Both the position numbers and the translations under genes were made by a program. Shown piece after piece: positions 1 to 64,000 of a stretch of DNA of 64,000 nt (position 1 is its first letter; every line of letters begins with the position of its first letter). The notes below the pieces were generated by a model, which saw nothing but the letters and a program-made list of their open reading frames with translations, made no database searches and was not told the origin of the DNA. The stretch covers positions 244,579 to 308,578 of the forward strand of contig NZ_FNGS01000005.1 of the NCBI RefSeq assembly GCF_900103285.1. Direction: 5' to 3'. This stretch comes from Siphonobacter aquaeclarae (lineage in GTDB: Bacteria > Bacteroidota > Bacteroidia > Cytophagales > Spirosomataceae).

Positions 1-183
1 AACATCGGGCTTAACCGCCATCCCGGCCAGAGCTACATACTGCACGCGTCCGGCAGGAAAGCGCAAACGCGTGGCCTTGGCCGACCACTCCTTGCCGTTT
101 ACCTTCACCGACACGGTATTGTCGGGAGCGGTCTGCGCAAAAGCGGAGGCGGAAAGGCACAGAAACAACAAAATCTTTTTCAT
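1..183 (-). CDS. Secreted protein, N-terminal part only (cut by window start)
   Basis: This reading frame starts at the ATG whose complement is at 181-183 and runs off the left end, so only 61 residues are visible. It begins MKKILLFLCLSASAFAQ, a clear signal peptide with an AFA-Q cleavage site. The mature part has alternating short strands (TVSVKVNGKEWSAKATRL) that suggest a beta-rich exported protein. No family can be named from this fragment. A longer overlapping frame on the same strand (11-256) lacks a signal peptide and is judged a shadow. Confidence 0.6.
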   Translation of the reverse strand, partial: MKKILLFLCLSASAFAQTAPDNTVSVKVNGKEWSAKATRLRFPAGRVQYVALAGMAVKPDV

Positions 184-403
184 GGAATAAAAGGGTGAAA
201 GTTGAACGGGCGACGTGGAAAGTCTTATCAAAGGAGGCTTTGCATATCCGGCACAAAAATGCAGAATCCTTTCGTGAATAGGCAGGAGGGGATACCCGCC
301 AGTTAGCGAACGGGCAGAATGGCTTTCTGAACGGTCGGTTTGGTCGTTTGGGTTGTCAAATCGCAGACTTTGGGCCAAATTGCAGCTTTTTACGTCATCT
401 CCC

Positions 404-1639
404 ATGCACATTCACGAAGGCTCCTATTACATCCGGAATCAGAAAGTCACCGACCTCGCCGAGGCATTCGGCACCCCGCTGTATGTTTACGACGGGGAAA
501 AGATCATCGAGCAGGTTAAACGGTTACATGAGGCATTTAAAGGTATTGATCTGAAAATCAAGTATGCCTGTAAAGCGCTTACCTCGCTTTCGATCCTGAA
601 ACTGATGCATAGTCAGGGAGTGGAGCTGGATGTGGTATCGCCGCAGGAGTTGCAGATCGGGCTCATGGCCGGATTCGGCGGAAGCCAGATCAACTTCACG
701 CCGAGCGGCGTAGATTTCAGCGAAATTGAGTATGCGGTTTCCCAGGGAGCCTTCGTCAACCTCGATAACCTCGACGTGCTCGAAAAATTTGGTCGCCTCT
801 ACGGAGGTACCCAGCCCTGTATGATCCGGATCAAACCAAACGTTGCAGCGGGCGGTAATGCCAAGATCATGACGGCGCATGAAGGGTCCAAATTCGGTAT
901 CGACATCCGCCAGAAGGATGAAATCCTGGCGATTGTTCAACGATATAATTTGAAGGTTGTCGGCCTGCACCAGCATACCGGCTCCGATATCAAGGATGCT
1001 TCTGCGTTTATCGAAGCGGCGTCCCGGATTTTTGAATTTGCCTATGATTTTCCTGATCTTCAGTGTATTGACCTGGGCGGTGGCTTCAAGGTTGCCTACA
1101 AGGAAGGAGACTACAGTACCGATATGGAAGCCTTCGGCGCCGAGCTTTCCGGTTTTTTCCGGGAATTCTGTGCAAAGTATGGCCGCGAGCTGCAGCTCTG
1201 GTTTGAGCCGGGTAAATACCTCGTCAGTGAGTGCGGCTACCTCCTCGTTACGGCTAATGTAGTGAAGCAGGCGCCGGGTCGCCGGTTTGTTGGCGTCAAT
1301 TCCGGCCTCAATCACCTCATCCGCCCGATGATGTACGACGCCTACCACCATATACTCAATGCCTCCAACCCGGACGATGCTGAGAAGGAAGTATACGACG
1401 TAGTAGGATATATCTGCGAAACCGACAACTTCGCCCTCGGCCGGGAGCTCAATAAGGTATCCGCCGGAGACATACTCGTGTTACTGAACGCCGGCGCCTA
1501 CGGTTTTTCGATGAGCAGTAACTATAACAGCCGCCTCCGGCCAGCCGAAGTACTGATTCTGAACGGCGAAGCGCGCCTCATCCGCGAGCGCGAAACGCTC
1601 AGCGATATCCTCCGGAACCAGATTCTGATCGAATTATGA
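404..1639 (+). CDS. lysA: Diaminopimelate decarboxylase
   Basis: A PLP-dependent group IV decarboxylase that converts meso-diaminopimelate to L-lysine, the last step of lysine synthesis. Visible hallmarks are the PLP lysine in KYACKAL (about residue 57), the GLHQHTGSD phosphate/PLP-binding segment, the glycine-rich DLGGGF loop, the EPGKYLV motif, the CETDNF active-site cysteine motif and the C-terminal AYGFSMSSNYN. The open frame extends upstream to 353, but those extra 17 codons do not look conserved, so the ATG at 404 (MHIHEGSYY) is preferred, giving 411 residues, a normal family length. The stop overlaps the next start by 4 bases (ATGA), so translation of the small hydrolase downstream is probably coupled. 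Confidence 0.93.
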   Translation: MHIHEGSYYIRNQKVTDLAEAFGTPLYVYDGEKIIEQVKRLHEAFKGIDLKIKYACKALTSLSILKLMHSQGVELDVVSPQELQIGLMAGFGGSQINFTPSGVDFSEIEYAVSQGAFVNLDNLDVLEKFGRLYGGTQPCMIRIKPNVAAGGNAKIMTAHEGSKFGIDIRQKDEILAIVQRYNLKVVGLHQHTGSDIKDASAFIEAASRIFEFAYDFPDLQCIDLGGGFKVAYKEGDYSTDMEAFGAELSGFFREFCAKYGRELQLWFEPGKYLVSECGYLLVTANVVKQAPGRRFVGVNSGLNHLIRPMMYDAYHHILNASNPDDAEKEVYDVVGYICETDNFALGRELNKVSAGDILVLLNAGAYGFSMSSNYNSRLRPAEVLILNGEARLIRERETLSDILRNQILIEL

Positions 1640-2154
1640 ATGTACTGATCGTGCCGGGACTCGGCAACTCCGGCGAAGGCCACTGGCAGACGATCTGGGA
1701 GCAAACCCGGGGATTCGAACGGGTACAGCAGAACGACTGGGAAACGCCCGTTCGCGAAGACTGGGTAGCCCGCCTTGATGAAGCCGTGGTGGCGGCCGGA
1801 ACAGAAGACGTCGTACTAGTAGGCCATAGCCTGGCCTGCTGCACGATTGCGAACTGGGCGGCTGCTCATCCCCGGAAGATCCGCGGCGCCCTGCTTGTAG
1901 CGCCGAGCGACACGGAGGCCGACAGCTATCCGACTGGTACAAAGGGCTTTACGCCCATGCCGCTCAACCGGCTGCCGTTCCGGAGTATTGCGGTTGCGAG
2001 TACCAACGATTTTTACGTCACGCCGGAACGGGCGCGACAGTTTGCCGATGCCTGGGGCAGCGAGCTCGTCGTGATCGGACCAGCCGGGCATATCAACGTC
2101 GCCTCCGGTTTCGGAGAATGGCCCGAAGGCCTCGTCCTGCTGAATCAACTATGA
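1636..2154 (+). CDS. RBBP9/YdeN-type alpha/beta serine hydrolase
   Basis: A small alpha/beta hydrolase of 172 residues with no signal peptide, so cytoplasmic. The RBBP9/YdeN family fold is shown by the N-terminal VLIVPGLGNSG strand-loop, the DW-x-(R/P) region and the nucleophile elbow GHSLAC (Ser65). The acid is Asp125 in ASTNDFYV and the base His152 in AGHINVASG. Members are carboxylesterase-like enzymes whose natural substrates are mostly unknown. It overlaps lysA by 4 bases upstream and the next hydrolase by 4 bases downstream, so the three genes form one translationally coupled unit, although a link to lysine metabolism is not evident. Confidence 0.85.
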   Translation: MNVLIVPGLGNSGEGHWQTIWEQTRGFERVQQNDWETPVREDWVARLDEAVVAAGTEDVVLVGHSLACCTIANWAAAHPRKIRGALLVAPSDTEADSYPTGTKGFTPMPLNRLPFRSIAVASTNDFYVTPERARQFADAWGSELVVIGPAGHINVASGFGEWPEGLVLLNQL

Positions 2155-3137
2155 AAAAAATTCTGGTCGCCGCCTGCCTCGGGCTGACTGTCCTGTCTGC
2201 CCGGGCCCAACAGAAATTTGCAGATCTCGGCCTGTTTCGTCTTGAAAACGGGCAGTCTGTTCAGCATTGCCGGGTAGGATACCGGACGTTTGGCCACCTC
2301 AATACAGACCGGAGCAATGCCGTCCTGATTCCAACCTGGTTCGGCGGAACGTCTGAACAGAAGAGTTCGCTGGCCAACCCGGGCGGCCTTGCCGATTCTA
2401 CCCGTTTTTTTGTGATTGTGGTGGACGCGCTCGGCAACGGAGTCTCTTCGTCGCCGTCCAATTCGCCAGCGCAGGCCAACGGCGCGTTTCCGGTGATATC
2501 TGTCCGGGATATGGTCAACAGTCAATACGAACTGGTAACCAGGCACCTGAAACTGAGTCATTTGTATGCGGTAATGGGTATTTCGATGGGAGGGATGCAG
2601 TCGTTTCAATGGGCGGTCAGCTATCCGACGTTCATGGATAAAGTAGTGCCCATTATCGGAACGCCGCGGCAGTCGGTATACGACAAGCTGTTCTGGAACG
2701 CCCAGCTGAATACGCTGGAGCGCGGCAACTATTCGGCCGAGGCGATGAAGACCGCCGGCGCCCTGCACGAGCTTAACCTCTGGACGCCGGCCGCGCACGT
2801 CGACAAACGGAAAACCGATGAGTACGCCGGCTATATTACTGATACCGAAAAGCGCTATGCTGAAATTCAGCCGTATGATTGGGCGTGTCAGCTCCGTGCG
2901 ATGCTCGCACAGGACGTCGCCCCGGGTGAAACCCTCGAAGCAGCGGCAAAAAAAGTAAAGGCGAAAATGATGATTGTCGTCGCCACGCAAGACCACATGG
3001 TCAACCCCGCCGCCGCGACACAATTTGCGAACGCGATCGGCGCGCCGCTGGTGGAACTGACCGGGCCGTGCGGGCATATGGCAACTTCCTGCGAATCTGC
3101 CAAACTCGCAGCCTTTGTCCGGTCCTTTCTTCTGTAG
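2151..3137 (+). CDS. Exported alpha/beta hydrolase of the homoserine O-acetyltransferase (MetX) superfamily
   Basis: The start at 2151 (MKKILVAACLG) overlaps the preceding stop by 4 bases and gives a signal peptide ending SARAQ, so the product should be periplasmic or lipid-anchored outside the cytoplasm. The frame is open upstream to 2118, but that would abolish the signal. The body of 328 residues resembles MetX: nucleophile in GISMGGMQSFQWA (Ser145), Asp281 in ATQDHMVNP and His309 in CGHMATS. True MetX is cytoplasmic and makes O-acetylhomoserine, so the signal peptide argues for another, unknown hydrolase or acyltransferase role. It ends exactly where the convergent gene ends, leaving no intergenic space. 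Confidence 0.82.
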   Translation: MKKILVAACLGLTVLSARAQQKFADLGLFRLENGQSVQHCRVGYRTFGHLNTDRSNAVLIPTWFGGTSEQKSSLANPGGLADSTRFFVIVVDALGNGVSSSPSNSPAQANGAFPVISVRDMVNSQYELVTRHLKLSHLYAVMGISMGGMQSFQWAVSYPTFMDKVVPIIGTPRQSVYDKLFWNAQLNTLERGNYSAEAMKTAGALHELNLWTPAAHVDKRKTDEYAGYITDTEKRYAEIQPYDWACQLRAMLAQDVAPGETLEAAAKKVKAKMMIVVATQDHMVNPAAATQFANAIGAPLVELTGPCGHMATSCESAKLAAFVRSFLL

Positions 3138-4028
3138 TTATTTCTTGGCGAAGTAGAAGAGCTGCATCGGCAGGTATTTCAGCTTCTCGCTGAGGGTGAA
3201 ATACCCTTTCCCGTTCTTTTCAAAGCATACGGATTCTCCCTGAGGCTCAAATACATACGGCAGCATCAGTTTGTAGGAGGAATAGATAACGTCCTGAATA
3301 GGCTCGTTGACGTCGTCCCGTTGCCAGAGGTACATGGTGGTGTAGTTGCGGAGAATAATCTGCTTGCCGTCTGCCGAAAAATCACCGCTGGTAATCATGT
3401 ACATCGGCAGGTCGCAGACATACATGGCCGGAATGGGCGAGTCGTATTTCTGGGGGAAAGCTATCTTGTAGAGCTTGGAGAACCCCGGACTTTTCGTGAT
3501 GACGTAAATGTCCTGCGTAGTCGGCTCAATGAGAATCGCCTCCGTATCGCGGCTTCCTTCCGGGTAATAAAACACAATCCGTTCGTATTCCTTTACCTCT
3601 TCGTGGATAGATTCGGGCTCTTTGAACCGATAGATGTAGTATTCCGGGTACTGACGCAGGTTGTCACCCGTGTCAGCGATGTAGATATAGTTCGACTTGC
3701 TGTTTTTGTCGTAAAAGAGGTCCATATCTTCCCAGTCCCGGTTCGGGAACGGTAGCTGGATACGTCCTCTCAATTGCCCCTGGTAAGAGATCAGACTCAG
3801 GCGGCTGGGGTTATTCCCGTCTTCCTGAACCCACAAATGTCCGGGCATGGAGCGACTGTCGGCGATGCCGGAGGCTTCGTCAATCAGGCCGGCTGGAATA
3901 CTGTAAGAAGTTTCGTATTCAAAATAAAACGGCGGTGGCTCCTGCTGAGAACGTGTCAACCCTACAATCATCAACCCGGCAATGATGACACGGAGCGTAC
4001 CCTTTTTCCTAGACGCTACATCACTCAT
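3138..4028 (-). CDS. Secreted beta-propeller-like protein of unknown function
   Basis: The chosen start is the ATG at 4028 (MSDVASRKKG), followed by a hydrophobic stretch VIIAGLMIVGL that acts as signal or anchor. An upstream in-frame ATG at 4064 would only lengthen the N terminus. The 296 residues show repeated strand-turn-strand units: SGIADSRSMPGHLWVQED, DWEDMDLFYD, YIYIADTGDNL, DTEAILIEPTTQDIYVITK and GDFSADGKQIILRNY. These resemble propeller blades with Asp-rich turns, as in exported proteins often annotated as PE-PGRS-like in Bacteroidota. No catalytic residues are recognised. It is the downstream gene of a minus-strand series, separated from the next by a hairpin. Confidence 0.72.
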   Translation of the reverse strand: MSDVASRKKGTLRVIIAGLMIVGLTRSQQEPPPFYFEYETSYSIPAGLIDEASGIADSRSMPGHLWVQEDGNNPSRLSLISYQGQLRGRIQLPFPNRDWEDMDLFYDKNSKSNYIYIADTGDNLRQYPEYYIYRFKEPESIHEEVKEYERIVFYYPEGSRDTEAILIEPTTQDIYVITKSPGFSKLYKIAFPQKYDSPIPAMYVCDLPMYMITSGDFSADGKQIILRNYTTMYLWQRDDVNEPIQDVIYSSYKLMLPYVFEPQGESVCFEKNGKGYFTLSEKLKYLPMQLFYFAKK

Positions 4029-4072
4029 TGCTGCAAAGTAACCACCGCTCGCAGCACCGGGCAAGAAAAGAA

Positions 4073-4115
4073 AAGATTATCCGGATAAAGAACAAAATTA
4101 TACCCGGATAATCTT
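4073..4115 (-). terminator. Hairpin between two minus-strand genes, probable terminator
   Basis: Perfect 12-base arms (AAGATTATCCGG and CCGGATAATCTT) enclose a 19-base A/T-rich loop. Read on the minus strand the hairpin is followed by TTCTTTTC, fitting a terminator for the small acidic-protein gene that ends at 4147. The loop itself contains a possible -7 element for the downstream gene. Confidence 0.5.
4093..4100 (-). promoter_or_regulatory. Possible -7 promoter element TAATTTTG
   Basis: On the minus strand this octamer matches the Bacteroidota -7 consensus TAnnTTTG and lies about 65 bases before the start at 4028. No convincing -33 TTG was seen, so it is only a candidate. It sits in the loop of the hairpin at 4073-4115. 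Confidence 0.3.
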
Positions 4116-4146
4116 ATTTTGTCTTGATAAACAGCAAGTTAAGTGC

Positions 4147-4572
4147 TTATTCAGCTGCCCGCCATACCTCCTGGCTGCCGCCCATGGAGAGAATTTCGAG
4201 CCGCGGGGGCGAGGGCAGGAGGACCATTTTGGCATCGAGATTCGGGAAATCCTTGAGTGTCACCCAAACCCCGTCAGCAGGTCCGATTTCGTATTCATCC
4301 TGGCCCGTTTCTTCGTCGGTCACCTGTTCGAATTTACTTCGCGGAAGGTAGGCCGTGGGGAGAAGGACGTCGGTATCAGGGCAGAAAGCAGCATGTACCC
4401 GTTGCAGGATTTGCTCGAATTCGTCCCCGTATTCGTCTACAAACTCGTCTTCGAGGGTTTCGAGGGTTTCCTCGGCTTCGTCGTAATCGGGATGGTCATA
4501 ACCCATCTTTTTGAGTGCGAAGCGTTTGGAAAGCAGTTCCAGAAGGGTCTCGTTGAGTTGCTTGGTGTTCAT
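4147..4572 (-). CDS. Small acidic protein of unknown function
   Basis: The start is set at the ATG at 4572 (MNTKQLNETLLELLSKRF), which leaves 38 bases after the menC-like gene; the open frame upstream of it (to 4614) overlaps that gene and is less likely. The 141-residue product is very acidic in its first half, with a run of Asp/Glu (DYDEAEETLETLEDEFVDEY) predicted to be helical. The second half is strand-rich (GVWVTLKDFPNLDAKMVLLPSPPRLEIL). There is no signal peptide or membrane segment, so it is cytoplasmic. It follows the menC-like gene in the same direction and may be co-transcribed with it. No family is recognised. Confidence 0.7.
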   Translation of the reverse strand: MNTKQLNETLLELLSKRFALKKMGYDHPDYDEAEETLETLEDEFVDEYGDEFEQILQRVHAAFCPDTDVLLPTAYLPRSKFEQVTDEETGQDEYEIGPADGVWVTLKDFPNLDAKMVLLPSPPRLEILSMGGSQEVWRAAE

Positions 4573-4610
4573 TGGGAACAATGTTCGATGAGAGGAGAAC
4601 AAAAATAGAA

Positions 4611-5762
4611 TCAAATATCTGAATCAGCTTTTCCCGGAAGCAAAAAATCAGAGACCGGGCTTGAATGGGCCGGATCACCGGCTTGCCGGGTAAGCGAGAG
4701 ATCCCAGGGAGTCGCCGGATCGGTAAAAATGGTACCGTTTTCGACCGTCAGCGGAGAGGGAATATTGTTGTGGTACAGACTTCCGGTGCCGAGGCCCTGC
4801 GGCAACGTTACCGGAAAGCCGGCCGTAAACTGGCAAATGGCATTTAGTCCAATATTCGATTCCAGCGCCGAGGTTACCCACCAGCCGACGTGATTCCGGC
4901 CGGCTATTTCAATCCATTCCCGACATTGCTGAAAACCGCCCAGAAGCGTCGGCTTGAGGATGAGGTATGCAGGCTGGATGGCTTTCACAAGCTTCATCTT
5001 ATCGACGTAGTCGTAAACGCCGATCAGTTCCTCGTCGAGCGCAATGGGAACCGGGCTCGTCCGGCAAAGATCGTGCATCGCCTCCGGCTGACCGGCCCGG
5101 ATAGGCTGCTCAACTGAATGCAATTCAAGGGCGGCAAGCGCTTCGAGCTTCTGCCGGGCTTCTTCGGGCGTCCAGGCGCCATTGGCGTCGACGCGCAGCG
5201 TAATGTCGTCCGGACTGTACCGCTTCCGGACATATTCCAGGCAGTCGAGTTCCTGCTGAAAATCAATCGCGCCGACTTTCATTTTGATGGTCGTAAATCC
5301 GGCATCCAGTTTCTGCCGGATTTGGGCGAGCATTTCTTCCCGCGAGCCCATCCAGACGAGGCCGTTGATCGGCAGGCGTTTACCTCTGCTGAAATCATTC
5401 GGAAAGACATGCCGGGTACCGCCGTTGAGGAGATCGTGCAGGGCGGTTTCGAACGCAAAACGCACGGAGGGAAATCCGGGATCAATGCACTGATCGAGGA
5501 TCAGGTTGAGATTCCACGGAAATACCTCGAGTTCGTAGCTGTTGAATTCGTCGCAGATGCGGTGGAGGTGCGCTTCGAAATCCGGATACTCGGGACTGAG
5601 CCCTTTGAGCGGACTGGCCTCGCCGATGCCGGTGACGCCGGGTTTCTCGTCGTCCGTCACGGACAGGTAGTAAGCCGTGTGCTGGGTAAGGCTACCCCTC
5701 GACGTTCCGGCGGTGAAACGGAAATCAAGTATATGCTTATGTACCAGCACTTTAAGAGACAT
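4611..5762 (-). CDS. menC: o-Succinylbenzoate synthase / enolase-superfamily enzyme
   Basis: An enolase-superfamily barrel enzyme of 383 residues. The muconate-lactonising subgroup signature is complete: the KxK pair Lys160/Lys162 (TIKMKVG), metal ligands Asp192 (RVDANGAW), Glu218 (SVEQP) and Asp243 (ALDEEL), and the opposite base Lys270 (LILKPTLLGG). The N-terminal capping domain carries TGIGEASPLKGL. In menaquinone-making Bacteroidota the single enzyme of this type is usually o-succinylbenzoate synthase, which dehydrates SHCHC. A dipeptide epimerase or N-acylamino acid racemase cannot be excluded because no other men gene is nearby. A TATTTTTG -7-like element lies about 33 bases upstream of the start. 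Confidence 0.78.
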   Translation of the reverse strand: MSLKVLVHKHILDFRFTAGTSRGSLTQHTAYYLSVTDDEKPGVTGIGEASPLKGLSPEYPDFEAHLHRICDEFNSYELEVFPWNLNLILDQCIDPGFPSVRFAFETALHDLLNGGTRHVFPNDFSRGKRLPINGLVWMGSREEMLAQIRQKLDAGFTTIKMKVGAIDFQQELDCLEYVRKRYSPDDITLRVDANGAWTPEEARQKLEALAALELHSVEQPIRAGQPEAMHDLCRTSPVPIALDEELIGVYDYVDKMKLVKAIQPAYLILKPTLLGGFQQCREWIEIAGRNHVGWWVTSALESNIGLNAICQFTAGFPVTLPQGLGTGSLYHNNIPSPLTVENGTIFTDPATPWDLSLTRQAGDPAHSSPVSDFLLPGKADSDI

Positions 5763-5794
5763 GTCCGGGGTATATTGGTGGTTTTAAAGGGCGG

Positions 5795-5802
5795 CAAAAA
5801 TA
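5795..5802 (-). promoter_or_regulatory. Possible -7 element TATTTTTG for menC
   Basis: Matches TAnnTTTG on the minus strand, 33 bases before the menC-like start at 5762. No clear -33 box was seen. Confidence 0.35.
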
Positions 5803-5869
5803 CACAAATTGCCGATTTTGCACTTTCGCTTTCAAGCAATCTTTTCAAAATGACAAAATTGTAAAAATG

Positions 5870-5877
5870 TAATTTTG
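5870..5877 (+). promoter_or_regulatory. Possible -7 element TAATTTTG for lpxK
   Basis: Matches TAnnTTTG on the plus strand, 87 bases before the chosen lpxK start, in an A/T-rich divergent intergenic region shared with menC. Confidence 0.35.
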
Positions 5878-5963
5878 AAAAATTGTTCTGACGTTCTTTG
5901 CGCTTTCCGGAAGTCAATCCGGAAAACCCTCTCATATCCGTTTTTGTTTATTCTCACGTTCGA

Positions 5964-6989
5964 ATGCGGTCTGTTCTTTTGTTGCTGCGTCGCCTGCTGT
6001 TTCCATTTTCCTGGTTGTACGGAGCGGTTACCGACCTGCGTAACCTGCTCTATGACAATGGGTTTTATGCCGTTCACTCCTTCGATGTCCGAACGATCGG
6101 CGTCGGTAACCTGACCGTTGGCGGCACCGGTAAAACACCGCACATCGAATACCTCATCCGGCTTCTGAAGCCGGAATATGCCCTGGCGACACTCAGCCGG
6201 GGGTACGGACGAAAAACAACCGGATTCAGGATTGCAACGGAACAGGATACCGCCGAAACGCTGGGCGACGAGCCGTTGCAACTGTTTCAGAAATTTGGCC
6301 GGGAAGTGACCGTTTGTGTGGGAGAAAAAAGGGCCGAAGCGATCCCCCTAATTACGGAAAAAAATCCCGGAATCGTTCTCCTCGATGACGCTTTCCAGCA
6401 CCGGCCCGTTAAACCCTTTGTGAACCTGTTGCTGACCGACTTTAACCGGCCTTTTTTTCAGGATATTCCGTTTCCGGCCGGAAACCTGCGGGAGAGGCGG
6501 CATGGCGCCCGCCGGGCAGACGCCGTGATCGTTACAAAATGCCCTGATGAATTGTCTCAGGCGGAGCGGGACGATTGGTCCCACCGTATCAGCCGGTATA
6601 CACGCCCTGGTACGCCGGTTTTTTTCTCCTCGATCCGGTACGGAGAGCCGGTACCGGTACGTCCGGGCCTGCCTTTCCCCAAAGAGCGGGAGGTGACGCT
6701 GGTGTCGGGTCTGGCCCGGCCCGAGTTGTTTGAGCGGTATGCAAAAAGCCGGTTCCGCGTTGCCAGCCACCTGGCATTCGGGGACCATCACGCCTATACA
6801 TCCGAAGACTGGCAGCGCATGACAGCCACGGGAAAGGCCCTGCTGACGACGGAAAAGGATGTCGTCAAACTGCGCGCATTTCCGCAGGAAAATGCCTCGC
6901 TTTTCTATCTGCCGATCGAAGTATATTTCCCTGAACAGGGGGCGTTTGATACCTGGCTGCGGAGCCGTTTGTCCGTTAATAAAGCTTAA
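5964..6989 (+). CDS. lpxK: Tetraacyldisaccharide 4'-kinase
   Basis: An inner-membrane kinase that phosphorylates the 4' position of the lipid A disaccharide precursor. The ATG at 5964 gives MRSVLLLLRRLLFPFSWLYG, the hydrophobic amphipathic N terminus that anchors LpxK. The frame is open back to 5898 but those residues do not fit the family. The P-loop is VGNLTVGGTGKTP (about residues 48-59). Other family signatures are LATLSRGYGRKTTGF, GDEPLQ, VLLDDAFQHR and PAGNLRER. The 341-residue length is normal. It stands alone between divergent menC and the porin gene, not with other lipid A genes. Confidence 0.93.
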   Translation: MRSVLLLLRRLLFPFSWLYGAVTDLRNLLYDNGFYAVHSFDVRTIGVGNLTVGGTGKTPHIEYLIRLLKPEYALATLSRGYGRKTTGFRIATEQDTAETLGDEPLQLFQKFGREVTVCVGEKRAEAIPLITEKNPGIVLLDDAFQHRPVKPFVNLLLTDFNRPFFQDIPFPAGNLRERRHGARRADAVIVTKCPDELSQAERDDWSHRISRYTRPGTPVFFSSIRYGEPVPVRPGLPFPKEREVTLVSGLARPELFERYAKSRFRVASHLAFGDHHAYTSEDWQRMTATGKALLTTEKDVVKLRAFPQENASLFYLPIEVYFPEQGAFDTWLRSRLSVNKA

Positions 6990-7015
6990 ACCATTCCCCA
7001 GGCCGTTTTTGCGCG

Positions 7016-7023
7016 TAACTTTG
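7016..7023 (+). promoter_or_regulatory. -7 element TAACTTTG directly before the porin start
   Basis: A full match to the Bacteroidota -7 consensus TAnnTTTG. It ends only 5 bases before the GTG at 7029, so transcription would begin at or very near the start codon. The -33 position shows no clear TTG. Confidence 0.45.
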
Positions 7024-7028
7024 ACCCT

Positions 7029-9116
7029 GTGAAGCGAATTCTATTTCTTCTGCTCGTATTCCCGCTGTGGGTATCCGCGCAGACCGTTCCCGGGCAGCTG
7101 CCCAATGCTCCGGGCGATATTTCCCGCAATCCGACTACCGCTCCGAAGAAGGGCGGAAAAATACTTGACGACTCGACCCAGAACATCTACGGGCCGAAGA
7201 CCACCCGCTATTTCCTGGAAGAAGATCTCTTCAATAACCGGAAAACGCTTTATCAGATTGATACCGGCTATGTCAACTTCCACCGGTATGATTACCAGGA
7301 ACGGAACGGGCGGTGGTATACCGACCTCGGCGGCATCAATACTGCACTGCGCCCGCTTTTTTTTGAAGCTCCAAAACAAATCGGCGCTCAACTCGGGTAC
7401 GACGTGTACTCTCCGTACGGCATCACGCCGTATCAGGTGAAGTATTACGATACCAAATCGCCGTTTACGCAGGTATACTATGTGCAGGGCGGGAACGGAC
7501 AGAGTATTCTGGAGTTCGATCTTTCCCGGAATGTCAACTCCCAATGGAACGTCGGGATGCACGTGGCGCGCAACGTCAGCCGGCGGCAAATTGGTCTCGG
7601 ATCGAGCTCAAGCCAGTCCGACCGCCAGCTGGCCAGCCACTGGAACTTCGTCATTCATACCAACTACCGCACCAAAAACGAGAAGTACGCGGTGCTGGCG
7701 CACTACAATATTTTCGAACATACCATTCGGGATCAGGGCGGGCTGCTGACCGCCGGAGATCCTTCCAAAGCGAAATGGGATAGTCTTTTTCTGCGGATCA
7801 ATGAAAGCTCCGAGATGCTGCCGTCTTCCCGCAGCCGGGAGCGGCGGAACCAATTGCACGTCTACCAGGAGTATGTTCCCGTAAAAGGCTTCCAGGTATA
7901 CCATGTCGGCGACTTTACCGGGCGGTTTGACCGCGCCCGCGACAATGCCTTCGCCACCGGCTATGCCAACGGATTTTACAACAACCTGGCGAATATCAGC
8001 AAAGCAGATCCCATCAAATACATCAAAAATGTTCCTCAAGCCGACTCGGTAGAAGCTACTGCGTATTACTGGCTGCTGGAGAACAAATTTGGTTTGAAGG
8101 GGTCGTTCAAGGGATTCAACTACCGGGTACATGTGAGGCGGCGGGACTACTCGCTCTCGCAGTGGTCGCGGGTGCGTCTGACCAGCACCGATACCATCCG
8201 TACTACCTTCATTCGTACCGTGCCCGATACCCTCGGCAATCCCGTACAGTTTACCGATACCTATACCGGGTATGTAACAGGCCGGATTGTGAATGTCAAC
8301 CAGAAACTGCGGCGGAATGAGAACTTCTTAGGCGCGTGGGTAGGGTACTATTTTCAGGATTCCACGCGGCTGGTAGCCGAAGGGGAGTACCTCATCGGAG
8401 CCGACTACCGCCTCCATGCCGACTACTATGGCAAATGGTTCCGGGCCAGTTTCACGAGTACCCTGAATTCGCCAACGCTGATTCAGGAGCGGTTTCTGAG
8501 CCCGATTCTGAAGTGGGACGAAAACCTCAGCAACGTCTTCACCAACCAGGTACAGGCGTCAGCTCCGCTGAAGTTCAATAACCTGTTTATCGAACCGAGC
8601 ATCCACTACAGCCTCACGAAAAACCATATCTATTTTGATACGGCTTCGGTGGCGCGTCAGGCTGGAAGCGCTATCAGCGTGTACCGGGCGGGCATTAACC
8701 TGTCGTGGAAGTATGGGAAATTCAGTACTTCACACCAGGCCTATTTCACCACTACCAGCGGTCCTGACCTGATCCGGATGCCGAGAATCCTGACGCAGTC
8801 GCGTGTGGCGCTGGATTTCGTGTATTCCAAAGTAATGTTTGTTCAGGTAGGGGTCGACGCCCACTACCGCGCCGGCTACTACGCGGATTTTTACCAGCCG
8901 ATTTCGCAGCAGTTTTACCTCAACGACAAGTATAAAGTTCCCGGATACGTACAGCTGGACGCCTTTGCCGATATTCGCATCAACCGCGTGCGCCTGACCG
9001 TGCAAATGCGCAATTTTGCTGAAGGCATTGTGCCGAAAGTCTTTTTCCCGACGCCGTACTTCCCCGGCCTCAAACGGAGCTTCAGCTTCGGAGTGATCTG
9101 GCCGCTGTTCGATTAA
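7029..9116 (+). CDS. Putative outer-membrane porin (Porin_10-like)
   Basis: A 695-residue protein starting with GTG. The signal peptide MKRILFLLLVFPLWVSAQ is followed by a Pro/Gly-rich linker and a long series of amphipathic strands with aromatic girdle residues. Examples are SQWNVGMHVARNVS, YAVLAHYNIFEHTIRD, FLGAWVGYYFQDSTRLVAEGEY and MFVQVGVDAHYRAGYYADFY. The C-terminal strand SFSFGVIWPLFD suits BAM recognition. Length and architecture match the Bacteroidota Porin_10 (PF14121-like) family, whose members are outer-membrane barrels of uncertain substrate. A TAACTTTG element lies 5 bases upstream, so the mRNA may be leaderless. It is followed 11 bases later by miaE. Confidence 0.82.
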   Translation: MKRILFLLLVFPLWVSAQTVPGQLPNAPGDISRNPTTAPKKGGKILDDSTQNIYGPKTTRYFLEEDLFNNRKTLYQIDTGYVNFHRYDYQERNGRWYTDLGGINTALRPLFFEAPKQIGAQLGYDVYSPYGITPYQVKYYDTKSPFTQVYYVQGGNGQSILEFDLSRNVNSQWNVGMHVARNVSRRQIGLGSSSSQSDRQLASHWNFVIHTNYRTKNEKYAVLAHYNIFEHTIRDQGGLLTAGDPSKAKWDSLFLRINESSEMLPSSRSRERRNQLHVYQEYVPVKGFQVYHVGDFTGRFDRARDNAFATGYANGFYNNLANISKADPIKYIKNVPQADSVEATAYYWLLENKFGLKGSFKGFNYRVHVRRRDYSLSQWSRVRLTSTDTIRTTFIRTVPDTLGNPVQFTDTYTGYVTGRIVNVNQKLRRNENFLGAWVGYYFQDSTRLVAEGEYLIGADYRLHADYYGKWFRASFTSTLNSPTLIQERFLSPILKWDENLSNVFTNQVQASAPLKFNNLFIEPSIHYSLTKNHIYFDTASVARQAGSAISVYRAGINLSWKYGKFSTSHQAYFTTTSGPDLIRMPRILTQSRVALDFVYSKVMFVQVGVDAHYRAGYYADFYQPISQQFYLNDKYKVPGYVQLDAFADIRINRVRLTVQMRNFAEGIVPKVFFPTPYFPGLKRSFSFGVIWPLFD

Positions 9117-9127
9117 TCGTCCTCTCT

Positions 9128-9709
9128 ATGCTCGGACTGAAATTGCCGACGGATCCCCGCTGGGTTCGTATCGCCGAAAAAAGCATTGAAGAAATCCTCG
9201 TCGACCATGCCTATTGCGAGCAGAAGGCTGCGTCGTCCTGCATTTCCCTGATCATTCATTATCCCGAGAAGGAAAAACTGCGCGAAGTACTCATGCCGGT
9301 CGTGACCGAGGAATGGGGGCATTTCCGGATGGTCATCCGCGAACTGGAAAAGCGGGGCTACTCCCTGGGCCGGCAACGGAACGATGAATACGTCGTCGAA
9401 CTCCGCAAGCGTATGCGAAAGGGAGGTACCATCGATCAGCAGCTCGGCGAGCACCTTTTCGTCAATGCACTCGTCGAGGCGCGTAGCTGCGAGCGCTTCC
9501 GGCTGTTGTCGGAAGAGATTTCCGACGAAAAACTCCGTGATTTTTACCGGGACCTGATGGTGTCCGAAGCAAATCATTACGTTAACTTCATTGATCTGGC
9601 GAAGGAATACCTCCCGGCCGACTATGTGAAGGTCCGCTGGCAGGAATGGCTCGCCATCGAAGCCGATATTATTGCCCGGATGGACATCCGCGGCGACCGT
9701 ATGCACTGA
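9128..9709 (+). CDS. miaE: tRNA 2-methylthio-N6-isopentenyladenosine hydroxylase (MiaE)
   Basis: A di-iron monooxygenase that hydroxylates the isopentenyl side chain of ms2i6A37 in tRNA. The 193-residue helical protein shows the ferritin-like ligand set: EILVDHAYCEQKAAS (Glu/His pair), EEWGHFRMV (ExxH), VEARSCERF and SEANHYVNF (ExxH). The N terminus LKLPTDPRWVRIAEKSIEEIL is typical of the family. The gene lies between the porin and the AddB-like gene with short gaps on either side, probably in one transcript, but no functional link is apparent. Confidence 0.9.
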   Translation: MLGLKLPTDPRWVRIAEKSIEEILVDHAYCEQKAASSCISLIIHYPEKEKLREVLMPVVTEEWGHFRMVIRELEKRGYSLGRQRNDEYVVELRKRMRKGGTIDQQLGEHLFVNALVEARSCERFRLLSEEISDEKLRDFYRDLMVSEANHYVNFIDLAKEYLPADYVKVRWQEWLAIEADIIARMDIRGDRMH

Positions 9710-9715
9710 CCACCC

Positions 9716-12586
9716 ATGCAGACATTTCTTTCTGAAGCCGCCCGGTATGTGTTCGACCGGCATCCGCTCGACGCCCTTTCCCGGCTTTGTGTGGTGCTCC
9801 CGAGCCGCCGCGCGGTTTATTTTTTCAAGCTGGAACTGGCCCGACTGGCCGACCGGCCGTTTCTCGCGCCGGAAATCCTCGCGATGGACGACTTCATCCT
9901 CCTTCGTGGTGACAGGAAGCAGGCCGACCCTGTCTCTCTGCTGTTTGAATTATATGATGTTTTCAAAGAAATCGAACCCGAGCTTGACTTCGACCGCTTC
10001 ACCAGCTGGGCGCCCGTTGTACTGCGGGATTTCGATCAGATAGACCTGTACCTGGGCAATGCAAAGGGTATTTTCGGCTGGGTACAGGCAGAAAAGGCGC
10101 TGGAGCGATGGCCGGGGGCGCCGCCCGCAGGCGAAGGCTCCGCAACGGTACGGTACTTCCGCCTCTTCGAAAATCTCTTCCGCGTGTACACCGAACTACA
10201 GAAACGTCTGGAAGAGAAAGGACTGGCCTACCGCGGTATGGCGTATCGCAACCTCGCGACGGAAGTAGACAAAGTCTTCTTCGAAAAACCGGTTCACGAT
10301 TTTCATTACTTCCTCGGATTCAATGCCTTAAGTCGCTCGGAAGAAACCATTCTCCGGAAACTTACCGGTACCGGACGGGCCGAAGCCTTGTGGGACGCCG
10401 ACTTTTTTTACCTGCGTCCCGGGCACGAAGCGGGGCGTTTTTTGCGAAACTACCTCGCCGACCCCGACCTGGGCCGCGGCGAATGGAACCGGCGTTTCCG
10501 GGATCAGGATCCCTCGACCCTGCTGCTGAGAACCAGCGCCAAACAGGTGACAGACATCGGCGTTCCCAATACCACCATGCAACCCAAAGTAGCGGCGTGG
10601 CAATTGGAAGACTGGCTCCGGAAAGGCCTGCCGGAAGCGGCAGTCGTACTGGGCGATGAAAACCTGCTGATACCCATGCTGTCGTCTTTGCCGGCTGGTA
10701 TTGAGGATTTTAACGTGACGATGGGGGTATCGTTGCGGCAGTCGCCCTTGTTTACCCTCGTCGAAAGCCTGTTTGAGTTACAGCAAAGCGGCATACGGTC
10801 GGGGAGCAAGCCGGCCTTTCCCCTGAAACACCTCATCAAAGTACTCGGCCACCCGTTTTTGCAACGCAGCAGGGCCGTCGCGCCGTTTTTGCAGGAATTG
10901 CGGAAAGGCGCAAACGTATTCGTCCGCGAGGAGGAAATCCGGGAGCTGGCGAAGGGCGACCAACTGCTGACGCTGATTTTTACGCGCTGGGAACAGGACT
11001 CCCGGCGGGCTACCCGACAGTTATACAGCCTTATTGACGCCCTCAGGCCGCTTTACGAAGGCGTGCCGGATGCTGTTGAGACAGAATACCTGTACGAGTT
11101 TTACACCATCCTCAAACGCCTGGAGGGTATTCTGAACGAACGCCGGGAACCGGTGTCCATCACTTCGTTCCGGCGGTTTCTTTTTGAACTCATCCGGCAG
11201 ACGAAAATTCCGTTCTCCGGCGAGCCCGTCGCCCCGCTGCAACTTATGGGGATGCTGGAAACGCGGTGTCTGGACTTTGAACGGGTGGTTGTTCTGTCGG
11301 TAAACGAAGGCGTCCTGCCAACGGGAAAGAAGCAAAACAGCCTGATACCGTTTGACGCCGCGCAGGAATTTGGCCTGCCTACCTACGTCGATGCCGATGC
11401 CGTAATGAGTTATCACTTTTTCCGGCTGTTGCAACGGGCGAAGGAAGTCGTACTGGTACATACCGTTCCCGCCGGCGAAGGCGCCAAGGCCGAGCCGAGC
11501 CGTTTTCTTCTTCAGATTGAACATGAGCTGGCCAAGCTAAACCCGAATCTTTCGTGGGGGGCGCGCATGGCCGAGTTCGTGCCGGAGGTTCCGCGGGAGC
11601 GGCCGGAGACCGAACTCGTCGTCCCGAAAAGCCCTGAAATACGGGAGGAAATTCTCGATCGTCTCGCAAAAAAAGGCATCTATGCGACTCATTTAAATAT
11701 GTATTACCAATGTTCGCTGAAGTATTACTTTAGTCGGATTGCCGGTATTGCCGAGGAAGAGGAGCAGACGGAATCGCTGGAGGCAAACGACTTCGGTACC
11801 TGGGTGCACGAGGTACTCGAGCAGATTGACCGGGAGATGATCCGGGAGGAAAAGCGCCGCTATACCCGGGAAGATTACGAGCGGTTTACGGCAGAAATAC
11901 CGCAGCGGCTGACGACGATCTTCAAGGAAAACTTCCCGCGTCAGGTGATGGATGAAGGCCGGAATTTGCTCCTCTTCAACGTCGCCCGCCGTATACTGAC
12001 CCATTACTTTGCCTTCCGGCAGGCGGAGCTGGAAGCGGGAAAAGAGGTTGTGGTACTCGCGCCGGAGCAGAAACTACAGGCGTCGTTTGATTACCGCGGT
12101 CGCCCGCTGCTCGTTGCCGGGAAGATCGACCGGCTGGAGCAGGTCAATGGAGATATCCGTATCGTTGATTATAAAACCGGCAAAGTAGATCCCCGGTCGG
12201 TCGACGTCAGCGATTCCCTTTCGCCGGAAGAATTACAGGAATCCTTCCTTTCCAACGACGATTGGGGCTATCTGCGGCAGCTGTGGCTCTATAAGTACCT
12301 GGTGCTCAAGCAGAATCACCGGCAGGTTGGGGGAGTGGATTTATCGGCTGACCAGACCGTCCGCCCCGGTATTATCTCGTTCCGGAACCTGGCCGCCGGA
12401 TTTATGGCACAGGAAAACCTGCGTTTTTCGGAAGAAACCGATGCGGCGACATTTCTCGCTGAAAGTGAGGTATTTCTGACGGCTTTTGTAGATGAATTAA
12501 TGGACGAAACCAAGCCGTTCCGCCAAACCGACGACCGCGACACCTGTCAGTATTGCGACTTCGTCCGGATTTGCGAACGCGATTAA
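9716..12586 (+). CDS. AddB-like PD-(D/E)XK nuclease/inactive helicase-fold protein
   Basis: A 956-residue cytoplasmic protein resembling AddB, the partner of the AddA helicase-nuclease in double-strand break repair. The N-terminal part (LCVVLPSRRAVYFFKLELARL) is helicase-like but has no good Walker A motif. The middle holds UvrD-like C-terminal features, RQTKIPFSGEPVAPLQLMGM and VVVLSVNEGVLP. The C-terminal quarter is a PD-(D/E)XK nuclease: KIDRLEQVNGDIRIVDYKTGK with the catalytic Asp and ExK-like D-Y-K. It is flanked by iron-sulphur cysteines, one in YYQCSLKYYF and three in CQYCDFVRIC. This is the AddB-type 4Fe-4S staple. No addA gene is adjacent. It ends 4 bases before the aldo/keto reductase start. 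Confidence 0.82.
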   Translation: MQTFLSEAARYVFDRHPLDALSRLCVVLPSRRAVYFFKLELARLADRPFLAPEILAMDDFILLRGDRKQADPVSLLFELYDVFKEIEPELDFDRFTSWAPVVLRDFDQIDLYLGNAKGIFGWVQAEKALERWPGAPPAGEGSATVRYFRLFENLFRVYTELQKRLEEKGLAYRGMAYRNLATEVDKVFFEKPVHDFHYFLGFNALSRSEETILRKLTGTGRAEALWDADFFYLRPGHEAGRFLRNYLADPDLGRGEWNRRFRDQDPSTLLLRTSAKQVTDIGVPNTTMQPKVAAWQLEDWLRKGLPEAAVVLGDENLLIPMLSSLPAGIEDFNVTMGVSLRQSPLFTLVESLFELQQSGIRSGSKPAFPLKHLIKVLGHPFLQRSRAVAPFLQELRKGANVFVREEEIRELAKGDQLLTLIFTRWEQDSRRATRQLYSLIDALRPLYEGVPDAVETEYLYEFYTILKRLEGILNERREPVSITSFRRFLFELIRQTKIPFSGEPVAPLQLMGMLETRCLDFERVVVLSVNEGVLPTGKKQNSLIPFDAAQEFGLPTYVDADAVMSYHFFRLLQRAKEVVLVHTVPAGEGAKAEPSRFLLQIEHELAKLNPNLSWGARMAEFVPEVPRERPETELVVPKSPEIREEILDRLAKKGIYATHLNMYYQCSLKYYFSRIAGIAEEEEQTESLEANDFGTWVHEVLEQIDREMIREEKRRYTREDYERFTAEIPQRLTTIFKENFPRQVMDEGRNLLLFNVARRILTHYFAFRQAELEAGKEVVVLAPEQKLQASFDYRGRPLLVAGKIDRLEQVNGDIRIVDYKTGKVDPRSVDVSDSLSPEELQESFLSNDDWGYLRQLWLYKYLVLKQNHRQVGGVDLSADQTVRPGIISFRNLAAGFMAQENLRFSEETDAATFLAESEVFLTAFVDELMDETKPFRQTDDRDTCQYCDFVRICERD

Positions 12587-12590
12587 CGAG

Positions 12591-13472
12591 ATGAAACAAG
12601 TAGCGCTCGGACCGCTGATAGTCAGCGAAGTAGCTTTCGGCTGCATGTCTTTGCAGGCGGGCGATACCCATGCGCCCCGGTTGCTGCAGCAGGCGCTGGA
12701 TCAGGGTATTACTTTTTTTGATACGGCGGATTTGTACGACAGGGGCGAAAACGAAGAATTGCTCGGAAAAGCCCTTGGGCATCGCCGGCAGGAATATGTT
12801 CTGGCTACGAAAGTCGGCAACGAATGGCGCGCCGATGGCAGCGGGTGGGACTGGAATCCCCGCAAAGAATACATCCTGAAAGCTGTTGAGGCAAGTCTTC
12901 GTCGCCTCCGGACCGACTACATCGACCTATACCAGCTTCACGGCGGGACCTTCGATGACCCGATCGACGAAACCATCGAAGCGTTCGAAACCCTGCGAAC
13001 GGCCGGCAAAATCCGGGCCTACGGTATTTCCTCCATTCGCCCGAATGTCATCCGGGAATGGGCGGCGCGGTCGGAAATGGTATCGGTTATGATGCAATAT
13101 GGTCTGCTGGACCGTCGCCCGGAAGAAGCCTGCCTGCCCTTACTGGCACAAAAAGGCATCGGTGTATTGGCAAGAGGAAGCCTGGCGAAGGGGTTGCTCG
13201 CGGGTAAGCCGGCTGCGCCTTTTCTTGGGTATTCCCCGGAGGAAACAAGGAGGGTAGCGCAGGTAGTAACTTCGCTGACGACCGGACAGCACAACGCCGC
13301 CGGTATTGCGATCCGGTATGCGTTGCAACGGGCGAGGGTAGCTGTTGTGGGTATTCGCACGGAAACCCAACTGAATGATGCGCTACGGGCAGGAGATACC
13401 GCACTTGCTTCCGAAGAAGTAACGCTGCTGGACCGTGTACTTCAACCCGAAACCTACCGCGATCACCGGTAG
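12591..13472 (+). CDS. Aldo/keto reductase
   Basis: A 293-residue TIM-barrel oxidoreductase that uses NAD(P)H to reduce carbonyl compounds. The catalytic tetrad is visible: Asp44 (FFDTADLYD), Tyr49, Lys74 (LATKVG) and His117 (YQLHGG). The first strand motif is VSEVAFGCMSL. The C-terminal cofactor-binding part reads ARVAVVGIRTETQLNDAL, in place of the more usual IPG segment. The substrate cannot be read from the sequence. It follows the AddB-like gene by 4 bases and precedes the oxygenase gene by 34 bases, so it is probably in the same transcript. Confidence 0.88.
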   Translation: MKQVALGPLIVSEVAFGCMSLQAGDTHAPRLLQQALDQGITFFDTADLYDRGENEELLGKALGHRRQEYVLATKVGNEWRADGSGWDWNPRKEYILKAVEASLRRLRTDYIDLYQLHGGTFDDPIDETIEAFETLRTAGKIRAYGISSIRPNVIREWAARSEMVSVMMQYGLLDRRPEEACLPLLAQKGIGVLARGSLAKGLLAGKPAAPFLGYSPEETRRVAQVVTSLTTGQHNAAGIAIRYALQRARVAVVGIRTETQLNDALRAGDTALASEEVTLLDRVLQPETYRDHR

Positions 13473-13506
13473 GGAACGATCTGCGTCTGAAAATCCTTCG
13501 CTCAGT

Positions 13507-14472
13507 ATGAATCGTCGACCCGTTAAATCCACGCGAATCTTCTCAGACGCACTGCTCGGCGCTTTCCGGCAGCAGGGAGATGAAGCGGCAGATGCGGTAG
13601 TAGCTTCGGCGGTGGCAAACGGCACGTCGCTTCCCGTTTTTTTACGACAGCGGGCCACGGGTTCTGTCCAAACCGACTATCCCGCATTTTTTACGAAAGA
13701 AGGAAAGCTACCCGGCTGGGCCGACGCCCGGAAGCTGGAGCGCGGTCGCGCCTTCTTCCGAAAACATAAACCCGAAATTGCAATACTACTGGGCTGCCTG
13801 TCCCTGCCATATTCATACCTGGGGGCGGACGGCGTGCAGGTACTGGCGCTTTCGCGCCGGATGCAGGACGATACCCGCAAACGGCTCGAAGAAACCGGCG
13901 CGTTTGTTTTCGCCATGGCGGAAGAAGGTGAGTGGGCGTCGGGCGAGGCGGTCGAACGTATCCTGAATGTGCGGCTCATGCACGCGGCGGTGCGGCGGCT
14001 TTGCCTGGAATCCGGGCGTTGGAAGGCAGAATGGGGCGTGCCGGTCAACCTGGAAGACATGGCGGGAACCAACCTGTCGTTTGGGTATCTGGTACTCAGA
14101 GGGTTGCGTAAAGGCGGTTTGCAGGCCGATGATGCCGACGAAGAAGCCTTCCTCCACCTCTGGAACGTCATCGGGGCGCTCAGCGGCGTGCCGGACGAAC
14201 TGCTTCCGCGCAATACCCGGGAAGCCTGGACGCTGGAGAGAGCGATGGTCCGCCGCCTCTTCCGCCCCACGCCCGAAGGAAGGCAACTCGCTGAAGCACT
14301 GGTTCATACCCTCGAAGCCGAAATGCCCGGCGCGATGAAAGGCATGGTTCCGGCGCGGATGCGTCTGCTGCTGGGAGACGAACTCGCCGACCTGCTGGGC
14401 CTTCCGGCAGTACCTGTTCAGCGGCGGTGGCTCGCACGGGTACCGGTACGGCTGTTTCTCCCAGCGGTTTGA
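13507..14472 (+). CDS. Oxygenase MpaB / latex-clearing-protein-like (DUF2236)
   Basis: A 321-residue protein resembling the MpaB/Lcp catalytic family (PF09995, formerly DUF2236), heme enzymes that include the rubber oxygenase Lcp. Recognisable segments are ILLGCLSLPYSYLGADGVQVL, RLMHAAVRRLCL (a candidate heme-ligand His in RxMHAxVR), WGVPVNLEDMAGTNLSFGYLVLRGL and FLHLWNVIGALSGV. The start at 13507 (MNRRPVKSTRIF) avoids overlap with the preceding gene; the frame is open back to 13435. No signal peptide is seen, unlike secreted Lcp, so a cytoplasmic role is likely. The substrate is unknown. An SCP2 sterol-carrier gene lies just downstream. Confidence 0.75.
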   Translation: MNRRPVKSTRIFSDALLGAFRQQGDEAADAVVASAVANGTSLPVFLRQRATGSVQTDYPAFFTKEGKLPGWADARKLERGRAFFRKHKPEIAILLGCLSLPYSYLGADGVQVLALSRRMQDDTRKRLEETGAFVFAMAEEGEWASGEAVERILNVRLMHAAVRRLCLESGRWKAEWGVPVNLEDMAGTNLSFGYLVLRGLRKGGLQADDADEEAFLHLWNVIGALSGVPDELLPRNTREAWTLERAMVRRLFRPTPEGRQLAEALVHTLEAEMPGAMKGMVPARMRLLLGDELADLLGLPAVPVQRRWLARVPVRLFLPAV

Positions 14473-14559
14473 TATTGTCAGGAGAAGTACACAACTTGCG
14501 GCCTTTTTGAAAGGAATACCGGAAGGGGCGAAAGGCCCCGTTACTCCATTCACACAGCT

Positions 14560-14844
14560 ATGACGTTCGCAGAAGTAGACGCCAAAATCAAGCAGCTGGC
14601 AGCCGCCAAAGGGGGCACCGGCGACATCATCAAATTCAAAACCGACGAAGGAAACATCGTCATCGGCCGTGACGGCGTGGTGACGAACGACGACGCTGAG
14701 TCGGACGTAACCATCGGCATCAGCGCAAAGGACCTGGGCAAGCTCATGACGGGCGACCTCAACCCGATGACCGCCCTGATGTTCGGAAAGATCAAGATCG
14801 AAGGCGACATGGCCGTAGCCATGAAGCTGCAAACATTGTTTTAG
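14560..14844 (+). CDS. SCP2 sterol-binding domain protein
   Basis: A 94-residue stand-alone SCP2 domain, which binds lipids or acyl-CoA in a hydrophobic tunnel. The family pattern is visible in order: N-terminal helix TFAEVDAKIKQLAAAK, strands IIKFKTDEGNIVIG and DVTIGISAKDLGKLMTG, then the signature NPMTALMFGKIKIEGDMAVAMKLQTLF. There is no signal peptide. It lies after the MpaB-like gene and is followed by a strong hairpin before mnmE. Its proximity to an oxygenase that may act on hydrophobic substrates is suggestive, but no pathway can be assigned. Confidence 0.85.
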   Translation: MTFAEVDAKIKQLAAAKGGTGDIIKFKTDEGNIVIGRDGVVTNDDAESDVTIGISAKDLGKLMTGDLNPMTALMFGKIKIEGDMAVAMKLQTLF

Positions 14845-14848
14845 TGTG

Positions 14849-14880
14849 CGGCGCGGCCGAAGGCCGCGCCGACTCTTTCT
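14849..14880 (+). terminator. GC-rich hairpin between the SCP2 gene and mnmE
   Basis: Perfect 10-base arms CGGCGCGGCC and GGCCGCGCCG with a GAA loop occupy 14849-14871, followed by ACTCTTTCTT. It begins 5 bases after the SCP2 stop and ends shortly before the mnmE ATG at 14889, so it may terminate or attenuate read-through. The T-run is imperfect. Confidence 0.5.
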
Positions 14881-14888
14881 TAACCGCC

Positions 14889-16229
14889 ATGGCTCAGAAC
14901 CAGACCATTTGCGCGCTGGCCACCCCGCCCGGCGTGGGTGCCATCGGCGTCATCCGGGTCTCCGGCCCGGAGACTTTCCCCATTGTCCAGAAGCTGTTTC
15001 GCGGCAAAAACCTGGCGGAACAGCCCGGCCATACCATTCATTTCGGCACCATCCGCGATGAACATAACGAGATCGTAGACGAAGTACTTGTCAGCGTTTT
15101 CAAGGCTCCGCATTCCTATACCAAGGAGGATTCCGTCGAAATTTCCTGCCACGCTTCCGGGTTCATCATCCAGAAAATCCTGCGGCTCCTGCTGAAAAAC
15201 GGCTGTCGCATGGCGCAAAACGGGGAGTATACCCAGCGGGCGTTTCTCAACGGCCAGCTCGACCTGGCGCAGGCTGAGGCCGTCGCTGATCTCATCGCGT
15301 CCGATTCAGAAGCGAGTCACCGCGCGGCGATTCACCAGATACGCGGCGGTTTTTCGAAGGATATCGCGCAATTGCGGGAGCAGTTGATCCATTTTGCCTC
15401 GATGATTGAGCTGGAGCTGGATTTCGGGGAAGAAGACGTGGAGTTTGCCGACCGCGACCAGCTGCGGCGGCTCATCACCGAGATCTGCCTGGCGCTGCGC
15501 CCGCTGATCGACTCCTTTGAACTGGGTAATGTGCTGAAGGAAGGCGTTCCGGTGGCGATAGTCGGTCCGCCGAACGCCGGGAAATCCACCCTCCTCAACG
15601 CGTTGCTCAACGAAGAGAAGGCCATCGTTACCGACATCGCCGGTACCACGCGCGACGTCATCGAAGACGTCCTCATTCTCGACGGCATCAAGTTCCGCAT
15701 CCTCGACACAGCGGGTATCCGCGAAACATCTGACAAGGTCGAAGCCATCGGCGTGGAGCGTTCGCTCGCCGCGATGGAAAAGGCCGATATTATTCTCAAA
15801 CTCAGCAGTGCGGACGTAGCCGATCCGGCGTTTGAAACCCTTTTTGCCGAGCGAATGGGCAGTTCAGACCGAGTAATCTCCATTCGTACCAAAGCCGATT
15901 TACCGGAGAACGAAGGAGTCGGGGCCGACCTGATCCTCTCTGCCGCCACCGGCGAAGGCATCGACGCCCTGCGCGACGCCCTCGTGACCCGCGCCCGCGG
16001 GCAACGTACCGGCGACACCGTTGTCACCAACCTCCGCCACTACGAGCACCTCACCGCCACCGACGCCGCCCTCGAACGCGCCCTCCGCGGCCTCGACTCC
16101 GGCATCACCCAGGACTGGCTCGCCATGGACATCCGGCAAGCGCTGCATCATTTGGGAGAGATTACGGGGCAGATTACGACGGATGATTTGTTGGAGGTGA
16201 TATTTTCGAAGTTTTGTATTGGGAAGTAG
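14889..16229 (+). CDS. mnmE: tRNA modification GTPase MnmE
   Basis: The GTPase partner of MnmG that installs the carboxymethylaminomethyl group on U34 of certain tRNAs. The start at 14889 (MAQNQTICALATPPG) matches the conserved N terminus; the open frame runs back to a GTG at 14844 inside the SCP2 stop region. Domains are the N-terminal formyl-THF-binding domain, the central helical domain (YTQRAFLNGQLDLAQAEAVA) and an inserted Ras-like G domain with G1 GPPNAGKST (about residue 226), DIAGTTRD and DTAGIRE. The C terminus is the diagnostic FCIGK. The length is 446 residues. The AT-rich accessory island starts immediately after its stop. Confidence 0.96.
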   Translation: MAQNQTICALATPPGVGAIGVIRVSGPETFPIVQKLFRGKNLAEQPGHTIHFGTIRDEHNEIVDEVLVSVFKAPHSYTKEDSVEISCHASGFIIQKILRLLLKNGCRMAQNGEYTQRAFLNGQLDLAQAEAVADLIASDSEASHRAAIHQIRGGFSKDIAQLREQLIHFASMIELELDFGEEDVEFADRDQLRRLITEICLALRPLIDSFELGNVLKEGVPVAIVGPPNAGKSTLLNALLNEEKAIVTDIAGTTRDVIEDVLILDGIKFRILDTAGIRETSDKVEAIGVERSLAAMEKADIILKLSSADVADPAFETLFAERMGSSDRVISIRTKADLPENEGVGADLILSAATGEGIDALRDALVTRARGQRTGDTVVTNLRHYEHLTATDAALERALRGLDSGITQDWLAMDIRQALHHLGEITGQITTDDLLEVIFSKFCIGK

Positions 16230-16255
16230 CGGCTTTCTTTCCTTTGTTTCACAAC

Positions 16256-16465
16256 AAATGGCAAATATCCTCCGAGCTGAAGTATCTGCCGGATGATATC
16301 CGCCATTGGCACGAAAAGAATACCTACCCACCCGATGAAATTGCAGTGCGGTTTAAGCAAAGCGTTGTAAGCATCCGTTGTTTCCCAAATGGCAACGGCT
16401 AGCATAGTCGCGTCATTGCCGACATCATTGTTGGTAAAATACACAAGCAGCCCGTATTCAGTTGA
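16256..16465 (+). pseudogene. Remnant of a Fic-domain gene (mobile mystery protein B type)
   Basis: Only the C-terminal half of a Fic protein can be read in one frame. KWQISSELKYLPDDIRHWHEKN is followed by TYPPDEIAVRFKQSVVSIRCFPNGNG, an in-frame TAG at 16400-16402, then HSRVIADIIVGKIHKQPVFS and a TGA. Intact proteins of this kind carry the AMP-transfer motif HPFPNGNGRHSR, so the stop replaces the Arg codon and the motif His is a Cys here. The N-terminal half is absent. Mobile mystery protein B normally travels with an XRE-type partner on mobile elements. The remnant starts 26 bases after the mnmE stop and marks the left edge of the island. Confidence 0.7.
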
Positions 16466-16796
16466 GTAGCAGCCAGCCTGTCCGGCGAGGGGCCTGTCCT
16501 GAGCTAGTCGAAGGGCGACGACCGGGCAGCCTCCTCAAAGCCGTAAACGCAGTCGGCTAGGGGATTACAGCTTGCTACTGGCCTTTGGCCGTTCCTGATA
16601 TTCCGTTTCATAGTCATTCGTAAACCTCTATCGGAGTTTTTTGCTGTTGCTGCCATGCCCACAGGTTGAATTTATCAATAGGTCTTACAAGCTTGCAAAT
16701 TTTGCAAGCTTGTCCGTCCGAACTGGCAAGGCTGCCAAATAGGTCGGTACACTCCTTCTTTTATTTATTTATATTTGCCAAGTCAATACTAAGACG
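16466..16796. other. Non-coding stretch with REP-like and palindromic sequences
   Basis: No gene is supported here. The segment 16491-16514 (GGCCTGTCCTGAGCTAGTCG and the next AAGG) resembles dispersed repeats seen in many bacterial genomes. A perfect palindrome follows at 16687-16713. The rest has no recognisable content and appears to be junction or decayed DNA between the Fic remnant and the XRE remnant. Confidence 0.4.
16687..16713. repeat. 27-base perfect palindrome with HindIII-like core
   Basis: Arms ACAAGCTTGCAAA and TTTGCAAGCTTGT are exact reverse complements around a single T. It lies about 85 bases before the XRE remnant start. It could be an operator for that regulator, a REP-type unit or a terminator stem. 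There is no T-run after it, which speaks against a simple terminator. Confidence 0.5.
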
Positions 16797-17089
16797 ATGG
16801 AAAGCCAGTTTGGTGAGAAAATACGAGCACTCAGAGAGCAGCAACATTTGTATTTGCGGCAGGTAGTCCCATTGCTTGAAATGGACACGGCTCAGTTGAG
16901 TAGAATCGAAAAAGGATTGTGACAAAAAAAGAGAAGTAAATTCCTTTACTGACTCAAATCTTTGGAGTGAATAGAATGGAGTTGGAAGTCCTTTGGTTTG
17001 CCGACCAAATAATGCGTTTGATAAAAGACCAACCAACGCCAGATGAAGCATTGAAAGCCGTTTCGAAAAATATTAAGAAAAAGAAATAA
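16797..17089 (+). pseudogene. Broken XRE-family helix-turn-helix regulator in front of the restriction-like cassette
   Basis: The frame from the ATG at 16797 encodes an XRE N terminus, MESQFGEKIRALREQQ then HLYLRQVVPLLEMDTAQLSRIEKGL, and stops at TGA 16920-16922 after 41 codons. After a short stretch that needs at least two frame changes around the A-runs near 16924-16950, a second frame beginning at about 16976 (MELEVLWFADQIMRLIKDQ and on to AVSKNIKKKK) restores the usual C terminus. That frame ends at TAA 17087-17089, overlapping the helicase ATG as TAATG. Intact relatives are about 100-residue controllers of restriction operons. Here the protein is probably lost, unless assembly errors in the A-runs created the breaks. 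Confidence 0.72.
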
Positions 17090-20000
17090 TGTCTACAAAG
17101 TTTTTTACAAATGAAAATAATAACACCCTTCTAAGTAAAATTGAGGGGGTATTCAAGCATCGAAACATTCACTTTTTCGATGCTTTAGTAGGCTATTTCA
17201 GAGCTTCAGGTTATTTCCGCATCCATCCATTTGTAGAAAAAGCAGCTGAAATTAGAGTACTCGTAGGTATCAATATCGACAACCTTGTTTATGAAGCGAA
17301 TAAGCGGGGTTTATTGTTTATTGAAGATCCAGCCAAAAGCAGAGATGATTTCTTCGCTGAACTGAAAAAGAACATTCAGGAGGCAGAATATGATAAAGAT
17401 GTGGAAGCTGGAATGCTCCAGTTGATTGAGGATTTGGTTACTGAGAAGATAAAAATCAAAGTGCACCCAAAGCAGAACCTACATGCGAAAATCTACATTT
17501 TCAGAGAACAAGAGAAGCATGACCACGGCTATGGCTCTGTTATTACTGGTTCAAGTAATTTAACCGATAACGGCTTAGAAAGAAATTTTGAGTTCAATGT
17601 TGAATTACGGGATAACACAGATATAGATTTTGCTACAGAAACCTTTAACAAACTTTGGAATGAAAGTGTAGAGGTAGGAAAAGAGTTTGTGGATAAGCTC
17701 AAAAAAGAAACATACCTGAACGATGAGTTTACTCCCTTTGAGGTATACATGAAATTCTTAATTGAATATTTCGGCAGAAGCATTGATTTCGACCCTAACT
17801 CAATTCAGGATTTACCACAAGGATTTAAAAAGTTATCTTACCAGGTTGATGCGGTTGCAGATGGTTACAGCAAGATGATGAAGCACCACGGCTTCTTTTT
17901 ATCTGATGTAGTAGGACTTGGTAAAACCATAGTAGCCACGTTGATAGCCAAGAAATTCTTTTATTCAAATGGGTTCCCATCTTATTTGTCTAAAACGCTG
18001 ATTGTTTGTCCTCCAGCATTGAAGGAAAACTGGGAAAATACTCTTTCTAAATTCGGTTTACACAACTATAAGATTGTAACATCGGGTAGTCTGCATAAAG
18101 TAAACAAGCATCATGACTATGACCTGATAGTTGTGGATGAAGCTCATAAGTTTAGAAGTGATAGTGCCGAAATGTACTTTCACTTACAAAATATCTGCAA
18201 ATCTCATACACGTAAGAAACTAACCAACGATACTTACGAGCAGAAAAGAGTGATGCTGATTTCAGCCACACCACTAAACAATAAGCCGGAGGATATTGCG
18301 AATCTTGTGTACCTTTTTCAGGATGCCAAAAACTCGACTTTAGAGGTGGGCAATTTGCAGCACTTTTTCAGATGTGAAATTGATGCATACAAAAAACTGA
18401 AGGCTGAAACTGATATTCAGAAAGTGAGTACCGGTGTAAAAGGTATTTATGAGAAAATAAGGGTAAAGGTTATCGAACCCCTTACAGTGAGGAGAACCAG
18501 AACTGACCTTTCAGAAAACGAGGAGTATGCAAAAGATTTGAAAGAACAAGGTGTCATTTTCCCGGCAGTAAACAAACCTGAGAAAATATTTTATCAATTA
18601 GATGAATATTTAGACAGCCTCTATGATAAAACGATTCTGTATCTAAGCCACCCCACCAAGGGGCTTTCTTACAATCGTTATCAGTCAATAAAATATTTGA
18701 AGCCGCATAAAAAGGGTAAGTATCAAAAGGCTGATATGATTTCAACCCAGTTGGCTTTCATTATGAAAACACTATTGGTAAAACGTATCGACAGTAGCTT
18801 TTATGCCTTTAAGCAGTCTTTAAATCGCTTTTTGGCTGCTACCAATGCAATGGTAACCATGTTTGATAATGACAGGATTTACATTGCCCCAAATTATGGA
18901 GTAAGTGACTACATAAATGAAGGTCGTGAAGAGGAGTTAATTACAATATTGACTGATCTTGCCGAGACTGATCCAACAATTGAAATTTGCACTGCTGATG
19001 ATTTTGAGCCTGGCTTTATTACTGGTCTTAAAAATGACAAAGTGCTGCTGGATGAATTAGTACAGGATTGGGCAAATGTTACCCAAGACCCTAAACTGGA
19101 AGTATTCGTTGATTACCTGAAAAATAAACTCTTTGATAAAACAATCAATAAAGATGAAAAACTGGTTGTTTTTTCTGAATCGAAGGAAACCACGGCCTAC
19201 TTGGAAGCTGAATTAAAGAAGGCAAATTTCAACAAGGTATTAGTAGTAGATAGCAAAAACAGAAAGGATAAATTCCCTTTCGTAAAAGCAAACTTCGATG
19301 CAAATATTCCACTAACAGAACAGAAGGATGATTACAATATCGTAATCAGTACCGAGGTGCTGGCTGAAGGCGTAAATATGCACCGTGCAAACATCATCGT
19401 TAATTATGACACCCCTTGGAACAGTACAAAACTCATGCAGCGTATTGGTAGGGTGAACCGTATTGGATCAAAAGCAAACAACATTCATATTTTCAATTTC
19501 TTTCCAACGGCTAAGGTCAACAGTGATATTGAACTTGAGAAAAAGGCCATTATGAAATTACAGGCATTTCACTCAGCAATGGGTGAAGACAGTCAGATAT
19601 ATTCGCCGGATGAGGTTACAGAGAGCTTTGGCTTGTTCGATAAAACAGTAAACGAGGAGAAAGACGAGAAACTGAGGATTTTGTTGGAATTGCGAAAGTT
19701 CAAAAAAGATAATCCTGATCTATTCAATCAAATTAAAAACATGCCAACAAGGGCAAGGGTTGGCAGAAAAAGTCCTGTGCTGAAAGGTGCAACCATCACC
19801 TTTATTCGCAACGAGAAAAGAGATGCTTTCTTACTTGTTAAGGAAAACGGAGATATTGACGAACTCACATTTCTGCAAGCTGAAAAGGAGTATAATGCAA
19901 AAATTACGGAGAAAGCTATCCCACTGAATGAACAGCATCATAAACAGGTGAAGGAAGCCATCAGCTTGTTTGCTAACAAAATGGAAGAGGAGAAGAGTAA

Positions 20001-20355
20001 GGAACGTAAAATTGATACCACACAAGGCCCCAATGAAAAGAAAGCTTTGAGTTTCCTTGATGCATTAACCAATATGCAAATTGCTAATCCGGAGGAGAGG
20101 GAGTTAATGCAAAATGCCAAAGCCGCCATTCGTTTAGGTAAATTTCAGCAATTGCAAAGGGATGTAAATAAGCTGGCAAAAGCAATAAAGGTTGCTCCCT
20201 TAAAACCTGCCAATTTGTTGGAAGAGGTTATAAAACTGCTAAACAAATACCCCTTACAAGTGGTGGAAGATGATACCATGCAAATGCTTCGACCCATTTT
20301 CAACATCAAGGAGTTTAAACCGGAAATAATCATTAGTGAAAGTTTCGATAACTAA
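17089..20355 (+). CDS. PLD-nuclease/SNF2 helicase fusion of a restriction-like defence cassette
   Basis: A 1088-residue protein. Residues 1-180 form a phospholipase D-like nuclease domain with the HxK pair His132/Lys134 (NLHAKIYIF) and the following GSSNLTDNGLERNFEFNVEL. From about 245 it is a superfamily 2 SNF2-type helicase: Q-like motif, Walker A VGLGKT (275-280), DEAH (350-353), motif III SATPLNN, and in the second RecA lobe VFSESKETTAYL, STEVLAEGVNMHRA and QRIGRVNR. A basic, charged helical tail follows (about 850-1088). It overlaps the broken XRE gene by one base and is 15 bases before the methylase gene. Base composition is markedly AT-rich against the flanks. The role is inferred: ATP-driven DNA translocation or cleavage in an anti-phage system. 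Confidence 0.88.
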   Translation: MSTKFFTNENNNTLLSKIEGVFKHRNIHFFDALVGYFRASGYFRIHPFVEKAAEIRVLVGINIDNLVYEANKRGLLFIEDPAKSRDDFFAELKKNIQEAEYDKDVEAGMLQLIEDLVTEKIKIKVHPKQNLHAKIYIFREQEKHDHGYGSVITGSSNLTDNGLERNFEFNVELRDNTDIDFATETFNKLWNESVEVGKEFVDKLKKETYLNDEFTPFEVYMKFLIEYFGRSIDFDPNSIQDLPQGFKKLSYQVDAVADGYSKMMKHHGFFLSDVVGLGKTIVATLIAKKFFYSNGFPSYLSKTLIVCPPALKENWENTLSKFGLHNYKIVTSGSLHKVNKHHDYDLIVVDEAHKFRSDSAEMYFHLQNICKSHTRKKLTNDTYEQKRVMLISATPLNNKPEDIANLVYLFQDAKNSTLEVGNLQHFFRCEIDAYKKLKAETDIQKVSTGVKGIYEKIRVKVIEPLTVRRTRTDLSENEEYAKDLKEQGVIFPAVNKPEKIFYQLDEYLDSLYDKTILYLSHPTKGLSYNRYQSIKYLKPHKKGKYQKADMISTQLAFIMKTLLVKRIDSSFYAFKQSLNRFLAATNAMVTMFDNDRIYIAPNYGVSDYINEGREEELITILTDLAETDPTIEICTADDFEPGFITGLKNDKVLLDELVQDWANVTQDPKLEVFVDYLKNKLFDKTINKDEKLVVFSESKETTAYLEAELKKANFNKVLVVDSKNRKDKFPFVKANFDANIPLTEQKDDYNIVISTEVLAEGVNMHRANIIVNYDTPWNSTKLMQRIGRVNRIGSKANNIHIFNFFPTAKVNSDIELEKKAIMKLQAFHSAMGEDSQIYSPDEVTESFGLFDKTVNEEKDEKLRILLELRKFKKDNPDLFNQIKNMPTRARVGRKSPVLKGATITFIRNEKRDAFLLVKENGDIDELTFLQAEKEYNAKITEKAIPLNEQHHKQVKEAISLFANKMEEEKSKERKIDTTQGPNEKKALSFLDALTNMQIANPEERELMQNAKAAIRLGKFQQLQRDVNKLAKAIKVAPLKPANLLEEVIKLLNKYPLQVVEDDTMQMLRPIFNIKEFKPEIIISESFDN

Positions 20356-20370
20356 TCAACTACTCATCAA

Positions 20371-23300
20371 ATGCAAGAGAGAGAAATAAAAAATACACTC
20401 ACCGATGATTATGCCTTTGACAAGTGGCAAAGGCTTATTGACTTTGTGTTTCCCAAAGTCAATTTTGAAAACTCCATTGTCTCTTTGGATGATAGTAGTA
20501 ATAAAACTAAATACGTCCATCAGAAGGGGGATATTACACTCACTGACGGTAAGAAGATAATCATCCTTGAAGTTTGCATTAAGAAAGAGAACAAGATTGC
20601 CAAAACCAAAGTAGGTTTTCACAATATCACTGCTAAGTATATTGACCAGGCTAACAACCACGGTATTTTGGTATTCTATGTTTCGGAGGATAAGTCTCAG
20701 CAAGACTATCGTCTATCTTTCATTTGCAAAGAATCTCGTTTTAATGAAGAGGGTCAGTTTGAAGAATTTAAAACAAACCCTAAGCGTTATACCTACCTGT
20801 TGGGTATCAATGAATCTGCTACTACTGCTGCAAAGCGACTGAGGGAATTAGCAGCAAAGAAAAACACTTTCAACTTCGAGTTAAAGGATGTCATTGATGC
20901 CTTCTCTGTTGAAAAACTGAATGACGAGTTTTTCAAAAAATACAAAGAGCAGTTCCAGATATTTAATAACTACCTTATTGAAGATGATAAAATAAGGTAT
21001 AGCATTTTTGATATTGATAAGAATGAGAAAGAAGAGAATAAAACTGCCAACGAACTGGCCATTCGTGATTTTACAAAGAAATTATTAGGTCGTTTAGTAT
21101 TCCTTTACTTTTTACAGCGTAAGGAATGGATGGGTGTATCCACACCAACAGGCAGCCAGAAAGTAACTTGGAAAAACGGGTATAAAAACTTTGTATATAA
21201 ACTCTTTACGGAAGCGGCTAAACCGGAAAAATTTCACAGCAAATATTTATCAGAACTGTTCTACAATACACTGAACAACGAGAGTCGTGAAAACTTTGTT
21301 TTCCTGATAGATGGCAAAAGCCCATTTAATGATTCAAAAAATGTGAGTGTTCCATACCTCAATGGAGGTTTGTTTGATGATGATTTTCCGAAGGGCAATA
21401 AGATTGATTTCCCAAAACACATTTTTGAAAATCTGTTTGAGTTTTTAGAACAGTACAATTTTACCATTGATGAAAACAGCCCGGAAGACCACGAGGTAGG
21501 TATTGACCCTGAAATGCTTGGCCACATCTTTGAAAACCTCCTGGAAGACAATCGGGATAAGGGTGCATATTATACACCCAAGGAAGTGGTGCATTATATG
21601 AGCCAGCAAAGTATTATTGAATACCTTAAGCACAACTTAAATACCGATAGCAAAGACATAGATGATTTCGTAAAGGGCAATGTTGTTTCTGACCTTGTAA
21701 GAGCCAATCGTTCGCTGATAAAGAAATTGCTGAAAGAGGTAAAAGTATGTGATCCGGCTATTGGTTCAGGAGCTTTCCCAATGGGTGTTTTAAAAGTAAT
21801 ATTCACTGCATTGCAAAACCTGCACAATGCTATCAGCCCAAATGAATCATTTAATGAGGCTAAGGTGAAAAAGGATATTATTCAAAAAAGCATCTATGGT
21901 GTTGATTTGGAAAAAGGTGCCGTTGACATTGCAAGGTTGCGATTTTGGCTGGCATTGGTGGTGGATGAAGACAAGCCTCAACCCTTACCTAACCTCGACT
22001 ACAAAATCATGCAGGGAAACAGTATCCTTGAAAAGTTTGAGGACGTGGATTTGAGCAACCTGTTAAAAGACGAGAATGAAGACATTATTATTGCACACAA
22101 AGGGCAGGTAGAATTGCCTGGCTTTGGAAGAAACCAAAGTGTTTTTGTGTTCGACAGTACCATCAAAGAAGAGTTTCAGAGCCTTATAGATTTATACTTC
22201 GATTTTAAAGTAGATGCCTCACATCCGTACAAAACTAAACGGGAAGTTAAGGCTATGATTAACTCCATTGTTGAGGGCAAGTTGAAGGCAAAGTTTGCAT
22301 TGGATAAAACCAAGTTGCAAGCAACTTTGGCCGAAAAGCGAAGCCATGTAAAGGCTAATACAATCAATACCCATGACCCAAAGGGAGTTCAGGATAAAAA
22401 GACCAAAGCATTAGAGAAACTAAATAAAGAAATTGAATCCCTTGAATACAAGATAGCCCACCTGAGTGATATATTAGACCGCCTCAACCGATGGGAGCAT
22501 GAGGAGAAAGAACGGCCCTACTTTTTGTGGCACACCTATTTCAAAGATGTATTCGATAAGGGTAAGTTCGACATTATTATAGGCAATCCACCCTACATTA
22601 AGGAATACACTAATCGTAAGGCGTTTGATGGAATTAGAGACAGCCCTTACTACATTGGCAAAATGGATATATGGTACTTTTTTGCCTGCTTCTGTATTGA
22701 TATGCTGAAAGACAATGGAGGCGTACAATGCTTTATTGCACAGAACAACTGGATAACCAGTTCAGGTGCTGCAAAACTGCGGAACAAAATTGTGCAGGAA
22801 ACTGAAATGCTTTCGTTTATTGATTTTGGTAACTACAAAGTATTTCAGAGTGCCGGTATACAAACCATGATTTATGTAGTGAAGAAAACAACGCCAAGAA
22901 AAAAATATACCACCAACTATGCAAGATTGCTGGTGGATAATATTGATAAAACCTTTTTGGATTACTTCCTGCAATCAGATGCAAATACTACACATGAAAA
23001 CTTTGAAAAGGTAAACTTTGAGTTTGTTCCGGACACTTATATCGATGGTTATATCACTTTTGCAAATGACACTAATGAGAATATTCTAAAGAAAATTCAA
23101 GAGGTTGAACATATACGATTGGAAGAAAAGGAGATAGCGACCGGAATACAGCCTAATCCCGATGTTGTTAATACAAGGAATATTAAGCGTTTTACTGAAC
23201 GAGAAATTAGCGACAACAAAATAAAGATAGGCGATGGAGTTTTTGTTGTTCCGAAGGGTAAGTTTGATAAATTGGATGATGCTGAGAAAAAGTACATCAA

Positions 23301-24126
23301 GCCAGTCTTTGAGCCTAATGAAGTTCAGCGGTACAAGTTTATTGATGATTACGAATCTGAAATATTGTACATCACGAAAGCCAATTATCAAAATGATGCA
23401 CCGAATCTATTAAAGCATCTCTCTGTCTATAGTAAGATAATGGAAGAGAGGCGAGAAAATCAAAATGGTCGTCTTACTTATTACCATTTGCAATGGCCAA
23501 GAGACGAAAATTTCTTTAAGGAGGGAGAAAAAATATTAAGCGTTAGAAAGTGTGATAGACCTACGTTCATTTACACTAAATCGATGTCATATGTAATGCT
23601 TTCGTTTAATGTAATTAGGACTGAAAGAGTAAGCCTGAAGTATTTGACTGCATTGCTAAATAGTAAACTAATAGCATTTTGGTTAAGAAACAAAGGTAAA
23701 ATGCAGGGTAACAATTACCAGATAGATAAGGAGCCTTTGCTTGAGATACCCATTGCATTGTCTGACAAGCAGCAAATTATTGCTACGCTGGTCGATTATA
23801 TTTTGCTGGTTCAACAGCCCCGCAAGGAGCTGTTGATAAAATACATTGGCGATGATTTAGTTATTCATTCGTTTGATGAAGTAATAGACCAGGCTTTTTA
23901 CGAAATATATTTTGGCACAGAGCCGGAAATGGCAGAATTGTATGTGTTGAAATACCTGGAGAATATTAAGCCAATTTCAGAAGACTACACGGATGCCGAT
24001 ATTGAAACAGTGGTGAAATTTTACCACTGGCTGCATGAGCAAACCAATCCTGTTCGTACCGCTTTACTCAAAGCCAACATAGTGAGTAAAGATATTATTG
24101 GTGTAATAAATTCAACCATCAGCTAA
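20371..24126 (+). CDS. Type IIG-like restriction-modification protein (N6-adenine methylase, Eco57I/TaqI class)
   Basis: A 1251-residue protein. The N-terminal 150 residues resemble a PD-(D/E)XK nuclease domain, with GDITL (Asp54) and ILEVCIKK (Glu67), but the usual ExK lysine is Cys69. The gamma-class adenine methylase core follows: GAYYTPKEVVHYM (about 400, motif X), VCDPAIGSGAF (about 458, motif I, with Ile where Cys is common), YGVDLEKGAVDIARLRFWL and IIIGNPPYI (about 739, motif IV NPPY). The region from about 950 to 1180, ending in a LLNSKLIAFWLRNKGKMQGNNY-like segment (split by the writer), fits the TaqI-C target-recognition domain. The stop overlaps the ATPase start (TAATG). Expected role: methylate host DNA and, with its partners, attack unmodified DNA. 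Confidence 0.88.
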   Translation: MQEREIKNTLTDDYAFDKWQRLIDFVFPKVNFENSIVSLDDSSNKTKYVHQKGDITLTDGKKIIILEVCIKKENKIAKTKVGFHNITAKYIDQANNHGILVFYVSEDKSQQDYRLSFICKESRFNEEGQFEEFKTNPKRYTYLLGINESATTAAKRLRELAAKKNTFNFELKDVIDAFSVEKLNDEFFKKYKEQFQIFNNYLIEDDKIRYSIFDIDKNEKEENKTANELAIRDFTKKLLGRLVFLYFLQRKEWMGVSTPTGSQKVTWKNGYKNFVYKLFTEAAKPEKFHSKYLSELFYNTLNNESRENFVFLIDGKSPFNDSKNVSVPYLNGGLFDDDFPKGNKIDFPKHIFENLFEFLEQYNFTIDENSPEDHEVGIDPEMLGHIFENLLEDNRDKGAYYTPKEVVHYMSQQSIIEYLKHNLNTDSKDIDDFVKGNVVSDLVRANRSLIKKLLKEVKVCDPAIGSGAFPMGVLKVIFTALQNLHNAISPNESFNEAKVKKDIIQKSIYGVDLEKGAVDIARLRFWLALVVDEDKPQPLPNLDYKIMQGNSILEKFEDVDLSNLLKDENEDIIIAHKGQVELPGFGRNQSVFVFDSTIKEEFQSLIDLYFDFKVDASHPYKTKREVKAMINSIVEGKLKAKFALDKTKLQATLAEKRSHVKANTINTHDPKGVQDKKTKALEKLNKEIESLEYKIAHLSDILDRLNRWEHEEKERPYFLWHTYFKDVFDKGKFDIIIGNPPYIKEYTNRKAFDGIRDSPYYIGKMDIWYFFACFCIDMLKDNGGVQCFIAQNNWITSSGAAKLRNKIVQETEMLSFIDFGNYKVFQSAGIQTMIYVVKKTTPRKKYTTNYARLLVDNIDKTFLDYFLQSDANTTHENFEKVNFEFVPDTYIDGYITFANDTNENILKKIQEVEHIRLEEKEIATGIQPNPDVVNTRNIKRFTEREISDNKIKIGDGVFVVPKGKFDKLDDAEKKYIKPVFEPNEVQRYKFIDDYESEILYITKANYQNDAPNLLKHLSVYSKIMEERRENQNGRLTYYHLQWPRDENFFKEGEKILSVRKCDRPTFIYTKSMSYVMLSFNVIRTERVSLKYLTALLNSKLIAFWLRNKGKMQGNNYQIDKEPLLEIPIALSDKQQIIATLVDYILLVQQPRKELLIKYIGDDLVIHSFDEVIDQAFYEIYFGTEPEMAELYVLKYLENIKPISEDYTDADIETVVKFYHWLHEQTNPVRTALLKANIVSKDIIGVINSTIS

Positions 24127-25985
24127 TGAAGATTACCGAACTCACACTACATAACTTCAAGTTTTTTACCGCAACCGACAACACACTAAAGCTGGACGGT
24201 AAAAACTTGTTGATATGGGGCGAAAACGGCAGTGGTAAATCTTCTATCTATTGGGGCATTTATACATTGCTCCAGTGCAGTTTTAAAGATAATGATGGAA
24301 TAGACGCATACTTTACAGAAAACCACGAGAAAAACCTCATAAACATACATACACCTGCCGGTGATCCTTCTTTCATAGAAATGAAGTTGGATAATGGTAG
24401 TGCGTATAAAATTGCCCTTGGCGATTATAGTGTCATCAATGACCAAGATGTTCAGCTAAGTGCAGTCAGTAGTGATTTCATCAATTATCAGGTACTGGCA
24501 AGTTTCCTCAGCTTTTATCACAGAGACAATCCTGTTTTGTTTGAAATGTTTGAAGAGGAGATTTTCAGATACTTACAATTTGCACCACCAGCACCATATA
24601 CTTTCGATTTCTTTAATGATGCCTGGGATGAGCTTAAAAAAACATTGGTTAAAAGTGGCAAGCCAAGCAAATATCCAAATAGGCAATCCACAATAGTTAC
24701 CAATAAAACAAATCTTAAAAATGCTTTCAATATTCAATTAAGAACCTTACTGGCAAATGCAACAGCAAAAGCCAATGACATACTTAAAAATCATTTTGGG
24801 TATGATATAGAAATTGAATTAGAATATCGGGAGTATAATTTTGAACTGCTGGCCAACAATAGCGATGTACGCTATACTATGCCGCAGATATTCCTGAAAA
24901 TCCGAAAGTATTATGGTAAAGAAGATGCTGTTAAAAAGCCTCACTCATTTTTAAACGAAGCCAAAAAGACTGCCATTGGTTTGGCAATACGTTTGGGTAT
25001 TTTGGAAAGAAGATTATTGGCCAACAAGCTAAATGTACTGGCTTTGGATGATTTGCTGATAAGTTTGGATATGAGCAACCGGGAAGTGGTGTTAAAACTA
25101 CTCTTTGGCGTGTATCAGAATAAATATCAGTTATTGATTTTCACCCACGATAAACAATTCTTCAATATTGCTAAGCACAAAATAGAGCACAGCAGTTTTA
25201 AAGACGACTGGTTGTTTTGGGAATTTTATGTGAATGAAAAAGACCCACTTGTTCCGAAACCGAGGTTTTTTGAAAATGAAACGGAATTGTCAAAGGCACT
25301 ATATCACTTGTCAGAAAGCGACTATCCTGCATCTGTCAATTACCTGAGAAAGCATACGGAGAAGATTTTGGAAAAATACTTTCCTCATCATTTGTATGCA
25401 AACATTGACAAAGAAGAGCCCAACAGCAATTATACATTGGATTCTATGCTTGGCAGGGCCATTATCTTTTTCACCAAGATGAATCAGCCCACAATAGTCT
25501 CGAGTTTATCAGATGTAAAACAGTATGTAAAAATTCTATTGAACCCATTATCGCATACAGAACGTGGAGTTCAAAGACATAAGGGCGAAATCAAAAACAT
25601 AATAGTCACTTTAGATGCTTTGGAAAAGTCATTTTCACTGGTGTCATATAGAGTACATATTAAGTCAGGTGAGCTTGTTACTTTAAAACTCACTAAGAAT
25701 GCAACAACATCTTACGAAATTGATGTAGGGCTTCTGGAAGATTTATTTTGGTTTAAAGATGGTCTAAATGACCGTTTTGCCTCATGCAAATCCGAATCTA
25801 TAAGAATAAGAGAGTTTGAAAATGCCGTTTTAAAAGAAGATAAGAAATTCAATCACTATAAAGATTTACCACTTTCTGATTTGTATACTCAGATTGTAAC
25901 TCATAATGCTTTTCAAATACCTGCTATTGCAGATTGGGAGTCACTGTACTTCAAATCTGACGGCAGCCCATTAACTACTTTGTAA
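24126..25985 (+). CDS. SMC/RecF-like AAA ATPase of the defence cassette
   Basis: A 619-residue ATPase. The N terminus MKITELTLHNFKFF is the RecF/SMC-type first strand, followed by Walker A WGENGSGKSS (31-40). The coiled-coil span is short. A degenerate ABC signature lies in FLNEAKKTAIGLAIRLG (about 277-293), Walker B in KLNVLALDDLLISLD and the H-loop in LLIFTHDKQFF. The last 200 residues are helical with NPLSHTERG, a segment recalling helical C-terminal domains of restriction-associated ATPases. Its ATG overlaps the methylase stop by one base, so the proteins are made together. It probably couples DNA-end or complex sensing to the helicase and methylase partners. The exact family is not recognised. 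Confidence 0.82.
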   Translation: MKITELTLHNFKFFTATDNTLKLDGKNLLIWGENGSGKSSIYWGIYTLLQCSFKDNDGIDAYFTENHEKNLINIHTPAGDPSFIEMKLDNGSAYKIALGDYSVINDQDVQLSAVSSDFINYQVLASFLSFYHRDNPVLFEMFEEEIFRYLQFAPPAPYTFDFFNDAWDELKKTLVKSGKPSKYPNRQSTIVTNKTNLKNAFNIQLRTLLANATAKANDILKNHFGYDIEIELEYREYNFELLANNSDVRYTMPQIFLKIRKYYGKEDAVKKPHSFLNEAKKTAIGLAIRLGILERRLLANKLNVLALDDLLISLDMSNREVVLKLLFGVYQNKYQLLIFTHDKQFFNIAKHKIEHSSFKDDWLFWEFYVNEKDPLVPKPRFFENETELSKALYHLSESDYPASVNYLRKHTEKILEKYFPHHLYANIDKEEPNSNYTLDSMLGRAIIFFTKMNQPTIVSSLSDVKQYVKILLNPLSHTERGVQRHKGEIKNIIVTLDALEKSFSLVSYRVHIKSGELVTLKLTKNATTSYEIDVGLLEDLFWFKDGLNDRFASCKSESIRIREFENAVLKEDKKFNHYKDLPLSDLYTQIVTHNAFQIPAIADWESLYFKSDGSPLTTL

Positions 25986-25997
25986 ATCGAATTAATT

Positions 25998-26923
25998 ATG
26001 TCAGAGATCAATAACCCATAATACAACGACATCATATTTTACAACACCCCCACCGGTGATGTGAAAATTGAGGTGATTTTTAATGCGATACCTTTTGGCT
26101 TACTCAAAAGCGGATGGCAGAATTGTTTGGTGCGGAAGTTCCTGCTATCAACAAACACCTGAGTAATATTTACGAAACGGGCGAATTAGACGAAAAGGCA
26201 ACTATTTCCATTTTGGAAACAGTTCAGCAGGAAGGTACCCGGATGGTAAAGGGGAATGTGGAGTTTTACAATCTGGATGCCATAATAGCCGTGGGCTACA
26301 GGGTAAACAGCCATCAGGCTACCCAGTTCCGGATTTGGGCTATCAAAATCCTTAGAGAGTTCATTATCAAGGGGTTTGTGCTGGACGATGAAAGACTTAA
26401 ACAGGGAGAACGCTTTGGCAATACTACTTTGACGAACTCCTGGAACGTATCCGGGAGATAAGGGCCAGTGAAAGGCGTTTCTACCTCAAAATAGCCGACA
26501 TATACGAGCAGTGTAGTATAGACTATAACAAGGATGTAGAAATAACCCAAAAGTTCTTTAAAGCTGTTCAGAGCAAGCTGCATTGGGCCATTTCCGGCAA
26601 AACTGTAGCCGAACTGATTGCAGACTGCGCCGATGCCTCTCAACCCAATATAGGCTTAACGACTTGAAAAAATGCTGCTAAGATAAAATCCTGAAAACCA
26701 ATAGTGGAACAGCCAAGAATTGCTTACAGGAAAATGAAATGAAAGAGCGTATCATTACCATGCACCTCGATTTTGCTCGACTGCAAGCCGAAAGATGAAT
26801 CCCGATGACAATGGCAGGTTGGTTTATCCGTTTGGTGCCTTCGTTATATTCAAAGAGTAGATGATTTCACAAGACGCCGATAAAGTATTTAATGAAGTAG
26901 CTGTCAAATTAGTGAATGAATAG
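25998..26923 (+). pseudogene. Decayed RhuM family gene
   Basis: The start MSEINNP at 25998 is followed at once by an in-frame TAA where the family has a Gln or similar codon. The frame then gives YNDIIFYNTPTGDVKIEVIFNA. A one-base loss near 26088 shifts into MAELFGAEVPAINKHLSNIYETGEL and so on. Another loss near 26421 shifts into DELLERIREIRASERRFYLKIADIY. Further breaks lead to the C-terminal SQDADKVFNEVAVKLVNE with a TAG at 26921-26923. Intact RhuM proteins are about 330 residues and often sit beside restriction systems in genomic islands. The remnant starts 12 bases after the ATPase stop, so it was probably the fourth gene of the cassette or a cargo gene. Confidence 0.8.
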
Positions 26924-28030
26924 TATATAAATTAGAATTTTTGGAATTGGTATTCTGAAATTGATCCAGATAAAGAAGTGGAAAGATAAGCGATAGACTA
27001 GAAAGTATAAAAAACCAAGTGTAGCAGTGTAAAATCGATATTGCTCAGTCAGGCTCGTGGTAGATTATCTGGCTTTCGCTTTCTGTGGCGTGAAGCAGAA
27101 GAGGTTTGGCCCTATCTCTTAGGATAAGTTGTTTGAGTCATTCCCTGAAGACACAGAAGCCAAACATGAAAGTTACCGTAGCGATTCCAAGCCACGGTCG
27201 TTAAAATGTCATTTTTTTTCATGGAAGGCGTTGGTTTTCCGTTCATTACTTTTGCTACATCATCCTGTACTAGTTCAAGACCATTTATGGGAAATATTGC
27301 ATTTCCCAACTTTACCGAAGATGTGTGAGTGTGGCTGGAAGATACTGATGGCTTCTATGTTTGGCGTTATCTTTCGAGTGTTTATCAGCTTTCAGTATTG
27401 CTTTTGAGGCTTTTCTGAGGGAATAACTCCGCCAAGCTGGTGAGGCCATTTTGTAACGGTAGCAAGGAACGGCTTTAAGCTATTTGACGATGTTGAGCAC
27501 GTTGCAGACGCTATTTTTGAGAGAGCACTGCGTAGATGGACATAATGTCGGGATGGACAATGGAATTCCTGCAACAGCGGCTAAATACTTTAGACTTGGT
27601 AGTTATGGGCCGAAAAATACTGTTGTCTTTGATCATCTGAAAAGCTGCTTCCGAAATGTGATACTTTCAGTCGGGAAAAAAAATTTAATGTTGTGTTTTC
27701 TGAGACAGAGCGATTTGATAATCTCTGTGTAAATTATGCTGACTATATATAAAAGTCAATCAAATGAAAATTAACGTGGCCCTTACTCGCTATCTGATTT
27801 TGGCATTAGAACCACCATAATAAGCTTGCGAACATGAAGATAGGATCATCTAAACATTAGAATAGTGAAGAGACGGTAGAGTTTATTTACAATATTCTCA
27901 TGTTGGGACAAAAATTCGCCAGAAGTGATAAATATTACTTTGCTTATCGAGCCTTTTTCCCCCTTTTCCTCGTATATTCGAAACATCGCAGAATTGCTTT
28001 AGCCTGGGCGGGTTATTTGCAGTGCGATGG
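26924..28030. other. Decayed AT-rich DNA at the right side of the island
   Basis: About 1.1 kb with no intact gene. Several open stretches of 60-92 codons exist on both strands (for example 27129-27407 and 27484-27732 on the plus strand), but none has a recognisable motif, a plausible start or support from neighbours. Some plus-strand fragments in alternating frames look protein-like, such as FTEDV then WLEDTDGFYVWRYL after frame changes, so an old frameshifted gene is likely. The base composition returns to the host level near 28000. Confidence 0.5.
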
Positions 28031-28033
28031 AAC

Positions 28034-28061
28034 AGCCCCGGTTTTCCGGGGCTTTCTTTTT
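28034..28061 (+). terminator. Strong rho-independent terminator
   Basis: AGCCCCGG and CCGGGGCT form a perfect 8-base stem around TTTT, followed by TTCTTTTT. It lies where AT-rich island DNA gives way to host-like DNA, and it would stop plus-strand transcription coming from the island. Confidence 0.75.
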
Positions 28062-28155
28062 GTGGGTACCTCGTGTAACCGTTAGAAGCGGAAGAGGAGC
28101 AAGTGGAGGCAGAGGGGCGAAAAGACCGGCAGGTAACGCGGGAGTCTTCCCCTCC

Positions 28156-28566
28156 TCACCCAATATCCAAAATCAACCCCAGCATATACTGCAACTCATG
28201 CACATACTGCAACTTCCGCGGCAGGAAAGAAACGGTGACGGAATGCTCTTCAGCATCGTAGCTACCGGTATGTACATTGGAGAGTTGTATTTCCCCGGAA
28301 GACTCATGCAAGGGAATCCCCAGGTACCGAAGCATCGCCGGTGTGATGGGAATGGGTTCTGAATTCGCATCGGAGAAGGCGACGGAGTCGACCGGGATCG
28401 GGCCGGATTGCAGCTCCTGCGGCAACACGGCGGTTCCCTCAAAACCTGCGAACCACCTGCCGCTGATCCGGTGAACTTTCACCAGGGCGACAATCCTTCC
28501 CACTACTTTACCCGAATCAGCGGTATCGACGTAAATCAGGCTGTTGAGTTTGAGGTAACCGATCAT
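28156..28566 (-). CDS. Small hypothetical protein at the island border
   Basis: The ATG at 28566 gives MIGYLKLNSLIYVD, a natural-looking N terminus; the frame is open back to 28593. The 136-residue product is strand-rich with no signal peptide or membrane segment. The C-terminal PRKLQYVHELQYMLGL resembles the (Y/F)VHELQ-L segment seen in small, uncharacterised phage- or element-associated proteins of Bacteroidota, a recollection that needs a search. The middle part contains an EPIPITPAMLRYLGI segment. No function is proposed. It is isolated, with about 400 bases of non-coding DNA on its upstream side. Confidence 0.6.
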   Translation of the reverse strand: MIGYLKLNSLIYVDTADSGKVVGRIVALVKVHRISGRWFAGFEGTAVLPQELQSGPIPVDSVAFSDANSEPIPITPAMLRYLGIPLHESSGEIQLSNVHTGSYDAEEHSVTVSFLPRKLQYVHELQYMLGLILDIG

Positions 28567-28593
28567 GATCCAAACATAAGGAACCGGGACCAA

Positions 28594-28995
28594 TCTTTGG
28601 CATTTCTTCGACGTTCAGGAGAAAATCGAGCTACAGTTGGCGCTTTTCTGACATCTTCGTGCGCAGAGATTCCTATTTTTTAGAATCATTATAGATAGAT
28701 TGGTGGGAATATGTGCTTAGTTTCCCACCTGACGGAACTGTGCCGAGGTTCCGGTTTTCTCGTTCTGAAGCGTTCATAACAGCGGGCTCCGGCCCGTTTT
28801 TCGAGGTCCTGTTATGCGGGTGCGCCAGCAGAATCCCTCGTCTGAAATCCCGTATCCGGCTTCAAACGGCCCAGGTATACGTGGGTAAATTTCGCTACAA
28901 CTTCTGTTAGCGAAGATAAGAGGTATAACGGCATGTTTCGAACAGCCATACTGTCCGGCAGCGTCGGGTAGGTGCGGGTACCGCCGGCACAGAGG
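28594..28995. other. Intergenic region with nested hairpins, no gene
   Basis: No convincing reading frame; an open stretch at 28713-28910 on the plus strand has no features. It holds an 8-base-arm hairpin at 28702-28729 (GGTGGGAA/TTCCCACC). It also holds a nested structure at 28775-28816 with outer arms CATAACAG/CTGTTATG and inner arms CGGGC/GCCCG followed by TTTTT, which could terminate plus-strand transcription. Confidence 0.45.
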
Positions 28996-29730
28996 CTACA
29001 AGCCTTTCTTCAGCTGTGAGCCTGCTTCCCGGTCCAGCAGAATAGTCGCATCCGAATGCCGGCGCAAAAACGAGGCAGGTACTTCGGTCGAAACCGGACC
29101 TTCCAGCGCCGCCTGCACAATAGGTGCTTTCCGTGCTCCGCTGGCGACCAAGACCGCCTTTCTGGCTTCGGCCAGCTGCGTTAAGCCCAGCGTAATGCCG
29201 GTTTTGAGTGAAGTTTTTTCAGCGAAATACTTTTGCCCGACAGAAGTAGTTGTCGCGTCGAGCGATACGACATGGCTGCGCAGGCCGGGATCTGTCCCCG
29301 GCTCGTTGAACCCGATGTGGCCGTTCATCCCGATGCCGACCAGCATGAAATCAATTCCGCCTTTTTCAGCGATGAAAGCATCCATCGCCCGGCACTCCGC
29401 CGTCAGGTCATCGGCCTGGGCATCGAACAGCCGAAACTGCTCCGGCGAAAGTCCCAGCGGATCAAAAAGATACCGGCGGAGAAAATAATGGCAGCTCCCG
29501 GGATTATCCGGCATAACGCCGATCCATTCGTCGAGCCCGATGAACGTCGCCCGACTGAAATCAATCCCCGAATGGAGAAGCAGCGGGACAAAAAGGCCAT
29601 AGGCAAGCCGTGGGGAATCTCCCGAGGCAACGCAAAAAACCGGATCGGGTTTCGTCCGGAATACGTCGACCATCCGCATGGCCGCCTGAAACGATTGTTC
29701 TTCGTGGTTTTCAGCAATGAGTACTTGCAT
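28996..29730 (-). CDS. nagB: Glucosamine-6-phosphate deaminase
   Basis: Converts glucosamine-6-phosphate to fructose-6-phosphate and ammonia in amino-sugar breakdown. The 244-residue protein has the family marks: VASGDSPRLAYG (phosphate-binding loop), FIGLDEWIG with the base Asp67, GIGMNGHIGFNEPG with His138 and Glu143, and the C-terminal GARKAPIVQAALEGPVSTEVPASFLRRH. It is slightly shorter than E. coli NagB (266 residues), missing the far C-terminal tail. It lies 106 bases downstream of the metallo-beta-lactamase-fold gene in the same direction and may share its transcript. No nagA is nearby. 6-phosphogluconolactonase is the alternative in this superfamily, but the GHIGFNEPG motif favours deaminase. 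Confidence 0.88.
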   Translation of the reverse strand: MQVLIAENHEEQSFQAAMRMVDVFRTKPDPVFCVASGDSPRLAYGLFVPLLLHSGIDFSRATFIGLDEWIGVMPDNPGSCHYFLRRYLFDPLGLSPEQFRLFDAQADDLTAECRAMDAFIAEKGGIDFMLVGIGMNGHIGFNEPGTDPGLRSHVVSLDATTTSVGQKYFAEKTSLKTGITLGLTQLAEARKAVLVASGARKAPIVQAALEGPVSTEVPASFLRRHSDATILLDREAGSQLKKGL

Positions 29731-29836
29731 AGTTCCGGATTACAGAAATAGTGGCCGGTAAGGTACGACAACCCTGCCGGAAGTCGGGAAGATTCCACTG
29801 GTTTTGCCAGATGACGCACTTGGTCCTGCGCTCTAT

Positions 29837-31291
29837 TCACCCCTTCACCGTAAACTGAAAATAAAGCTCTGACGCCGCAAACGCCGCGTCGAAAGCAGCC
29901 TGCTCTGCCGCAGTCATGCGTTCTTTCGCAGCGGCAACACGACTTGAAAGCGGCACATCACCTACCTCCAGCTGGTCTTCGTTCATCACGATGAGCCGGC
30001 CTTTGGTACGCCGTAGTAATTCATTGACAATTTCCCGGTTTGGCATCGTCGTTTTCCAGCCGTTGCTGATGACGTTGTAATCGAGCGTCGCCATCGCCAC
30101 CAGGTCCGGATGGTTCATCATTTCCAGCCCCAGGCGCCTGGCGGTACCGTTGTGGCTCAGGTGGTGGGCCACTTTGTAGAAGACAGTCCGGTTGAGTAGG
30201 TCTTCGGTCAGGTGCTTGTCGCCGCTGCGGGCAGGCTGCGCCCAGTCGATACCATGCCAGCTGCGCCAGCTGCCGTATTCGGCGTCTCCCGGAAAAAGCA
30301 TAACTCTTCCGCTTTCTTCGAACTCGATCGCCAGCGCCAAACTGAGGTTGTTGGTCATACTATTCACACGCAGCGCGAGCGACCCGGCGCTGTTGAGCCA
30401 ATCGTCTCCGATCTGCCGCCATTCCGCGTTTTTCTGCTCGTAACGCTTTCGGAAAGGGTGGGAGGTATCATTCGGATCACTTAGAAACCGTTCCTCAAAC
30501 GGCGCTGCGTTGGCAGGTGGCGAGTCGCCCGCCAGTACTGCCGCCGCAAAGGCATCGCTCTCAGCGAGGTTATGGGAATAGCTTTCTCCGTCTTCACCAC
30601 TTTCGGTTTTGACGGCCTCCCAGGATGTGGGCGGGCCAAGGACATAAAAGCGGATACCCGGCGCGGCCGGAAAGCTCGCGATGATTTCGCCGGGATGGCA
30701 GAACCGGATCTTATTGTTCGCGATCTGATTCCGGACAATCGACATACCCTTGAGCATGCCGACGTACTCGCCGTTTTCATTGGCAGCAAACTGCAGTTCT
30801 GTGAAACCGCTCAGTGCCTGCGCGAAATGACGCCGGGCAGCCAGCTGGAAGGGCGAAAACCGGGTATCCGTACCCCTGCGCCCGGCAGTCATGCGGTTCC
30901 ATTGATTACCCGCGAGCATCAGGGCTTTTTTCTTATCGCCGAAATCCTTGAGCCATTGCGAAGCCCGGGGAGCGGTTTCGTCTTCCGTCCAGGCCATCCA
31001 GGTTTGGCTGACCGTGAAATCCTGTCCGAATAGCGTTTGGCAGGCTTCGAACCCGTATACGTGGTCTTTGTGTTCGTGGGTGACGACAAGGAGGTCGACG
31101 TGATTATCGAGGTATGTTTTCAAATCCGAGACGTACTTCCGGAGTTTCTCTGAAGACCCCTGCCACGTGCCGCAGTCGATCATCATCCGGAAGGTCAGTA
31201 CTTCCCCGGCAAAAAAACGAAGAGCGAAGCAGTCGCCCGTACCCATCCGGTACATCCGTACTTCGCAGTGAGTAATAGGAGAGGGAGGCAT
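29837..31291 (-). CDS. Metallo-beta-lactamase-fold hydrolase paired with a metallopeptidase
   Basis: A 484-residue cytoplasmic protein. The metal-binding motif THEHKDH lies at 71-77, preceded by MMIDCGTWQG (the first-strand Asp). A later VMLFPGDAEY supplies the Asp ligand and FYKVAHHLSHNG the final His, typical of ComEC-like MBL domains that act on nucleic acids or nucleotides. Large insertions between these motifs make it longer than simple MBL proteins. The C-terminal Ala-rich helix ERMTAAEQAAFDAAFAASELYF is unusual. It starts 7 bases after the stop of the metallopeptidase gene, so the two form an operon. The substrate is unknown. Confidence 0.78.
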   Translation of the reverse strand: MPPSPITHCEVRMYRMGTGDCFALRFFAGEVLTFRMMIDCGTWQGSSEKLRKYVSDLKTYLDNHVDLLVVTHEHKDHVYGFEACQTLFGQDFTVSQTWMAWTEDETAPRASQWLKDFGDKKKALMLAGNQWNRMTAGRRGTDTRFSPFQLAARRHFAQALSGFTELQFAANENGEYVGMLKGMSIVRNQIANNKIRFCHPGEIIASFPAAPGIRFYVLGPPTSWEAVKTESGEDGESYSHNLAESDAFAAAVLAGDSPPANAAPFEERFLSDPNDTSHPFRKRYEQKNAEWRQIGDDWLNSAGSLALRVNSMTNNLSLALAIEFEESGRVMLFPGDAEYGSWRSWHGIDWAQPARSGDKHLTEDLLNRTVFYKVAHHLSHNGTARRLGLEMMNHPDLVAMATLDYNVISNGWKTTMPNREIVNELLRRTKGRLIVMNEDQLEVGDVPLSSRVAAAKERMTAAEQAAFDAAFAASELYFQFTVKG

Positions 31292-31298
31292 GGCGGTG

Positions 31299-33290
31299 TC
31301 AGTGTTGGTGGAGAAGGGCGAAAGGTTCGCCGCCGGTGCGGCCGTCGACCAGAAAAAACTGACTCAGCGGATTTTCCGTCTGAAGTGACTCTGCACCGAG
31401 ATAGGCCCGCTGGGCACTTAGCCGGGCTTCGTTTAACTGAAGACTACCGGTCGTATGCGCGGATTCCTGATCGATCAGCGGTTTGCTGATGGCATACCGA
31501 AGGCTGAGGGTATCCAGGTCGAAAATCAGGGTACAGCCTCCCTTAAATGCCGTGTAGTTAGTTTTTCGGGCGACAGGCCCCAGCGTCTCCGGATCGAGGT
31601 GGCTCGTCTGAATGAGCGAAAAGACGACCTGGTTCGTCAGTGTTCCTTCCGGACCGACGCGGTTCACCAGCCGGAGGTTCTGTATTTCGAAAGAAGGAGG
31701 CTGTTGTTCCGCTTGCTGCCCGGCGGACGTCACCCCGACTTGCGCATAGTCTCCGTGAAAGGCAAGGCCGGTAATGTAGGAGAACATCGCCGATCCGGAA
31801 AATTTCGCCCCCAGACGGGCATGCAGGCCCGTTTCGTACTCCGGCGATCCCGTGATGAAACTTCGGGTAACCCGGTAGATTTCCGCTCTGTCATTCCGGT
31901 ATTTAATCTGCTCTGCATAGTCGCGGAGGAAATCAATAAGCGCCATCATTGGATCGTCGCCCGTACGGTTCGGCTCCAGACGGATGTTGCGAACCGGTAG
32001 CCGGACGCTATCCACGCTCAGCGTCCGCAGTCCTTCCGGATAAATACCCCGCCGGCGGAACGCATCGATAAACGCCAGCCTGTAGTCGAGCCGGTCGTCG
32101 GCCACCAGCTCCATATCCGCCGTAATCAGTCCGCGGAGGTAGTCGCCGAAGGTAATGTCGATGGGCGGGCAGTAATCCACCGCCCGAATGCACATCGTCA
32201 GCACGTGCTTCGCCGCTTTGGCTGCTTCATCTGCCAGGCGGTTGACGAGGTCCGGGTGAATTTCCCCGTCCGGCAATACCCCACTGCCTCCCGACGCAAT
32301 CCGCAGTAAATCAGACACCCGGGTGTCGTAGATATGCAGAAAGGCGTCGAATACGGCGGCCACGAGAATACTGCCCCGTGCATGGGGTTCGGTGACAGTC
32401 CGGTATTCGTCGGACGACGGCTGATGCGGTACCCATTTTTGCAGCACCAGGTCCCAGCCGCCGATGAAATCGCGCAGGCTTCCATACGAACCGATCGCCG
32501 TGCCGAATTCCTGCGCCAGCTGGCCGAGGAGGTTCTGACTGCTCAGGTTTCCCCTTGTCCGCGCGATCTGGTGGCGGAGTACCTCCGGAAACGAGAAATG
32601 CTGAAACAGCGCGACTATATCCGAAAACGCTTCGTGAAAGGCGAGTACATCCGGGTTAGTCGGTTCGTTGTAGTTCCGGTGCATGCCGTCGAGAATCGCG
32701 TGGGTCACCTCATGCGCAATGATATCGTGGCTCAGGCAGCTGAATACCAGTGAGTTCGGCATGATCAGCGTGTCGTTCGCGGGCGCCGCGGAAAAGTACC
32801 CGAAAAGGATGGCTTTTTTCGGAGGACTGTAATAGGCATTGGCCTCCCGCAGCGCGTGCGGATACAGGCGCAGTCGGGGGACGTATTCTTCGTACGGCGT
32901 TCCTTTCTTCCGCGAGTCGAGCAGTCGCGACGCCCACAGTATCCGGCGGCCCAGCGCCCGCTCGAAGTTGGCGATGGTCGTCATCGTCACCGCGTAAACC
33001 ATCTGCTGGTGAAACCGCGGGTCGCTTTCGCTGGGGTCGAGGCCGTCCTGTGCCAGCACGAGGGGGCTGTTGAGGTCGAGGGCCTCGTAGTACCGCCCGA
33101 CGGTCGGGTCATAATCCACAATCTCAATGTACTCACCTGCCAGTGGCTCCGGGAATTCTTCCCAGGCAACCTTGTATACGATGTTATTGATCCGGTTGGT
33201 GGCCAGTGTCTGGGAGAGGCTCGGGTCGAAGGCGTAGCCCCGGAGTTTCCGGAAGGCGGGGAGGTCGGGAGGGGAGTTGTAGGGCGACAT
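31299..33290 (-). CDS. Gluzincin-type zinc metallopeptidase-like protein
   Basis: A 663-residue protein from the ATG at 33290 (MSPYNSPPDLPAF). The frame is open back to a TTG at 33395 and a longer form is possible. The zinc motif HEVTH is at 193-197 in IIAHEVTHAILDGM. The third ligand, a Glu, lies 23 residues after the second His in LAFHEAFSD, spacing and surroundings of M4-like gluzincins. A further motif, VDYCPPIDITFGDYL, is also typical of these peptidases. The C-terminal 250 residues are strand-rich, perhaps a binding domain. There is no signal peptide, odd for an M4-like enzyme. It is the first gene of a two-gene operon with an MBL-fold protein, a pairing that suggests a dedicated but unknown system. 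Confidence 0.72.
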   Translation of the reverse strand: MSPYNSPPDLPAFRKLRGYAFDPSLSQTLATNRINNIVYKVAWEEFPEPLAGEYIEIVDYDPTVGRYYEALDLNSPLVLAQDGLDPSESDPRFHQQMVYAVTMTTIANFERALGRRILWASRLLDSRKKGTPYEEYVPRLRLYPHALREANAYYSPPKKAILFGYFSAAPANDTLIMPNSLVFSCLSHDIIAHEVTHAILDGMHRNYNEPTNPDVLAFHEAFSDIVALFQHFSFPEVLRHQIARTRGNLSSQNLLGQLAQEFGTAIGSYGSLRDFIGGWDLVLQKWVPHQPSSDEYRTVTEPHARGSILVAAVFDAFLHIYDTRVSDLLRIASGGSGVLPDGEIHPDLVNRLADEAAKAAKHVLTMCIRAVDYCPPIDITFGDYLRGLITADMELVADDRLDYRLAFIDAFRRRGIYPEGLRTLSVDSVRLPVRNIRLEPNRTGDDPMMALIDFLRDYAEQIKYRNDRAEIYRVTRSFITGSPEYETGLHARLGAKFSGSAMFSYITGLAFHGDYAQVGVTSAGQQAEQQPPSFEIQNLRLVNRVGPEGTLTNQVVFSLIQTSHLDPETLGPVARKTNYTAFKGGCTLIFDLDTLSLRYAISKPLIDQESAHTTGSLQLNEARLSAQRAYLGAESLQTENPLSQFFLVDGRTGGEPFALLHQH

Positions 33291-33647
33291 GACGTGGGAG
33301 TGCTGGGCCGGTAGTGTCTCTTTTCCGCAGGTATACGGCGTACGCGCGGGATTGAATTTCAGGTTGAAGGTAGCGGTATGACTCCTTGCGGGCAACGGGA
33401 AAAATACCTGAAAGAAGGCCGTGTTTTTTCGGCCCGTCTACCCATCGAAAAGGTATTCCTTTTTCGGAAAACAGATGTCTTATACTGAGTAAACGGAAGC
33501 CTTTTTAGCGAACGGAGACATACCCGGTCATCAGCTCCGGCAGCTATCGGCAGAAAAAGCGCCATGCAGCTTCCCGGAAGCGGCTGGAACCCTGTATCTT
33601 CCGGTCCGAAATCCGTCCGGCAGCGCACTTGCCCAAACCTCTGAACC

Positions 33648-34475
33648 ATGAAGCGTTTTTTCCTTTTTGTTATCTTACTTACTGTTACACTGGGCGCTAC
33701 CCCCGACAAGATCACCTGGGTAGCCATCGGCGATTCCATTACGTACCTCAACGATCATCTTGACGAAACCGGCCACCGGGTGACAAAAGGGTACCTGACG
33801 CTTGTTTCGGAGCGCTATCCCCACGTCACGTATATCAACAAAGGGTATAACGGCTGGACGTCCGTCGGCATCGCCGAACAGATCGAGAAACTGGGCCTGG
33901 TACCGGCCGATGTATATACTGTTTTTCTGGGAACGAACGACTGGTGGCAGGGTAAGCCCGTCGGTACCCTCGCGGATTACGAACAGAATACCGGCACCGG
34001 CACCATCAGCGGCGCGTTCCGGATTATTATTTCCAAATTGCGCCAGCTGAACCCGAACGCGCAGATTATCCTGATGACGCCTATCCAGCGCGGAGACTTT
34101 GTCTACCTGACCAATTTCAAAAACAACGCATTCGGCTCGTATCAGCCGAAAAACGGACAGACGCTCGAGCAGGTGGCCGATGCCATCCGGGCCATCGGCA
34201 AACACGAACACCTGGCGGTCGCTGACCTGTACCACAAAAGCGGCATTACGCCGAAGAACGTCGTCCGCTACAAGCGCCTGCGCGATCCGGCCACCGGCGC
34301 CTACCGGAACTATACCTGGCCGGCGTATACCTCCGTGCCGTTTGACCCGGCGAAGGACGAATACCCGTACCCGGCCGACGCCATTGACCTTACCTACGAC
34401 GGCCTGCATCCTTCCGATGCCGGCTATGAGCGGATTGCGAAGGTATTGGTGAAGAAGTGGAAGGGGTTGAAATAA
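33648..34475 (+). CDS. Exported SGNH/GDSL hydrolase
   Basis: A 275-residue esterase-like enzyme with a signal peptide (MKRFFLFVILLTVTLGA). The SGNH blocks are visible: block I VAIGDSIT with the nucleophile Ser (about residue 30), block III FLGTNDWW with the Asn, and block V DLTYDGLHPSDAG with Asp and His. Such enzymes deacylate carbohydrates or lipids in the periplasm or outside the cell. The gene is divergent from the metallopeptidase operon across a 252-base intergenic region with no clear feature. It ends 6 bases before the Crp/Fnr regulator start. Confidence 0.87.
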   Translation: MKRFFLFVILLTVTLGATPDKITWVAIGDSITYLNDHLDETGHRVTKGYLTLVSERYPHVTYINKGYNGWTSVGIAEQIEKLGLVPADVYTVFLGTNDWWQGKPVGTLADYEQNTGTGTISGAFRIIISKLRQLNPNAQIILMTPIQRGDFVYLTNFKNNAFGSYQPKNGQTLEQVADAIRAIGKHEHLAVADLYHKSGITPKNVVRYKRLRDPATGAYRNYTWPAYTSVPFDPAKDEYPYPADAIDLTYDGLHPSDAGYERIAKVLVKKWKGLK

Positions 34476-34481
34476 GAAGCT

Positions 34482-35057
34482 ATGCTGCACGCCTTCCTCC
34501 ATACCACCCGCCTCTTTTCTGACGCCGAAATCGCTGAAATTGCGGCGCTCTTCACCCGGCGCGAATTGCGCAAGGGCGAGGCGTTTGTCCGGGAAGGGCA
34601 GCGCTGTACCGAGGTAGCCTTTGTTGAATCCGGGGTTTTTCGTTCCTACTATACCTCCGAAGCGGGAGAGGAGATGACCTATTGTTTCCGCTTTCCGGGT
34701 GATCTGATGGCCGCCTACTCTTCGTTTATTTCCGGAAACGAAAGCAGGGAAACGATGGAGGCGATTGGCCCTGCGGTAGTGCACGTCATCCGGAAAGCGG
34801 ATGTAGACCGGCTTGCCGAACTGCCTTCCTGGATTCACTTCCTCAAAAACATCGCCGAAAATGAATACATGGAGCTCGAAAACCGCCTTTTTCAGCTTCA
34901 GCGGGTAAGCGCCCTGACGCGCTATCAGACGCTGCTGGAAAAGCAGCCGGAATATGTTCGCCTGATTCCCCTGCAGTTTCTGGCCTCGTACCTGGGCGTC
35001 ACGCAGCGGCACCTCAGCCGCATCCGGCGTCAGCTTGCTTTTGGACAAATGTCCTGA
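34482..35057 (+). CDS. Crp/Fnr family transcriptional regulator
   Basis: A 191-residue regulator. The N-terminal cyclic-nucleotide-binding-like jelly roll is visible in FTRRELRKGEAFVREGQ and EVAFVESGVFRSYYTSEAGEEMTYCFRFPGDLM (read in two parts). It lacks the strict phosphate-binding cassette of CRP, as is common in this Bacteroidota subfamily. The C-terminal short helix-turn-helix is IPLQFLASYLGVTQRHLSRIRRQ. The next gene, an NAD(P)H oxidoreductase, begins 53 bases downstream and is the likeliest target. That is inferred from position alone. Confidence 0.87.
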   Translation: MLHAFLHTTRLFSDAEIAEIAALFTRRELRKGEAFVREGQRCTEVAFVESGVFRSYYTSEAGEEMTYCFRFPGDLMAAYSSFISGNESRETMEAIGPAVVHVIRKADVDRLAELPSWIHFLKNIAENEYMELENRLFQLQRVSALTRYQTLLEKQPEYVRLIPLQFLASYLGVTQRHLSRIRRQLAFGQMS

Positions 35058-35078
35058 ATCCGAAGCTGTACAGGAGCC

Positions 35079-35086
35079 TACTTTTG
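35079..35086 (+). promoter_or_regulatory. Possible -7 element TACTTTTG for the NAD(P)H oxidoreductase
   Basis: Exact match to TAnnTTTG, 24 bases upstream of the ATG at 35111, in the gap after the Crp/Fnr gene. No clear -33 TTG at the right distance. Confidence 0.4.
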
Positions 35087-35110
35087 CCTGACAATCGCAG
35101 TCAGACAAAC

Positions 35111-35686
35111 ATGAACATACTGATTATCAACGGGCATCCTGATCCGGATGCCTTCAACGCGGCCTTGGCGGAAGCATACAGAAACGGCGCCGTTGCGAGC
35201 GGCGCGACCGTCCGTGAACTGGTGATTTCCCGTCTTACCTTCGAGCCCAGTCTGCGGTTTGGCTACCGGCAACGGACGGAGCTGGAGCCGGATTTGCTGG
35301 CGGCATGGGCCGACATACAATGGGCCGACCACCTGGTCTGGATTCATCCGGTTTGGTGGGGCGGGCTGCCGGCGCTGACGAAGGGCTTTATCGACCGGTT
35401 GTTTCTTCCGGGAATGGCGTTCCGGTACCGGCCCGATTCGATCTGGTGGGATAAACTGCTGGCCGGAAAATCTGCCCGCATCGTCACGACGCTCGACCAG
35501 CCCGGTTGGTATTACCGCCTCTTTTTCCGCAGACCCAGCGTCAATCAGCTCAAGCGGTCTACGTTGGAGTTTTGCGGCGTCTCTCCTGTGAAAGTGACGT
35601 ATGTCGGGACCGTTCGTGGCTCTACTGTCCGGCAACGGGAGCGGTGGCTGGAGAAAGTTCAAACCCTCGGTGCACGGCAACGCTAA
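35111..35686 (+). CDS. NAD(P)H dehydrogenase (quinone)-like flavodoxin-fold oxidoreductase
   Basis: A 191-residue FMN/FAD enzyme of the NQO1/MdaB/KefF type that reduces quinones or similar acceptors with two electrons. The flavodoxin-fold signatures are MNILIINGHPDPDAFNAALA (flavin phosphate loop), ADHLVWIHPVWWGGLPALTKGFID (isoalloxazine-binding WWG) and ARIVTTLDQPGWYYRL. The start at 35111 fits the first beta strand; the frame extends to a TTG at 35084, inside the -7-like sequence, which is unlikely. The upstream Crp/Fnr regulator may control it. A strong terminator follows. Confidence 0.85.
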   Translation: MNILIINGHPDPDAFNAALAEAYRNGAVASGATVRELVISRLTFEPSLRFGYRQRTELEPDLLAAWADIQWADHLVWIHPVWWGGLPALTKGFIDRLFLPGMAFRYRPDSIWWDKLLAGKSARIVTTLDQPGWYYRLFFRRPSVNQLKRSTLEFCGVSPVKVTYVGTVRGSTVRQRERWLEKVQTLGARQR

Positions 35687-35715
35687 CGTTTGGTTCAGTT
35701 TTAACATAGAATAAC

Positions 35716-35755
35716 GGCTGCGTCTTGGATTTTCGGCGCAGCCGTCTTCTTTTGC
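35716..35755 (+). terminator. Rho-independent terminator
   Basis: ACGGCTGCG and CGCAGCCGT form a perfect 9-base stem with a 14-base loop, followed by CTTCTTTT. It ends the Crp/Fnr-oxidoreductase transcript. Confidence 0.75.
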
Positions 35756-35775
35756 AGTAACCAATCCATTGTCTG

Positions 35776-36153
35776 ATGAAACGCCTGTTTTTTCTCCTCT
35801 CCCTGTTGCCGGGTGCAGCTTTTTCTCAAATTGCGGTCAATGGAGTTTCGCTTGATTCCATTCCGGATCTGAAAGTGATTCAACTGATTGTCGGCAACCG
35901 GGATACCCGCCGGGATCAGGGTATTGTGGTTGACTACGGACAGGCGAAAGATGTATCCATCTCATCCCGGATTACTTTCGGGAAAAGCCGGGAATCCAAA
36001 CAAATCCGCTCAACGGTAGAAGCGATCAACATCTTCGAAAATAACGGCTGGGAGTATGTCGACACAACCCTATTCCCTGTCCTGGGTACCGTTCCCAGTC
36101 ATACACTTTACCTGACTTTCCGCCGGAAAAAAGATTCCGCTGCCGGTCGTTAA
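35776..36153 (+). CDS. Small exported protein of unknown function
   Basis: A 125-residue protein with the signal peptide MKRLFFLLSLLPGAAFSQ. The mature part has a first strand IAVNGVSLDSIPDLKVIQLIVG, a basic middle (GNRDTRRDQGIVVDYG) and a C-terminal LYLTFRRKKDS. There is no lipobox cysteine or membrane helix, so it is probably periplasmic. No family is recognised. It sits between two terminated units: the terminator at 35716-35755 lies just upstream and the lipoprotein gene starts 70 bases downstream. Confidence 0.7.
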   Translation: MKRLFFLLSLLPGAAFSQIAVNGVSLDSIPDLKVIQLIVGNRDTRRDQGIVVDYGQAKDVSISSRITFGKSRESKQIRSTVEAINIFENNGWEYVDTTLFPVLGTVPSHTLYLTFRRKKDSAAGR

Positions 36154-36223
36154 CCGGAAGAAAGAAATGCCCGTGTTTTTTCCTATATTTTCCCAAAATC
36201 ACATCTGAACCTTTACCTGCTTC

Positions 36224-36979
36224 ATGAAACAGCTTTTCCTGTTCCTGCTCCTTTTGGCGGCGATTACAGCTTGTAAAAAAAGCGAGGACGCCCCCAAAAT
36301 TCAGCCTGTTATGCTGGATAAAACCGACGTCCAGTTACATTACGACGAAACCTATCCCTTCAAACTGACACAGGGAGGGACAGATATCGACGAAACGACC
36401 TATGCCTGGGTTTCGAAAGACACGACTGTCGGTAAAGTGGATACCAAGGGTGTATTCTACGGCAATCACATCGGGGAGACGACCGTCACCGCTACTTCGA
36501 AAGATGGAAAGACGAAGGTGGAGGCGAAGGTGACCGTAACGCCGAAGACAACCATGTTCAAAATGCCGGTGATTGAATTCGGTTCTTCCAAGGCGAATGT
36601 CAAGAGCAAAGAAACCCGGGTGATGACCAAGGATTCCGCCAGTCTGGTTGTCTACCAGCCGGAAAACGCGAAGATCCGGCAGGTATTCTACTATTTTGAA
36701 AATGCCGCGTTAAAGGAGTCCTATGTGCTTCCCGGTAACACGACTGCACTTATCCAGGAAGCGGGAACGTACCTCGATGAGCGTTTTACTTACCTGGGGC
36801 AGGATAACGACGGAGCCTATTATTTTGAAGTTACGCCCACCGTGATTGCGGTCTATTTCTCCGATCAGAACCTCGGGCCCGCAATCGGTTTTGCTGCTTA
36901 CAAAAAGGGCGGGCGACTACCTGCTCAACCCGGTCGTTCGGCGCGTTTTGCGTTGACTTTGCGACAACGGCCCCGCTAG
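36224..36979 (+). CDS. Lipoprotein with bacterial Ig-like (BIG2-type) domain
   Basis: A 251-residue surface or periplasmic lipoprotein. The signal MKQLFLFLLLLAAITAC ends in a lipobox with Cys17 followed by KKSEDAPK. Residues about 27-105 look like a BIG2 domain: QPVMLDKTDVQLHYDETYPF, WVSKDTTVGKVDTKGVFYGN and HIGETTVTATSKDGKTKVEAKVTVTP (read in parts). The rest is a strand-rich domain with no known family. The last 26 residues are basic and low in complexity (RLPAQPGRSARFALTLRQRPR). Removing one G near 36910 would instead give a natural-looking end, GGDYLLNPVVRRVLR, so a small frameshift or sequence error is possible. Confidence 0.72.
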   Translation: MKQLFLFLLLLAAITACKKSEDAPKIQPVMLDKTDVQLHYDETYPFKLTQGGTDIDETTYAWVSKDTTVGKVDTKGVFYGNHIGETTVTATSKDGKTKVEAKVTVTPKTTMFKMPVIEFGSSKANVKSKETRVMTKDSASLVVYQPENAKIRQVFYYFENAALKESYVLPGNTTALIQEAGTYLDERFTYLGQDNDGAYYFEVTPTVIAVYFSDQNLGPAIGFAAYKKGGRLPAQPGRSARFALTLRQRPR

Positions 36980-36992
36980 CTAAGAAACCTGA

Positions 36993-37019
36993 GGGCGGCT
37001 CTGAGGGCCGCCTTTTTTT
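36993..37019 (+). terminator. Rho-independent terminator after the lipoprotein gene
   Basis: GGCGGC and GCCGCC (extended by flanking AGG/CCT) form the stem with a short loop, followed by seven T. It lies 13 bases after the lipoprotein stop. Confidence 0.8.
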
Positions 37020-37033
37020 AACCTCGTCCGCCC

Positions 37034-37255
37034 ATGAATACGTTTCTCCTTACCCTGTTTCTGACGCTGTCCCCGGTTTCCCGGGAAAAAACCGTCTTTA
37101 TTTGCTATTCCCGCAGCGCTTATGCTTATCATGCCGACAGCCTTTGTCACGGTTTGCAGCGTTGCACGCATCAAATCTTCCGGATATCCCGCCGTCAGGC
37201 TGAGCAAAAACGGTATCAACCATGCAAAATCTGCTTCCGTGAGGCGGAACGCTGA
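37034..37255 (+). CDS. Small exported Cys/His-containing protein
   Basis: A 73-residue protein with a hydrophobic signal (MNTFLLTLFLTLSPVS). The mature part has a pattern I associate with small uncharacterised Bacteroidota proteins: a VFICYS strand, YAYHADSLCHGLQRCTHQI and a terminal YQPCKICF. The four cysteines (C-x5-C and CxxC) with nearby His could bind a metal or form disulphides. The pattern argues that this is a real gene although it is short. It lies between a terminator and the CoA-transferase-like gene, whose start is 86 bases downstream. Confidence 0.6.
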   Translation: MNTFLLTLFLTLSPVSREKTVFICYSRSAYAYHADSLCHGLQRCTHQIFRISRRQAEQKRYQPCKICFREAER

Positions 37256-37341
37256 CCAACTTTTATCCTCCGGAAAACTGACTTTTTTCATTTTTCCGGA
37301 GGCGGATCATGGGGAATTTTGTGTCGTCAGACAGCCATACC

Positions 37342-38631
37342 ATGATCCGATACATTTCAGCCGCGGAAGCGGTACAGCAGATAAGCTCCCACGAGCGCGT
37401 ATTCATTCAGGCGGCAGCGGCAACGCCCATGCCGCTGATACAGGCCCTGGCCGATCGGGCCGGCGAAATCACCGGCGTGCACACCATTCACATGCACCTG
37501 GAGGGAGAGACGTTTCCGCTTGTCGAACCGGGCGTCCGCCAGTCGTTCCACCCCAATGCCATTTTTATCGGTACCAGCCTGCGGGCGGCTATCGCCGACG
37601 GGCACGCGCAATACCTGCCGATTTTCCTGAGCGAAGTACCTGCCCTGTTCCGGAAGCGGATCTGGCCGGTAGACGCAGCCCTTATCCAGGTATCGCCACC
37701 CGATCAGCATGGCTTTTGCTCGTTGGGAACCTCGGTAGACATTACCCGCGCCGCGGTGGAATCCGCCCGAAAGGTAATCGCGCTGGTCAACCCGCAAATG
37801 CCGCGGTCGCATGGCGACGGCCTCGTCCACATCCGCCAGTTTACGGCGATGGTATACGGCGAGCAGCCGCTGTATGAGCATGAACTGACAGAACCTACGG
37901 AAATTGAATCTGCCATCGGACGCAATGTTGCCGCGCTTGTGGACGACGGCGCCTGCATCCAGATGGGCATTGGCGGAATACCCAATGCGGTGTTGCAGTA
38001 CCTGACCAACCACCGGAATCTCGGCGTTCATACCGAAATGTTTTCGGACGGGCTGCTGCCCCTGGTGGAGTCGGGCGTGGTCACGGGCCGCAACAAACGG
38101 GTGCACCCGGGCAAAATCGTATCGGCTTTCGCCGTCGGCAGCCGGAAATTGTATGACTTCATCGACGACAACCCCGGCGTAGCCATGCTCGACATCGGCT
38201 ACGTCAACGATACTTCCGTCATCCGGAAAAATCCGAAAGTGACGGCCATCAACAGCGCGATCGAGATTGACCTGACCGGGCAGGTTTGCGCCGATTCCAT
38301 CGGCACCCGGATGTACTCGGGCGTCGGCGGGCAAATGGACTTTATCCGCGGCGCGACGCTTTCCGACGAGGGAAAAGCCATCATCGCCATCCCGTCGGTT
38401 ACGGCGCGGGGCGAGTCCAAAATCGTACCGATGCTGAAGCAGGGGGCGGGCGTCGTCACGACGCGGGCACATATACGCTACGTCGTTACCGAACACGGCA
38501 TCGCCGATCTCTACGGCAAGAACCTGGCTGAACGGGCCGCTGCGCTGATCCGCATCGCACACCCGGATCATCAGGAAACGCTTGAACGCGAAGCGTTTCA
38601 CCGCTTCCGCCAGCATGCCTTCGCGCTTTGA
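37342..38631 (+). CDS. Acetyl-CoA hydrolase / 4-hydroxybutyrate CoA-transferase family protein
   Basis: A 429-residue class I CoA-transferase-fold enzyme of the Cat1/AbfT/Ach1 group, which transfers CoA between acids or hydrolyses acyl-CoA. Marks are PMPLIQALADRAGEI, VDAALIQVSPPDQHGFCSLGTSVD, IQMGIGGIPNAVL, the catalytic Glu in GVHTEMFSDG, and the CoA-site segments SGVGGQMDFIRGA and YVVTEHGIADLYGKNLAERA. The start at 37342 (MIRYISAAEA) is preferred to the upstream ATG at 37309, which adds an unconserved MGNFVSSDSHT. The exact substrate pair cannot be decided. It probably serves acetate or short-chain acid recycling in the cytoplasm. Confidence 0.87.
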   Translation: MIRYISAAEAVQQISSHERVFIQAAAATPMPLIQALADRAGEITGVHTIHMHLEGETFPLVEPGVRQSFHPNAIFIGTSLRAAIADGHAQYLPIFLSEVPALFRKRIWPVDAALIQVSPPDQHGFCSLGTSVDITRAAVESARKVIALVNPQMPRSHGDGLVHIRQFTAMVYGEQPLYEHELTEPTEIESAIGRNVAALVDDGACIQMGIGGIPNAVLQYLTNHRNLGVHTEMFSDGLLPLVESGVVTGRNKRVHPGKIVSAFAVGSRKLYDFIDDNPGVAMLDIGYVNDTSVIRKNPKVTAINSAIEIDLTGQVCADSIGTRMYSGVGGQMDFIRGATLSDEGKAIIAIPSVTARGESKIVPMLKQGAGVVTTRAHIRYVVTEHGIADLYGKNLAERAAALIRIAHPDHQETLEREAFHRFRQHAFAL

Positions 38632-38680
38632 AAAGACAGTGAATTTCTATGGTGAATTTGAGTTTATGGCTGTAAAGAAT

Positions 38681-38710
38681 ACTGAATGCCGGCGGATGCT
38701 GGCATTCAGT
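38681..38710. repeat. 13-base-arm hairpin downstream of the CoA-transferase gene
   Basis: ACTGAATGCCGGC and GCTGGCATTCAGT pair over 13 bases (one G-U) with a GGAT loop, 50 bases after the stop. No T-run follows directly, so it may be a weak terminator or a mobile-repeat unit. The rest of 38632-38853 shows no gene; an open stretch at 38686-38889 is unsupported. Confidence 0.5.
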
Positions 38711-38853
38711 GTATTACGTCGGCTTTTTATGTTTTTGCGGAACAATTGAAGCTTGAAGAATCTGGTAAACGGGGTTCCGTATCAATCCTTTTGTGCGTAC
38801 TGAGTGTTTTTTGCAGGCTGTCTTTCCGGCAATCAGTTCGCTGTTCTCCAGGT

Positions 38854-39378
38854 CTATTTTACTCTTTTCAAGACAAATCGCTCCGGTAACAACCGCTCTT
38901 TCCTCGGTTGGTTGAAGACTAATCCTCCGGACTCGTGCAGGGTGACAACAAGCGTTTCCGATGCCGGATGATATTTCGCCAGAATCATGCTCCTTTTGCC
39001 GCTTACCTGTTCGGTCAGAAAGCCGCCCAGCTCGTCGGGGCGTCCGGACCGGGAAAGCGTGACTGAGCTTTTCCGATGAGCGCCGGTATCGGCATCTTTC
39101 CGTTCAAAAGAAGAATCGATGGTCTTTCCGTTTTTTTCAAATTCGTGATAGCCGGCAAGTACGGTAGAAGTAATGTTAGCCTGGTAGGTTCTTTTTTCTT
39201 TCCAGAGATAGAATCTTATTTTTTCGGATTTGCCGGCTTTGGTCGCCCACTCTCCTTCAAATTGATCCAGCCAGGGATCCTCATACGTTGCGCCGGGTTT
39301 GGGCAGCGGTTTTTCCTGCTGAGCGCTGGAATCAAGCGAAAGAAATAAGGCAAGTAGTGCAATTAATAATGACTTCAT
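38854..39378 (-). CDS. Small exported protein of unknown function
   Basis: A 174-residue protein with the signal peptide MKSLLIALLALFLSLDSSAQ. The mature part forms a probable small barrel: WLDQFEGEWATKAGKSEKIRFYLWKEK, YQANITSTVLAGYHEFE, MILAKYHPASETLVVTLHESGGL and a final LPERFVLKRVK. The opening FEGEW and the strand order recall DUF1579-like or lipocalin-like secreted proteins, though the similarity is too weak to name. It follows the acyltransferase gene in the same direction, 75 bases after it. Confidence 0.7.
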   Translation of the reverse strand: MKSLLIALLALFLSLDSSAQQEKPLPKPGATYEDPWLDQFEGEWATKAGKSEKIRFYLWKEKRTYQANITSTVLAGYHEFEKNGKTIDSSFERKDADTGAHRKSSVTLSRSGRPDELGGFLTEQVSGKRSMILAKYHPASETLVVTLHESGGLVFNQPRKERLLPERFVLKRVK

Positions 39379-39453
39379 GTTGTGGTTGGTTTGCAGCGCA
39401 CTTTGTCGGAGTATTGCTCCGATAACGGCAAAATGGATCGATTGTTTTGCCTT

Positions 39454-40557
39454 TCATCGGCTTTTGAAAGAAGACTCGGGAGGCAAAGACTGTTCTTTGC
39501 GAACACCGGGATCTGCACGAAGAAGCGATTTGTACCGCAACGCCGGTTTTTCAACAAAATGCCAGGAAACCCAGGCAAGCGGCAGGACCAGCACAAATGC
39601 GAGCAATATCTGTAGTGGAATCGGCATCGTTGCCCCGAAGTATTGAATAATTACCTGCTGGACCGGATACGCATAGATGTAAATACCATACGAAAGATCG
39701 CCGAATCTGCCGAAATCATTGAGGCGTCCGGGTATTGACGCGGCATAGATAACAAGATACGACAAACAGAAAAAACGTACCCAATGAATGGTAATGAGCG
39801 GTACCCAGCCCCGGATCGAGGAAGGATAATACATCCCCAGCCAGGCCACAATGGCAACTATTGCCCATGTGCCTTTCAACGGTATCTGCTCTCTGAAAAT
39901 CCGAAAGATCATGCCCAGCATAAAAAACGTGCTGAAAATCACGAGTTGGTCGGGTTGCAGATGCACAATACGCAGTATTTCGTGACGGGCAATGGCATCA
40001 TTGAACAGGCAGATCGAGAGAAAAAAGGCACAAAATAATCCGGCAAATAAATACCATCTCGAACGAAAAAACGGAACGATACACGCTACAAAGGCATATA
40101 ACAATATTTCATAAGATAGCGTCCATAACGACCCGTTTACGCCCTGCGAAGGGTTGCCCTGAAACACCCCGGGAAGAACATGAGTAGTATGAGGAAATAA
40201 CTTCAGATTATCCCAGAAAAACCACGTCTCCGGCATTGTTAAATACCGCCCCAGCGGGTAACTGGTGCAGATGCTGCCTACTAAAAGTATCGTGAACAGC
40301 AGCGAGCCGACAAGGCCCGGAAAGATACGGAGGAATCTCTTCAGCAGAAAAGTACCGGTATCGGCACTCTGAAGCCGGCTTTGAAGAATTGTATAACCGC
40401 TGATGACGAAGAAAACATAGACGGCTATTTGTCCGGTGGGAAAAAGCCCCAGGCTCGCCGTTTCGATCGGATCGGAAAAGCCGTTGAGCACATACGCGTG
40501 TCCGACGATGACCGCAGAAGCGGCTGCAAACCGCAGAAAGTGTGAATTTTTAAGCAT
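39454..40557 (-). CDS. Membrane acyltransferase (acyltransferase-3 / OafA-YrhL family)
   Basis: A polytopic inner-membrane enzyme of 367 residues from the ATG at 40557 (MLKNSHFLRFAAA); the frame is open back to 40587. It has about ten hydrophobic helices. Family marks are RFAAASAVIVGHAYVL (the catalytic-site His), VYVFFVISGYTIL, RFLRIFPGL, NGSLWTLSYEILLY and YGIYIYAYPVQQ near the C terminus. Such enzymes O-acylate surface polysaccharides or exported metabolites. No polysaccharide gene cluster surrounds it. The divergent S41 protease gene starts 230 bases away, and the gap holds no evident feature. Confidence 0.88.
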   Translation of the reverse strand: MLKNSHFLRFAAASAVIVGHAYVLNGFSDPIETASLGLFPTGQIAVYVFFVISGYTILQSRLQSADTGTFLLKRFLRIFPGLVGSLLFTILLVGSICTSYPLGRYLTMPETWFFWDNLKLFPHTTHVLPGVFQGNPSQGVNGSLWTLSYEILLYAFVACIVPFFRSRWYLFAGLFCAFFLSICLFNDAIARHEILRIVHLQPDQLVIFSTFFMLGMIFRIFREQIPLKGTWAIVAIVAWLGMYYPSSIRGWVPLITIHWVRFFCLSYLVIYAASIPGRLNDFGRFGDLSYGIYIYAYPVQQVIIQYFGATMPIPLQILLAFVLVLPLAWVSWHFVEKPALRYKSLLRADPGVRKEQSLPPESSFKSR

Positions 40558-40787
40558 GATTGATGGGGTTGAATTTCCGGACAACACTACTCAATCTATT
40601 GTGAAAAGTAAACCACGTAAAATGGGGATGGTATGCGCCGTAACTTTCTGTATATCGCGGAAGAAGCAGCGAGGTTATCGCCTGCACACGGTGCCAATCT
40701 GCGTCCTTCCGGGAGGCGTTGCGCACGCGTCGTTGGAAGGACAGCCCGTTATCATGTATCTTGCTTTTTTCTTGACAAACTAATCGT

Positions 40788-43700
40788 GTGAAAAAGCTCT
40801 TTACCGCCCTGTTGTTCAGCAGCCTGGCCGTTCATGCCCAGCAGACGCCGTCCTGGCTCCGCTATCCTGCGCTGTCTCCCGATGGAAAGACCATCGTCTT
40901 CACGTACAAAGGCGACCTCTGGAAGGTACCTTCTGTAGGTGGCGCCGCCACCCCGCTGACCTTCCACGAAGCGCATGACTTCATGCCGGTGTGGTCGCGC
41001 GATGGGAAGTCCATCGTCTTTGCCTCCGATCGGTTCGGCAACTTCGACCTGTTCCTCATTCCGGTGGACGGGGGAGAAGCCCGCCGGTTGACCTACCACT
41101 CTGCCAATGAGTATCCCTATGATTTTTCGGCCGACGGCAAGCATGTCGTCTTTGGTTCGGTCCGGCAGGATGTGGCAGCTAACCGGCAGTTTCCGACCGG
41201 CTCCCAGCCCGAGCTGTACCGCGTGCCGGTGGCAGGCGGTCGCGTCGAGCAGGTTTGGACGACTCCCGCAGAAGATGTCCGGTACAGTGCCGACGGATCC
41301 AAACTCGTTTACCACGATAAAAAAGGCGGAGAGAATCCGTGGCGGAAGCACCACGTATCGTCCATTGCCCGGGATATCTGGATTTACGACAGCAAAACCG
41401 GCAAGCATACCAAAATCACCAAATTCACCGGTGAAGACCGGAACCCGCATTTCGCCGATGGCGGCAAAAGCCTGGTCTACCTGAGCGAAGGAAACGGATC
41501 GTTTAACGTCTATAAGCTCGGCCTGGACGGAGCTGCGCAACCCCAGGCCCTGACCTCCTTCAAAAAACACCCGGTACGCTTCCTGAGCCAGGCGCAGGAC
41601 GGTACGCTGTGTTTCAGCTATGACGGAGATCTGTATACGCTGAAACCGGGTTCCCAGCCGCAGAAAGTGGGTGTAACGCTCTCGGCCGACGCCCGGGTCA
41701 ACAATGAAAAGGTACTGCCCGTTGCCGGTGGCGTCCGCGGAATGGCGGTCTCGCCGAACGGCAAGGAAGTAGCGTTTCTGTTCCGGGGCGAGGTATTCGT
41801 CAGCTCCCTCGAAGGCGGTATTACCAAACGCATCACCAATACGCCTGAGCAGGAAACGGACGTGAGTTTTTCGCCGGACGGCAAGTCGCTGATCTATTCC
41901 TCCGAGCGGGGTAACAGCTGGAAAATCTATGAAACGCGTATTGCACGGAAAGAAGAACCTTACTTCTATGCGTCGACCCTGATCAAGGAAACGCCGCTCA
42001 TTGAAAACGAAAAGGAAAACTATCAGCCGCAGTATTCGCCTGACGGTAAGGAAGTTGCCTTTATTGAAGACCGCACGGCGTTGCGGGTGCTGAACCTCGC
42101 CTCGAAACAGGTCCGGACGTTATTGACCGATCAGGAATTATTCTCCATGCGGGATAACGACCAGTACTTCCAATGGAGCCCCGATAGTAAATGGATTTCG
42201 TTTGACTACGCGGTACCTGGTATTGCTCCCGGCGAAATCGGTATCGTACCTGTCTCCGGAAAAGGAAAAATAGTAAACGTAACCCAAAGCGGCTTCCAGG
42301 ATTACCGCGCCAAATGGGTCATGGGCGGAAAGGCGCTGCTCTGGTTCTCCAACCGGGATGGTATGCGCTCCGCTGCGATGAGCGGCGGCAGTCAGGACGA
42401 TGCCTATGCGGTTTTTCTGACGAAAGACGCCTACGACCGGTTTCAGTTGAGCAAGGAAGATGCCGCATTGCTCAAAGACATCGAGGAAAAGAACGCCAAA
42501 GCGGATACAACGAAGAAAAAGGCGACTGTTAAAAAAGACAGTACCCTGACGATCGAGTGGGAGGGACTCTCTGACCGGAAGGCTAAACTGACCATCCACT
42601 CCTCCTTCCTCTCCGACGCCCTGATCAGCAAAGACGGGGAGACGCTGTACTACCTGGCCCGGTTTGAGAAGGGGTATAACCTCTGGTCGACCAACCTCCG
42701 TACCAAGGAAACCAAAATGGTACTGCCCCTCAACGGCGGCGGAGGCCGGATGGTATGGGACAAGGATCAAAAGAGCATTTTCCTGAATACCGATGGCCGG
42801 ATTGTGAAGATCGACCCGGCTGCGGGCAAGCAGGAAGGGATCGCAGTGAGCGGCGAAATGCTGCTGAATACGGCTCAGGAGCGGCGGTTTATGTTTGAAC
42901 ACGTGTGGCGCCGCACCCAGAAGACGTTCTACACCGGTGGTTTCCACGGTGTAAAATGGGAGAGCTACAAGCCTGATTATGAAAAGTATCTTCCACACAT
43001 CGGAACCAACTACGAGTTTTCGGAGATGCTGAGCGAATTGCTGGGTGAACTGAATGTCTCGCACAGCGGCTCCTCGTACGTTGGCGGCGCAGCGAATGCC
43101 GATCAAACGGCTTCTCTTGGCGTTTTTTATGACTGGAATTACCGCGGAAACGGCGTCCGGATCGAGGAAGTGATCGCCGAAGGCCCGCTGGCAAAGGCCG
43201 GTCTGAATATTACTCCGGGAACGATCATCGAAGCGATTGACGGTGAGGCACTCGCCGCCGACCGCGACCTGGCGCAGTACCTCAACCGCAAAGCGGGCAA
43301 AAATACCCTGCTGACGGTTGTCGAAGGTACTAACCGCCGCGATGTGATTGTGAAACCGGTTTCTCCGGGCGAGGAAAGCCAGCTGCTGTACCGCCGCTGG
43401 GTCAAGAGAAACCAGGATGAAGTGGAAAAACTGAGCGGCGGCCAGCTGGGGTACGTGCATATTCCGGGAATGAATGACGGCGCCTACCGCATGACGTACG
43501 AAGAAGTAATGGGCAAATTCGCCGGTAAGAAAGGCATCGTCATTGACACCCGTTTCAACGGCGGCGGCGACCTGGTTGCCGACCTGGCCATGTTCCTCAG
43601 CGGCAAGAAATTCATGGACTATACGACGGATACCCGGAGTAACGGATACGAGCCGAATTTCCGGTGGACCAAGCCGAGTATTTCCCTGGCTAACGAGGCC

Positions 43701-44003
43701 AATTATTCAGACGGTCATTGCTACGCCTTCACCGTGCAGGAGCTGAAACTGGGTAAGCTGGTGGGCCAGCCGGTACCGGGTACCTGTACGTTTGCCGGCT
43801 GGGAAATGCTTCAGGACAACAGCATCCGCTGGGGCGTTCCGCCGCTGGGCGTGAAGGCCATGAACGGCAAATACCTGGAAAACTGGCAGACAGAACCGGA
43901 TGTGAACGTCTGGAACGAGTATGAAGTCGTCGGAAAAGGAAAAGATCAACAGCTCGAAAAGGCAGTGGAGCTGCTGCTGACGGAAGTAAAAGGGGCGAAG
44001 TAG
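40788..44003 (+). CDS. Tricorn-like S41 protease with N-terminal WD40-type propellers
   Basis: A 1071-residue exported protease starting with GTG, with the signal peptide MKKLFTALLFSSLAVHAQ. Residues about 25-330 and 330-650 are TolB/tricorn-type propeller blades with repeated SPDGK, SRDGKSIVFASDR and YSADGSKL turns. The C-terminal half has a core helical domain, a PDZ-like domain (GVFYDWNYRGNGVRIEEV and LAKAGLNITPGTIIEAIDGE) and an S41 peptidase domain. The latter contains LGYVHIPGMNDGAY, FNGGGDLVADLAMFL and the nucleophile region NEANYSDGHCYAF. It is expected to degrade peptides in the periplasm. A 29-base-arm palindrome separates it from the convergent FAD gene. Confidence 0.9.
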   Translation: MKKLFTALLFSSLAVHAQQTPSWLRYPALSPDGKTIVFTYKGDLWKVPSVGGAATPLTFHEAHDFMPVWSRDGKSIVFASDRFGNFDLFLIPVDGGEARRLTYHSANEYPYDFSADGKHVVFGSVRQDVAANRQFPTGSQPELYRVPVAGGRVEQVWTTPAEDVRYSADGSKLVYHDKKGGENPWRKHHVSSIARDIWIYDSKTGKHTKITKFTGEDRNPHFADGGKSLVYLSEGNGSFNVYKLGLDGAAQPQALTSFKKHPVRFLSQAQDGTLCFSYDGDLYTLKPGSQPQKVGVTLSADARVNNEKVLPVAGGVRGMAVSPNGKEVAFLFRGEVFVSSLEGGITKRITNTPEQETDVSFSPDGKSLIYSSERGNSWKIYETRIARKEEPYFYASTLIKETPLIENEKENYQPQYSPDGKEVAFIEDRTALRVLNLASKQVRTLLTDQELFSMRDNDQYFQWSPDSKWISFDYAVPGIAPGEIGIVPVSGKGKIVNVTQSGFQDYRAKWVMGGKALLWFSNRDGMRSAAMSGGSQDDAYAVFLTKDAYDRFQLSKEDAALLKDIEEKNAKADTTKKKATVKKDSTLTIEWEGLSDRKAKLTIHSSFLSDALISKDGETLYYLARFEKGYNLWSTNLRTKETKMVLPLNGGGGRMVWDKDQKSIFLNTDGRIVKIDPAAGKQEGIAVSGEMLLNTAQERRFMFEHVWRRTQKTFYTGGFHGVKWESYKPDYEKYLPHIGTNYEFSEMLSELLGELNVSHSGSSYVGGAANADQTASLGVFYDWNYRGNGVRIEEVIAEGPLAKAGLNITPGTIIEAIDGEALAADRDLAQYLNRKAGKNTLLTVVEGTNRRDVIVKPVSPGEESQLLYRRWVKRNQDEVEKLSGGQLGYVHIPGMNDGAYRMTYEEVMGKFAGKKGIVIDTRFNGGGDLVADLAMFLSGKKFMDYTTDTRSNGYEPNFRWTKPSISLANEANYSDGHCYAFTVQELKLGKLVGQPVPGTCTFAGWEMLQDNSIRWGVPPLGVKAMNGKYLENWQTEPDVNVWNEYEVVGKGKDQQLEKAVELLLTEVKGAK

Positions 44004-44009
44004 TTCGTT

Positions 44010-44067
44010 CCGCCATAAACAAGAACGGGCAGGGAAAATTTTCCCTGCCCGTTCTTGTTTATGGCGG
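44010..44067. terminator. Perfect 58-base palindrome, bidirectional terminator
   Basis: The sequence starting CCGCCATAAACAAGAACGGG is repeated as an exact reverse complement ending at 44067, giving two 29-base arms with AAAATTTT at the centre and no loop. It sits 6 bases after the S41 protease stop and 14 bases before the stop of the convergent oxidoreductase, so it can terminate both. Confidence 0.75.
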
Positions 44068-44081
44068 TATTCCCGGGGAAA

Positions 44082-45959
44082 CTACCGAAGCAGAATACGC
44101 TTCGAAAAACGCCGCTGGCTCGTTTGCAGGTTAATGAGGTACACGCCGCGCGGTACGTCGGCGACGTTGACGGTGATCTCCTTGTCGACCGATTCGATAA
44201 ACTGGCTCGACTGGTAAACCGACCTTCCCTGCGTATCAAACAACTGCGTGGAGAGAATTTCGTTCTGCACGCCGAAAAGCTGTACAGACAGAAATGTAGT
44301 TGCCGGATTAGGGAAAACATACGCGTTCCAGGCTGCTCCCTCCGGCAAAATGACAGGATTCACGACGAGAGAATCAAAACGCAGTTCTTTCTGAAGCAGA
44401 GACACGTCGATTTGCTGAATGGGCTTCTCGGCAAGGAGGGACATGACCGCGGCAACGCCCGACGCCTGTCCGAGTTGCATGAAAACGGGTTCCATCCGTA
44501 TCGAGCCGTAGGCGATATGACTGGAAGACAGGCAAACCGGAACCAGAAGGTTGGTACATTCAGACTCTTTCGGAACAATAGACCGATAGGAAACGGGATA
44601 GGGCTTTTTGACTTCCATCTGAACGTCGCCTTCGTTTTTGACCATTGCTTTTCCTTTATATGTCACAACGAGGCGCTGGACCTGGTGCGAGTCCATCATA
44701 TAAGAGGCCTGGGCGACACCGTCATCGACTGATTCCGTACCCAGGCAGTTGGCTTCGGTCATGACGTAGTCGGAAACCATACGGCGGGCTTCGCGTACGT
44801 ATAATTGAGGTGTAAAGTTGTTGTACCGGACATATTCGTCACGCGGATAGCCCCATTTCCGCATTTCCTGACGGATGGAAGCGGACACGCGCGTATCGTT
44901 CGCCAGAAAATACAGCAACCCCCTGATGTGATTTTCGTGCCGAAGGGCAATTTGCCCGCGGGTTTGGTAGTCGGCCTCCGGGTAGTCGTAATTTTCGCCG
45001 ATAAGATCGGTTGAAAAAGGCCCGTTTGCGTTGATATCCCACTTGCGGTTCGGTAATGGTCTGAATGCGAGGTAGTCGCTGAGGGAGCGTTTCTCGGGTT
45101 GGGCAGCCATCAGCCGGAGTAGCAGCTCGTATCGCGCAGGGTCATAGTCCCCGGGCTGGGTGATCGGAACCTGATTGGAGGTTTCGTCGGTAAGGCAGAT
45201 GCGGTAATTAAACGCCTGAATCCGGTGGTCGCCGGTTCCGCCCGGTTCCAGTTTCCCGTTTACCACGCCATAGATAAGTCCGGAAGAAGGCTGTCCGGGC
45301 ACGATATAGGGATCTATGTTGTCGGGAAACTGATGCGGGTTATTCATCGAAAAGAAAAACCCGTTGTTTTTCTCCCGGTAGGTTTTGTTGGCTTCCCGGC
45401 CCACCGCATAGCTCACGCCGGCGCGGGCCATCAGGTCGCCTTCGTACGTACAGTCGACAAAAACACGGGCCAGTATGGTTTGCCTGACAGCGGGATTCGC
45501 AACCGACTCGATTTCGATAGAAGTAAGCCTTGTTCCGTCTTTCCCTATGCCCGCAAGGCGTTGGGAATACATCAGCGTCACCAGGGGAAGTTGTTTCAGA
45601 AACGATTGAAAAACTTCTTCGGCGGCGTGGGGTTCAAACTGGAACGCTTCCTTTTTCCGGTAGTAGGGACCCAGTCTCCGGTAAAACTCACGGGAAAGCC
45701 CCGTGATACTCTCCTTGTGTCCGACATCGGTAAAGCTGAGCCCTCCCGACGACATGCCACCCAGCATCGTGCCGGGTTCAATCAAAACAACTGTTTTTCC
45801 GAGTTTGGCAGCTGTATATGCGGCCATGACTCCGGCGGAAGTTCCTCCATAAATACAGATGTCGGCGGTGATGTGTGTGTCTGAAAGGGCGGGTGTTGAG
45901 AAAAAGAGTGAAAAAAAGAAGATAATAAGTTTACGGGGCGAAAGTACGAAGGCTTTCAT
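44082..45959 (-). CDS. FAD-dependent oxidoreductase exported by the type IX secretion system
   Basis: A 625-residue exported flavoprotein. The N-terminal signal (to about PALSD) precedes the dinucleotide-binding motif ADICIYGGTSAGVMAAYTAAKLG, the FAD_oxidored (PF12831-like) signatures EPGTMLGGMSSGGLSF and VFVDCTYEGDLMARAG, and MQLGQASGVAA near the end of the domain. The last 80 residues are a separate T9SS sorting domain: VFPNPATTFLSVQL, a middle strand DTQGRSVYQS and VPRGVYLINLQTSQRRFSKRILLR (type A, lysine/arginine-rich end). The enzyme should therefore be carried across the outer membrane and attached to or released from the surface. The substrate is unknown; family members are often linked to polysaccharide or sugar oxidation. 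Confidence 0.87.
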   Translation of the reverse strand: MKAFVLSPRKLIIFFFSLFFSTPALSDTHITADICIYGGTSAGVMAAYTAAKLGKTVVLIEPGTMLGGMSSGGLSFTDVGHKESITGLSREFYRRLGPYYRKKEAFQFEPHAAEEVFQSFLKQLPLVTLMYSQRLAGIGKDGTRLTSIEIESVANPAVRQTILARVFVDCTYEGDLMARAGVSYAVGREANKTYREKNNGFFFSMNNPHQFPDNIDPYIVPGQPSSGLIYGVVNGKLEPGGTGDHRIQAFNYRICLTDETSNQVPITQPGDYDPARYELLLRLMAAQPEKRSLSDYLAFRPLPNRKWDINANGPFSTDLIGENYDYPEADYQTRGQIALRHENHIRGLLYFLANDTRVSASIRQEMRKWGYPRDEYVRYNNFTPQLYVREARRMVSDYVMTEANCLGTESVDDGVAQASYMMDSHQVQRLVVTYKGKAMVKNEGDVQMEVKKPYPVSYRSIVPKESECTNLLVPVCLSSSHIAYGSIRMEPVFMQLGQASGVAAVMSLLAEKPIQQIDVSLLQKELRFDSLVVNPVILPEGAAWNAYVFPNPATTFLSVQLFGVQNEILSTQLFDTQGRSVYQSSQFIESVDKEITVNVADVPRGVYLINLQTSQRRFSKRILLR

Positions 45960-46181
45960 TTTGGGGTGAAAAATAGTGAGTAATTCATCGCCTGGCGGTT
46001 GGACGGTGACAGTTGAGCTGCAGGAGGCGAATCTTCAGTCAACCAATTGAAAAACAGCGGCTAATATAGCAAAGAGAAGGCCGCGCGGAACGGGCTAACC
46101 GTAATTTAATCTCGACCGGCCAGGACATGGGAAAAGTGAAAAAAACTACTGAAAATATCTTGTCGGAAAAGGCATTTGAAC

Positions 46182-46886
46182 TCAATTGCCGGTATGGATG
46201 ATCAGGAGCCTCTCGGTTTCTCCGTCCAGCTGTCTGATAAGAAGACCATCAGCCGCCCACGCAGCAGTACGACCAGCGCCGGTGAAATCATCGTTTGGGC
46301 CAAGGCAATTGACGATGGCTGCGGGCACGCCGTATTCCCTTGCAATTTGCGGCAGTCGCTTCCACGCGGCGTCCATGCCCTTTTCCGTTTTGGCAACGCT
46401 GGCCAGATAGATACCCCGTTTATCCGCCAGGGCGTCGGACGCGTGTTGCGGTATGGAAATTTCATAGCAGATCGCCGGAATCAGCCATTCCTGTCCGATT
46501 TGAATGGCGGCCTCTGCAGTACCCGGCTTGAAAAACGGTTCCTCGTCCGGGTGCAGGTATTTCTTGGTATAGGTTTGACGGGGTTTTCCCGGTTGAAAAA
46601 AGACGAGACCGATGTGCAGACCTTTTTCACCGGTGACCGGCATACCCGCGCCGATGACGATTCCGGTGCGGTCTGCCCGTTCCTGAAACGGATCAAGAAA
46701 CGCATCAGCCGCCCGCAACGCACAGGCAGGCGCGAGGCGTGGTTCATAGCCGGACAGAGACAATTCGGGAAAAACGATGGCATCTGCTCCCGCAGCTACA
46801 GCGTCGGAAACGAACGCGAGGTGACGTTCGCGGTTTGCGGGCAGATCTCCGGGAACCGGTCGGAACTGAGCAAGCGCGAGTTTCAT
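46182..46886 (-). CDS. Carbon-nitrogen hydrolase (nitrilase superfamily)
   Basis: A 234-residue cytoplasmic amidohydrolase. The Glu-Lys-Cys triad is visible: Glu in VFPELSLSGYEP (about 41), Lys in YTKKYLHPDEEPFF (about 109) and Cys in IPAICYEISIP (about 140). The N terminus MKLALAQFRPVPGDL is typical. It is shorter than many members (about 260-300 residues) but complete in motifs. Its start overlaps the stop of the upstream small gene by 4 bases, so the pair is co-translated. The substrate cannot be fixed; omega-amidase- or carbamoyl-type activity is possible. Confidence 0.87.
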   Translation of the reverse strand: MKLALAQFRPVPGDLPANRERHLAFVSDAVAAGADAIVFPELSLSGYEPRLAPACALRAADAFLDPFQERADRTGIVIGAGMPVTGEKGLHIGLVFFQPGKPRQTYTKKYLHPDEEPFFKPGTAEAAIQIGQEWLIPAICYEISIPQHASDALADKRGIYLASVAKTEKGMDAAWKRLPQIAREYGVPAAIVNCLGPNDDFTGAGRTAAWAADGLLIRQLDGETERLLIIHTGN

Positions 46887-47212
46887 GCAAACGTCAGTTT
46901 TTCAGGGACGGGATAGTCGATGAGTCGCGAAAAATCAACTTTCCAGAAATCGAGATCAAGCAAACGGCCGTCGGCGTCTTTTGTCAGTGTGATGACGACG
47001 TCTGTGCCGTCGCTATCGGTATACCGGGCCTGAATAATATCACCGGCGTAGGTATCCGGGTTTCCGCCGACGCTGATACTGCCCATTTTACCGCCCTCGT
47101 ACTCGTCTACCTGCTCCGCATAGGGGAACGAATCGGGAGAGAGCCCGGCCCGGGTGAGAAGAAAGGCAATCAGGGTCTTTTCGTTTTCGCGAATGGGTCG
47201 TAAGTTGCTCAT
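46883..47212 (-). CDS. Small cytoplasmic protein (DUF6984-like)
   Basis: A 109-residue protein: MSNLRPIRENEKTLIAFLLTRAG, then an acidic part with GGKMGSISVGG and a strand pair DVVITLTKDADGRLLDLDFWKVDF ending near the C terminus. This order (LR-I-ENE-LI-FLL and LDFWKVDFS-L) matches, from memory, proteins labelled DUF6984. There is no signal peptide. The TGA overlaps the nitrilase ATG by 4 bases (ATGA), indicating a two-gene operon. No function is known. Confidence 0.7.
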   Translation of the reverse strand: MSNLRPIRENEKTLIAFLLTRAGLSPDSFPYAEQVDEYEGGKMGSISVGGNPDTYAGDIIQARYTDSDGTDVVITLTKDADGRLLDLDFWKVDFSRLIDYPVPEKLTFA

Positions 47213-47279
47213 AAACAGTATTTATGGAAGAAGAAAGCAGGAAAGGTCCTTCCTTCAAACACACAAAATACGCACATTC

Positions 47280-47654
47280 ATGAAGATCATCCCGGTTTTT
47301 ACGGTGCAGAATATGAAGCGCGCGGTCGCTTTTTATACCGAAATACTTGATTTTGAATGTTGGGGAACGTGGCCGGAAGATACGGATCCCGCCTATGGCG
47401 TCCTGTTCCGGGATGGTGCGGAGCTGCATTTGTCGAGCTACCAGGGAGGGGGCTTTCAGTCAGGATGCGCGTATGCCGCTGTCAATGACGTCGACGCATT
47501 ATTCCGGCTTTTTCTTTCCCGCGGCCTCGATACGTCTGCCAAACCCGATTCGCCGGTTCACCAGGGGCCGGTAGACCAGACGTGGGGCAACCGCGAGTTT
47601 TATGTCGATGATCCGGACGGCAACCGGCTCTGTTTCGGGAGACGGGCTTCCTGA
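47280..47654 (+). CDS. VOC/glyoxalase-like protein (bleomycin-resistance fold)
   Basis: A 124-residue vicinal-oxygen-chelate protein from the ATG at 47280 (MKIIPVFTVQNMKRAVAFYTEIL); the longer frame back to 47154 overlaps the divergent gene. The paired beta-alpha-beta modules are visible as PVFTVQNMKRAVAFYTEI with GAELHLSSYQ, and CAYAAVNDVDALFRLFLSRG with WGNREFYVDDPDGNRLCF. The terminal FYVDDPDGNRLCF is the family hallmark, with the usual metal-ligand Glu replaced by Cys-Phe surroundings. Close relatives bind glycopeptides or act as lyases; function here is unknown. Its stop overlaps the first base pairs of a REP-like cluster. Confidence 0.82.
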   Translation: MKIIPVFTVQNMKRAVAFYTEILDFECWGTWPEDTDPAYGVLFRDGAELHLSSYQGGGFQSGCAYAAVNDVDALFRLFLSRGLDTSAKPDSPVHQGPVDQTWGNREFYVDDPDGNRLCFGRRAS

Positions 47655-47757
47655 CCCCGAAGGGGTCGAACGCTGGTAACCCCGGGCGTCAGCCCGGGGA
47701 CTACGAAGAGACCCGGGGCGCAGCCCCGGGCCAATACCATTCGACCCCTCCGGGGTC
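47653..47757. repeat. REP-like cluster of nested palindromes
   Basis: Four palindromes lie in 105 bases: GACCCCGAAGGGGTC (47653-47667), CCCCGGGCGTCAGCCCGGGG (47680-47699), CCCGGGGCGCAGCCCCGGG (47712-47730) and GACCCCTCCGGGGTC (47743-47757). The outer two also pair with each other (GACCCC...GGGGTCGAA with TTCGACCCC...GGGGTC), so the whole can fold into a cruciform. This is the layout of REP/BIME-type elements moved by RAYT transposases. It lies between two convergent genes and may act as a terminator. Confidence 0.75.
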
Positions 47758-47765
47758 TGGATCCC

Positions 47766-50153
47766 TCAGTTCACCCGTTGCCGCTCCTCATCCGAATTCT
47801 CCGTCTTCCCCCGTTTCCGTATCTCCTTGCCAAACCGATATGTAAACGCTAGCGCTACCCGCCGGGTATCGTACTCACTATCGAAAGACGCTTCGGTACC
47901 TGCTAGCGCGACGGCATAGCTCCGGGCTTTCATGGTATAGAAAATATCGTCGACCGACAAACGGATACTTCCCTTGTCGTTCCATAGTTTCCGCATGATA
48001 CCCGCGTTGACGCCATATCGGGAGCGGCGGATAATCTGCCCGTTTATGTCCCGTCCGTTGAATTGCCCGGTTAGCTCGCCGCTCCAGAGCTTCGAGAACT
48101 GAAACCGGTTGTAGACTGAAAACCGCGCCGTAAACGTACTGGGCGTCAGTTGCTGACCATAGATCTCCGACCGGATCAGCGCCATATGCGCTGCAGCTAT
48201 ATTGATGTTGCAATCCCAGCCTTTGACCGGATTCAGGGAAGTATTCCCCGACAGAATCATGATCTGTCCGGCGGCTACGTTGGCCGGTCGGGATATGAAT
48301 GTTTCACCCACAACTTCCGTCGTCGAAAAAATGATATCCCGGAAACGTCCGTACCGAAACTGAAGTCCCCAACGCTGTCCATGCCGGTAAGAAAGTTCAA
48401 ACTGGTTTTGAAAAGCCGGGAGCAGTGTCGGATTTCCTGTGGAATAGGAGTAGTTGTCGACGTAAAAAAGGAAGGGATTCAACTGATTATACCCTGGCCG
48501 GTTGATTCGCCGCGAAGCGCTTAGCGACAGCGTATGCCGCCCGGCACTGTCAAGCGAATAGCTGAATGTCCCGCTCGGAAAGAGGCTGCTATATTCCCGG
48601 TGAAACCTGCTGCCCTGTACTTCCCGGTTTCCCAATTGCCTGCCGGTGAGGTTGGTATGTTCCAGACGCAGTCCCACCTGCGCCTTCAGGCGTTTCCAGC
48701 TTTTGCGGGCGTTGGTGTAGACAGCCGATATCTGCTCATCATACAAAAAATGGTTGGATCGGGTATAGTCTTCTTCCGAGCCGACAAACGAACGGAAGTC
48801 GTTGTCATTGGAAGCCGAATTCCACTTCGCCCCTGCTTCAAAGGCCGCCGTTTTGGACAAAGGCAGCTGGTAGTCGGCCTTGGCGATGTACAGCGTGGTA
48901 CGCGTCGGAAGCAGGTAGTGAAGCGCCGGTTGCCGGATCAGGGTATCGGTTTCGGTGTAACGGTCCGTCCATTGATTGCTTTCGTTTCTGAATGACAGGT
49001 AGTTGGCTTCGGCCGAGAGCTCATGCCCCGACTGCCGGAACCGGTGCTGAAAGTTGGCATATACCGATACATTGTCGCGGTCGCCGTCTGACGTCACACG
49101 CCCAAACCCGGTGGAATCTGCTTTCCGGGTGCGCGTGACGGAACGGTAATCCTGCCGGTCGTTTCGCGGGCGACTGCCCGTTTCGACCGAAATCCCCGCA
49201 TTGGTACGTTCCGAAAAAGCATAGTCCAGTCCGAGCCGTGCGGTCAGCGAATGCGTCCGGGAGCGGTTTTCATTCCGGACGGTTACGTCCGAGCCGGAAG
49301 CAAGGTAGGTGCGGTTTGAGCGGTCGAGCGACCAATAATCATCCTTGCTGTAGGAAAAAATACCGGACAGCGAGAGCTTCCTGCGGTTGTAGTTCAATGT
49401 AGCAGACTGGCTCCCGCGCCCGACGATGCCCTGGTTGTAGTTGGTCGAAAAAGACCCGTAAATTCCTGCCTGCCGGTTGCGCCGGAGGCGGATATTAATG
49501 ACAGCATTGCCATTGGCGTCGTATTTCGCCGATGGATTGGTGATGAGCTCCAGCCGGTCCAGCGCACCGCCGGGCAGGGACTTGAGATAGTCCGCCAGTT
49601 CCCTGCCGGAGAGATAGGTAGGCTTGCCGTCGATCAGCACCAGTACGCTAGACATGCCGTTGAGCCGTATTTCACCGTTTGGTTCGACGCTGACACCGGG
49701 TGTTTTTTCCAGGATTTCGAGGGAGTTCTGACTGGACGACCCGATCATCGCGTCGACGTTGACGATGGTTTTGTCCAGCTCGGTCTCGATGAGCGGTCGT
49801 TTCGCGGTGACGGTAACTTCCCGAAGCTGCTTGTCCCCGGCCGACAGGAGGATAATCGCCGGCAGGGCGATACGGGGATGGGCGGCGTCGACAGTCAGCG
49901 GTGTACTCACATACGGCTTCATACCCAGCGAGGTGATTTTCAGGACAAAAATGCCGTCGGGTACCCGTTCAAAAACGAAGGTCCCGCGGGAAGAAGTAAC
50001 CACGCCATTGACCTGCGCGGAATCCCGGGCCGAAAGCAGGCGTACCGAAGCGCCGGGCAGGGGCTCCTGCCGCACATCCCGGACGGTCCCGCTGATCGAT
50101 TGCGAAAAAACATAGCCGGGAAGCAGACAGCACAAAAAGAGAAGTATTTTCAT
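47766..50153 (-). CDS. TonB-dependent receptor with carboxypeptidase-like N-terminal domain
   Basis: An outer-membrane receptor of 795 residues from the ATG at 50153 (MKILLFLCCLLPGYVFSQ, signal peptide); the upstream open frame to 50471 is not used. After the signal come a CarboxypepD_reg-like domain (SISGTVRDVRQEPLPGASVRLL, about 20-100), the plug (AMIGSSSQNSLEILEKTPGVSVEPNGEIRLNGMSSVLVLIDGKP, in parts) and a C-terminal barrel of the outer-membrane beta-barrel family (PF14905-like), ending AFTYRFGKEIRKRGK. The tail NSDEERQRVN is non-barrel, unusual for a TBDR whose last residue is commonly aromatic. It is divergent from a LytS/LytTR pair 220 bases away, which probably regulates it. The ligand is unknown. 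Confidence 0.88.
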   Translation of the reverse strand: MKILLFLCCLLPGYVFSQSISGTVRDVRQEPLPGASVRLLSARDSAQVNGVVTSSRGTFVFERVPDGIFVLKITSLGMKPYVSTPLTVDAAHPRIALPAIILLSAGDKQLREVTVTAKRPLIETELDKTIVNVDAMIGSSSQNSLEILEKTPGVSVEPNGEIRLNGMSSVLVLIDGKPTYLSGRELADYLKSLPGGALDRLELITNPSAKYDANGNAVINIRLRRNRQAGIYGSFSTNYNQGIVGRGSQSATLNYNRRKLSLSGIFSYSKDDYWSLDRSNRTYLASGSDVTVRNENRSRTHSLTARLGLDYAFSERTNAGISVETGSRPRNDRQDYRSVTRTRKADSTGFGRVTSDGDRDNVSVYANFQHRFRQSGHELSAEANYLSFRNESNQWTDRYTETDTLIRQPALHYLLPTRTTLYIAKADYQLPLSKTAAFEAGAKWNSASNDNDFRSFVGSEEDYTRSNHFLYDEQISAVYTNARKSWKRLKAQVGLRLEHTNLTGRQLGNREVQGSRFHREYSSLFPSGTFSYSLDSAGRHTLSLSASRRINRPGYNQLNPFLFYVDNYSYSTGNPTLLPAFQNQFELSYRHGQRWGLQFRYGRFRDIIFSTTEVVGETFISRPANVAAGQIMILSGNTSLNPVKGWDCNINIAAAHMALIRSEIYGQQLTPSTFTARFSVYNRFQFSKLWSGELTGQFNGRDINGQIIRRSRYGVNAGIMRKLWNDKGSIRLSVDDIFYTMKARSYAVALAGTEASFDSEYDTRRVALAFTYRFGKEIRKRGKTENSDEERQRVN

Positions 50154-50373
50154 GGGAGCAGATAGTTTGACTACCCCGAAAGTGCTCTCGTATATTCGCT
50201 GACGGAAAGAATCCGGGCGGACAGACAACCCGCTCTGACAAACACCGTTTTCCAGCGGATCAGCGAATTCGACAGCCGGAAACGGCTTTCCGTCCGTTAT
50301 CACGCCGCGTTTGTCAGGAAAATGGATATCGGAACCTTCCCGTCTCACAGATTTGACCGGAAAAGGCAAAACC

Positions 50374-51393
50374 ATGAGTGAAAAACATTCGTTTTTATAC
50401 ACGCCCACCAAAACGGTATATGTGCTGTTGCTGATTCTGGCGACGTTTCTGCTGTACCTCGTGACACGCACCTATACAGAGCGCATCACGATCTATGGTG
50501 ACGAGCAGCTCGCCCTGTTTGCAGCTGTTCTTTTCGTTGGCGGAATTTTCGTCGGACGGGCACTTTCCGGGATCTGGATTCTCAAGCTCCGGCAGATTCC
50601 GCGCGATCACTGGGTCATTCTTCCGGTAATCATGGCGGGTTGCGTCGTAGCGGTTTTTATCGCGGCTGAGTTCCCGCTTCACGACCGGGTAGCGCTCAAC
50701 CTGCTGCTATTCGGATTTCCGTACCTGATTTTCAGTATCTGCCTGGGAATCATCGTGAAACACCTGCGGACGGTCGTCCGACAGGAAATCCGTGACGTAC
50801 GCGCCACCGCCGAACAGCGCGAAGGAGAACTCCGCGCACTGCAATCCCAGATCAGCCCCCATTTCCTCTTCAATACGCTTAATAACCTCTACGGCCTGTC
50901 CATCACCGACCACGAAAAACTGCCGCCATTGCTGCTCCGCCTGTCGGACTTGCTGCGCTACTCGGTATACGAAGCCAAGGACCTGTATGTTCCGCTTAAT
51001 GAGGAGCTTAACTACATCCGGCATTATATTGAATTTGAGAAATTGCGGATAGGCGACCGCCTTCAGCTCGATATGACGATCGAGGATACCTTTCCGCCGG
51101 AAGCGCGTATCGCGCCAATGTTGCTGATCGTTTTCGTCGAAAATGCCTTCAAGCACTCGAAAAACACGACCGACGCCATCATCCGGATTGACCTGACAGT
51201 GAGAAGCTGGGGAAAGTCACTGCTGTTTTCGGTGAAAAACTCGCGGCAAACGGCTGAAAATGACGACACTAATGGTGGAGTAGGGCTTGAAAACGTCCGC
51301 CGCCGCCTCGGACTCCTGTATCCCGGTAAATACGACCTGACCATCGCCGAGGAAGAGCATTCGTACCTTGTGCTTTTACAACTTCCCGTATGA
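50374..51393 (+). CDS. LytS-type sensor histidine kinase (His_kinase family)
   Basis: A 339-residue membrane histidine kinase from the ATG at 50374 (MSEKHSFLYTPTKTVY); the frame is open back to 50311. Four hydrophobic helices occupy about residues 15-130 with short loops and no large sensor domain. A linker helix leads to the LytS/YehU phosphoacceptor motif LQSQISPHFLFNTLNNL (about 160-176). The ATP-binding part shows PPMLLIVFVENAFKH-type N-box sequence (IAPMLLIVFVENAFKHS) and GGVGLENVRRRL. The stop overlaps the response regulator start by 4 bases. The gene is divergent from a TonB-dependent receptor. Confidence 0.9.
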   Translation: MSEKHSFLYTPTKTVYVLLLILATFLLYLVTRTYTERITIYGDEQLALFAAVLFVGGIFVGRALSGIWILKLRQIPRDHWVILPVIMAGCVVAVFIAAEFPLHDRVALNLLLFGFPYLIFSICLGIIVKHLRTVVRQEIRDVRATAEQREGELRALQSQISPHFLFNTLNNLYGLSITDHEKLPPLLLRLSDLLRYSVYEAKDLYVPLNEELNYIRHYIEFEKLRIGDRLQLDMTIEDTFPPEARIAPMLLIVFVENAFKHSKNTTDAIIRIDLTVRSWGKSLLFSVKNSRQTAENDDTNGGVGLENVRRRLGLLYPGKYDLTIAEEEHSYLVLLQLPV

Positions 51394-52097
51394 TTCAATG
51401 CCTCATTGTTGACGACGAGCCCATCGCCCGGCAAATCCTCGAAACCTACTGCCGGCACCTGCCGCACCTGCACGTGGCGGCCAGTTGCAGCAACGCCCTG
51501 GAAGCCAAGACCGAACTGCAGAAACAGCCGATTGATATTCTTTTCCTGGACATCAACATGCCTGTGCTGGACGGGCTCGCGTTCCTCAAAACCCTCCGGA
51601 ATCCGCCGCAGGTTATTTTTACGACTGCCTATAAGGAATTTGCGATCGACGCCTTTGACCTCGCTGCCTGCGACTACCTGCTGAAGCCCTTTTCGTTTGA
51701 GCGGTTTATCGTGGCCGTGGACCGGGCGACGGCCCTTCTTTCCAAACCCGTCGCAGTGACTGCCGACGTCCGCGCAGCGACGCCCGAGACGGTATTCATC
51801 CGCTACGAAGGAAAAATATACCACATCCGCCTCGACGAAATCCTGTATGCCGAAGCGGCCGGAAACAATACCCGGATTGTCACGGTGAAAGATACCCTGG
51901 CGCCGGTAATGACGTTTTCGGCTGTGGAGGCGCTGCTGCCGCGTCCGGCCTTTCTCCGTGTGCATCGTTCGTTCCTGGTAAGCCGGGCGCATATCGGCCA
52001 CATCGAAGGAAACCGTATCTTTATCCGATCGCACGAAATTCCTATCGGGAATCACTACCGGGATGAGTTTTTCCGGGAAGTGGGGCTGAACGGGTAA
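51390..52097 (+). CDS. LytTR-family response regulator
   Basis: A 235-residue cytoplasmic regulator. The receiver domain shows LIVDDEPIARQIL (acidic pair), the phosphoacceptor Asp in LFLDINMPVLDGL (about 53), TTAYKEFAIDAF and the conserved Lys in YLLKPFSFERF. From about 135 the LytTR DNA-binding domain follows: VFIRYEGKIYHIRLDEILYAEA, TFSAVEALLP-like central segment, FLRVHRSFLVSRAHI and IPIGNHYRDEFF. It is translationally coupled to the kinase (ATGA) and forms a complete two-component system. Probable targets are its own operon and the divergent TonB-dependent receptor gene, by position only. Confidence 0.92.
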   Translation: MIQCLIVDDEPIARQILETYCRHLPHLHVAASCSNALEAKTELQKQPIDILFLDINMPVLDGLAFLKTLRNPPQVIFTTAYKEFAIDAFDLAACDYLLKPFSFERFIVAVDRATALLSKPVAVTADVRAATPETVFIRYEGKIYHIRLDEILYAEAAGNNTRIVTVKDTLAPVMTFSAVEALLPRPAFLRVHRSFLVSRAHIGHIEGNRIFIRSHEIPIGNHYRDEFFREVGLNG

Positions 52098-52169
52098 GCT
52101 GCCGGCTCGGGGTTCGGGCGGGCGAAATCCGTCTTGCTCTTTCCCGCGCAGGTTTGCGGAGAGTCGCCT

Positions 52170-55016
52170 ATGAAATCTATTTTACTGCTTCTGCCGTTTC
52201 TTTCTCTATTCACTTACGCGCAGAACCGGATCGCCACACCGCAGATTACCCACTACCGGAGCCAGGATTACCGGGCCGGTATGCAGAACTGGGATGTGGA
52301 ACAGGACGCATCCGGCATTCTTTATTTCGGAAACAACGAAGGACTTCTCACCTTCAACGGCCGCTATTGGTCGGTACACCCGCTGCCGAACCGTACGGTA
52401 GTCCGCTCGGTGGAAATCGACGCAGACGGCCGGATTTTTGTCGGCGCGCAGGACGAACTGGGTTATTTCTTTCCCGACCGGCAGGGTATTCTGCGGTATC
52501 ATTCCCTGCTGCCGCTGCTGCCTCCCGCAGACCGGAGCTTCAACGATATCTGGAATATTGTTATCCGCGGAAAGGATGTATTCTTTCAATCCCTTCGGCA
52601 GATTATGTGGTACCGGGACGGGAAAATGACGGTCTACAAATCTGCCTCCGCCTGGGCATACATGGGTATGGCCGGGCAACAGCTCTATGGCCAGGAACGG
52701 GGAAAAGGGCTTTTCCGCCTGTCCGGTACTACCTGGCAACCTGTCTGTCAGGATTCGCTGCTCGCGCGTTTCGGCGTGACGGGTATTCTGGAATCCGGCG
52801 CCGGAGATCTCGTCCTGACTACACTGAAAAAAGGCATTTTCCGCCTCCGCGGATCGATCCTGATTCCGTTGCGGACGGCGGTTGACGAAACCCTTCTGGC
52901 CGACCGGATTTATTGCGCCCTGCGGCTGGGCCCTGGCCGGCTGGCAGTGGGTACGTCGTCTGCCGGGGTATTCCTGCTCAATGAAGACGGTGCGGTTCTT
53001 GACCGCTACTCGGCCGCCGACGGCCTGCAAAGCGCTAATATCCGCGGTATGTGGCTTGACCGCGAGCAAAACCTCTGGCTCGGGCTCGACGATGGTATCG
53101 ACCATGTCGCAATCAACAGCCCCATTCAGTACCTCAGCCCGGGCGGTAACGCGGCAGGGTACTCCCTGGCGATCCATGAAGGCAATCTATACGCAGGGAT
53201 GTCTTCCGGGCTCTTTGTCGCGCCTCTCACCACCGGAGATCTTTCCAAAGGCCGTTTCAGTGAACTGGCAGCCGGAAAAGGGCAGGTCTGGAACCTGGAG
53301 GTCGTCAATAACCAGCTTCTGATGGGGCATGAAAACGGCCTGTATCGCGTAGAAGGCAACTGGCTTACGCCTGTCTACCTGCAAACGGGAACCTGGCTGG
53401 TTCGTCGCTATGCCGCCGATGCGTGGCTGGCGGGTACCTACCAGGGCCTGCGCGGACTTGGGTATCGCGATGGCCGTTTTCAGGACCGCGGGCAGATCGC
53501 CGGTATGAAAGAACCCCTGCGTTTTCTGGTAACGGATTCGGCCAGCGGGACCGTCTGGTCGTCTCACCCCGTCCGGGGCGTATTCAGGTTTCGATGGGAT
53601 CGTTCAACGGGCCGCTACACGTCGATGGAATTGCTGACAGATAAACAGGGGCTACCATCGGCCCGGTACAATTACGTCTACAAAATCCGTGGGAAGATGA
53701 TGGTAGCCACCGAGAAAGGTGTGTACGAATACCGTAGTGGCCGTTTCTTCCCGGAGCCAACGCTGAAGAAAGTACTCGGAACACGGCCGTTGCAATACCT
53801 GAAGGACGATCGCCTCGGTAACGTTTGGTTTGCGAGTGATAAACAGCTGGGGTACGTCGATTTTCGCAGGAAGGGCGATCCGGTGGTCTTTTTTCCGGAA
53901 ATGAAGGGTCGGCTCGTGGGCGGGTTCGAGTTCATCCATCCCGTTGATGAAGAAAATATCTTCATAGGAAGTGACAAAGGATTCTTCCGTCTCAACTACC
54001 GCAAGTACCAGCAGGAAACCCGGAAACCCGGCGTATTGCTTGGCGAAATCCGCATCACCAGTGTAACGGATTCGCTGGTATTTGGCGGATACCGGATGAA
54101 AGAAGGTAAAATGTCTGATATACAGGGAGACAGGTTGGTCCTGGCTGCCGGAATGAACTCGCTGCACATTGAGTTTTCCTCGCCGCCGTCGGCCTTGCAG
54201 AATACGGTAGAGTTCAGTTATCAGCTGGAAGGTTTTGACCGCGGATGGTCGGCCTGGGGTCCCAAACCGGAAAAAGACTACACCCGTTTGCCCTGGGGAT
54301 CTTATGTATTCCTGGTAAAAGCACGAAACAATTTCGGAAACGAGTCACCGGTATTGCGCTATGAAATCGAGATACTGCCTGCCTGGTACGAAGGGTATGT
54401 GGCCTGGCTGGTGTATGCAATACTCACCGGTGGTTTGTTGTTCCAGCTTTTCACCTGGCAGCGCCGGAAACACGTCCGCAAGCAGCAGCAATTGCAATAC
54501 CTGCACCAGCTGGAGATGGATCGCTCGGAAAAGGAGATCGTCCGCCTGAAAAACGAAAAACTCGAAGCCGAGATGGACTTCAAAAACCGCGAACTGGCCA
54601 CGATGACCATGCAGCTCGTCCAGCGGGGTGAAATACTGGTGAAGGTGAAGGAAGTGATTACCTCCTGGGTGAAGAAGCAGGATGCCAAAGACAGTGCCCT
54701 GAGTTTCAGGCAGGTACTGCGCCTCATTCGCGACGTGGAGAGTAAAGATGCCGACTGGGGGCAGTTTACCCTTCATTTTAATACTGTCAACGAAGATTTC
54801 TTCGTCCGCCTCAAGGATCAATACCCCGAGCTGACTCCGAACGACCTGAAGCTCTGCGCGTTTCTGAAAATGAACCTGTCGTCGAAGGAAATTGCCCGCC
54901 TGATGAACGTCACGGTCAAGGCCATCGAAGTGGGCCGCTACCGCCTCCGGAAAAAACTCCAGCTTCCGGCAGAAGCGAATCTGTATGAGTTTTTGACGGG
55001 AGTGGGGAGGGGGTAG
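52170..55016 (+). CDS. Membrane-spanning sensor with Y_Y_Y domain and C-terminal LuxR-like HTH (PUL regulator)
   Basis: A 948-residue regulator from the ATG at 52170 (MKSILLLLPFLSLFTYAQ, signal peptide). The periplasmic part is two seven-bladed-propeller-like halves with DASGILYFGNNEGLLTFN and DREQNLWLGLDDGIDHVAIN-type reg_prop repeats. A Y_Y_Y domain follows (VEFSYQLEGFDRGWSAWGP, about 690-760). One membrane helix at about 770-790 (WLVYAILTGGLLFQLF) leads into a coiled coil rich in Lys/Glu. The C terminus is a LuxR-type helix-turn-helix (LTPNDLKLCAFLKMNLSSKEIARLMNVTVKAIE, in parts). No histidine kinase domain is present, so it would signal to DNA directly. It precedes the susCD locus and is its likely regulator. 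Confidence 0.88.
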   Translation: MKSILLLLPFLSLFTYAQNRIATPQITHYRSQDYRAGMQNWDVEQDASGILYFGNNEGLLTFNGRYWSVHPLPNRTVVRSVEIDADGRIFVGAQDELGYFFPDRQGILRYHSLLPLLPPADRSFNDIWNIVIRGKDVFFQSLRQIMWYRDGKMTVYKSASAWAYMGMAGQQLYGQERGKGLFRLSGTTWQPVCQDSLLARFGVTGILESGAGDLVLTTLKKGIFRLRGSILIPLRTAVDETLLADRIYCALRLGPGRLAVGTSSAGVFLLNEDGAVLDRYSAADGLQSANIRGMWLDREQNLWLGLDDGIDHVAINSPIQYLSPGGNAAGYSLAIHEGNLYAGMSSGLFVAPLTTGDLSKGRFSELAAGKGQVWNLEVVNNQLLMGHENGLYRVEGNWLTPVYLQTGTWLVRRYAADAWLAGTYQGLRGLGYRDGRFQDRGQIAGMKEPLRFLVTDSASGTVWSSHPVRGVFRFRWDRSTGRYTSMELLTDKQGLPSARYNYVYKIRGKMMVATEKGVYEYRSGRFFPEPTLKKVLGTRPLQYLKDDRLGNVWFASDKQLGYVDFRRKGDPVVFFPEMKGRLVGGFEFIHPVDEENIFIGSDKGFFRLNYRKYQQETRKPGVLLGEIRITSVTDSLVFGGYRMKEGKMSDIQGDRLVLAAGMNSLHIEFSSPPSALQNTVEFSYQLEGFDRGWSAWGPKPEKDYTRLPWGSYVFLVKARNNFGNESPVLRYEIEILPAWYEGYVAWLVYAILTGGLLFQLFTWQRRKHVRKQQQLQYLHQLEMDRSEKEIVRLKNEKLEAEMDFKNRELATMTMQLVQRGEILVKVKEVITSWVKKQDAKDSALSFRQVLRLIRDVESKDADWGQFTLHFNTVNEDFFVRLKDQYPELTPNDLKLCAFLKMNLSSKEIARLMNVTVKAIEVGRYRLRKKLQLPAEANLYEFLTGVGRG

Positions 55017-55543
55017 GGTTTCGGTTTTCAGTTTGCGGTTTACAGTTTTCGGTTTTGGGTGACGGCGATGGTCGTCTATTGTGGTGGCATTATAGTTTGC
55101 TGTTTGGGGGCGGACTGATTGCCCATTTATAGTTTGTGGTTTGAGACGCTGCTGGTGGCCCAAACCACAAACTATAATACCGTGTCAATAAACGACCGTC
55201 GCCGTCCCCCAAACCGTAAACCCAAAAACTGTAAACTGAAAACTATAAACCGTGACCCCGCTCTATCGTGTCACGCTGACAGTTATCGCGTCTGTAGTGC
55301 CAAAAATTACCGGTAAAGTGCAAGAATGAGACGCCTTTTTTAAGTACCTGAAAGTCAGGGTGGTAGCCGGTGTATGTAGTGGAAGAGTAGGGGATAAGTA
55401 AGCAGGTTAGGGGCATTCCGAAGGCCGTCTGTAGTGTTCATGTAGGGGTAGGAAAAAAGCCGGAACGGCAACGCGGGAGGCTAGTTTCGGTCCGGGTTAA
55501 CCGCCCGTTATTTCCTATTTCTTACTCTTAACCCCTCTCGCTG
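55017..55543. other. 527-base leader region before susC with a large imperfect palindrome
   Basis: No gene is supported. 55021-55250 holds a long inverted structure, described separately. From 55250 to the susC start there is no clear repeat. A TAGTTTCG at 55482-55489 resembles the -7 consensus with one mismatch and would place the susC transcription start near 55495, leaving a leader of about 50 bases. Confidence 0.45.
55021..55250. repeat. Large imperfect palindrome built from GTTTACAGTTT-type units
   Basis: The core is a perfect 17-base-arm hairpin, TTATAGTTTGTGGTTTG (55127-55143) with CAAACCACAAACTATAA (55161-55177) and a 17-base loop. Outside it, a left arm running from about 55038 (GTTTACAGTTTTCGG and GACGGCGATGGTCGTCTATTG) pairs imperfectly with a right arm to about 55236 (CAATAAACGACCGTCGCCGTC and AACTGTAAAC). 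Short units of the type GTTTACAGTTTTCGG recur. It could be a dispersed element, or it could fold in RNA as a terminator for the regulator gene. Confidence 0.55.
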
Positions 55544-58500
55544 ATGAAGAGAAAATCTACTGTGTGGTTGCTCGGTTTACTGCTGCTCCAACCGGTGTGG
55601 CTACTCGCGCAGGTCGCTCAGGTGACCGGTCGCGTAACGGCCAAAACCGGAGGCGCCCCGTTGCCGGGCGTGTCGGTACTGGTGCAAGGTTCGACAACCG
55701 GGACGTCGACCGATTCCCAGGGCCGGTTCAAAATTCAGGTACCCGACAAAAACGCGACGCTGGTATTCAGCCAGGTCGGCATGCTGCGGCAGGCGGTCGT
55801 AGTGGGGAACCAGACGGAGCTGGCCATTGTGATGGAAGACGATGTGAATAACCTCGAGGAGGTCGTCGTAGTCGGCTATGGCGCCCAGAAAAAAAGTGTC
55901 GTCACCGGAGCGATTTCAAGCGTAAAAGGTTCCGATTTGCAATCTATGCCTATTTCCCGCGTGGAAGAAGCCCTGCAGGGCCGCGCGTCCGGTCTCACAA
56001 TTGCCTCCAGCTCCGGACAGCCGGGTTCCGGTTCCACCGTCCGGGTGCGGGGTATTACGACGCTCAACAACAACGATCCCCTTTGGGTGGTCGATGGTGT
56101 CGTGGTCGACAACGGGGGTATCGGCTACCTCAACCAGTCCGATATTGAGTCGGTAGAAGTCCTGAAAGATGCTGCTTCTCAGGCTATTTATGGTGCACGG
56201 GCTGCGGCTGGTGTAATCCTCGTCACGACCAAGAAAGGTAAATCGGGCGCGCTCCAGATCAATTACAACGGCTTTTTCGGAACCTCCGCTCCGGCAAAGA
56301 AGCTCGATCTGCTCAACGCGGAGCAGTACGCGACCCTTCGCAACGAATCGGCGGTGAACGCCGGCGCTCAGCCGATCTTCTCCAACCCAGCCGCGCTTGG
56401 CAAGGGAACCGACTGGCAGGCGCTGATTTTCAACAACAGCGCCAAACGTCAGAACCATGAACTGAGCCTGAGCGGGGGAAACGACCGGTCGACCTACTAC
56501 CTCTCCTTCGGCTATCTTGATCAGGAAGGTATCGTCGCGACGGCCATTTCGAAGTACAAGCGCCTCAATCTGCGTCTGAACTCGACGCACAAGCTGGCTA
56601 AATGGCTGACTTTCGGGCAAAATGTTGGCTATGCCCGCGAGAAATCGATCGGTCTGGGTAATACGAACAGCGAATTCGGCGGCCCGCTGAGCTCGGCGAT
56701 CAACCTCGATCCGATTACGCCGGCCGTGATTACCGATCCGGCGGTAGCCGCTGCCGCCCCGTATACCAATATCGGGATCCGCCGCGATGCCAACGGCAAC
56801 CCGTTCGGTATCTCCCAATATGTTGCGCAGGAAATCACCAATCCCCTTGCGTATATCCAGACCCGTTTAGGTAACTACAGCTGGAGCGATAATTTCGTCG
56901 GCAACGGATACCTGGAAGCCGAGCCCGTCAAAGGCCTCAAACTGCGGTCTACACTGGGTGCGAAGCTGTCTTTCTGGGGTTCGGAGAGCTTCTCGCCGAT
57001 ATCTTGGCTGAACGCGACGACGATCAACTCCCAAACGTCGTTCACCCGCGGGAATAACCGGAAGCTTGACTGGAACGTCGAAAACACGATTTCCTACAAC
57101 AGGGTCTTCAACCGCCACAACGTCACCCTGCTTCTCGGCCAGGGAGCGTATCAGGACAACAACTCCTATGGTACAAGCGTGACGTTCTTCAATATTCCGG
57201 TTGATAACTTCGACGACGCTTCACTGAATTACAAGCGCCCGACCGACCAGCGATCTTCCGACGGATCCGAAGGCGCTCTTCACAAAGTAAGCTCCCTGTT
57301 CGCCCGTTTGAATTATGATTTTGACGAGAAATACCTGATCCAGGCATTGATCCGCCGCGACGGTTCTTCCCGCTTCGGCGCGAACCACAAATACGGTATT
57401 TTCCCTTCCGTGTCAGTGGGTTATGTAATTTCGCGGGAAAACTTCTTTCCCGCCAATAACGTCGTCAACTTCCTGAAACTGAGAGGGGGATATGGCGTGG
57501 TAGGAAACGACGCCATCGGTGATTTTGCATTCCTTTCCACGATTGGCAGCGGTCGGAACTACACCTTTGGCACGTCCGGCAGCTATGTCATCGGCTATAG
57601 CCCCAACGCCCCGGCAAACCCGGATCTCAAATGGGAACAGACCAGCCAGACCAATATCGGGATCGACGCGACGCTTTTCCAGAAGCTGAGCCTGACAGTA
57701 GAATGGTTCCGGAAAGTAACGACCGACGTCCTCCAGAATCCGCGGATTCCGGGTTACATCGGCGCGATTTCCAACCCGGCTGCCAACATCGCCGATATCC
57801 GCAACTCCGGGGTTGAAATCGAACTGGGCTACAGCCGCAAGGTAGGACAGGTGCAACTCTCCCTCAACGGCAACGTATCCTTTATTCAAAACAAAGTTAC
57901 CAACCTGGGCCGCGGCGTAGAATACCTCTCCGGTGGCCAGACCTTCCAGGCGTCGAGCTACCCGATCACGCGGACAGCCGTCGGTCAGCCCATCAGCGCC
58001 TTCTACGGCTTCCAGACCATGGGTATCTTCCAGAATGCCGGCGAAGTGGATGCGTATGTCGACAAAAACGGCGCCAAAATCCAGCCGGGTGCCAAACCGG
58101 GCGATTTCCGCTGGGCGGACCTGAACGGTGACGGCAAAATCAACGACCTCGACCGTACCTTCCTCGGAAACCCGACCCCGACTACCACCTTCGGTTTTAC
58201 CTTCAATGCCGCGTGGAAAGGGTTCGACCTGGTGGTATTCGGACAAGGCGCGGCAGGTAATAAAATCTTCCAGGGACTCCGCCGCCTGGATATCCAGCCG
58301 GCCAACTGGCAGACGAAAGCGCTTGGTCGCTGGACCGGCGAAGGTACAACCAACGCCTTCCCGCGGCTCGTAAACGGCGATCCGAACAAGAACTTCCTGA
58401 ACCCTTCTGACTTCTATCTCGAAAACGGCAGCTACTTCCGCATCAAAACCCTGCAGGTAGGCTATACCCTTCCGCAGGTACTGTCGAAGAAGCTGGGTAT

Positions 58501-58657
58501 GCAACGGGCACGGATATACGCCATGAGCCAGAACCTCGCCACAATTACGAAATACACCGGCTATGACCCGGAAATCGGCGGTGGCGTCATGAGTATCGAC
58601 CGGGGTATCTATCCCCAGGCGCGTTCCCTGATGGTTGGTTTGAATCTTGGTTTTTAA
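55544..58657 (+). CDS. susC: SusC/RagA-type TonB-linked outer-membrane protein
   Basis: A 1037-residue outer-membrane transporter that with SusD imports glycan fragments. The signal MKRKSTVWLLGLLLLQPVWLLAQ is followed by a CarboxypepD_reg domain (TGRVTAKTGGAPLPGVSVLVQG, in parts), the TonB box region EEVVVVGYGAQKKSVVTGAIS typical of SusC, and the plug with PGSGSTVRVRGITTLNNNDPLWVVDGV and YGARAAAGVILVTTKKG. The barrel follows, ending YPQARSLMVGLNLGF with a terminal Phe. The substrate cannot be read directly. It is followed by susD after 13 bases, then GH5 and GH30 genes, and is preceded by its probable regulator. Confidence 0.95.
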   Translation: MKRKSTVWLLGLLLLQPVWLLAQVAQVTGRVTAKTGGAPLPGVSVLVQGSTTGTSTDSQGRFKIQVPDKNATLVFSQVGMLRQAVVVGNQTELAIVMEDDVNNLEEVVVVGYGAQKKSVVTGAISSVKGSDLQSMPISRVEEALQGRASGLTIASSSGQPGSGSTVRVRGITTLNNNDPLWVVDGVVVDNGGIGYLNQSDIESVEVLKDAASQAIYGARAAAGVILVTTKKGKSGALQINYNGFFGTSAPAKKLDLLNAEQYATLRNESAVNAGAQPIFSNPAALGKGTDWQALIFNNSAKRQNHELSLSGGNDRSTYYLSFGYLDQEGIVATAISKYKRLNLRLNSTHKLAKWLTFGQNVGYAREKSIGLGNTNSEFGGPLSSAINLDPITPAVITDPAVAAAAPYTNIGIRRDANGNPFGISQYVAQEITNPLAYIQTRLGNYSWSDNFVGNGYLEAEPVKGLKLRSTLGAKLSFWGSESFSPISWLNATTINSQTSFTRGNNRKLDWNVENTISYNRVFNRHNVTLLLGQGAYQDNNSYGTSVTFFNIPVDNFDDASLNYKRPTDQRSSDGSEGALHKVSSLFARLNYDFDEKYLIQALIRRDGSSRFGANHKYGIFPSVSVGYVISRENFFPANNVVNFLKLRGGYGVVGNDAIGDFAFLSTIGSGRNYTFGTSGSYVIGYSPNAPANPDLKWEQTSQTNIGIDATLFQKLSLTVEWFRKVTTDVLQNPRIPGYIGAISNPAANIADIRNSGVEIELGYSRKVGQVQLSLNGNVSFIQNKVTNLGRGVEYLSGGQTFQASSYPITRTAVGQPISAFYGFQTMGIFQNAGEVDAYVDKNGAKIQPGAKPGDFRWADLNGDGKINDLDRTFLGNPTPTTTFGFTFNAAWKGFDLVVFGQGAAGNKIFQGLRRLDIQPANWQTKALGRWTGEGTTNAFPRLVNGDPNKNFLNPSDFYLENGSYFRIKTLQVGYTLPQVLSKKLGMQRARIYAMSQNLATITKYTGYDPEIGGGVMSIDRGIYPQARSLMVGLNLGF

Positions 58658-58670
58658 GCTGTAACGACGA

Positions 58671-60197
58671 ATGAAACGATATACCCAATACCTGGCGGTT
58701 GTAGCCGCCACCTTACTGGTCTCCTGCTCGGACTCCTTCCTCGAAGTGAAGCCGAAAGGAACCGATCTGGAAGCCAACTACTACCGGAACCAGCAGGAAG
58801 CCTTCAACGGTCTTGTCGCTGTGTATGATGTAGTCGGCTGGCAATCAAACGGATATGTAACGAAGATAGGGGCGATGAACGCCGCTTCGGACGATCACTT
58901 CGCCGGCGGTGGCGGCCCGTCTGACGTGACGGCCTTCCAGGTCATCTCCAACTATACCCTCACGCCGGCGACCGGCCCGCAGGGCGACCTCTGGAACAAG
59001 GGATTCTCCGGTATCTTCCGCGCGAATACCATTCTCCAGAAACTCTCCGGAGTACCGATGGACGAAAACCTGAAGAAGCGGTATGCGGCCGAAGCCAAAT
59101 TCCTCCGGGCGTATTTCTACTTCGACCTGGTTCGTCTGTTCAAGAATATTCCGCTGCTGACGAAGACCGTCGCGACGAGCGACATGTACAATGTTGAGCA
59201 GGCCGCTCCCGCCGAAGTTTACAAACAGATGGAGCTGGATCTGACGGAGGCGATTGCCGTGTTGCCGGCGACCGTACCCGTTGCCACCGAAGGCGGTCGG
59301 GTTACGCAGGGAACCGCCAAAGCTCTTCTCGGAAAAGTGTACCTTCAGCAGGAGAAGTTCACGCAGGCGGCGCAGGAGCTCGCAGGTGTGAACGGTACCC
59401 CGGGAAGTACCAATCCCTTCGGATACAAGCTGTTGAGCAGCTTCGCTGACGTTTTCAAAGTGAACAACAAATTCAACAGTGAGTCGATTTTCGAGATATC
59501 GTTTACCAATACCTCCGCCGGCGGCTGGAGCTGTGTGTCGTGTACGGAAGGGAACGTCCTCAATATTATGGTAGGTCCCCGCGGCTACCGCACGCTGAAG
59601 CCGGAAGCACCTGATTACGTTTCGGGATGGAGTTTCCTGCCCGTCACGGCGGATCTGTTCAATGCCATCCGCAACGATCCCCGGAGCCGGGCGACAGTCG
59701 CCAACCTCGACAGCCTCGAAAAAGCGGGTATCGCTACGTATGAAAAGGGATACATGAACACCGGCTATTTCCTGGAGAAGTTTGCCGGCCGCCAGGCCAA
59801 CCGCTGGACCGGCGCAGGCGCTCCCGAACTGAACTTCCCGCAAAACCTCTATGAAATCCGCCTGGCGGATACCTATCTCCTCGAAGCCGAAGCGTTGGTG
59901 CGCGGAGGCGGAGACCTGACCCGGGCCGCGCTACTGCTCAATGCCGTGCGCGACCGGGCCTACGGAGACAACAAGCACCACGTGGCCGCGACGATGGATA
60001 ACATCATCACCGAACGCCGCGTAGAGCTGGCCGGCGAAGGGCACCGCTGGTTTGACCTCGTTCGCTGGGGCAAGGCAGCCGCCGTGCTGGGCAGCCGTGG
60101 GTTTGTCGCCGGAAAAAATGAAATTCTGCCGATTCCCCTGCTCGAAATGGAGAATACCAAAATCCAGCAGAGCAAGGAGTGGGGAGGGACGAAATAA
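58671..60197 (+). CDS. susD: SusD/RagB-type substrate-binding lipoprotein
   Basis: A 508-residue surface lipoprotein that caps the SusC barrel and binds the glycan. The signal MKRYTQYLAVVAATLLVSC ends at a lipobox Cys (residue 19) followed by SDSFLEVKPKG, the classical start. TPR-like repeats of the SusD-N domain are seen around AEAKFLRAYFYFDLVRLFKNIPL (in parts) and QGTAKALLGKVYLQQ. The C-terminal RagB/SusD domain contains LADTYLLEAEALVRGGGDL, ITERRVELAGEGHRWFDLVRWG and KNEILPIPLLEME. It follows susC after 13 bases. A terminator lies 14 bases after its stop. Confidence 0.95.
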   Translation: MKRYTQYLAVVAATLLVSCSDSFLEVKPKGTDLEANYYRNQQEAFNGLVAVYDVVGWQSNGYVTKIGAMNAASDDHFAGGGGPSDVTAFQVISNYTLTPATGPQGDLWNKGFSGIFRANTILQKLSGVPMDENLKKRYAAEAKFLRAYFYFDLVRLFKNIPLLTKTVATSDMYNVEQAAPAEVYKQMELDLTEAIAVLPATVPVATEGGRVTQGTAKALLGKVYLQQEKFTQAAQELAGVNGTPGSTNPFGYKLLSSFADVFKVNNKFNSESIFEISFTNTSAGGWSCVSCTEGNVLNIMVGPRGYRTLKPEAPDYVSGWSFLPVTADLFNAIRNDPRSRATVANLDSLEKAGIATYEKGYMNTGYFLEKFAGRQANRWTGAGAPELNFPQNLYEIRLADTYLLEAEALVRGGGDLTRAALLLNAVRDRAYGDNKHHVAATMDNIITERRVELAGEGHRWFDLVRWGKAAAVLGSRGFVAGKNEILPIPLLEMENTKIQQSKEWGGTK

Positions 60198-60211
60198 GGT
60201 AACTTTCGGGT

Positions 60212-60254
60212 CGACTGGCTGCTTCCTCTGCGAAGCGGCCGGTCGGCTTTTTTT
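60212..60254 (+). terminator. Rho-independent terminator between susD and the GH5 gene
   Basis: CGACTGGCTGCTTC and GAAGCGGCCGGTCG pair over 14 bases (two G-U pairs) around CTCTGC, followed by GC and seven T. It lies inside the PUL, so part of the susCD transcripts probably end here and the enzymes are expressed at a lower level or from a separate promoter. Confidence 0.75.
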
Positions 60255-60292
60255 GTTCAGCGACCGGTGACGGTCTGAAATTCAATGTGTTC

Positions 60293-62035
60293 ATGCAATT
60301 TTTTCGCAAGATGGCCGGCCTGGTGGCACTGGCTGCGCTGACGACTACCGCCGGCGCCCAGGGATTTCTCCGGGCAGAAGGCAGGGACCTCGTCGACGCC
60401 GACGGACGGAAAATAATCCTCCGCGGCATGGGCCTGGGAGGCTGGATGCTCCAGGAAGGGTACATGTTCCGGCTGAGCCCGCTGGGCCAGCAGTACAAAA
60501 TCAAAGCGGCCATTGCCGACGTCACGAGTAAGGAAAAGGCGGACGCCTTCTACCGCAAGTGGCTCGCCAACCATACCCGGAAAGTCGATATCGACTCGAT
60601 GGCGGCCTGGGGATTTAATTCCATCCGCCTGCCGATGCACTATGCGCTGTATACACTGCCTGCTGAGGAGGAGCCGGTTAAAGGCAAGGATACCTGGCTG
60701 GAAGAAGGTTTTGCCCTGACCGACGAGCTGCTGAAGTGGTGCGAAGCCAACCGGATGTATCTCATTCTCGACCTCCACGCCGCGCCAGGCGGTCAGGGAA
60801 ACGACCTGCCGATTTCGGACCGCCATCCGGACAAGCCGTCTTTGTGGCAGAGCGAAGCGAATCAGCAGAAGACCGTCGCCCTCTGGCGGAAGCTCGCTGA
60901 ACGGTATAAAAACAGCCGCTGGATCGGTGGCTATGACGTTATCAACGAGCCCAACTGGGGTTTCGAGGATCCCAAAGATGTCCGCGGAACTGCCGAGACG
61001 AAAAACGAACCGCTGAAGAAACTCCTCGTCGACATCACCAAAGCTATTCGGGAGGTGGACCCCAACCACCTCATTATCATAGAAGGAAACGGCTTCGGAA
61101 ATAATTACAGCGGCCTGATGCCGGCATGGGACAAAAACATGGCCCTCAGTTTCCATAAATACGGAAACTACAACAGCAAGGCGGCTATTCAGAAGTTCCT
61201 CGACCTCCGGCAGCAGTACAATGTTCCGATCTGGCTGGGCGAGACAGGCGAAAACTCGAATAACTGGTTTACCGAATGCATCCGGCTGTGTGAACGCGAA
61301 AACATCGGCTGGTGCTGGTGGCAGGAAAAGAAAATGGGTATCGCCAACCCCCTCGAAATCAGGCAGCCCGCCGGGTATCAGAAACTGGTTGACTACTGGA
61401 CCGGGAAAGGGGAGAAGCCTTCCGCTTCCGAGGCCGAACGTACGCTGAACGAATGGCTCGACAACCTGAAGCTTGAAAACAATGTCTACCACCGCGACGT
61501 CATCGACGCCATGTTCCGGCAGACGCGTTCCGAACTGTCTATCCCGTATGCCGTGAAAGAAATCGGAGGAGGTGGTACCATCCGGGCAGTGGATTTTGAC
61601 CTGGGCCGTCAGCGTTCCGCCTACTTCGACCGCGATACAGCCAGCTATCAGTATACCCCCGGCGTCAATACGACAGGTAACCGCGGCCGGGTATACCGGA
61701 ACGACGGCGTCGACATCCGTAAAGCTGGTAATCAATACGTTGTAGACCATATTGAGGACGGCGAATGGCTTCAGTATACCTTCTGGGCGAAAAAGGACGG
61801 GAAGTACGATATCTCCTTTTCTGTCGCCTCCGAAACCGATGCGGGCCGTATTACCCTGCTGCTGAACGGAGAAATGGCTGCTACCGACATAGCCGTTCCG
61901 GCGACAGGCGGTGTGGACCGCTGGCGACCTACGGAAAAAAAGAATGTATCGCTTCGTAAAGGCAAAAATGTATTGCGTGTCTGGTTCGATACCGGCGGCT
62001 TCCAGCTCAGCGAAATCAATCTGACAAAAAATTAA
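60293..62035 (+). CDS. GH5-family glycoside hydrolase with C-terminal carbohydrate-binding-like domain
   Basis: A 580-residue exported enzyme from the ATG at 60293 (MQFFRKMAGLVALAALTTTAGAQ, read in two parts; signal peptide). The frame also opens at a GTG two codons earlier. The GH5 barrel shows KIILRGMGLGGWMLQEGYMF, WGFNSIRLPMHY, LILDLHAAPGGQG, the acid/base Glu in YDVINEPNWG and the nucleophile Glu in PIWLGETGENSNNW. The RGxxLGGWL-like start recalls exo-1,3-beta-glucanase relatives, so a beta-glucan is a plausible substrate. The last 140 residues resemble a CBM6/35-type sandwich: VDHIEDGEWLQYTFWAK, AGRITLLLNGEMAAT and VLRVWFDTGGFQLSEINLT. It follows the susD terminator and is 4 bases before the GH30 gene. 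Confidence 0.88.
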   Translation: MQFFRKMAGLVALAALTTTAGAQGFLRAEGRDLVDADGRKIILRGMGLGGWMLQEGYMFRLSPLGQQYKIKAAIADVTSKEKADAFYRKWLANHTRKVDIDSMAAWGFNSIRLPMHYALYTLPAEEEPVKGKDTWLEEGFALTDELLKWCEANRMYLILDLHAAPGGQGNDLPISDRHPDKPSLWQSEANQQKTVALWRKLAERYKNSRWIGGYDVINEPNWGFEDPKDVRGTAETKNEPLKKLLVDITKAIREVDPNHLIIIEGNGFGNNYSGLMPAWDKNMALSFHKYGNYNSKAAIQKFLDLRQQYNVPIWLGETGENSNNWFTECIRLCERENIGWCWWQEKKMGIANPLEIRQPAGYQKLVDYWTGKGEKPSASEAERTLNEWLDNLKLENNVYHRDVIDAMFRQTRSELSIPYAVKEIGGGGTIRAVDFDLGRQRSAYFDRDTASYQYTPGVNTTGNRGRVYRNDGVDIRKAGNQYVVDHIEDGEWLQYTFWAKKDGKYDISFSVASETDAGRITLLLNGEMAATDIAVPATGGVDRWRPTEKKNVSLRKGKNVLRVWFDTGGFQLSEINLTKN

Positions 62036-62039
62036 GTAC

Positions 62040-63425
62040 ATGAAAAAAGTCTTTCTTCCTTTTTTATTGATAGCGGGTCTGCCGGCCCTGGCCCAGCAAA
62101 AGGCTGAGGCCTGGCTTACCCACGCCGATCGTTCGGCGCTTTTTGCGCGCCAGCCGGAGGCGCTGCGTTTTTCGGCGACAGCGGCTTCCGGGCCGGTTAT
62201 TGACGTCAACGATGTCGAGACATTTCAGACGATCGATGGATTTGGGTATGCCCTAACAGGCGGTAGCGCTCAGCACCTGATCCGGATGTCACCCGCTGCG
62301 CGCAAGGCTGTTTTGACAGAATTATTCGGGGAAAAAGGGAATGCGATTGGCGTTAGCTATATCCGGCTGACGATCGGCGCTTCCGACCTGAACGAAAAAG
62401 TATTCTCCTACGATGATCTTCCGAAAGGAGAGACCGATTTTGACCTGAAGAAATTTGATCTGGGCCTTGACCGTCAGGATGTTATTCCGGTGATGAAGGA
62501 AATCCTGGCGATTAATCCGAAGATAAAAATCCTGGGCTCGCCCTGGTCGCCGCCTGTCTGGATGAAAGACAACGGCGATACCCGCGGCGGCAGCCTGAAA
62601 CCGGAATGCTTTGACGTGTACGCCCGCTATTTTGTCCGGTACATTCAGGAAATGGCAAAGGAAGGTATCCGGATCGATGCCATTACGGTTCAGAACGAAC
62701 CCCTGCACCCGGGCAATAACCCCAGCCTCCTGATGCCGGCGCCCGATCAGGCAGTCTTCGTCAAGAAAAACCTTGGCCCTGCTTTCGAAAAAGCCGGTAT
62801 CAAAACGAAGATCATCATCTACGATCACAACGCCGATCGTCCCGATTACCCGATCTCCATCCTGAATGATCCCGAAGCCCGTAAGTACATCGACGGCTCG
62901 GCGTTTCACCTCTATAACGGAAAGATCGAGGCGCTGTCGGAAGTACACAATGCGTACCCCGACAAGCACCTCTATTTCACCGAACAAATGGTGATCGGAA
63001 AGGAAGACGGCCCGATGAAGATCACCGAGCCGGTGGAGCGGCTTTTTATCGGAGCGACGCGCAACTGGTGCCGTAATGTACTGGAATGGAACCTGGCGGC
63101 CGATCCGCAAAACAAGCCGTTTACCGATCGGGGCGGCTGCCCGATGTGCCAAGGCGCGGTGACGATCGACGGCGACAGGGTATCCCGGAACATCGCCTAC
63201 TATGCGATGGCGCACGCGTCAAAGTATGTCCGTCCCGGCTCGGTCCGCATCGCTTCCAACGAAGTAAAAGGCCTGCCGAATGTGGCTTTCCGGACACCAA
63301 AAGGAAGAAAAGTGCTGATCGTCGCCAATGTGAGCGGGGAAAAACAGACCTTTGCCATCCGCTCCGGCGGTAAAACGGTGACCGCAACCCTGCCCGATGG
63401 CTCGGTCGGTACCTATGTCTGGTAG
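62040..63425 (+). CDS. GH30-family beta-glycosidase
   Basis: A 461-residue exported enzyme with the signal peptide MKKVFLPFLLIAGLPALAQ. GH30 features are QTIDGFGYALTGGSAQHL (N-terminal strand of the side sandwich), VSYIRLTIGASDL, ILGSPWSPPVWMKDNG, the acid/base Glu in ITVQNEPLHPGNN and the nucleophile Glu in HLYFTEQMVIG. The C-terminal beta-sandwich reads VAFRTPKGRKVLIVANVSGEKQTFAIRSGGK (in parts) and ends GTYVW. GH30 members cleave beta-1,6-glucan, glucosylceramide or xylan. With the GH5 neighbour a mixed beta-1,3/1,6-glucan is the best guess. It starts 4 bases after the GH5 stop. Confidence 0.9.
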   Translation: MKKVFLPFLLIAGLPALAQQKAEAWLTHADRSALFARQPEALRFSATAASGPVIDVNDVETFQTIDGFGYALTGGSAQHLIRMSPAARKAVLTELFGEKGNAIGVSYIRLTIGASDLNEKVFSYDDLPKGETDFDLKKFDLGLDRQDVIPVMKEILAINPKIKILGSPWSPPVWMKDNGDTRGGSLKPECFDVYARYFVRYIQEMAKEGIRIDAITVQNEPLHPGNNPSLLMPAPDQAVFVKKNLGPAFEKAGIKTKIIIYDHNADRPDYPISILNDPEARKYIDGSAFHLYNGKIEALSEVHNAYPDKHLYFTEQMVIGKEDGPMKITEPVERLFIGATRNWCRNVLEWNLAADPQNKPFTDRGGCPMCQGAVTIDGDRVSRNIAYYAMAHASKYVRPGSVRIASNEVKGLPNVAFRTPKGRKVLIVANVSGEKQTFAIRSGGKTVTATLPDGSVGTYVW

Positions 63426-63437
63426 ATCGCTGAACCT

Positions 63438-64000
63438 ATGAAACACACGCTTTTTTTTATTACCTGCTTTTTGTTTTCCGGCGCGGTTTTCGCGCAGGCG
63501 GACTCGGTCGTAGCACCGGGTGCAATGTTGCAGCTGGTTTCAGACCAGTTCACGTTTACCGAAGGTCCTGCGGTGGACCGGGAAGGAAATATCTTCTTTA
63601 CCGACCAGCCGAACGATAAGATCTGGAAGTATGCAGCGGATGGTACGTTGTCGCTTTACCGGGAGAAAACGGGCCGGTCCAACGGCATGTATTTCGACCG
63701 GAAAGGAAACCTGATCAGTTGCGCCGACGAAAACGACGAGCTGTGGTCGATCGACAAAAAAGGAAAAGTAACCGTCCTGCTCAGCTCGTTCGAAGGGAAG
63801 AAATTCAACGGACCGAACGACCTCTGGATCGCGCCGAAAGGGGGTATTTATTTCACCGATCCGTTCTATCCCCGCGACTACTGGACCCGCAAAAAGCCTG
63901 ATCTGGAAGCAGAACGTGTGTATTTTCTGCCGAAAGGCGCGAAGGAAGCCCGTATCGTTGAGGCAGATATCAAGAAGCCCAACGGCATAGTCGGCACGCC
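63438..64000 (+). CDS. SMP-30/gluconolactonase-like exported protein, N-terminal part (cut by window end)
   Basis: The frame from the ATG at 63438 stays open to the window end, giving 187 residues with no stop yet. The signal MKHTLFFITCFLFSGAVFAQ is followed by SMP-30 propeller units: QFTFTEGPAVDREGNIFFTD, NGMYFDRKGNLISCADEND, KFNGPNDLWIAPKGGIYFTDPFY and the first part of KPNGIVGTP. The metal-site residues Glu (TEGPAV) and Asn (GPNDLW) are present. Such enzymes hydrolyse sugar lactones in the presence of a divalent metal. It starts 12 bases after the GH30 stop and belongs to the PUL; its lactonase role would follow oxidation of released sugar. Confidence 0.85.
   Translation, partial: MKHTLFFITCFLFSGAVFAQADSVVAPGAMLQLVSDQFTFTEGPAVDREGNIFFTDQPNDKIWKYAADGTLSLYREKTGRSNGMYFDRKGNLISCADENDELWSIDKKGKVTVLLSSFEGKKFNGPNDLWIAPKGGIYFTDPFYPRDYWTRKKPDLEAERVYFLPKGAKEARIVEADIKKPNGIVGT

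Follow-up and report, generated by a model that had tools for sequence, protein, structure and literature searches.

A candidate ATP-dependent restriction-modification operon in Siphonobacter aquaeclarae with a helicase-methylase core and an accessory ATPase

Do the three large, AT-rich genes that lie side by side in Siphonobacter aquaeclarae form one anti-phage system, and has such a system been described before? The stretch analysed here (the window; 64,000 nucleotides of contig NZ_FNGS01000005.1) carries three intact open reading frames on the + strand, in the order HEL (a PLD (HKD) nuclease fused to a SNF2-family helicase; 1088 aa, 17089..20355), MTR (a type IIG-like adenine methylase/specificity protein; 1251 aa, 20371..24126) and ABC (a RecF/Rad50/SMC-like ATPase; 619 aa, 24126..25985). 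From sequence, we consider it reasonably likely (probability of about 0.6) that the operon is an ATP-dependent restriction-modification system that consists of two core proteins and an accessory ATPase.

The tight packing reported in the initial annotation holds in the open reading frame coordinates and on inspection of the joins, with 15 bases between HEL and MTR and a single base shared by MTR and ABC, and so does the contrast in base composition: GC content per kilobase is 35–38% from 17 to 26 kb and 40–41% on to 28 kb, against 48.5–60.5% in the remaining kilobases of the window. Third-position GC of the operon is 0.36–0.40 compared with 0.74 for mnmE upstream, and the five window genes identified near the operon either have metabolic roles or are mnmE. 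Elsewhere, the three genes all have full-length relatives in the same order, so that the arrangement is not due to chance. The operon is intact and was probably acquired from elsewhere; no convincing direct repeats marking the ends of an inserted island were found.

The span originally given for the cassette (17089–25985) agrees with the reading frames, but the homologous block reaches further: positions 16925..27014 are 93.1% identical in DNA to positions 2803-12904 of L002, a Cyclobacteriaceae MAG (JAHBTY010000005.1). Directly upstream of HEL, a helix-turn-helix control gene (16749..17086, +), a relative of L002:2530-2964, is broken into two tblastn pieces (16749–16916 and 16925–17086; 54–57% identity), so that expression of the operon in the window is uncertain. 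Directly downstream of ABC, a RhuM-family gene (25998..26834, +) that is intact in L002 is broken into four tblastn pieces, with a Pfam RhuM match on the open reading frame at 26114–26461, and comparison of the window with L002 found no Argonaute homolog in the window. These losses would fit an operon that is decaying and no longer functions, but the three open reading frames are intact and pairwise dN/dS against L002 is 0.028, 0.103 and 0.089 for the three genes; even allowing that such low values could reflect selection mostly along the L002 lineage, we regard decay as improbable.

As initially proposed, HEL joins a PLD nuclease to a SNF2 helicase, with Pfam matches to PLDc_2, SNF2-rel_dom and Helicase_C. 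The PLDc_2 domain (residues 103–190; 17395..17658, +) contains a single HKD motif, H132-x-K134, with GSSN at 154–157 and E168, and the SNF2/Helicase_C motor (residues 251–793; 17839..19467, +) contains the Walker A K279, DEAH at 350–353 and motif VI (Q784-R791). Residues H132, K134, N157 and E168, the Walker A lysine, DEAH and the motif VI residues are invariant in all 34 HEL sequences.

MTR matches Eco57I, N6_Mtase and TaqI_C in Pfam and, among PADLOC models, REase_MTase_IIG most strongly (240 bits). In gamma-class methylases, motif I precedes NPPY and the specificity domain is C-terminal. The same order is seen in MTR, with motif I (D461) just upstream of the Eco57I core (residues 507–825; 21889..22845, +), NPPY at 739 and a TaqI_C-type target recognition domain at residues 1041–1128 (23491..23754, +), in agreement with the class first assigned to it; D461 and NPPY are kept in 31/31 MTR sequences. 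The C-terminus is on average the most divergent part of the protein, residues 900–1251 sharing 18–35% identity with seven relatives (L002 excluded), with the N-terminus nearly as divergent (26–39%). In four relatives (L070, L072, L077 and Prevotella nigrescens L126), the specificity end lies next to a resolvase-family gene and appears to be invertible. A divergent, apparently invertible C-terminus is what would be expected of a specificity module and, if truly invertible, would be a source of phase-variable methylation in these relatives.

The suggestion that the MTR N-terminus (about residues 1–165; 20371..20865, +) is nuclease-like fared less well. In the predicted structure (mean pLDDT 76.7), the order of helices and strands in this alpha/beta domain could fit a nuclease fold and, at about residues 16–105, a PD-(D/E)XK core, but Foldseek returned no PDB match at E<=0.001, and conservation is lacking at the candidate catalytic positions (E67 in 11/31, K71 in 13/31 and D59 in 21/31). 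Judged by sequence, the active nuclease of the operon is most likely the PLD domain of HEL rather than the MTR N-terminus.

Is the trio a stable unit? In a sample of 395 genomes of the phylum, HEL was detected at E<=1e-60 in 33 (about 8%), a lower bound because at least one relative, in L127 (355 bits), was missed. There were 34 HEL rows, and 32 loci, the window included, were examined, leaving out G184 and the second G333 row. MTR neighbors HEL in 30 of the 32; the two loci without an MTR call are L087, which ends at a contig end, and L097, which has none. Seen from MTR, 26 of 31 rows (a tally that counts two genes, in G224 and G262, twice) lie at HEL loci, two of these on a second contig of the same genome as the HEL, and three of the other five have a divergent HEL relative nearby; L128 and L131 contain an MTR relative with no detectable HEL in the stretch examined. 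On every one of the five plasmid records that HEL matched at E<=1e-60, a methylase gene lies no more than two genes away. Across 29 loci, evolutionary distances of HEL track those of MTR (r=0.73, a value reached in 0 of 2000 permutations). Shared ancestry alone can also produce correlated distances.

The recurrence of this pair bears on another reading, in which MTR works alone as a type IIG enzyme and cleaves with its N-terminal domain, with HEL and ABC as independent neighbors in a defense island. The top PADLOC match of MTR, the predicted PD-(D/E)XK-compatible order and the two MTR relatives lacking a detectable HEL nearby all agree with such an enzyme; set against the missing E-x-K or D conservation, the lack of a fold match and the HEL-MTR adjacency recovered from both search sides, they leave this reading with little probability.

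ABC behaves differently. It was called in only 11 of the 32 examined HEL loci, a count in which G046 and G213 depend on joining two contigs of one genome and the L085 copy is broken; among the 21 loci without a call, three (L065, L075 and L089) break off inside MTR or close to it. On a tree of the 34 HEL rows (L002, L028 and L092 included, the G046 and G213 contig joins assumed), at least seven gains or losses of ABC are required. Thus, the claim that the three genes constitute one unit was not borne out, and the co-occurrence of homologs that was to be checked holds for HEL with MTR and fails for ABC: HEL and MTR are the core unit, and ABC is an optional add-on. Nearly all examined HEL loci carry MTR, and both annotation and testing should take a different form once the pair is regarded as the unit.

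Where ABC is present, it follows MTR. The ABC search gave 26 rows, of which 12 were dropped as weak matches to other ATPases or second pieces; in 12 of the 13 rows at E<=1e-20 (G177, with internal stops, among them) the gene directly upstream is MTR, the exception being a fragment in L094, and the broken G141 copy (E 1.8e-11) also lies behind MTR. HEL and ABC distances correlate with the near-identical L002 included (r=0.53, 11 loci; 0/2000 permutations as high), but this falls to r=0.17 without it (10 loci; 199/2000) and stands at r=0.28 when the most distant rows are also removed (9 loci; 140/2000). A three-protein complex is not supported, since the correlation needs L002.

How does the core pair relate to known systems? 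PADLOC 2023 covers parts of the operon under separate models: HEL matches the 'HKD+Snf2' model C3a139 (146 bits), DrmD, HmaA and BrxHI/HII, and MTR also matches DrmMI and PglX. The initial annotation put the operon forward as a candidate for an undescribed system. An hmmscan of the PADLOC protein models showed no single model for the trio, but the parts are covered by C3a139 and REase_MTase_IIG. Our search of openly accessible literature found related systems and no description of HEL-MTR as such a pair.

The assertion that the operon is neither BREX nor DISARM agrees with the features tested. DrmA, PglZ and BrxC were absent from eight large neighbors in relatives (PADLOC, E<=1e-10) and from five nearby window genes, and DrmB was found in neither set. 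DISARM class I was rejected on this ground (DrmA, DrmB) and because the best NCBIfam match of HEL, DrmD (NF038317), scores 158.7 bits against a cut-off of 610; BREX was rejected for the missing PglZ and BrxC, and ARMADA for the missing YprA-type helicase (ArmC) among the neighbors scanned. In the available portion of PMC12458937, a SNF2/RapA-like helicase adjoins a PglX/DrmMI-like methylase in DISARM class I (DrmD and DrmMI) and ARMADA (ArmA and ArmB), as in the window, but no YprA-type helicase (DrmA/ArmC) or DrmB was found among the neighbors scanned here, and helicase and PLD nuclease form one protein, whereas in DISARM the nuclease is encoded by a separate drmC gene.

Hma, our first idea for a helicase, methylase and ATPase, was set aside. 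According to the accessible parts of PMC12839542 and PMC8565338, Hma and the DUF499 BREX-related (type 2 BR) systems likewise combine a SNF2 helicase bearing an N-terminal HKD nuclease with a methylase and an ATPase; the window ATPase, however, is SMC/Rad50-like and has no DUF499 match, its 19 PADLOC families do not include HmaC, and DUF3780 is absent from the few neighbors scanned. CxC/PbeABCD systems have an HKD-SF2 helicase, an ABC ATPase and sometimes methylases, as far as the excerpted text of PMC10853773 goes. Their ABC protein is a long coiled coil that bears a Zn-hook, its partner is DndE and their methylases act on cytosine. They were rejected: by family the window methylase is of the adenine type, and ABC has two cysteines, no CxxC and a longest helix of about 41 residues (184–224). 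Type IIG and type I restriction-modification systems with embedded PrrC, RhuM or YhcG genes resemble the locus in the C-terminal target domain on the methylase, the extra defense genes inside the operon and a variable specificity, as in some HEL-MTR relatives, but here a separate PLD-SNF2 protein supplies both motor and nuclease, in place of HsdR or a fused nuclease.

The best reading is that the system has parts in common with the helicase-methylase pairs of DISARM class I, ARMADA and BREX and, by the features tested, is not a member of any. The alternative that HEL-MTR is tied to these systems draws on the DrmD match, on the shared PADLOC matches of both proteins and on the comparable pair in the literature, but with that match far under its cut-off, the signature genes missing among the neighbors scanned and the pair recurring across loci, we consider it unlikely. 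A common origin may exist; the recurrence argues that HEL-MTR is a stable unit rather than a recent remnant.

The restriction-modification reading has as its observed base the gene order, the intact motifs, the low dN/dS, the conserved HEL-MTR pair and the position of ABC behind MTR. In the mechanism that we infer, covering methylation, cleavage, dimerization, defense and the role of ABC, the recognition domain of MTR would bind a specific site, where MTR would methylate adenine and protect host DNA; on unmethylated DNA, MTR would instead recruit or license HEL, whose SNF2 motor would translocate and whose PLD domain would cut. The PLD domain would probably act as a dimer because each HEL contains one HKD motif. 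ABC would work with MTR as an optional partner, probably monitoring the complex instead of performing basic restriction itself.

Pfam matches of ABC to SMC_N, AAA_15, AAA_23 and AAA_29 confirm the ATPase type originally named. Its C-terminal domain (residues 382–510; 25269..25655, +) appears DUF4145/HEPN-like: compared with five DUF4145 proteins, hhalign gave 60.7% (E 8e-5) versus 0.05% and 0.7% for two other segments of ABC used as controls, and 6.3% when a single sequence was the input. A PDB profile search with this region gave chance-like matches only, and the window fragment has no Pfam HEPN match. Residues R408, E412, N473 and H477 are invariant, H477 in 15/15 sequences, but the arginine of the HEPN Rx4-6H motif is missing (at position 470 in 1/15, at 471–472 in none). 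In PADLOC, mad3 matches the window ABC (37.8 bits) and all four scanned relatives (36–49 bits), PARIS AriA is the top match of the L084 copy (46.9 bits) and a relative in L074 matches PbeC weakly (34.6 bits). The similarity to MADS (mad3) and PARIS (AriA) is weak, falls inside the ATPase head and is accompanied by no other gene of either system beside the window operon.

We suspect that ABC is probably a regulator or fail-safe, and its accessory position makes it possible to test whether extra genes housed within restriction operons serve as guards of the core enzyme. A less probable, still serious possibility is an abortive-infection effector, similar to PrrC/RloC or AriA, that is released once a phage blocks the HEL-MTR complex. 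The DUF4145/HEPN-like domain, the AriA and mad3 matches and the patchy occurrence behind MTR are compatible with such an effector, and HEPN-ABC proteins beside restriction-modification and RhuM genes are known, in the part of PMC3710099 available; yet the missing arginine makes RNase activity doubtful, those matches are confined to the head, and Pfam does not recognize the domain.

Genes for YhcG, Schlafen, KAP-NTPase, RhuM or Argonaute lie in or beside the core at other loci. We tentatively suggest, with less credence than the effector, that these loci may represent their own family of ATP-dependent restriction-modification systems, which would comprise a stable PLD-SNF2 and specificity-methylase core, inversion-switched specificity in part of the family and an exchangeable third gene that is a fail-safe against core-inhibiting phages. 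That third gene would here be the SMC-like ATPase with a putative HEPN-derived domain and elsewhere KAP, RhuM, YhcG, Schlafen or Argonaute. One further locus, L079, contains a strong mad3/mad8-like gene (290.7 bits) about 4 kb behind MTR.

The operon consists of three genes on the same strand, namely HEL, which encodes a PLD nuclease fused to a SNF2 helicase (17089-20355; Pfam PLDc_2, SNF2 and Helicase_C), MTR, a type IIG-like adenine methylase with a C-terminal specificity domain (20371-24126; Eco57I/N6_Mtase and TaqI_C), and ABC, an SMC/Rad50-like ATPase (24126-25985; SMC_N/AAA_23). As pointed out in the initial annotation, these genes are embedded in AT-rich DNA, with a GC content of 35-38% compared to 48.5-60.5% in the kilobases of the window beyond this block. 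The upstream neighbor is mnmE (14844-16229), and the nucleotide similarity between the window and the mnmE regions of four same-family relatives stops at position 16228, the end of mnmE, in all four; downstream are a gene of the glucosamine-isomerase family and another whose matches to the beta-lactamase fold are below threshold. Judging from the nearest relatives with names, the host probably belongs to Bacteroidota.

Co-occurrence of the three genes was analyzed across 395 sampled genomes from the phylum, with few candidates scored per genome, so that the tallies are lower bounds. HEL was detected in at least 33 genomes (E<=1e-60; at least one HEL relative, in locus L127, was missed by this search), MTR in at least 28 (E<=1e-40), and ABC in at least 23 (E<=0.001; 13 matches at E<=1e-20), and 37 stretches around such matches were fetched for locus comparison. 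At 30 of the 32 examined HEL loci, the window included, MTR is either the next gene downstream of HEL or at most two genes away; of the two exceptions, one is at a contig end and the other (L097) has a histidine kinase in place of MTR. Among the 31 MTR matches, 26 belong to HEL loci (in two cases with MTR on another contig of that genome) and three lie near a divergent HEL relative (22-31% identity); for the remaining two, in genomes G133 and G365, no HEL relative was detected within the stretches fetched. ABC is present at 11 of the 32 HEL loci (3 of the other 21 are cut by contig ends), and the next gene upstream of ABC is MTR in 12 of the 13 strong matches (E<=1e-20), the two mostly overlapping or separated by a few bases. 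HEL and MTR distances are correlated (r=0.73, 29 loci), as are those of MTR and ABC (r=0.85, 12 loci; 0.74 without the close relative L002), and for HEL and ABC, r is 0.53 with L002 (11 loci) and 0.17 without it (10 loci). Given these adjacency counts and distance correlations, we read the HEL-MTR pair as the probable unit, with ABC apparently going with MTR. The three-gene unit proposed initially would be redrawn as a HEL-MTR core with ABC as an accessory gene. The distribution of ABC is patchy but not random because its presence involves at least 7 changes on the HEL tree, against a mean of 11.1 in shuffled data, with only 4 of 500 shuffles as low. In a plasmid collection, HEL matched five records at E<=1e-60, two of them from Thermaceae, and a methylase gene is at most two genes away in all five.

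All 34 HEL sequences share H132, K134, G154-N157, E168, K279, D350, E351 and H353, along with Q784, R785, R788 and R791, and all 31 MTR sequences share D461, P462, G465, G467 and the NPPY motif. Nucleases with only one HKD motif usually act as dimers. The nuclease-like domain originally assigned to the MTR N-terminus is putative: the alignment of 31 MTR sequences contains no conserved nuclease residues in this region, and a structure search yielded no PDB fold match. Because both are lacking, the PLD domain of HEL is the likely cutter.

On average, divergence within MTR is greatest in the C-terminal third, where identity to seven relatives (L002 excluded) is 18-35%; the N-terminus is almost as variable (26-39%), compared to 49-57% for residues 441-600. 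Inverted repeats were identified at four of the 38 loci scanned for repeats. In L126, a P. nigrescens plasmid (7364-15494), MTR is followed in inverted orientation by two pieces of the MTR C-terminus and an ATP-binding gene that gave no match to ABC at E<=0.001. A gene annotated as an Mpi-family invertase adjoins them, and a 47-bp inverted repeat (95.7%) is present; this arrangement is likely to be a specificity switch. In L070, L072 and L077, repeats of 128 bp (74%), 30 bp (93%) and 321 bp (95%), respectively, run from MTR into the downstream stretch, and a resolvase-family gene is present; in L077 (9018-11471), the 321-bp repeat (94.7%) links MTR to an opposite-strand TaqI_C specificity piece adjoining this gene. 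Inverted repeats leaving the ORF (E<=1e-6) were found for 2 of 30 long MTR, 0 of 33 HEL and 0 of 22 other long ORFs. Specificity inversion in these relatives, as read from locus anatomy alone, is putative. In five of the 38 loci (L073, L080, L081, L090 and L091), a downstream gene is followed by direct copies of the MTR 3' end; these copies encode a similar C-terminal motif and read like scars of C-terminal exchange, whereby the old end would have been left behind. Neither pattern was detected in the window. In L064, two overlapping ORFs (8312-11529) make up MTR.

L002, from a Cyclobacteriaceae MAG, shares with the window (16925-27014) a 10.1-kb block of 93.1% identity. In L002, the gene order is HTH control gene (144 aa), HEL, MTR, ABC, RhuM and Argonaute, the last two being intact and in the same orientation (L002:11873-14986). 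The window contains intact HEL, MTR and ABC but fragmented control and RhuM genes, and comparison with L002 detected no Argonaute homolog. The dN/dS values are 0.028 for HEL, 0.103 for MTR and 0.089 for ABC. The dS of MTR (0.11) is about three-fold lower than those of the neighboring HEL (0.38) and ABC (0.37), and the identity peaks at 98.0-99.6% within 22.35-23.6 kb, inside MTR, which suggests that MTR was exchanged more recently than the other two genes.

Both profile and fold comparisons (model pLDDT 79.6) match the ATPase head of ABC to those of Rad50 and SMC proteins. The lysine of Walker A and the aspartates of Walker B, two motifs annotated initially, are invariant in 15 of 15 sequences, together with an N-E-A signature, whereas the H-loop of that annotation varies, with H in 10 sequences and Y in 5. 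In the C-terminal region, R408, E412, N473 and H477 are invariant. DUF4145 matches were obtained for two of seven C-terminal fragments, both below the Pfam cut-off (E 0.003 and 0.04), and the Pfam search with the window fragment gave none; profile comparison with five DUF4145 proteins scored 60.7% (E 8e-5), with all four invariant residues aligned, compared to 0.05% and 0.7% for two control ABC segments. DUF4145 is classed as HEPN and occurs fused to restriction helicases, according to PMC3710099. The HEPN arginine (R of Rx4-6H) is missing in ABC, with R at position 470 in 1 of 15 sequences and in none at 471-472, so that binding or sensing appears a more likely role of the tail than RNase activity.

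HEL-MTR is similar to the helicase-methylase pair that DISARM class I and ARMADA contain (PMC12458937), and HEL-MTR-ABC is similar to the HKD-helicase/methylase/ATPase combinations of type 2 DUF499 BREX-related (PMC12839542) and CxC-ABC/Pbe (PMC10853773) systems. The defining partners of DISARM class I, BREX, DUF499 BREX-related and CxC-ABC/Pbe systems were not found where tested. We file HEL-MTR(-ABC) as a predicted variant of ATP-dependent restriction-modification.

The loci of relatives encompass various additional genes: YhcG nucleases (L061, L064 and L073) or a Schlafen-domain protein (L028) between HEL and MTR, PifA-related KAP NTPases after MTR (L062 and L063), RhuM (L002, L073 and, partial, L088) and Argonaute (L002 and, by a weak match adjoining an Argonaute-associated nuclease gene, L068). 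A 2013 study (PMC3710099) described RhuM and HEPN-ABC proteins encoded next to restriction-modification genes. A Nostoc plasmid encodes an ABC relative behind a 338-aa protein whose Pfam domains are limited to TaqI_C/MmeI_TRD target recognition (L029:10988-13434). In a same-family genome, a second PLD-SNF2 helicase is encoded downstream of a HEL-YhcG-MTR-ABC operon (L061:3362-6328), and in L079, a 1042-aa protein with a strong match to the PADLOC MADS model mad3 (290.7 bits) and a match to mad8 is encoded ~4 kb behind MTR (943-4071).
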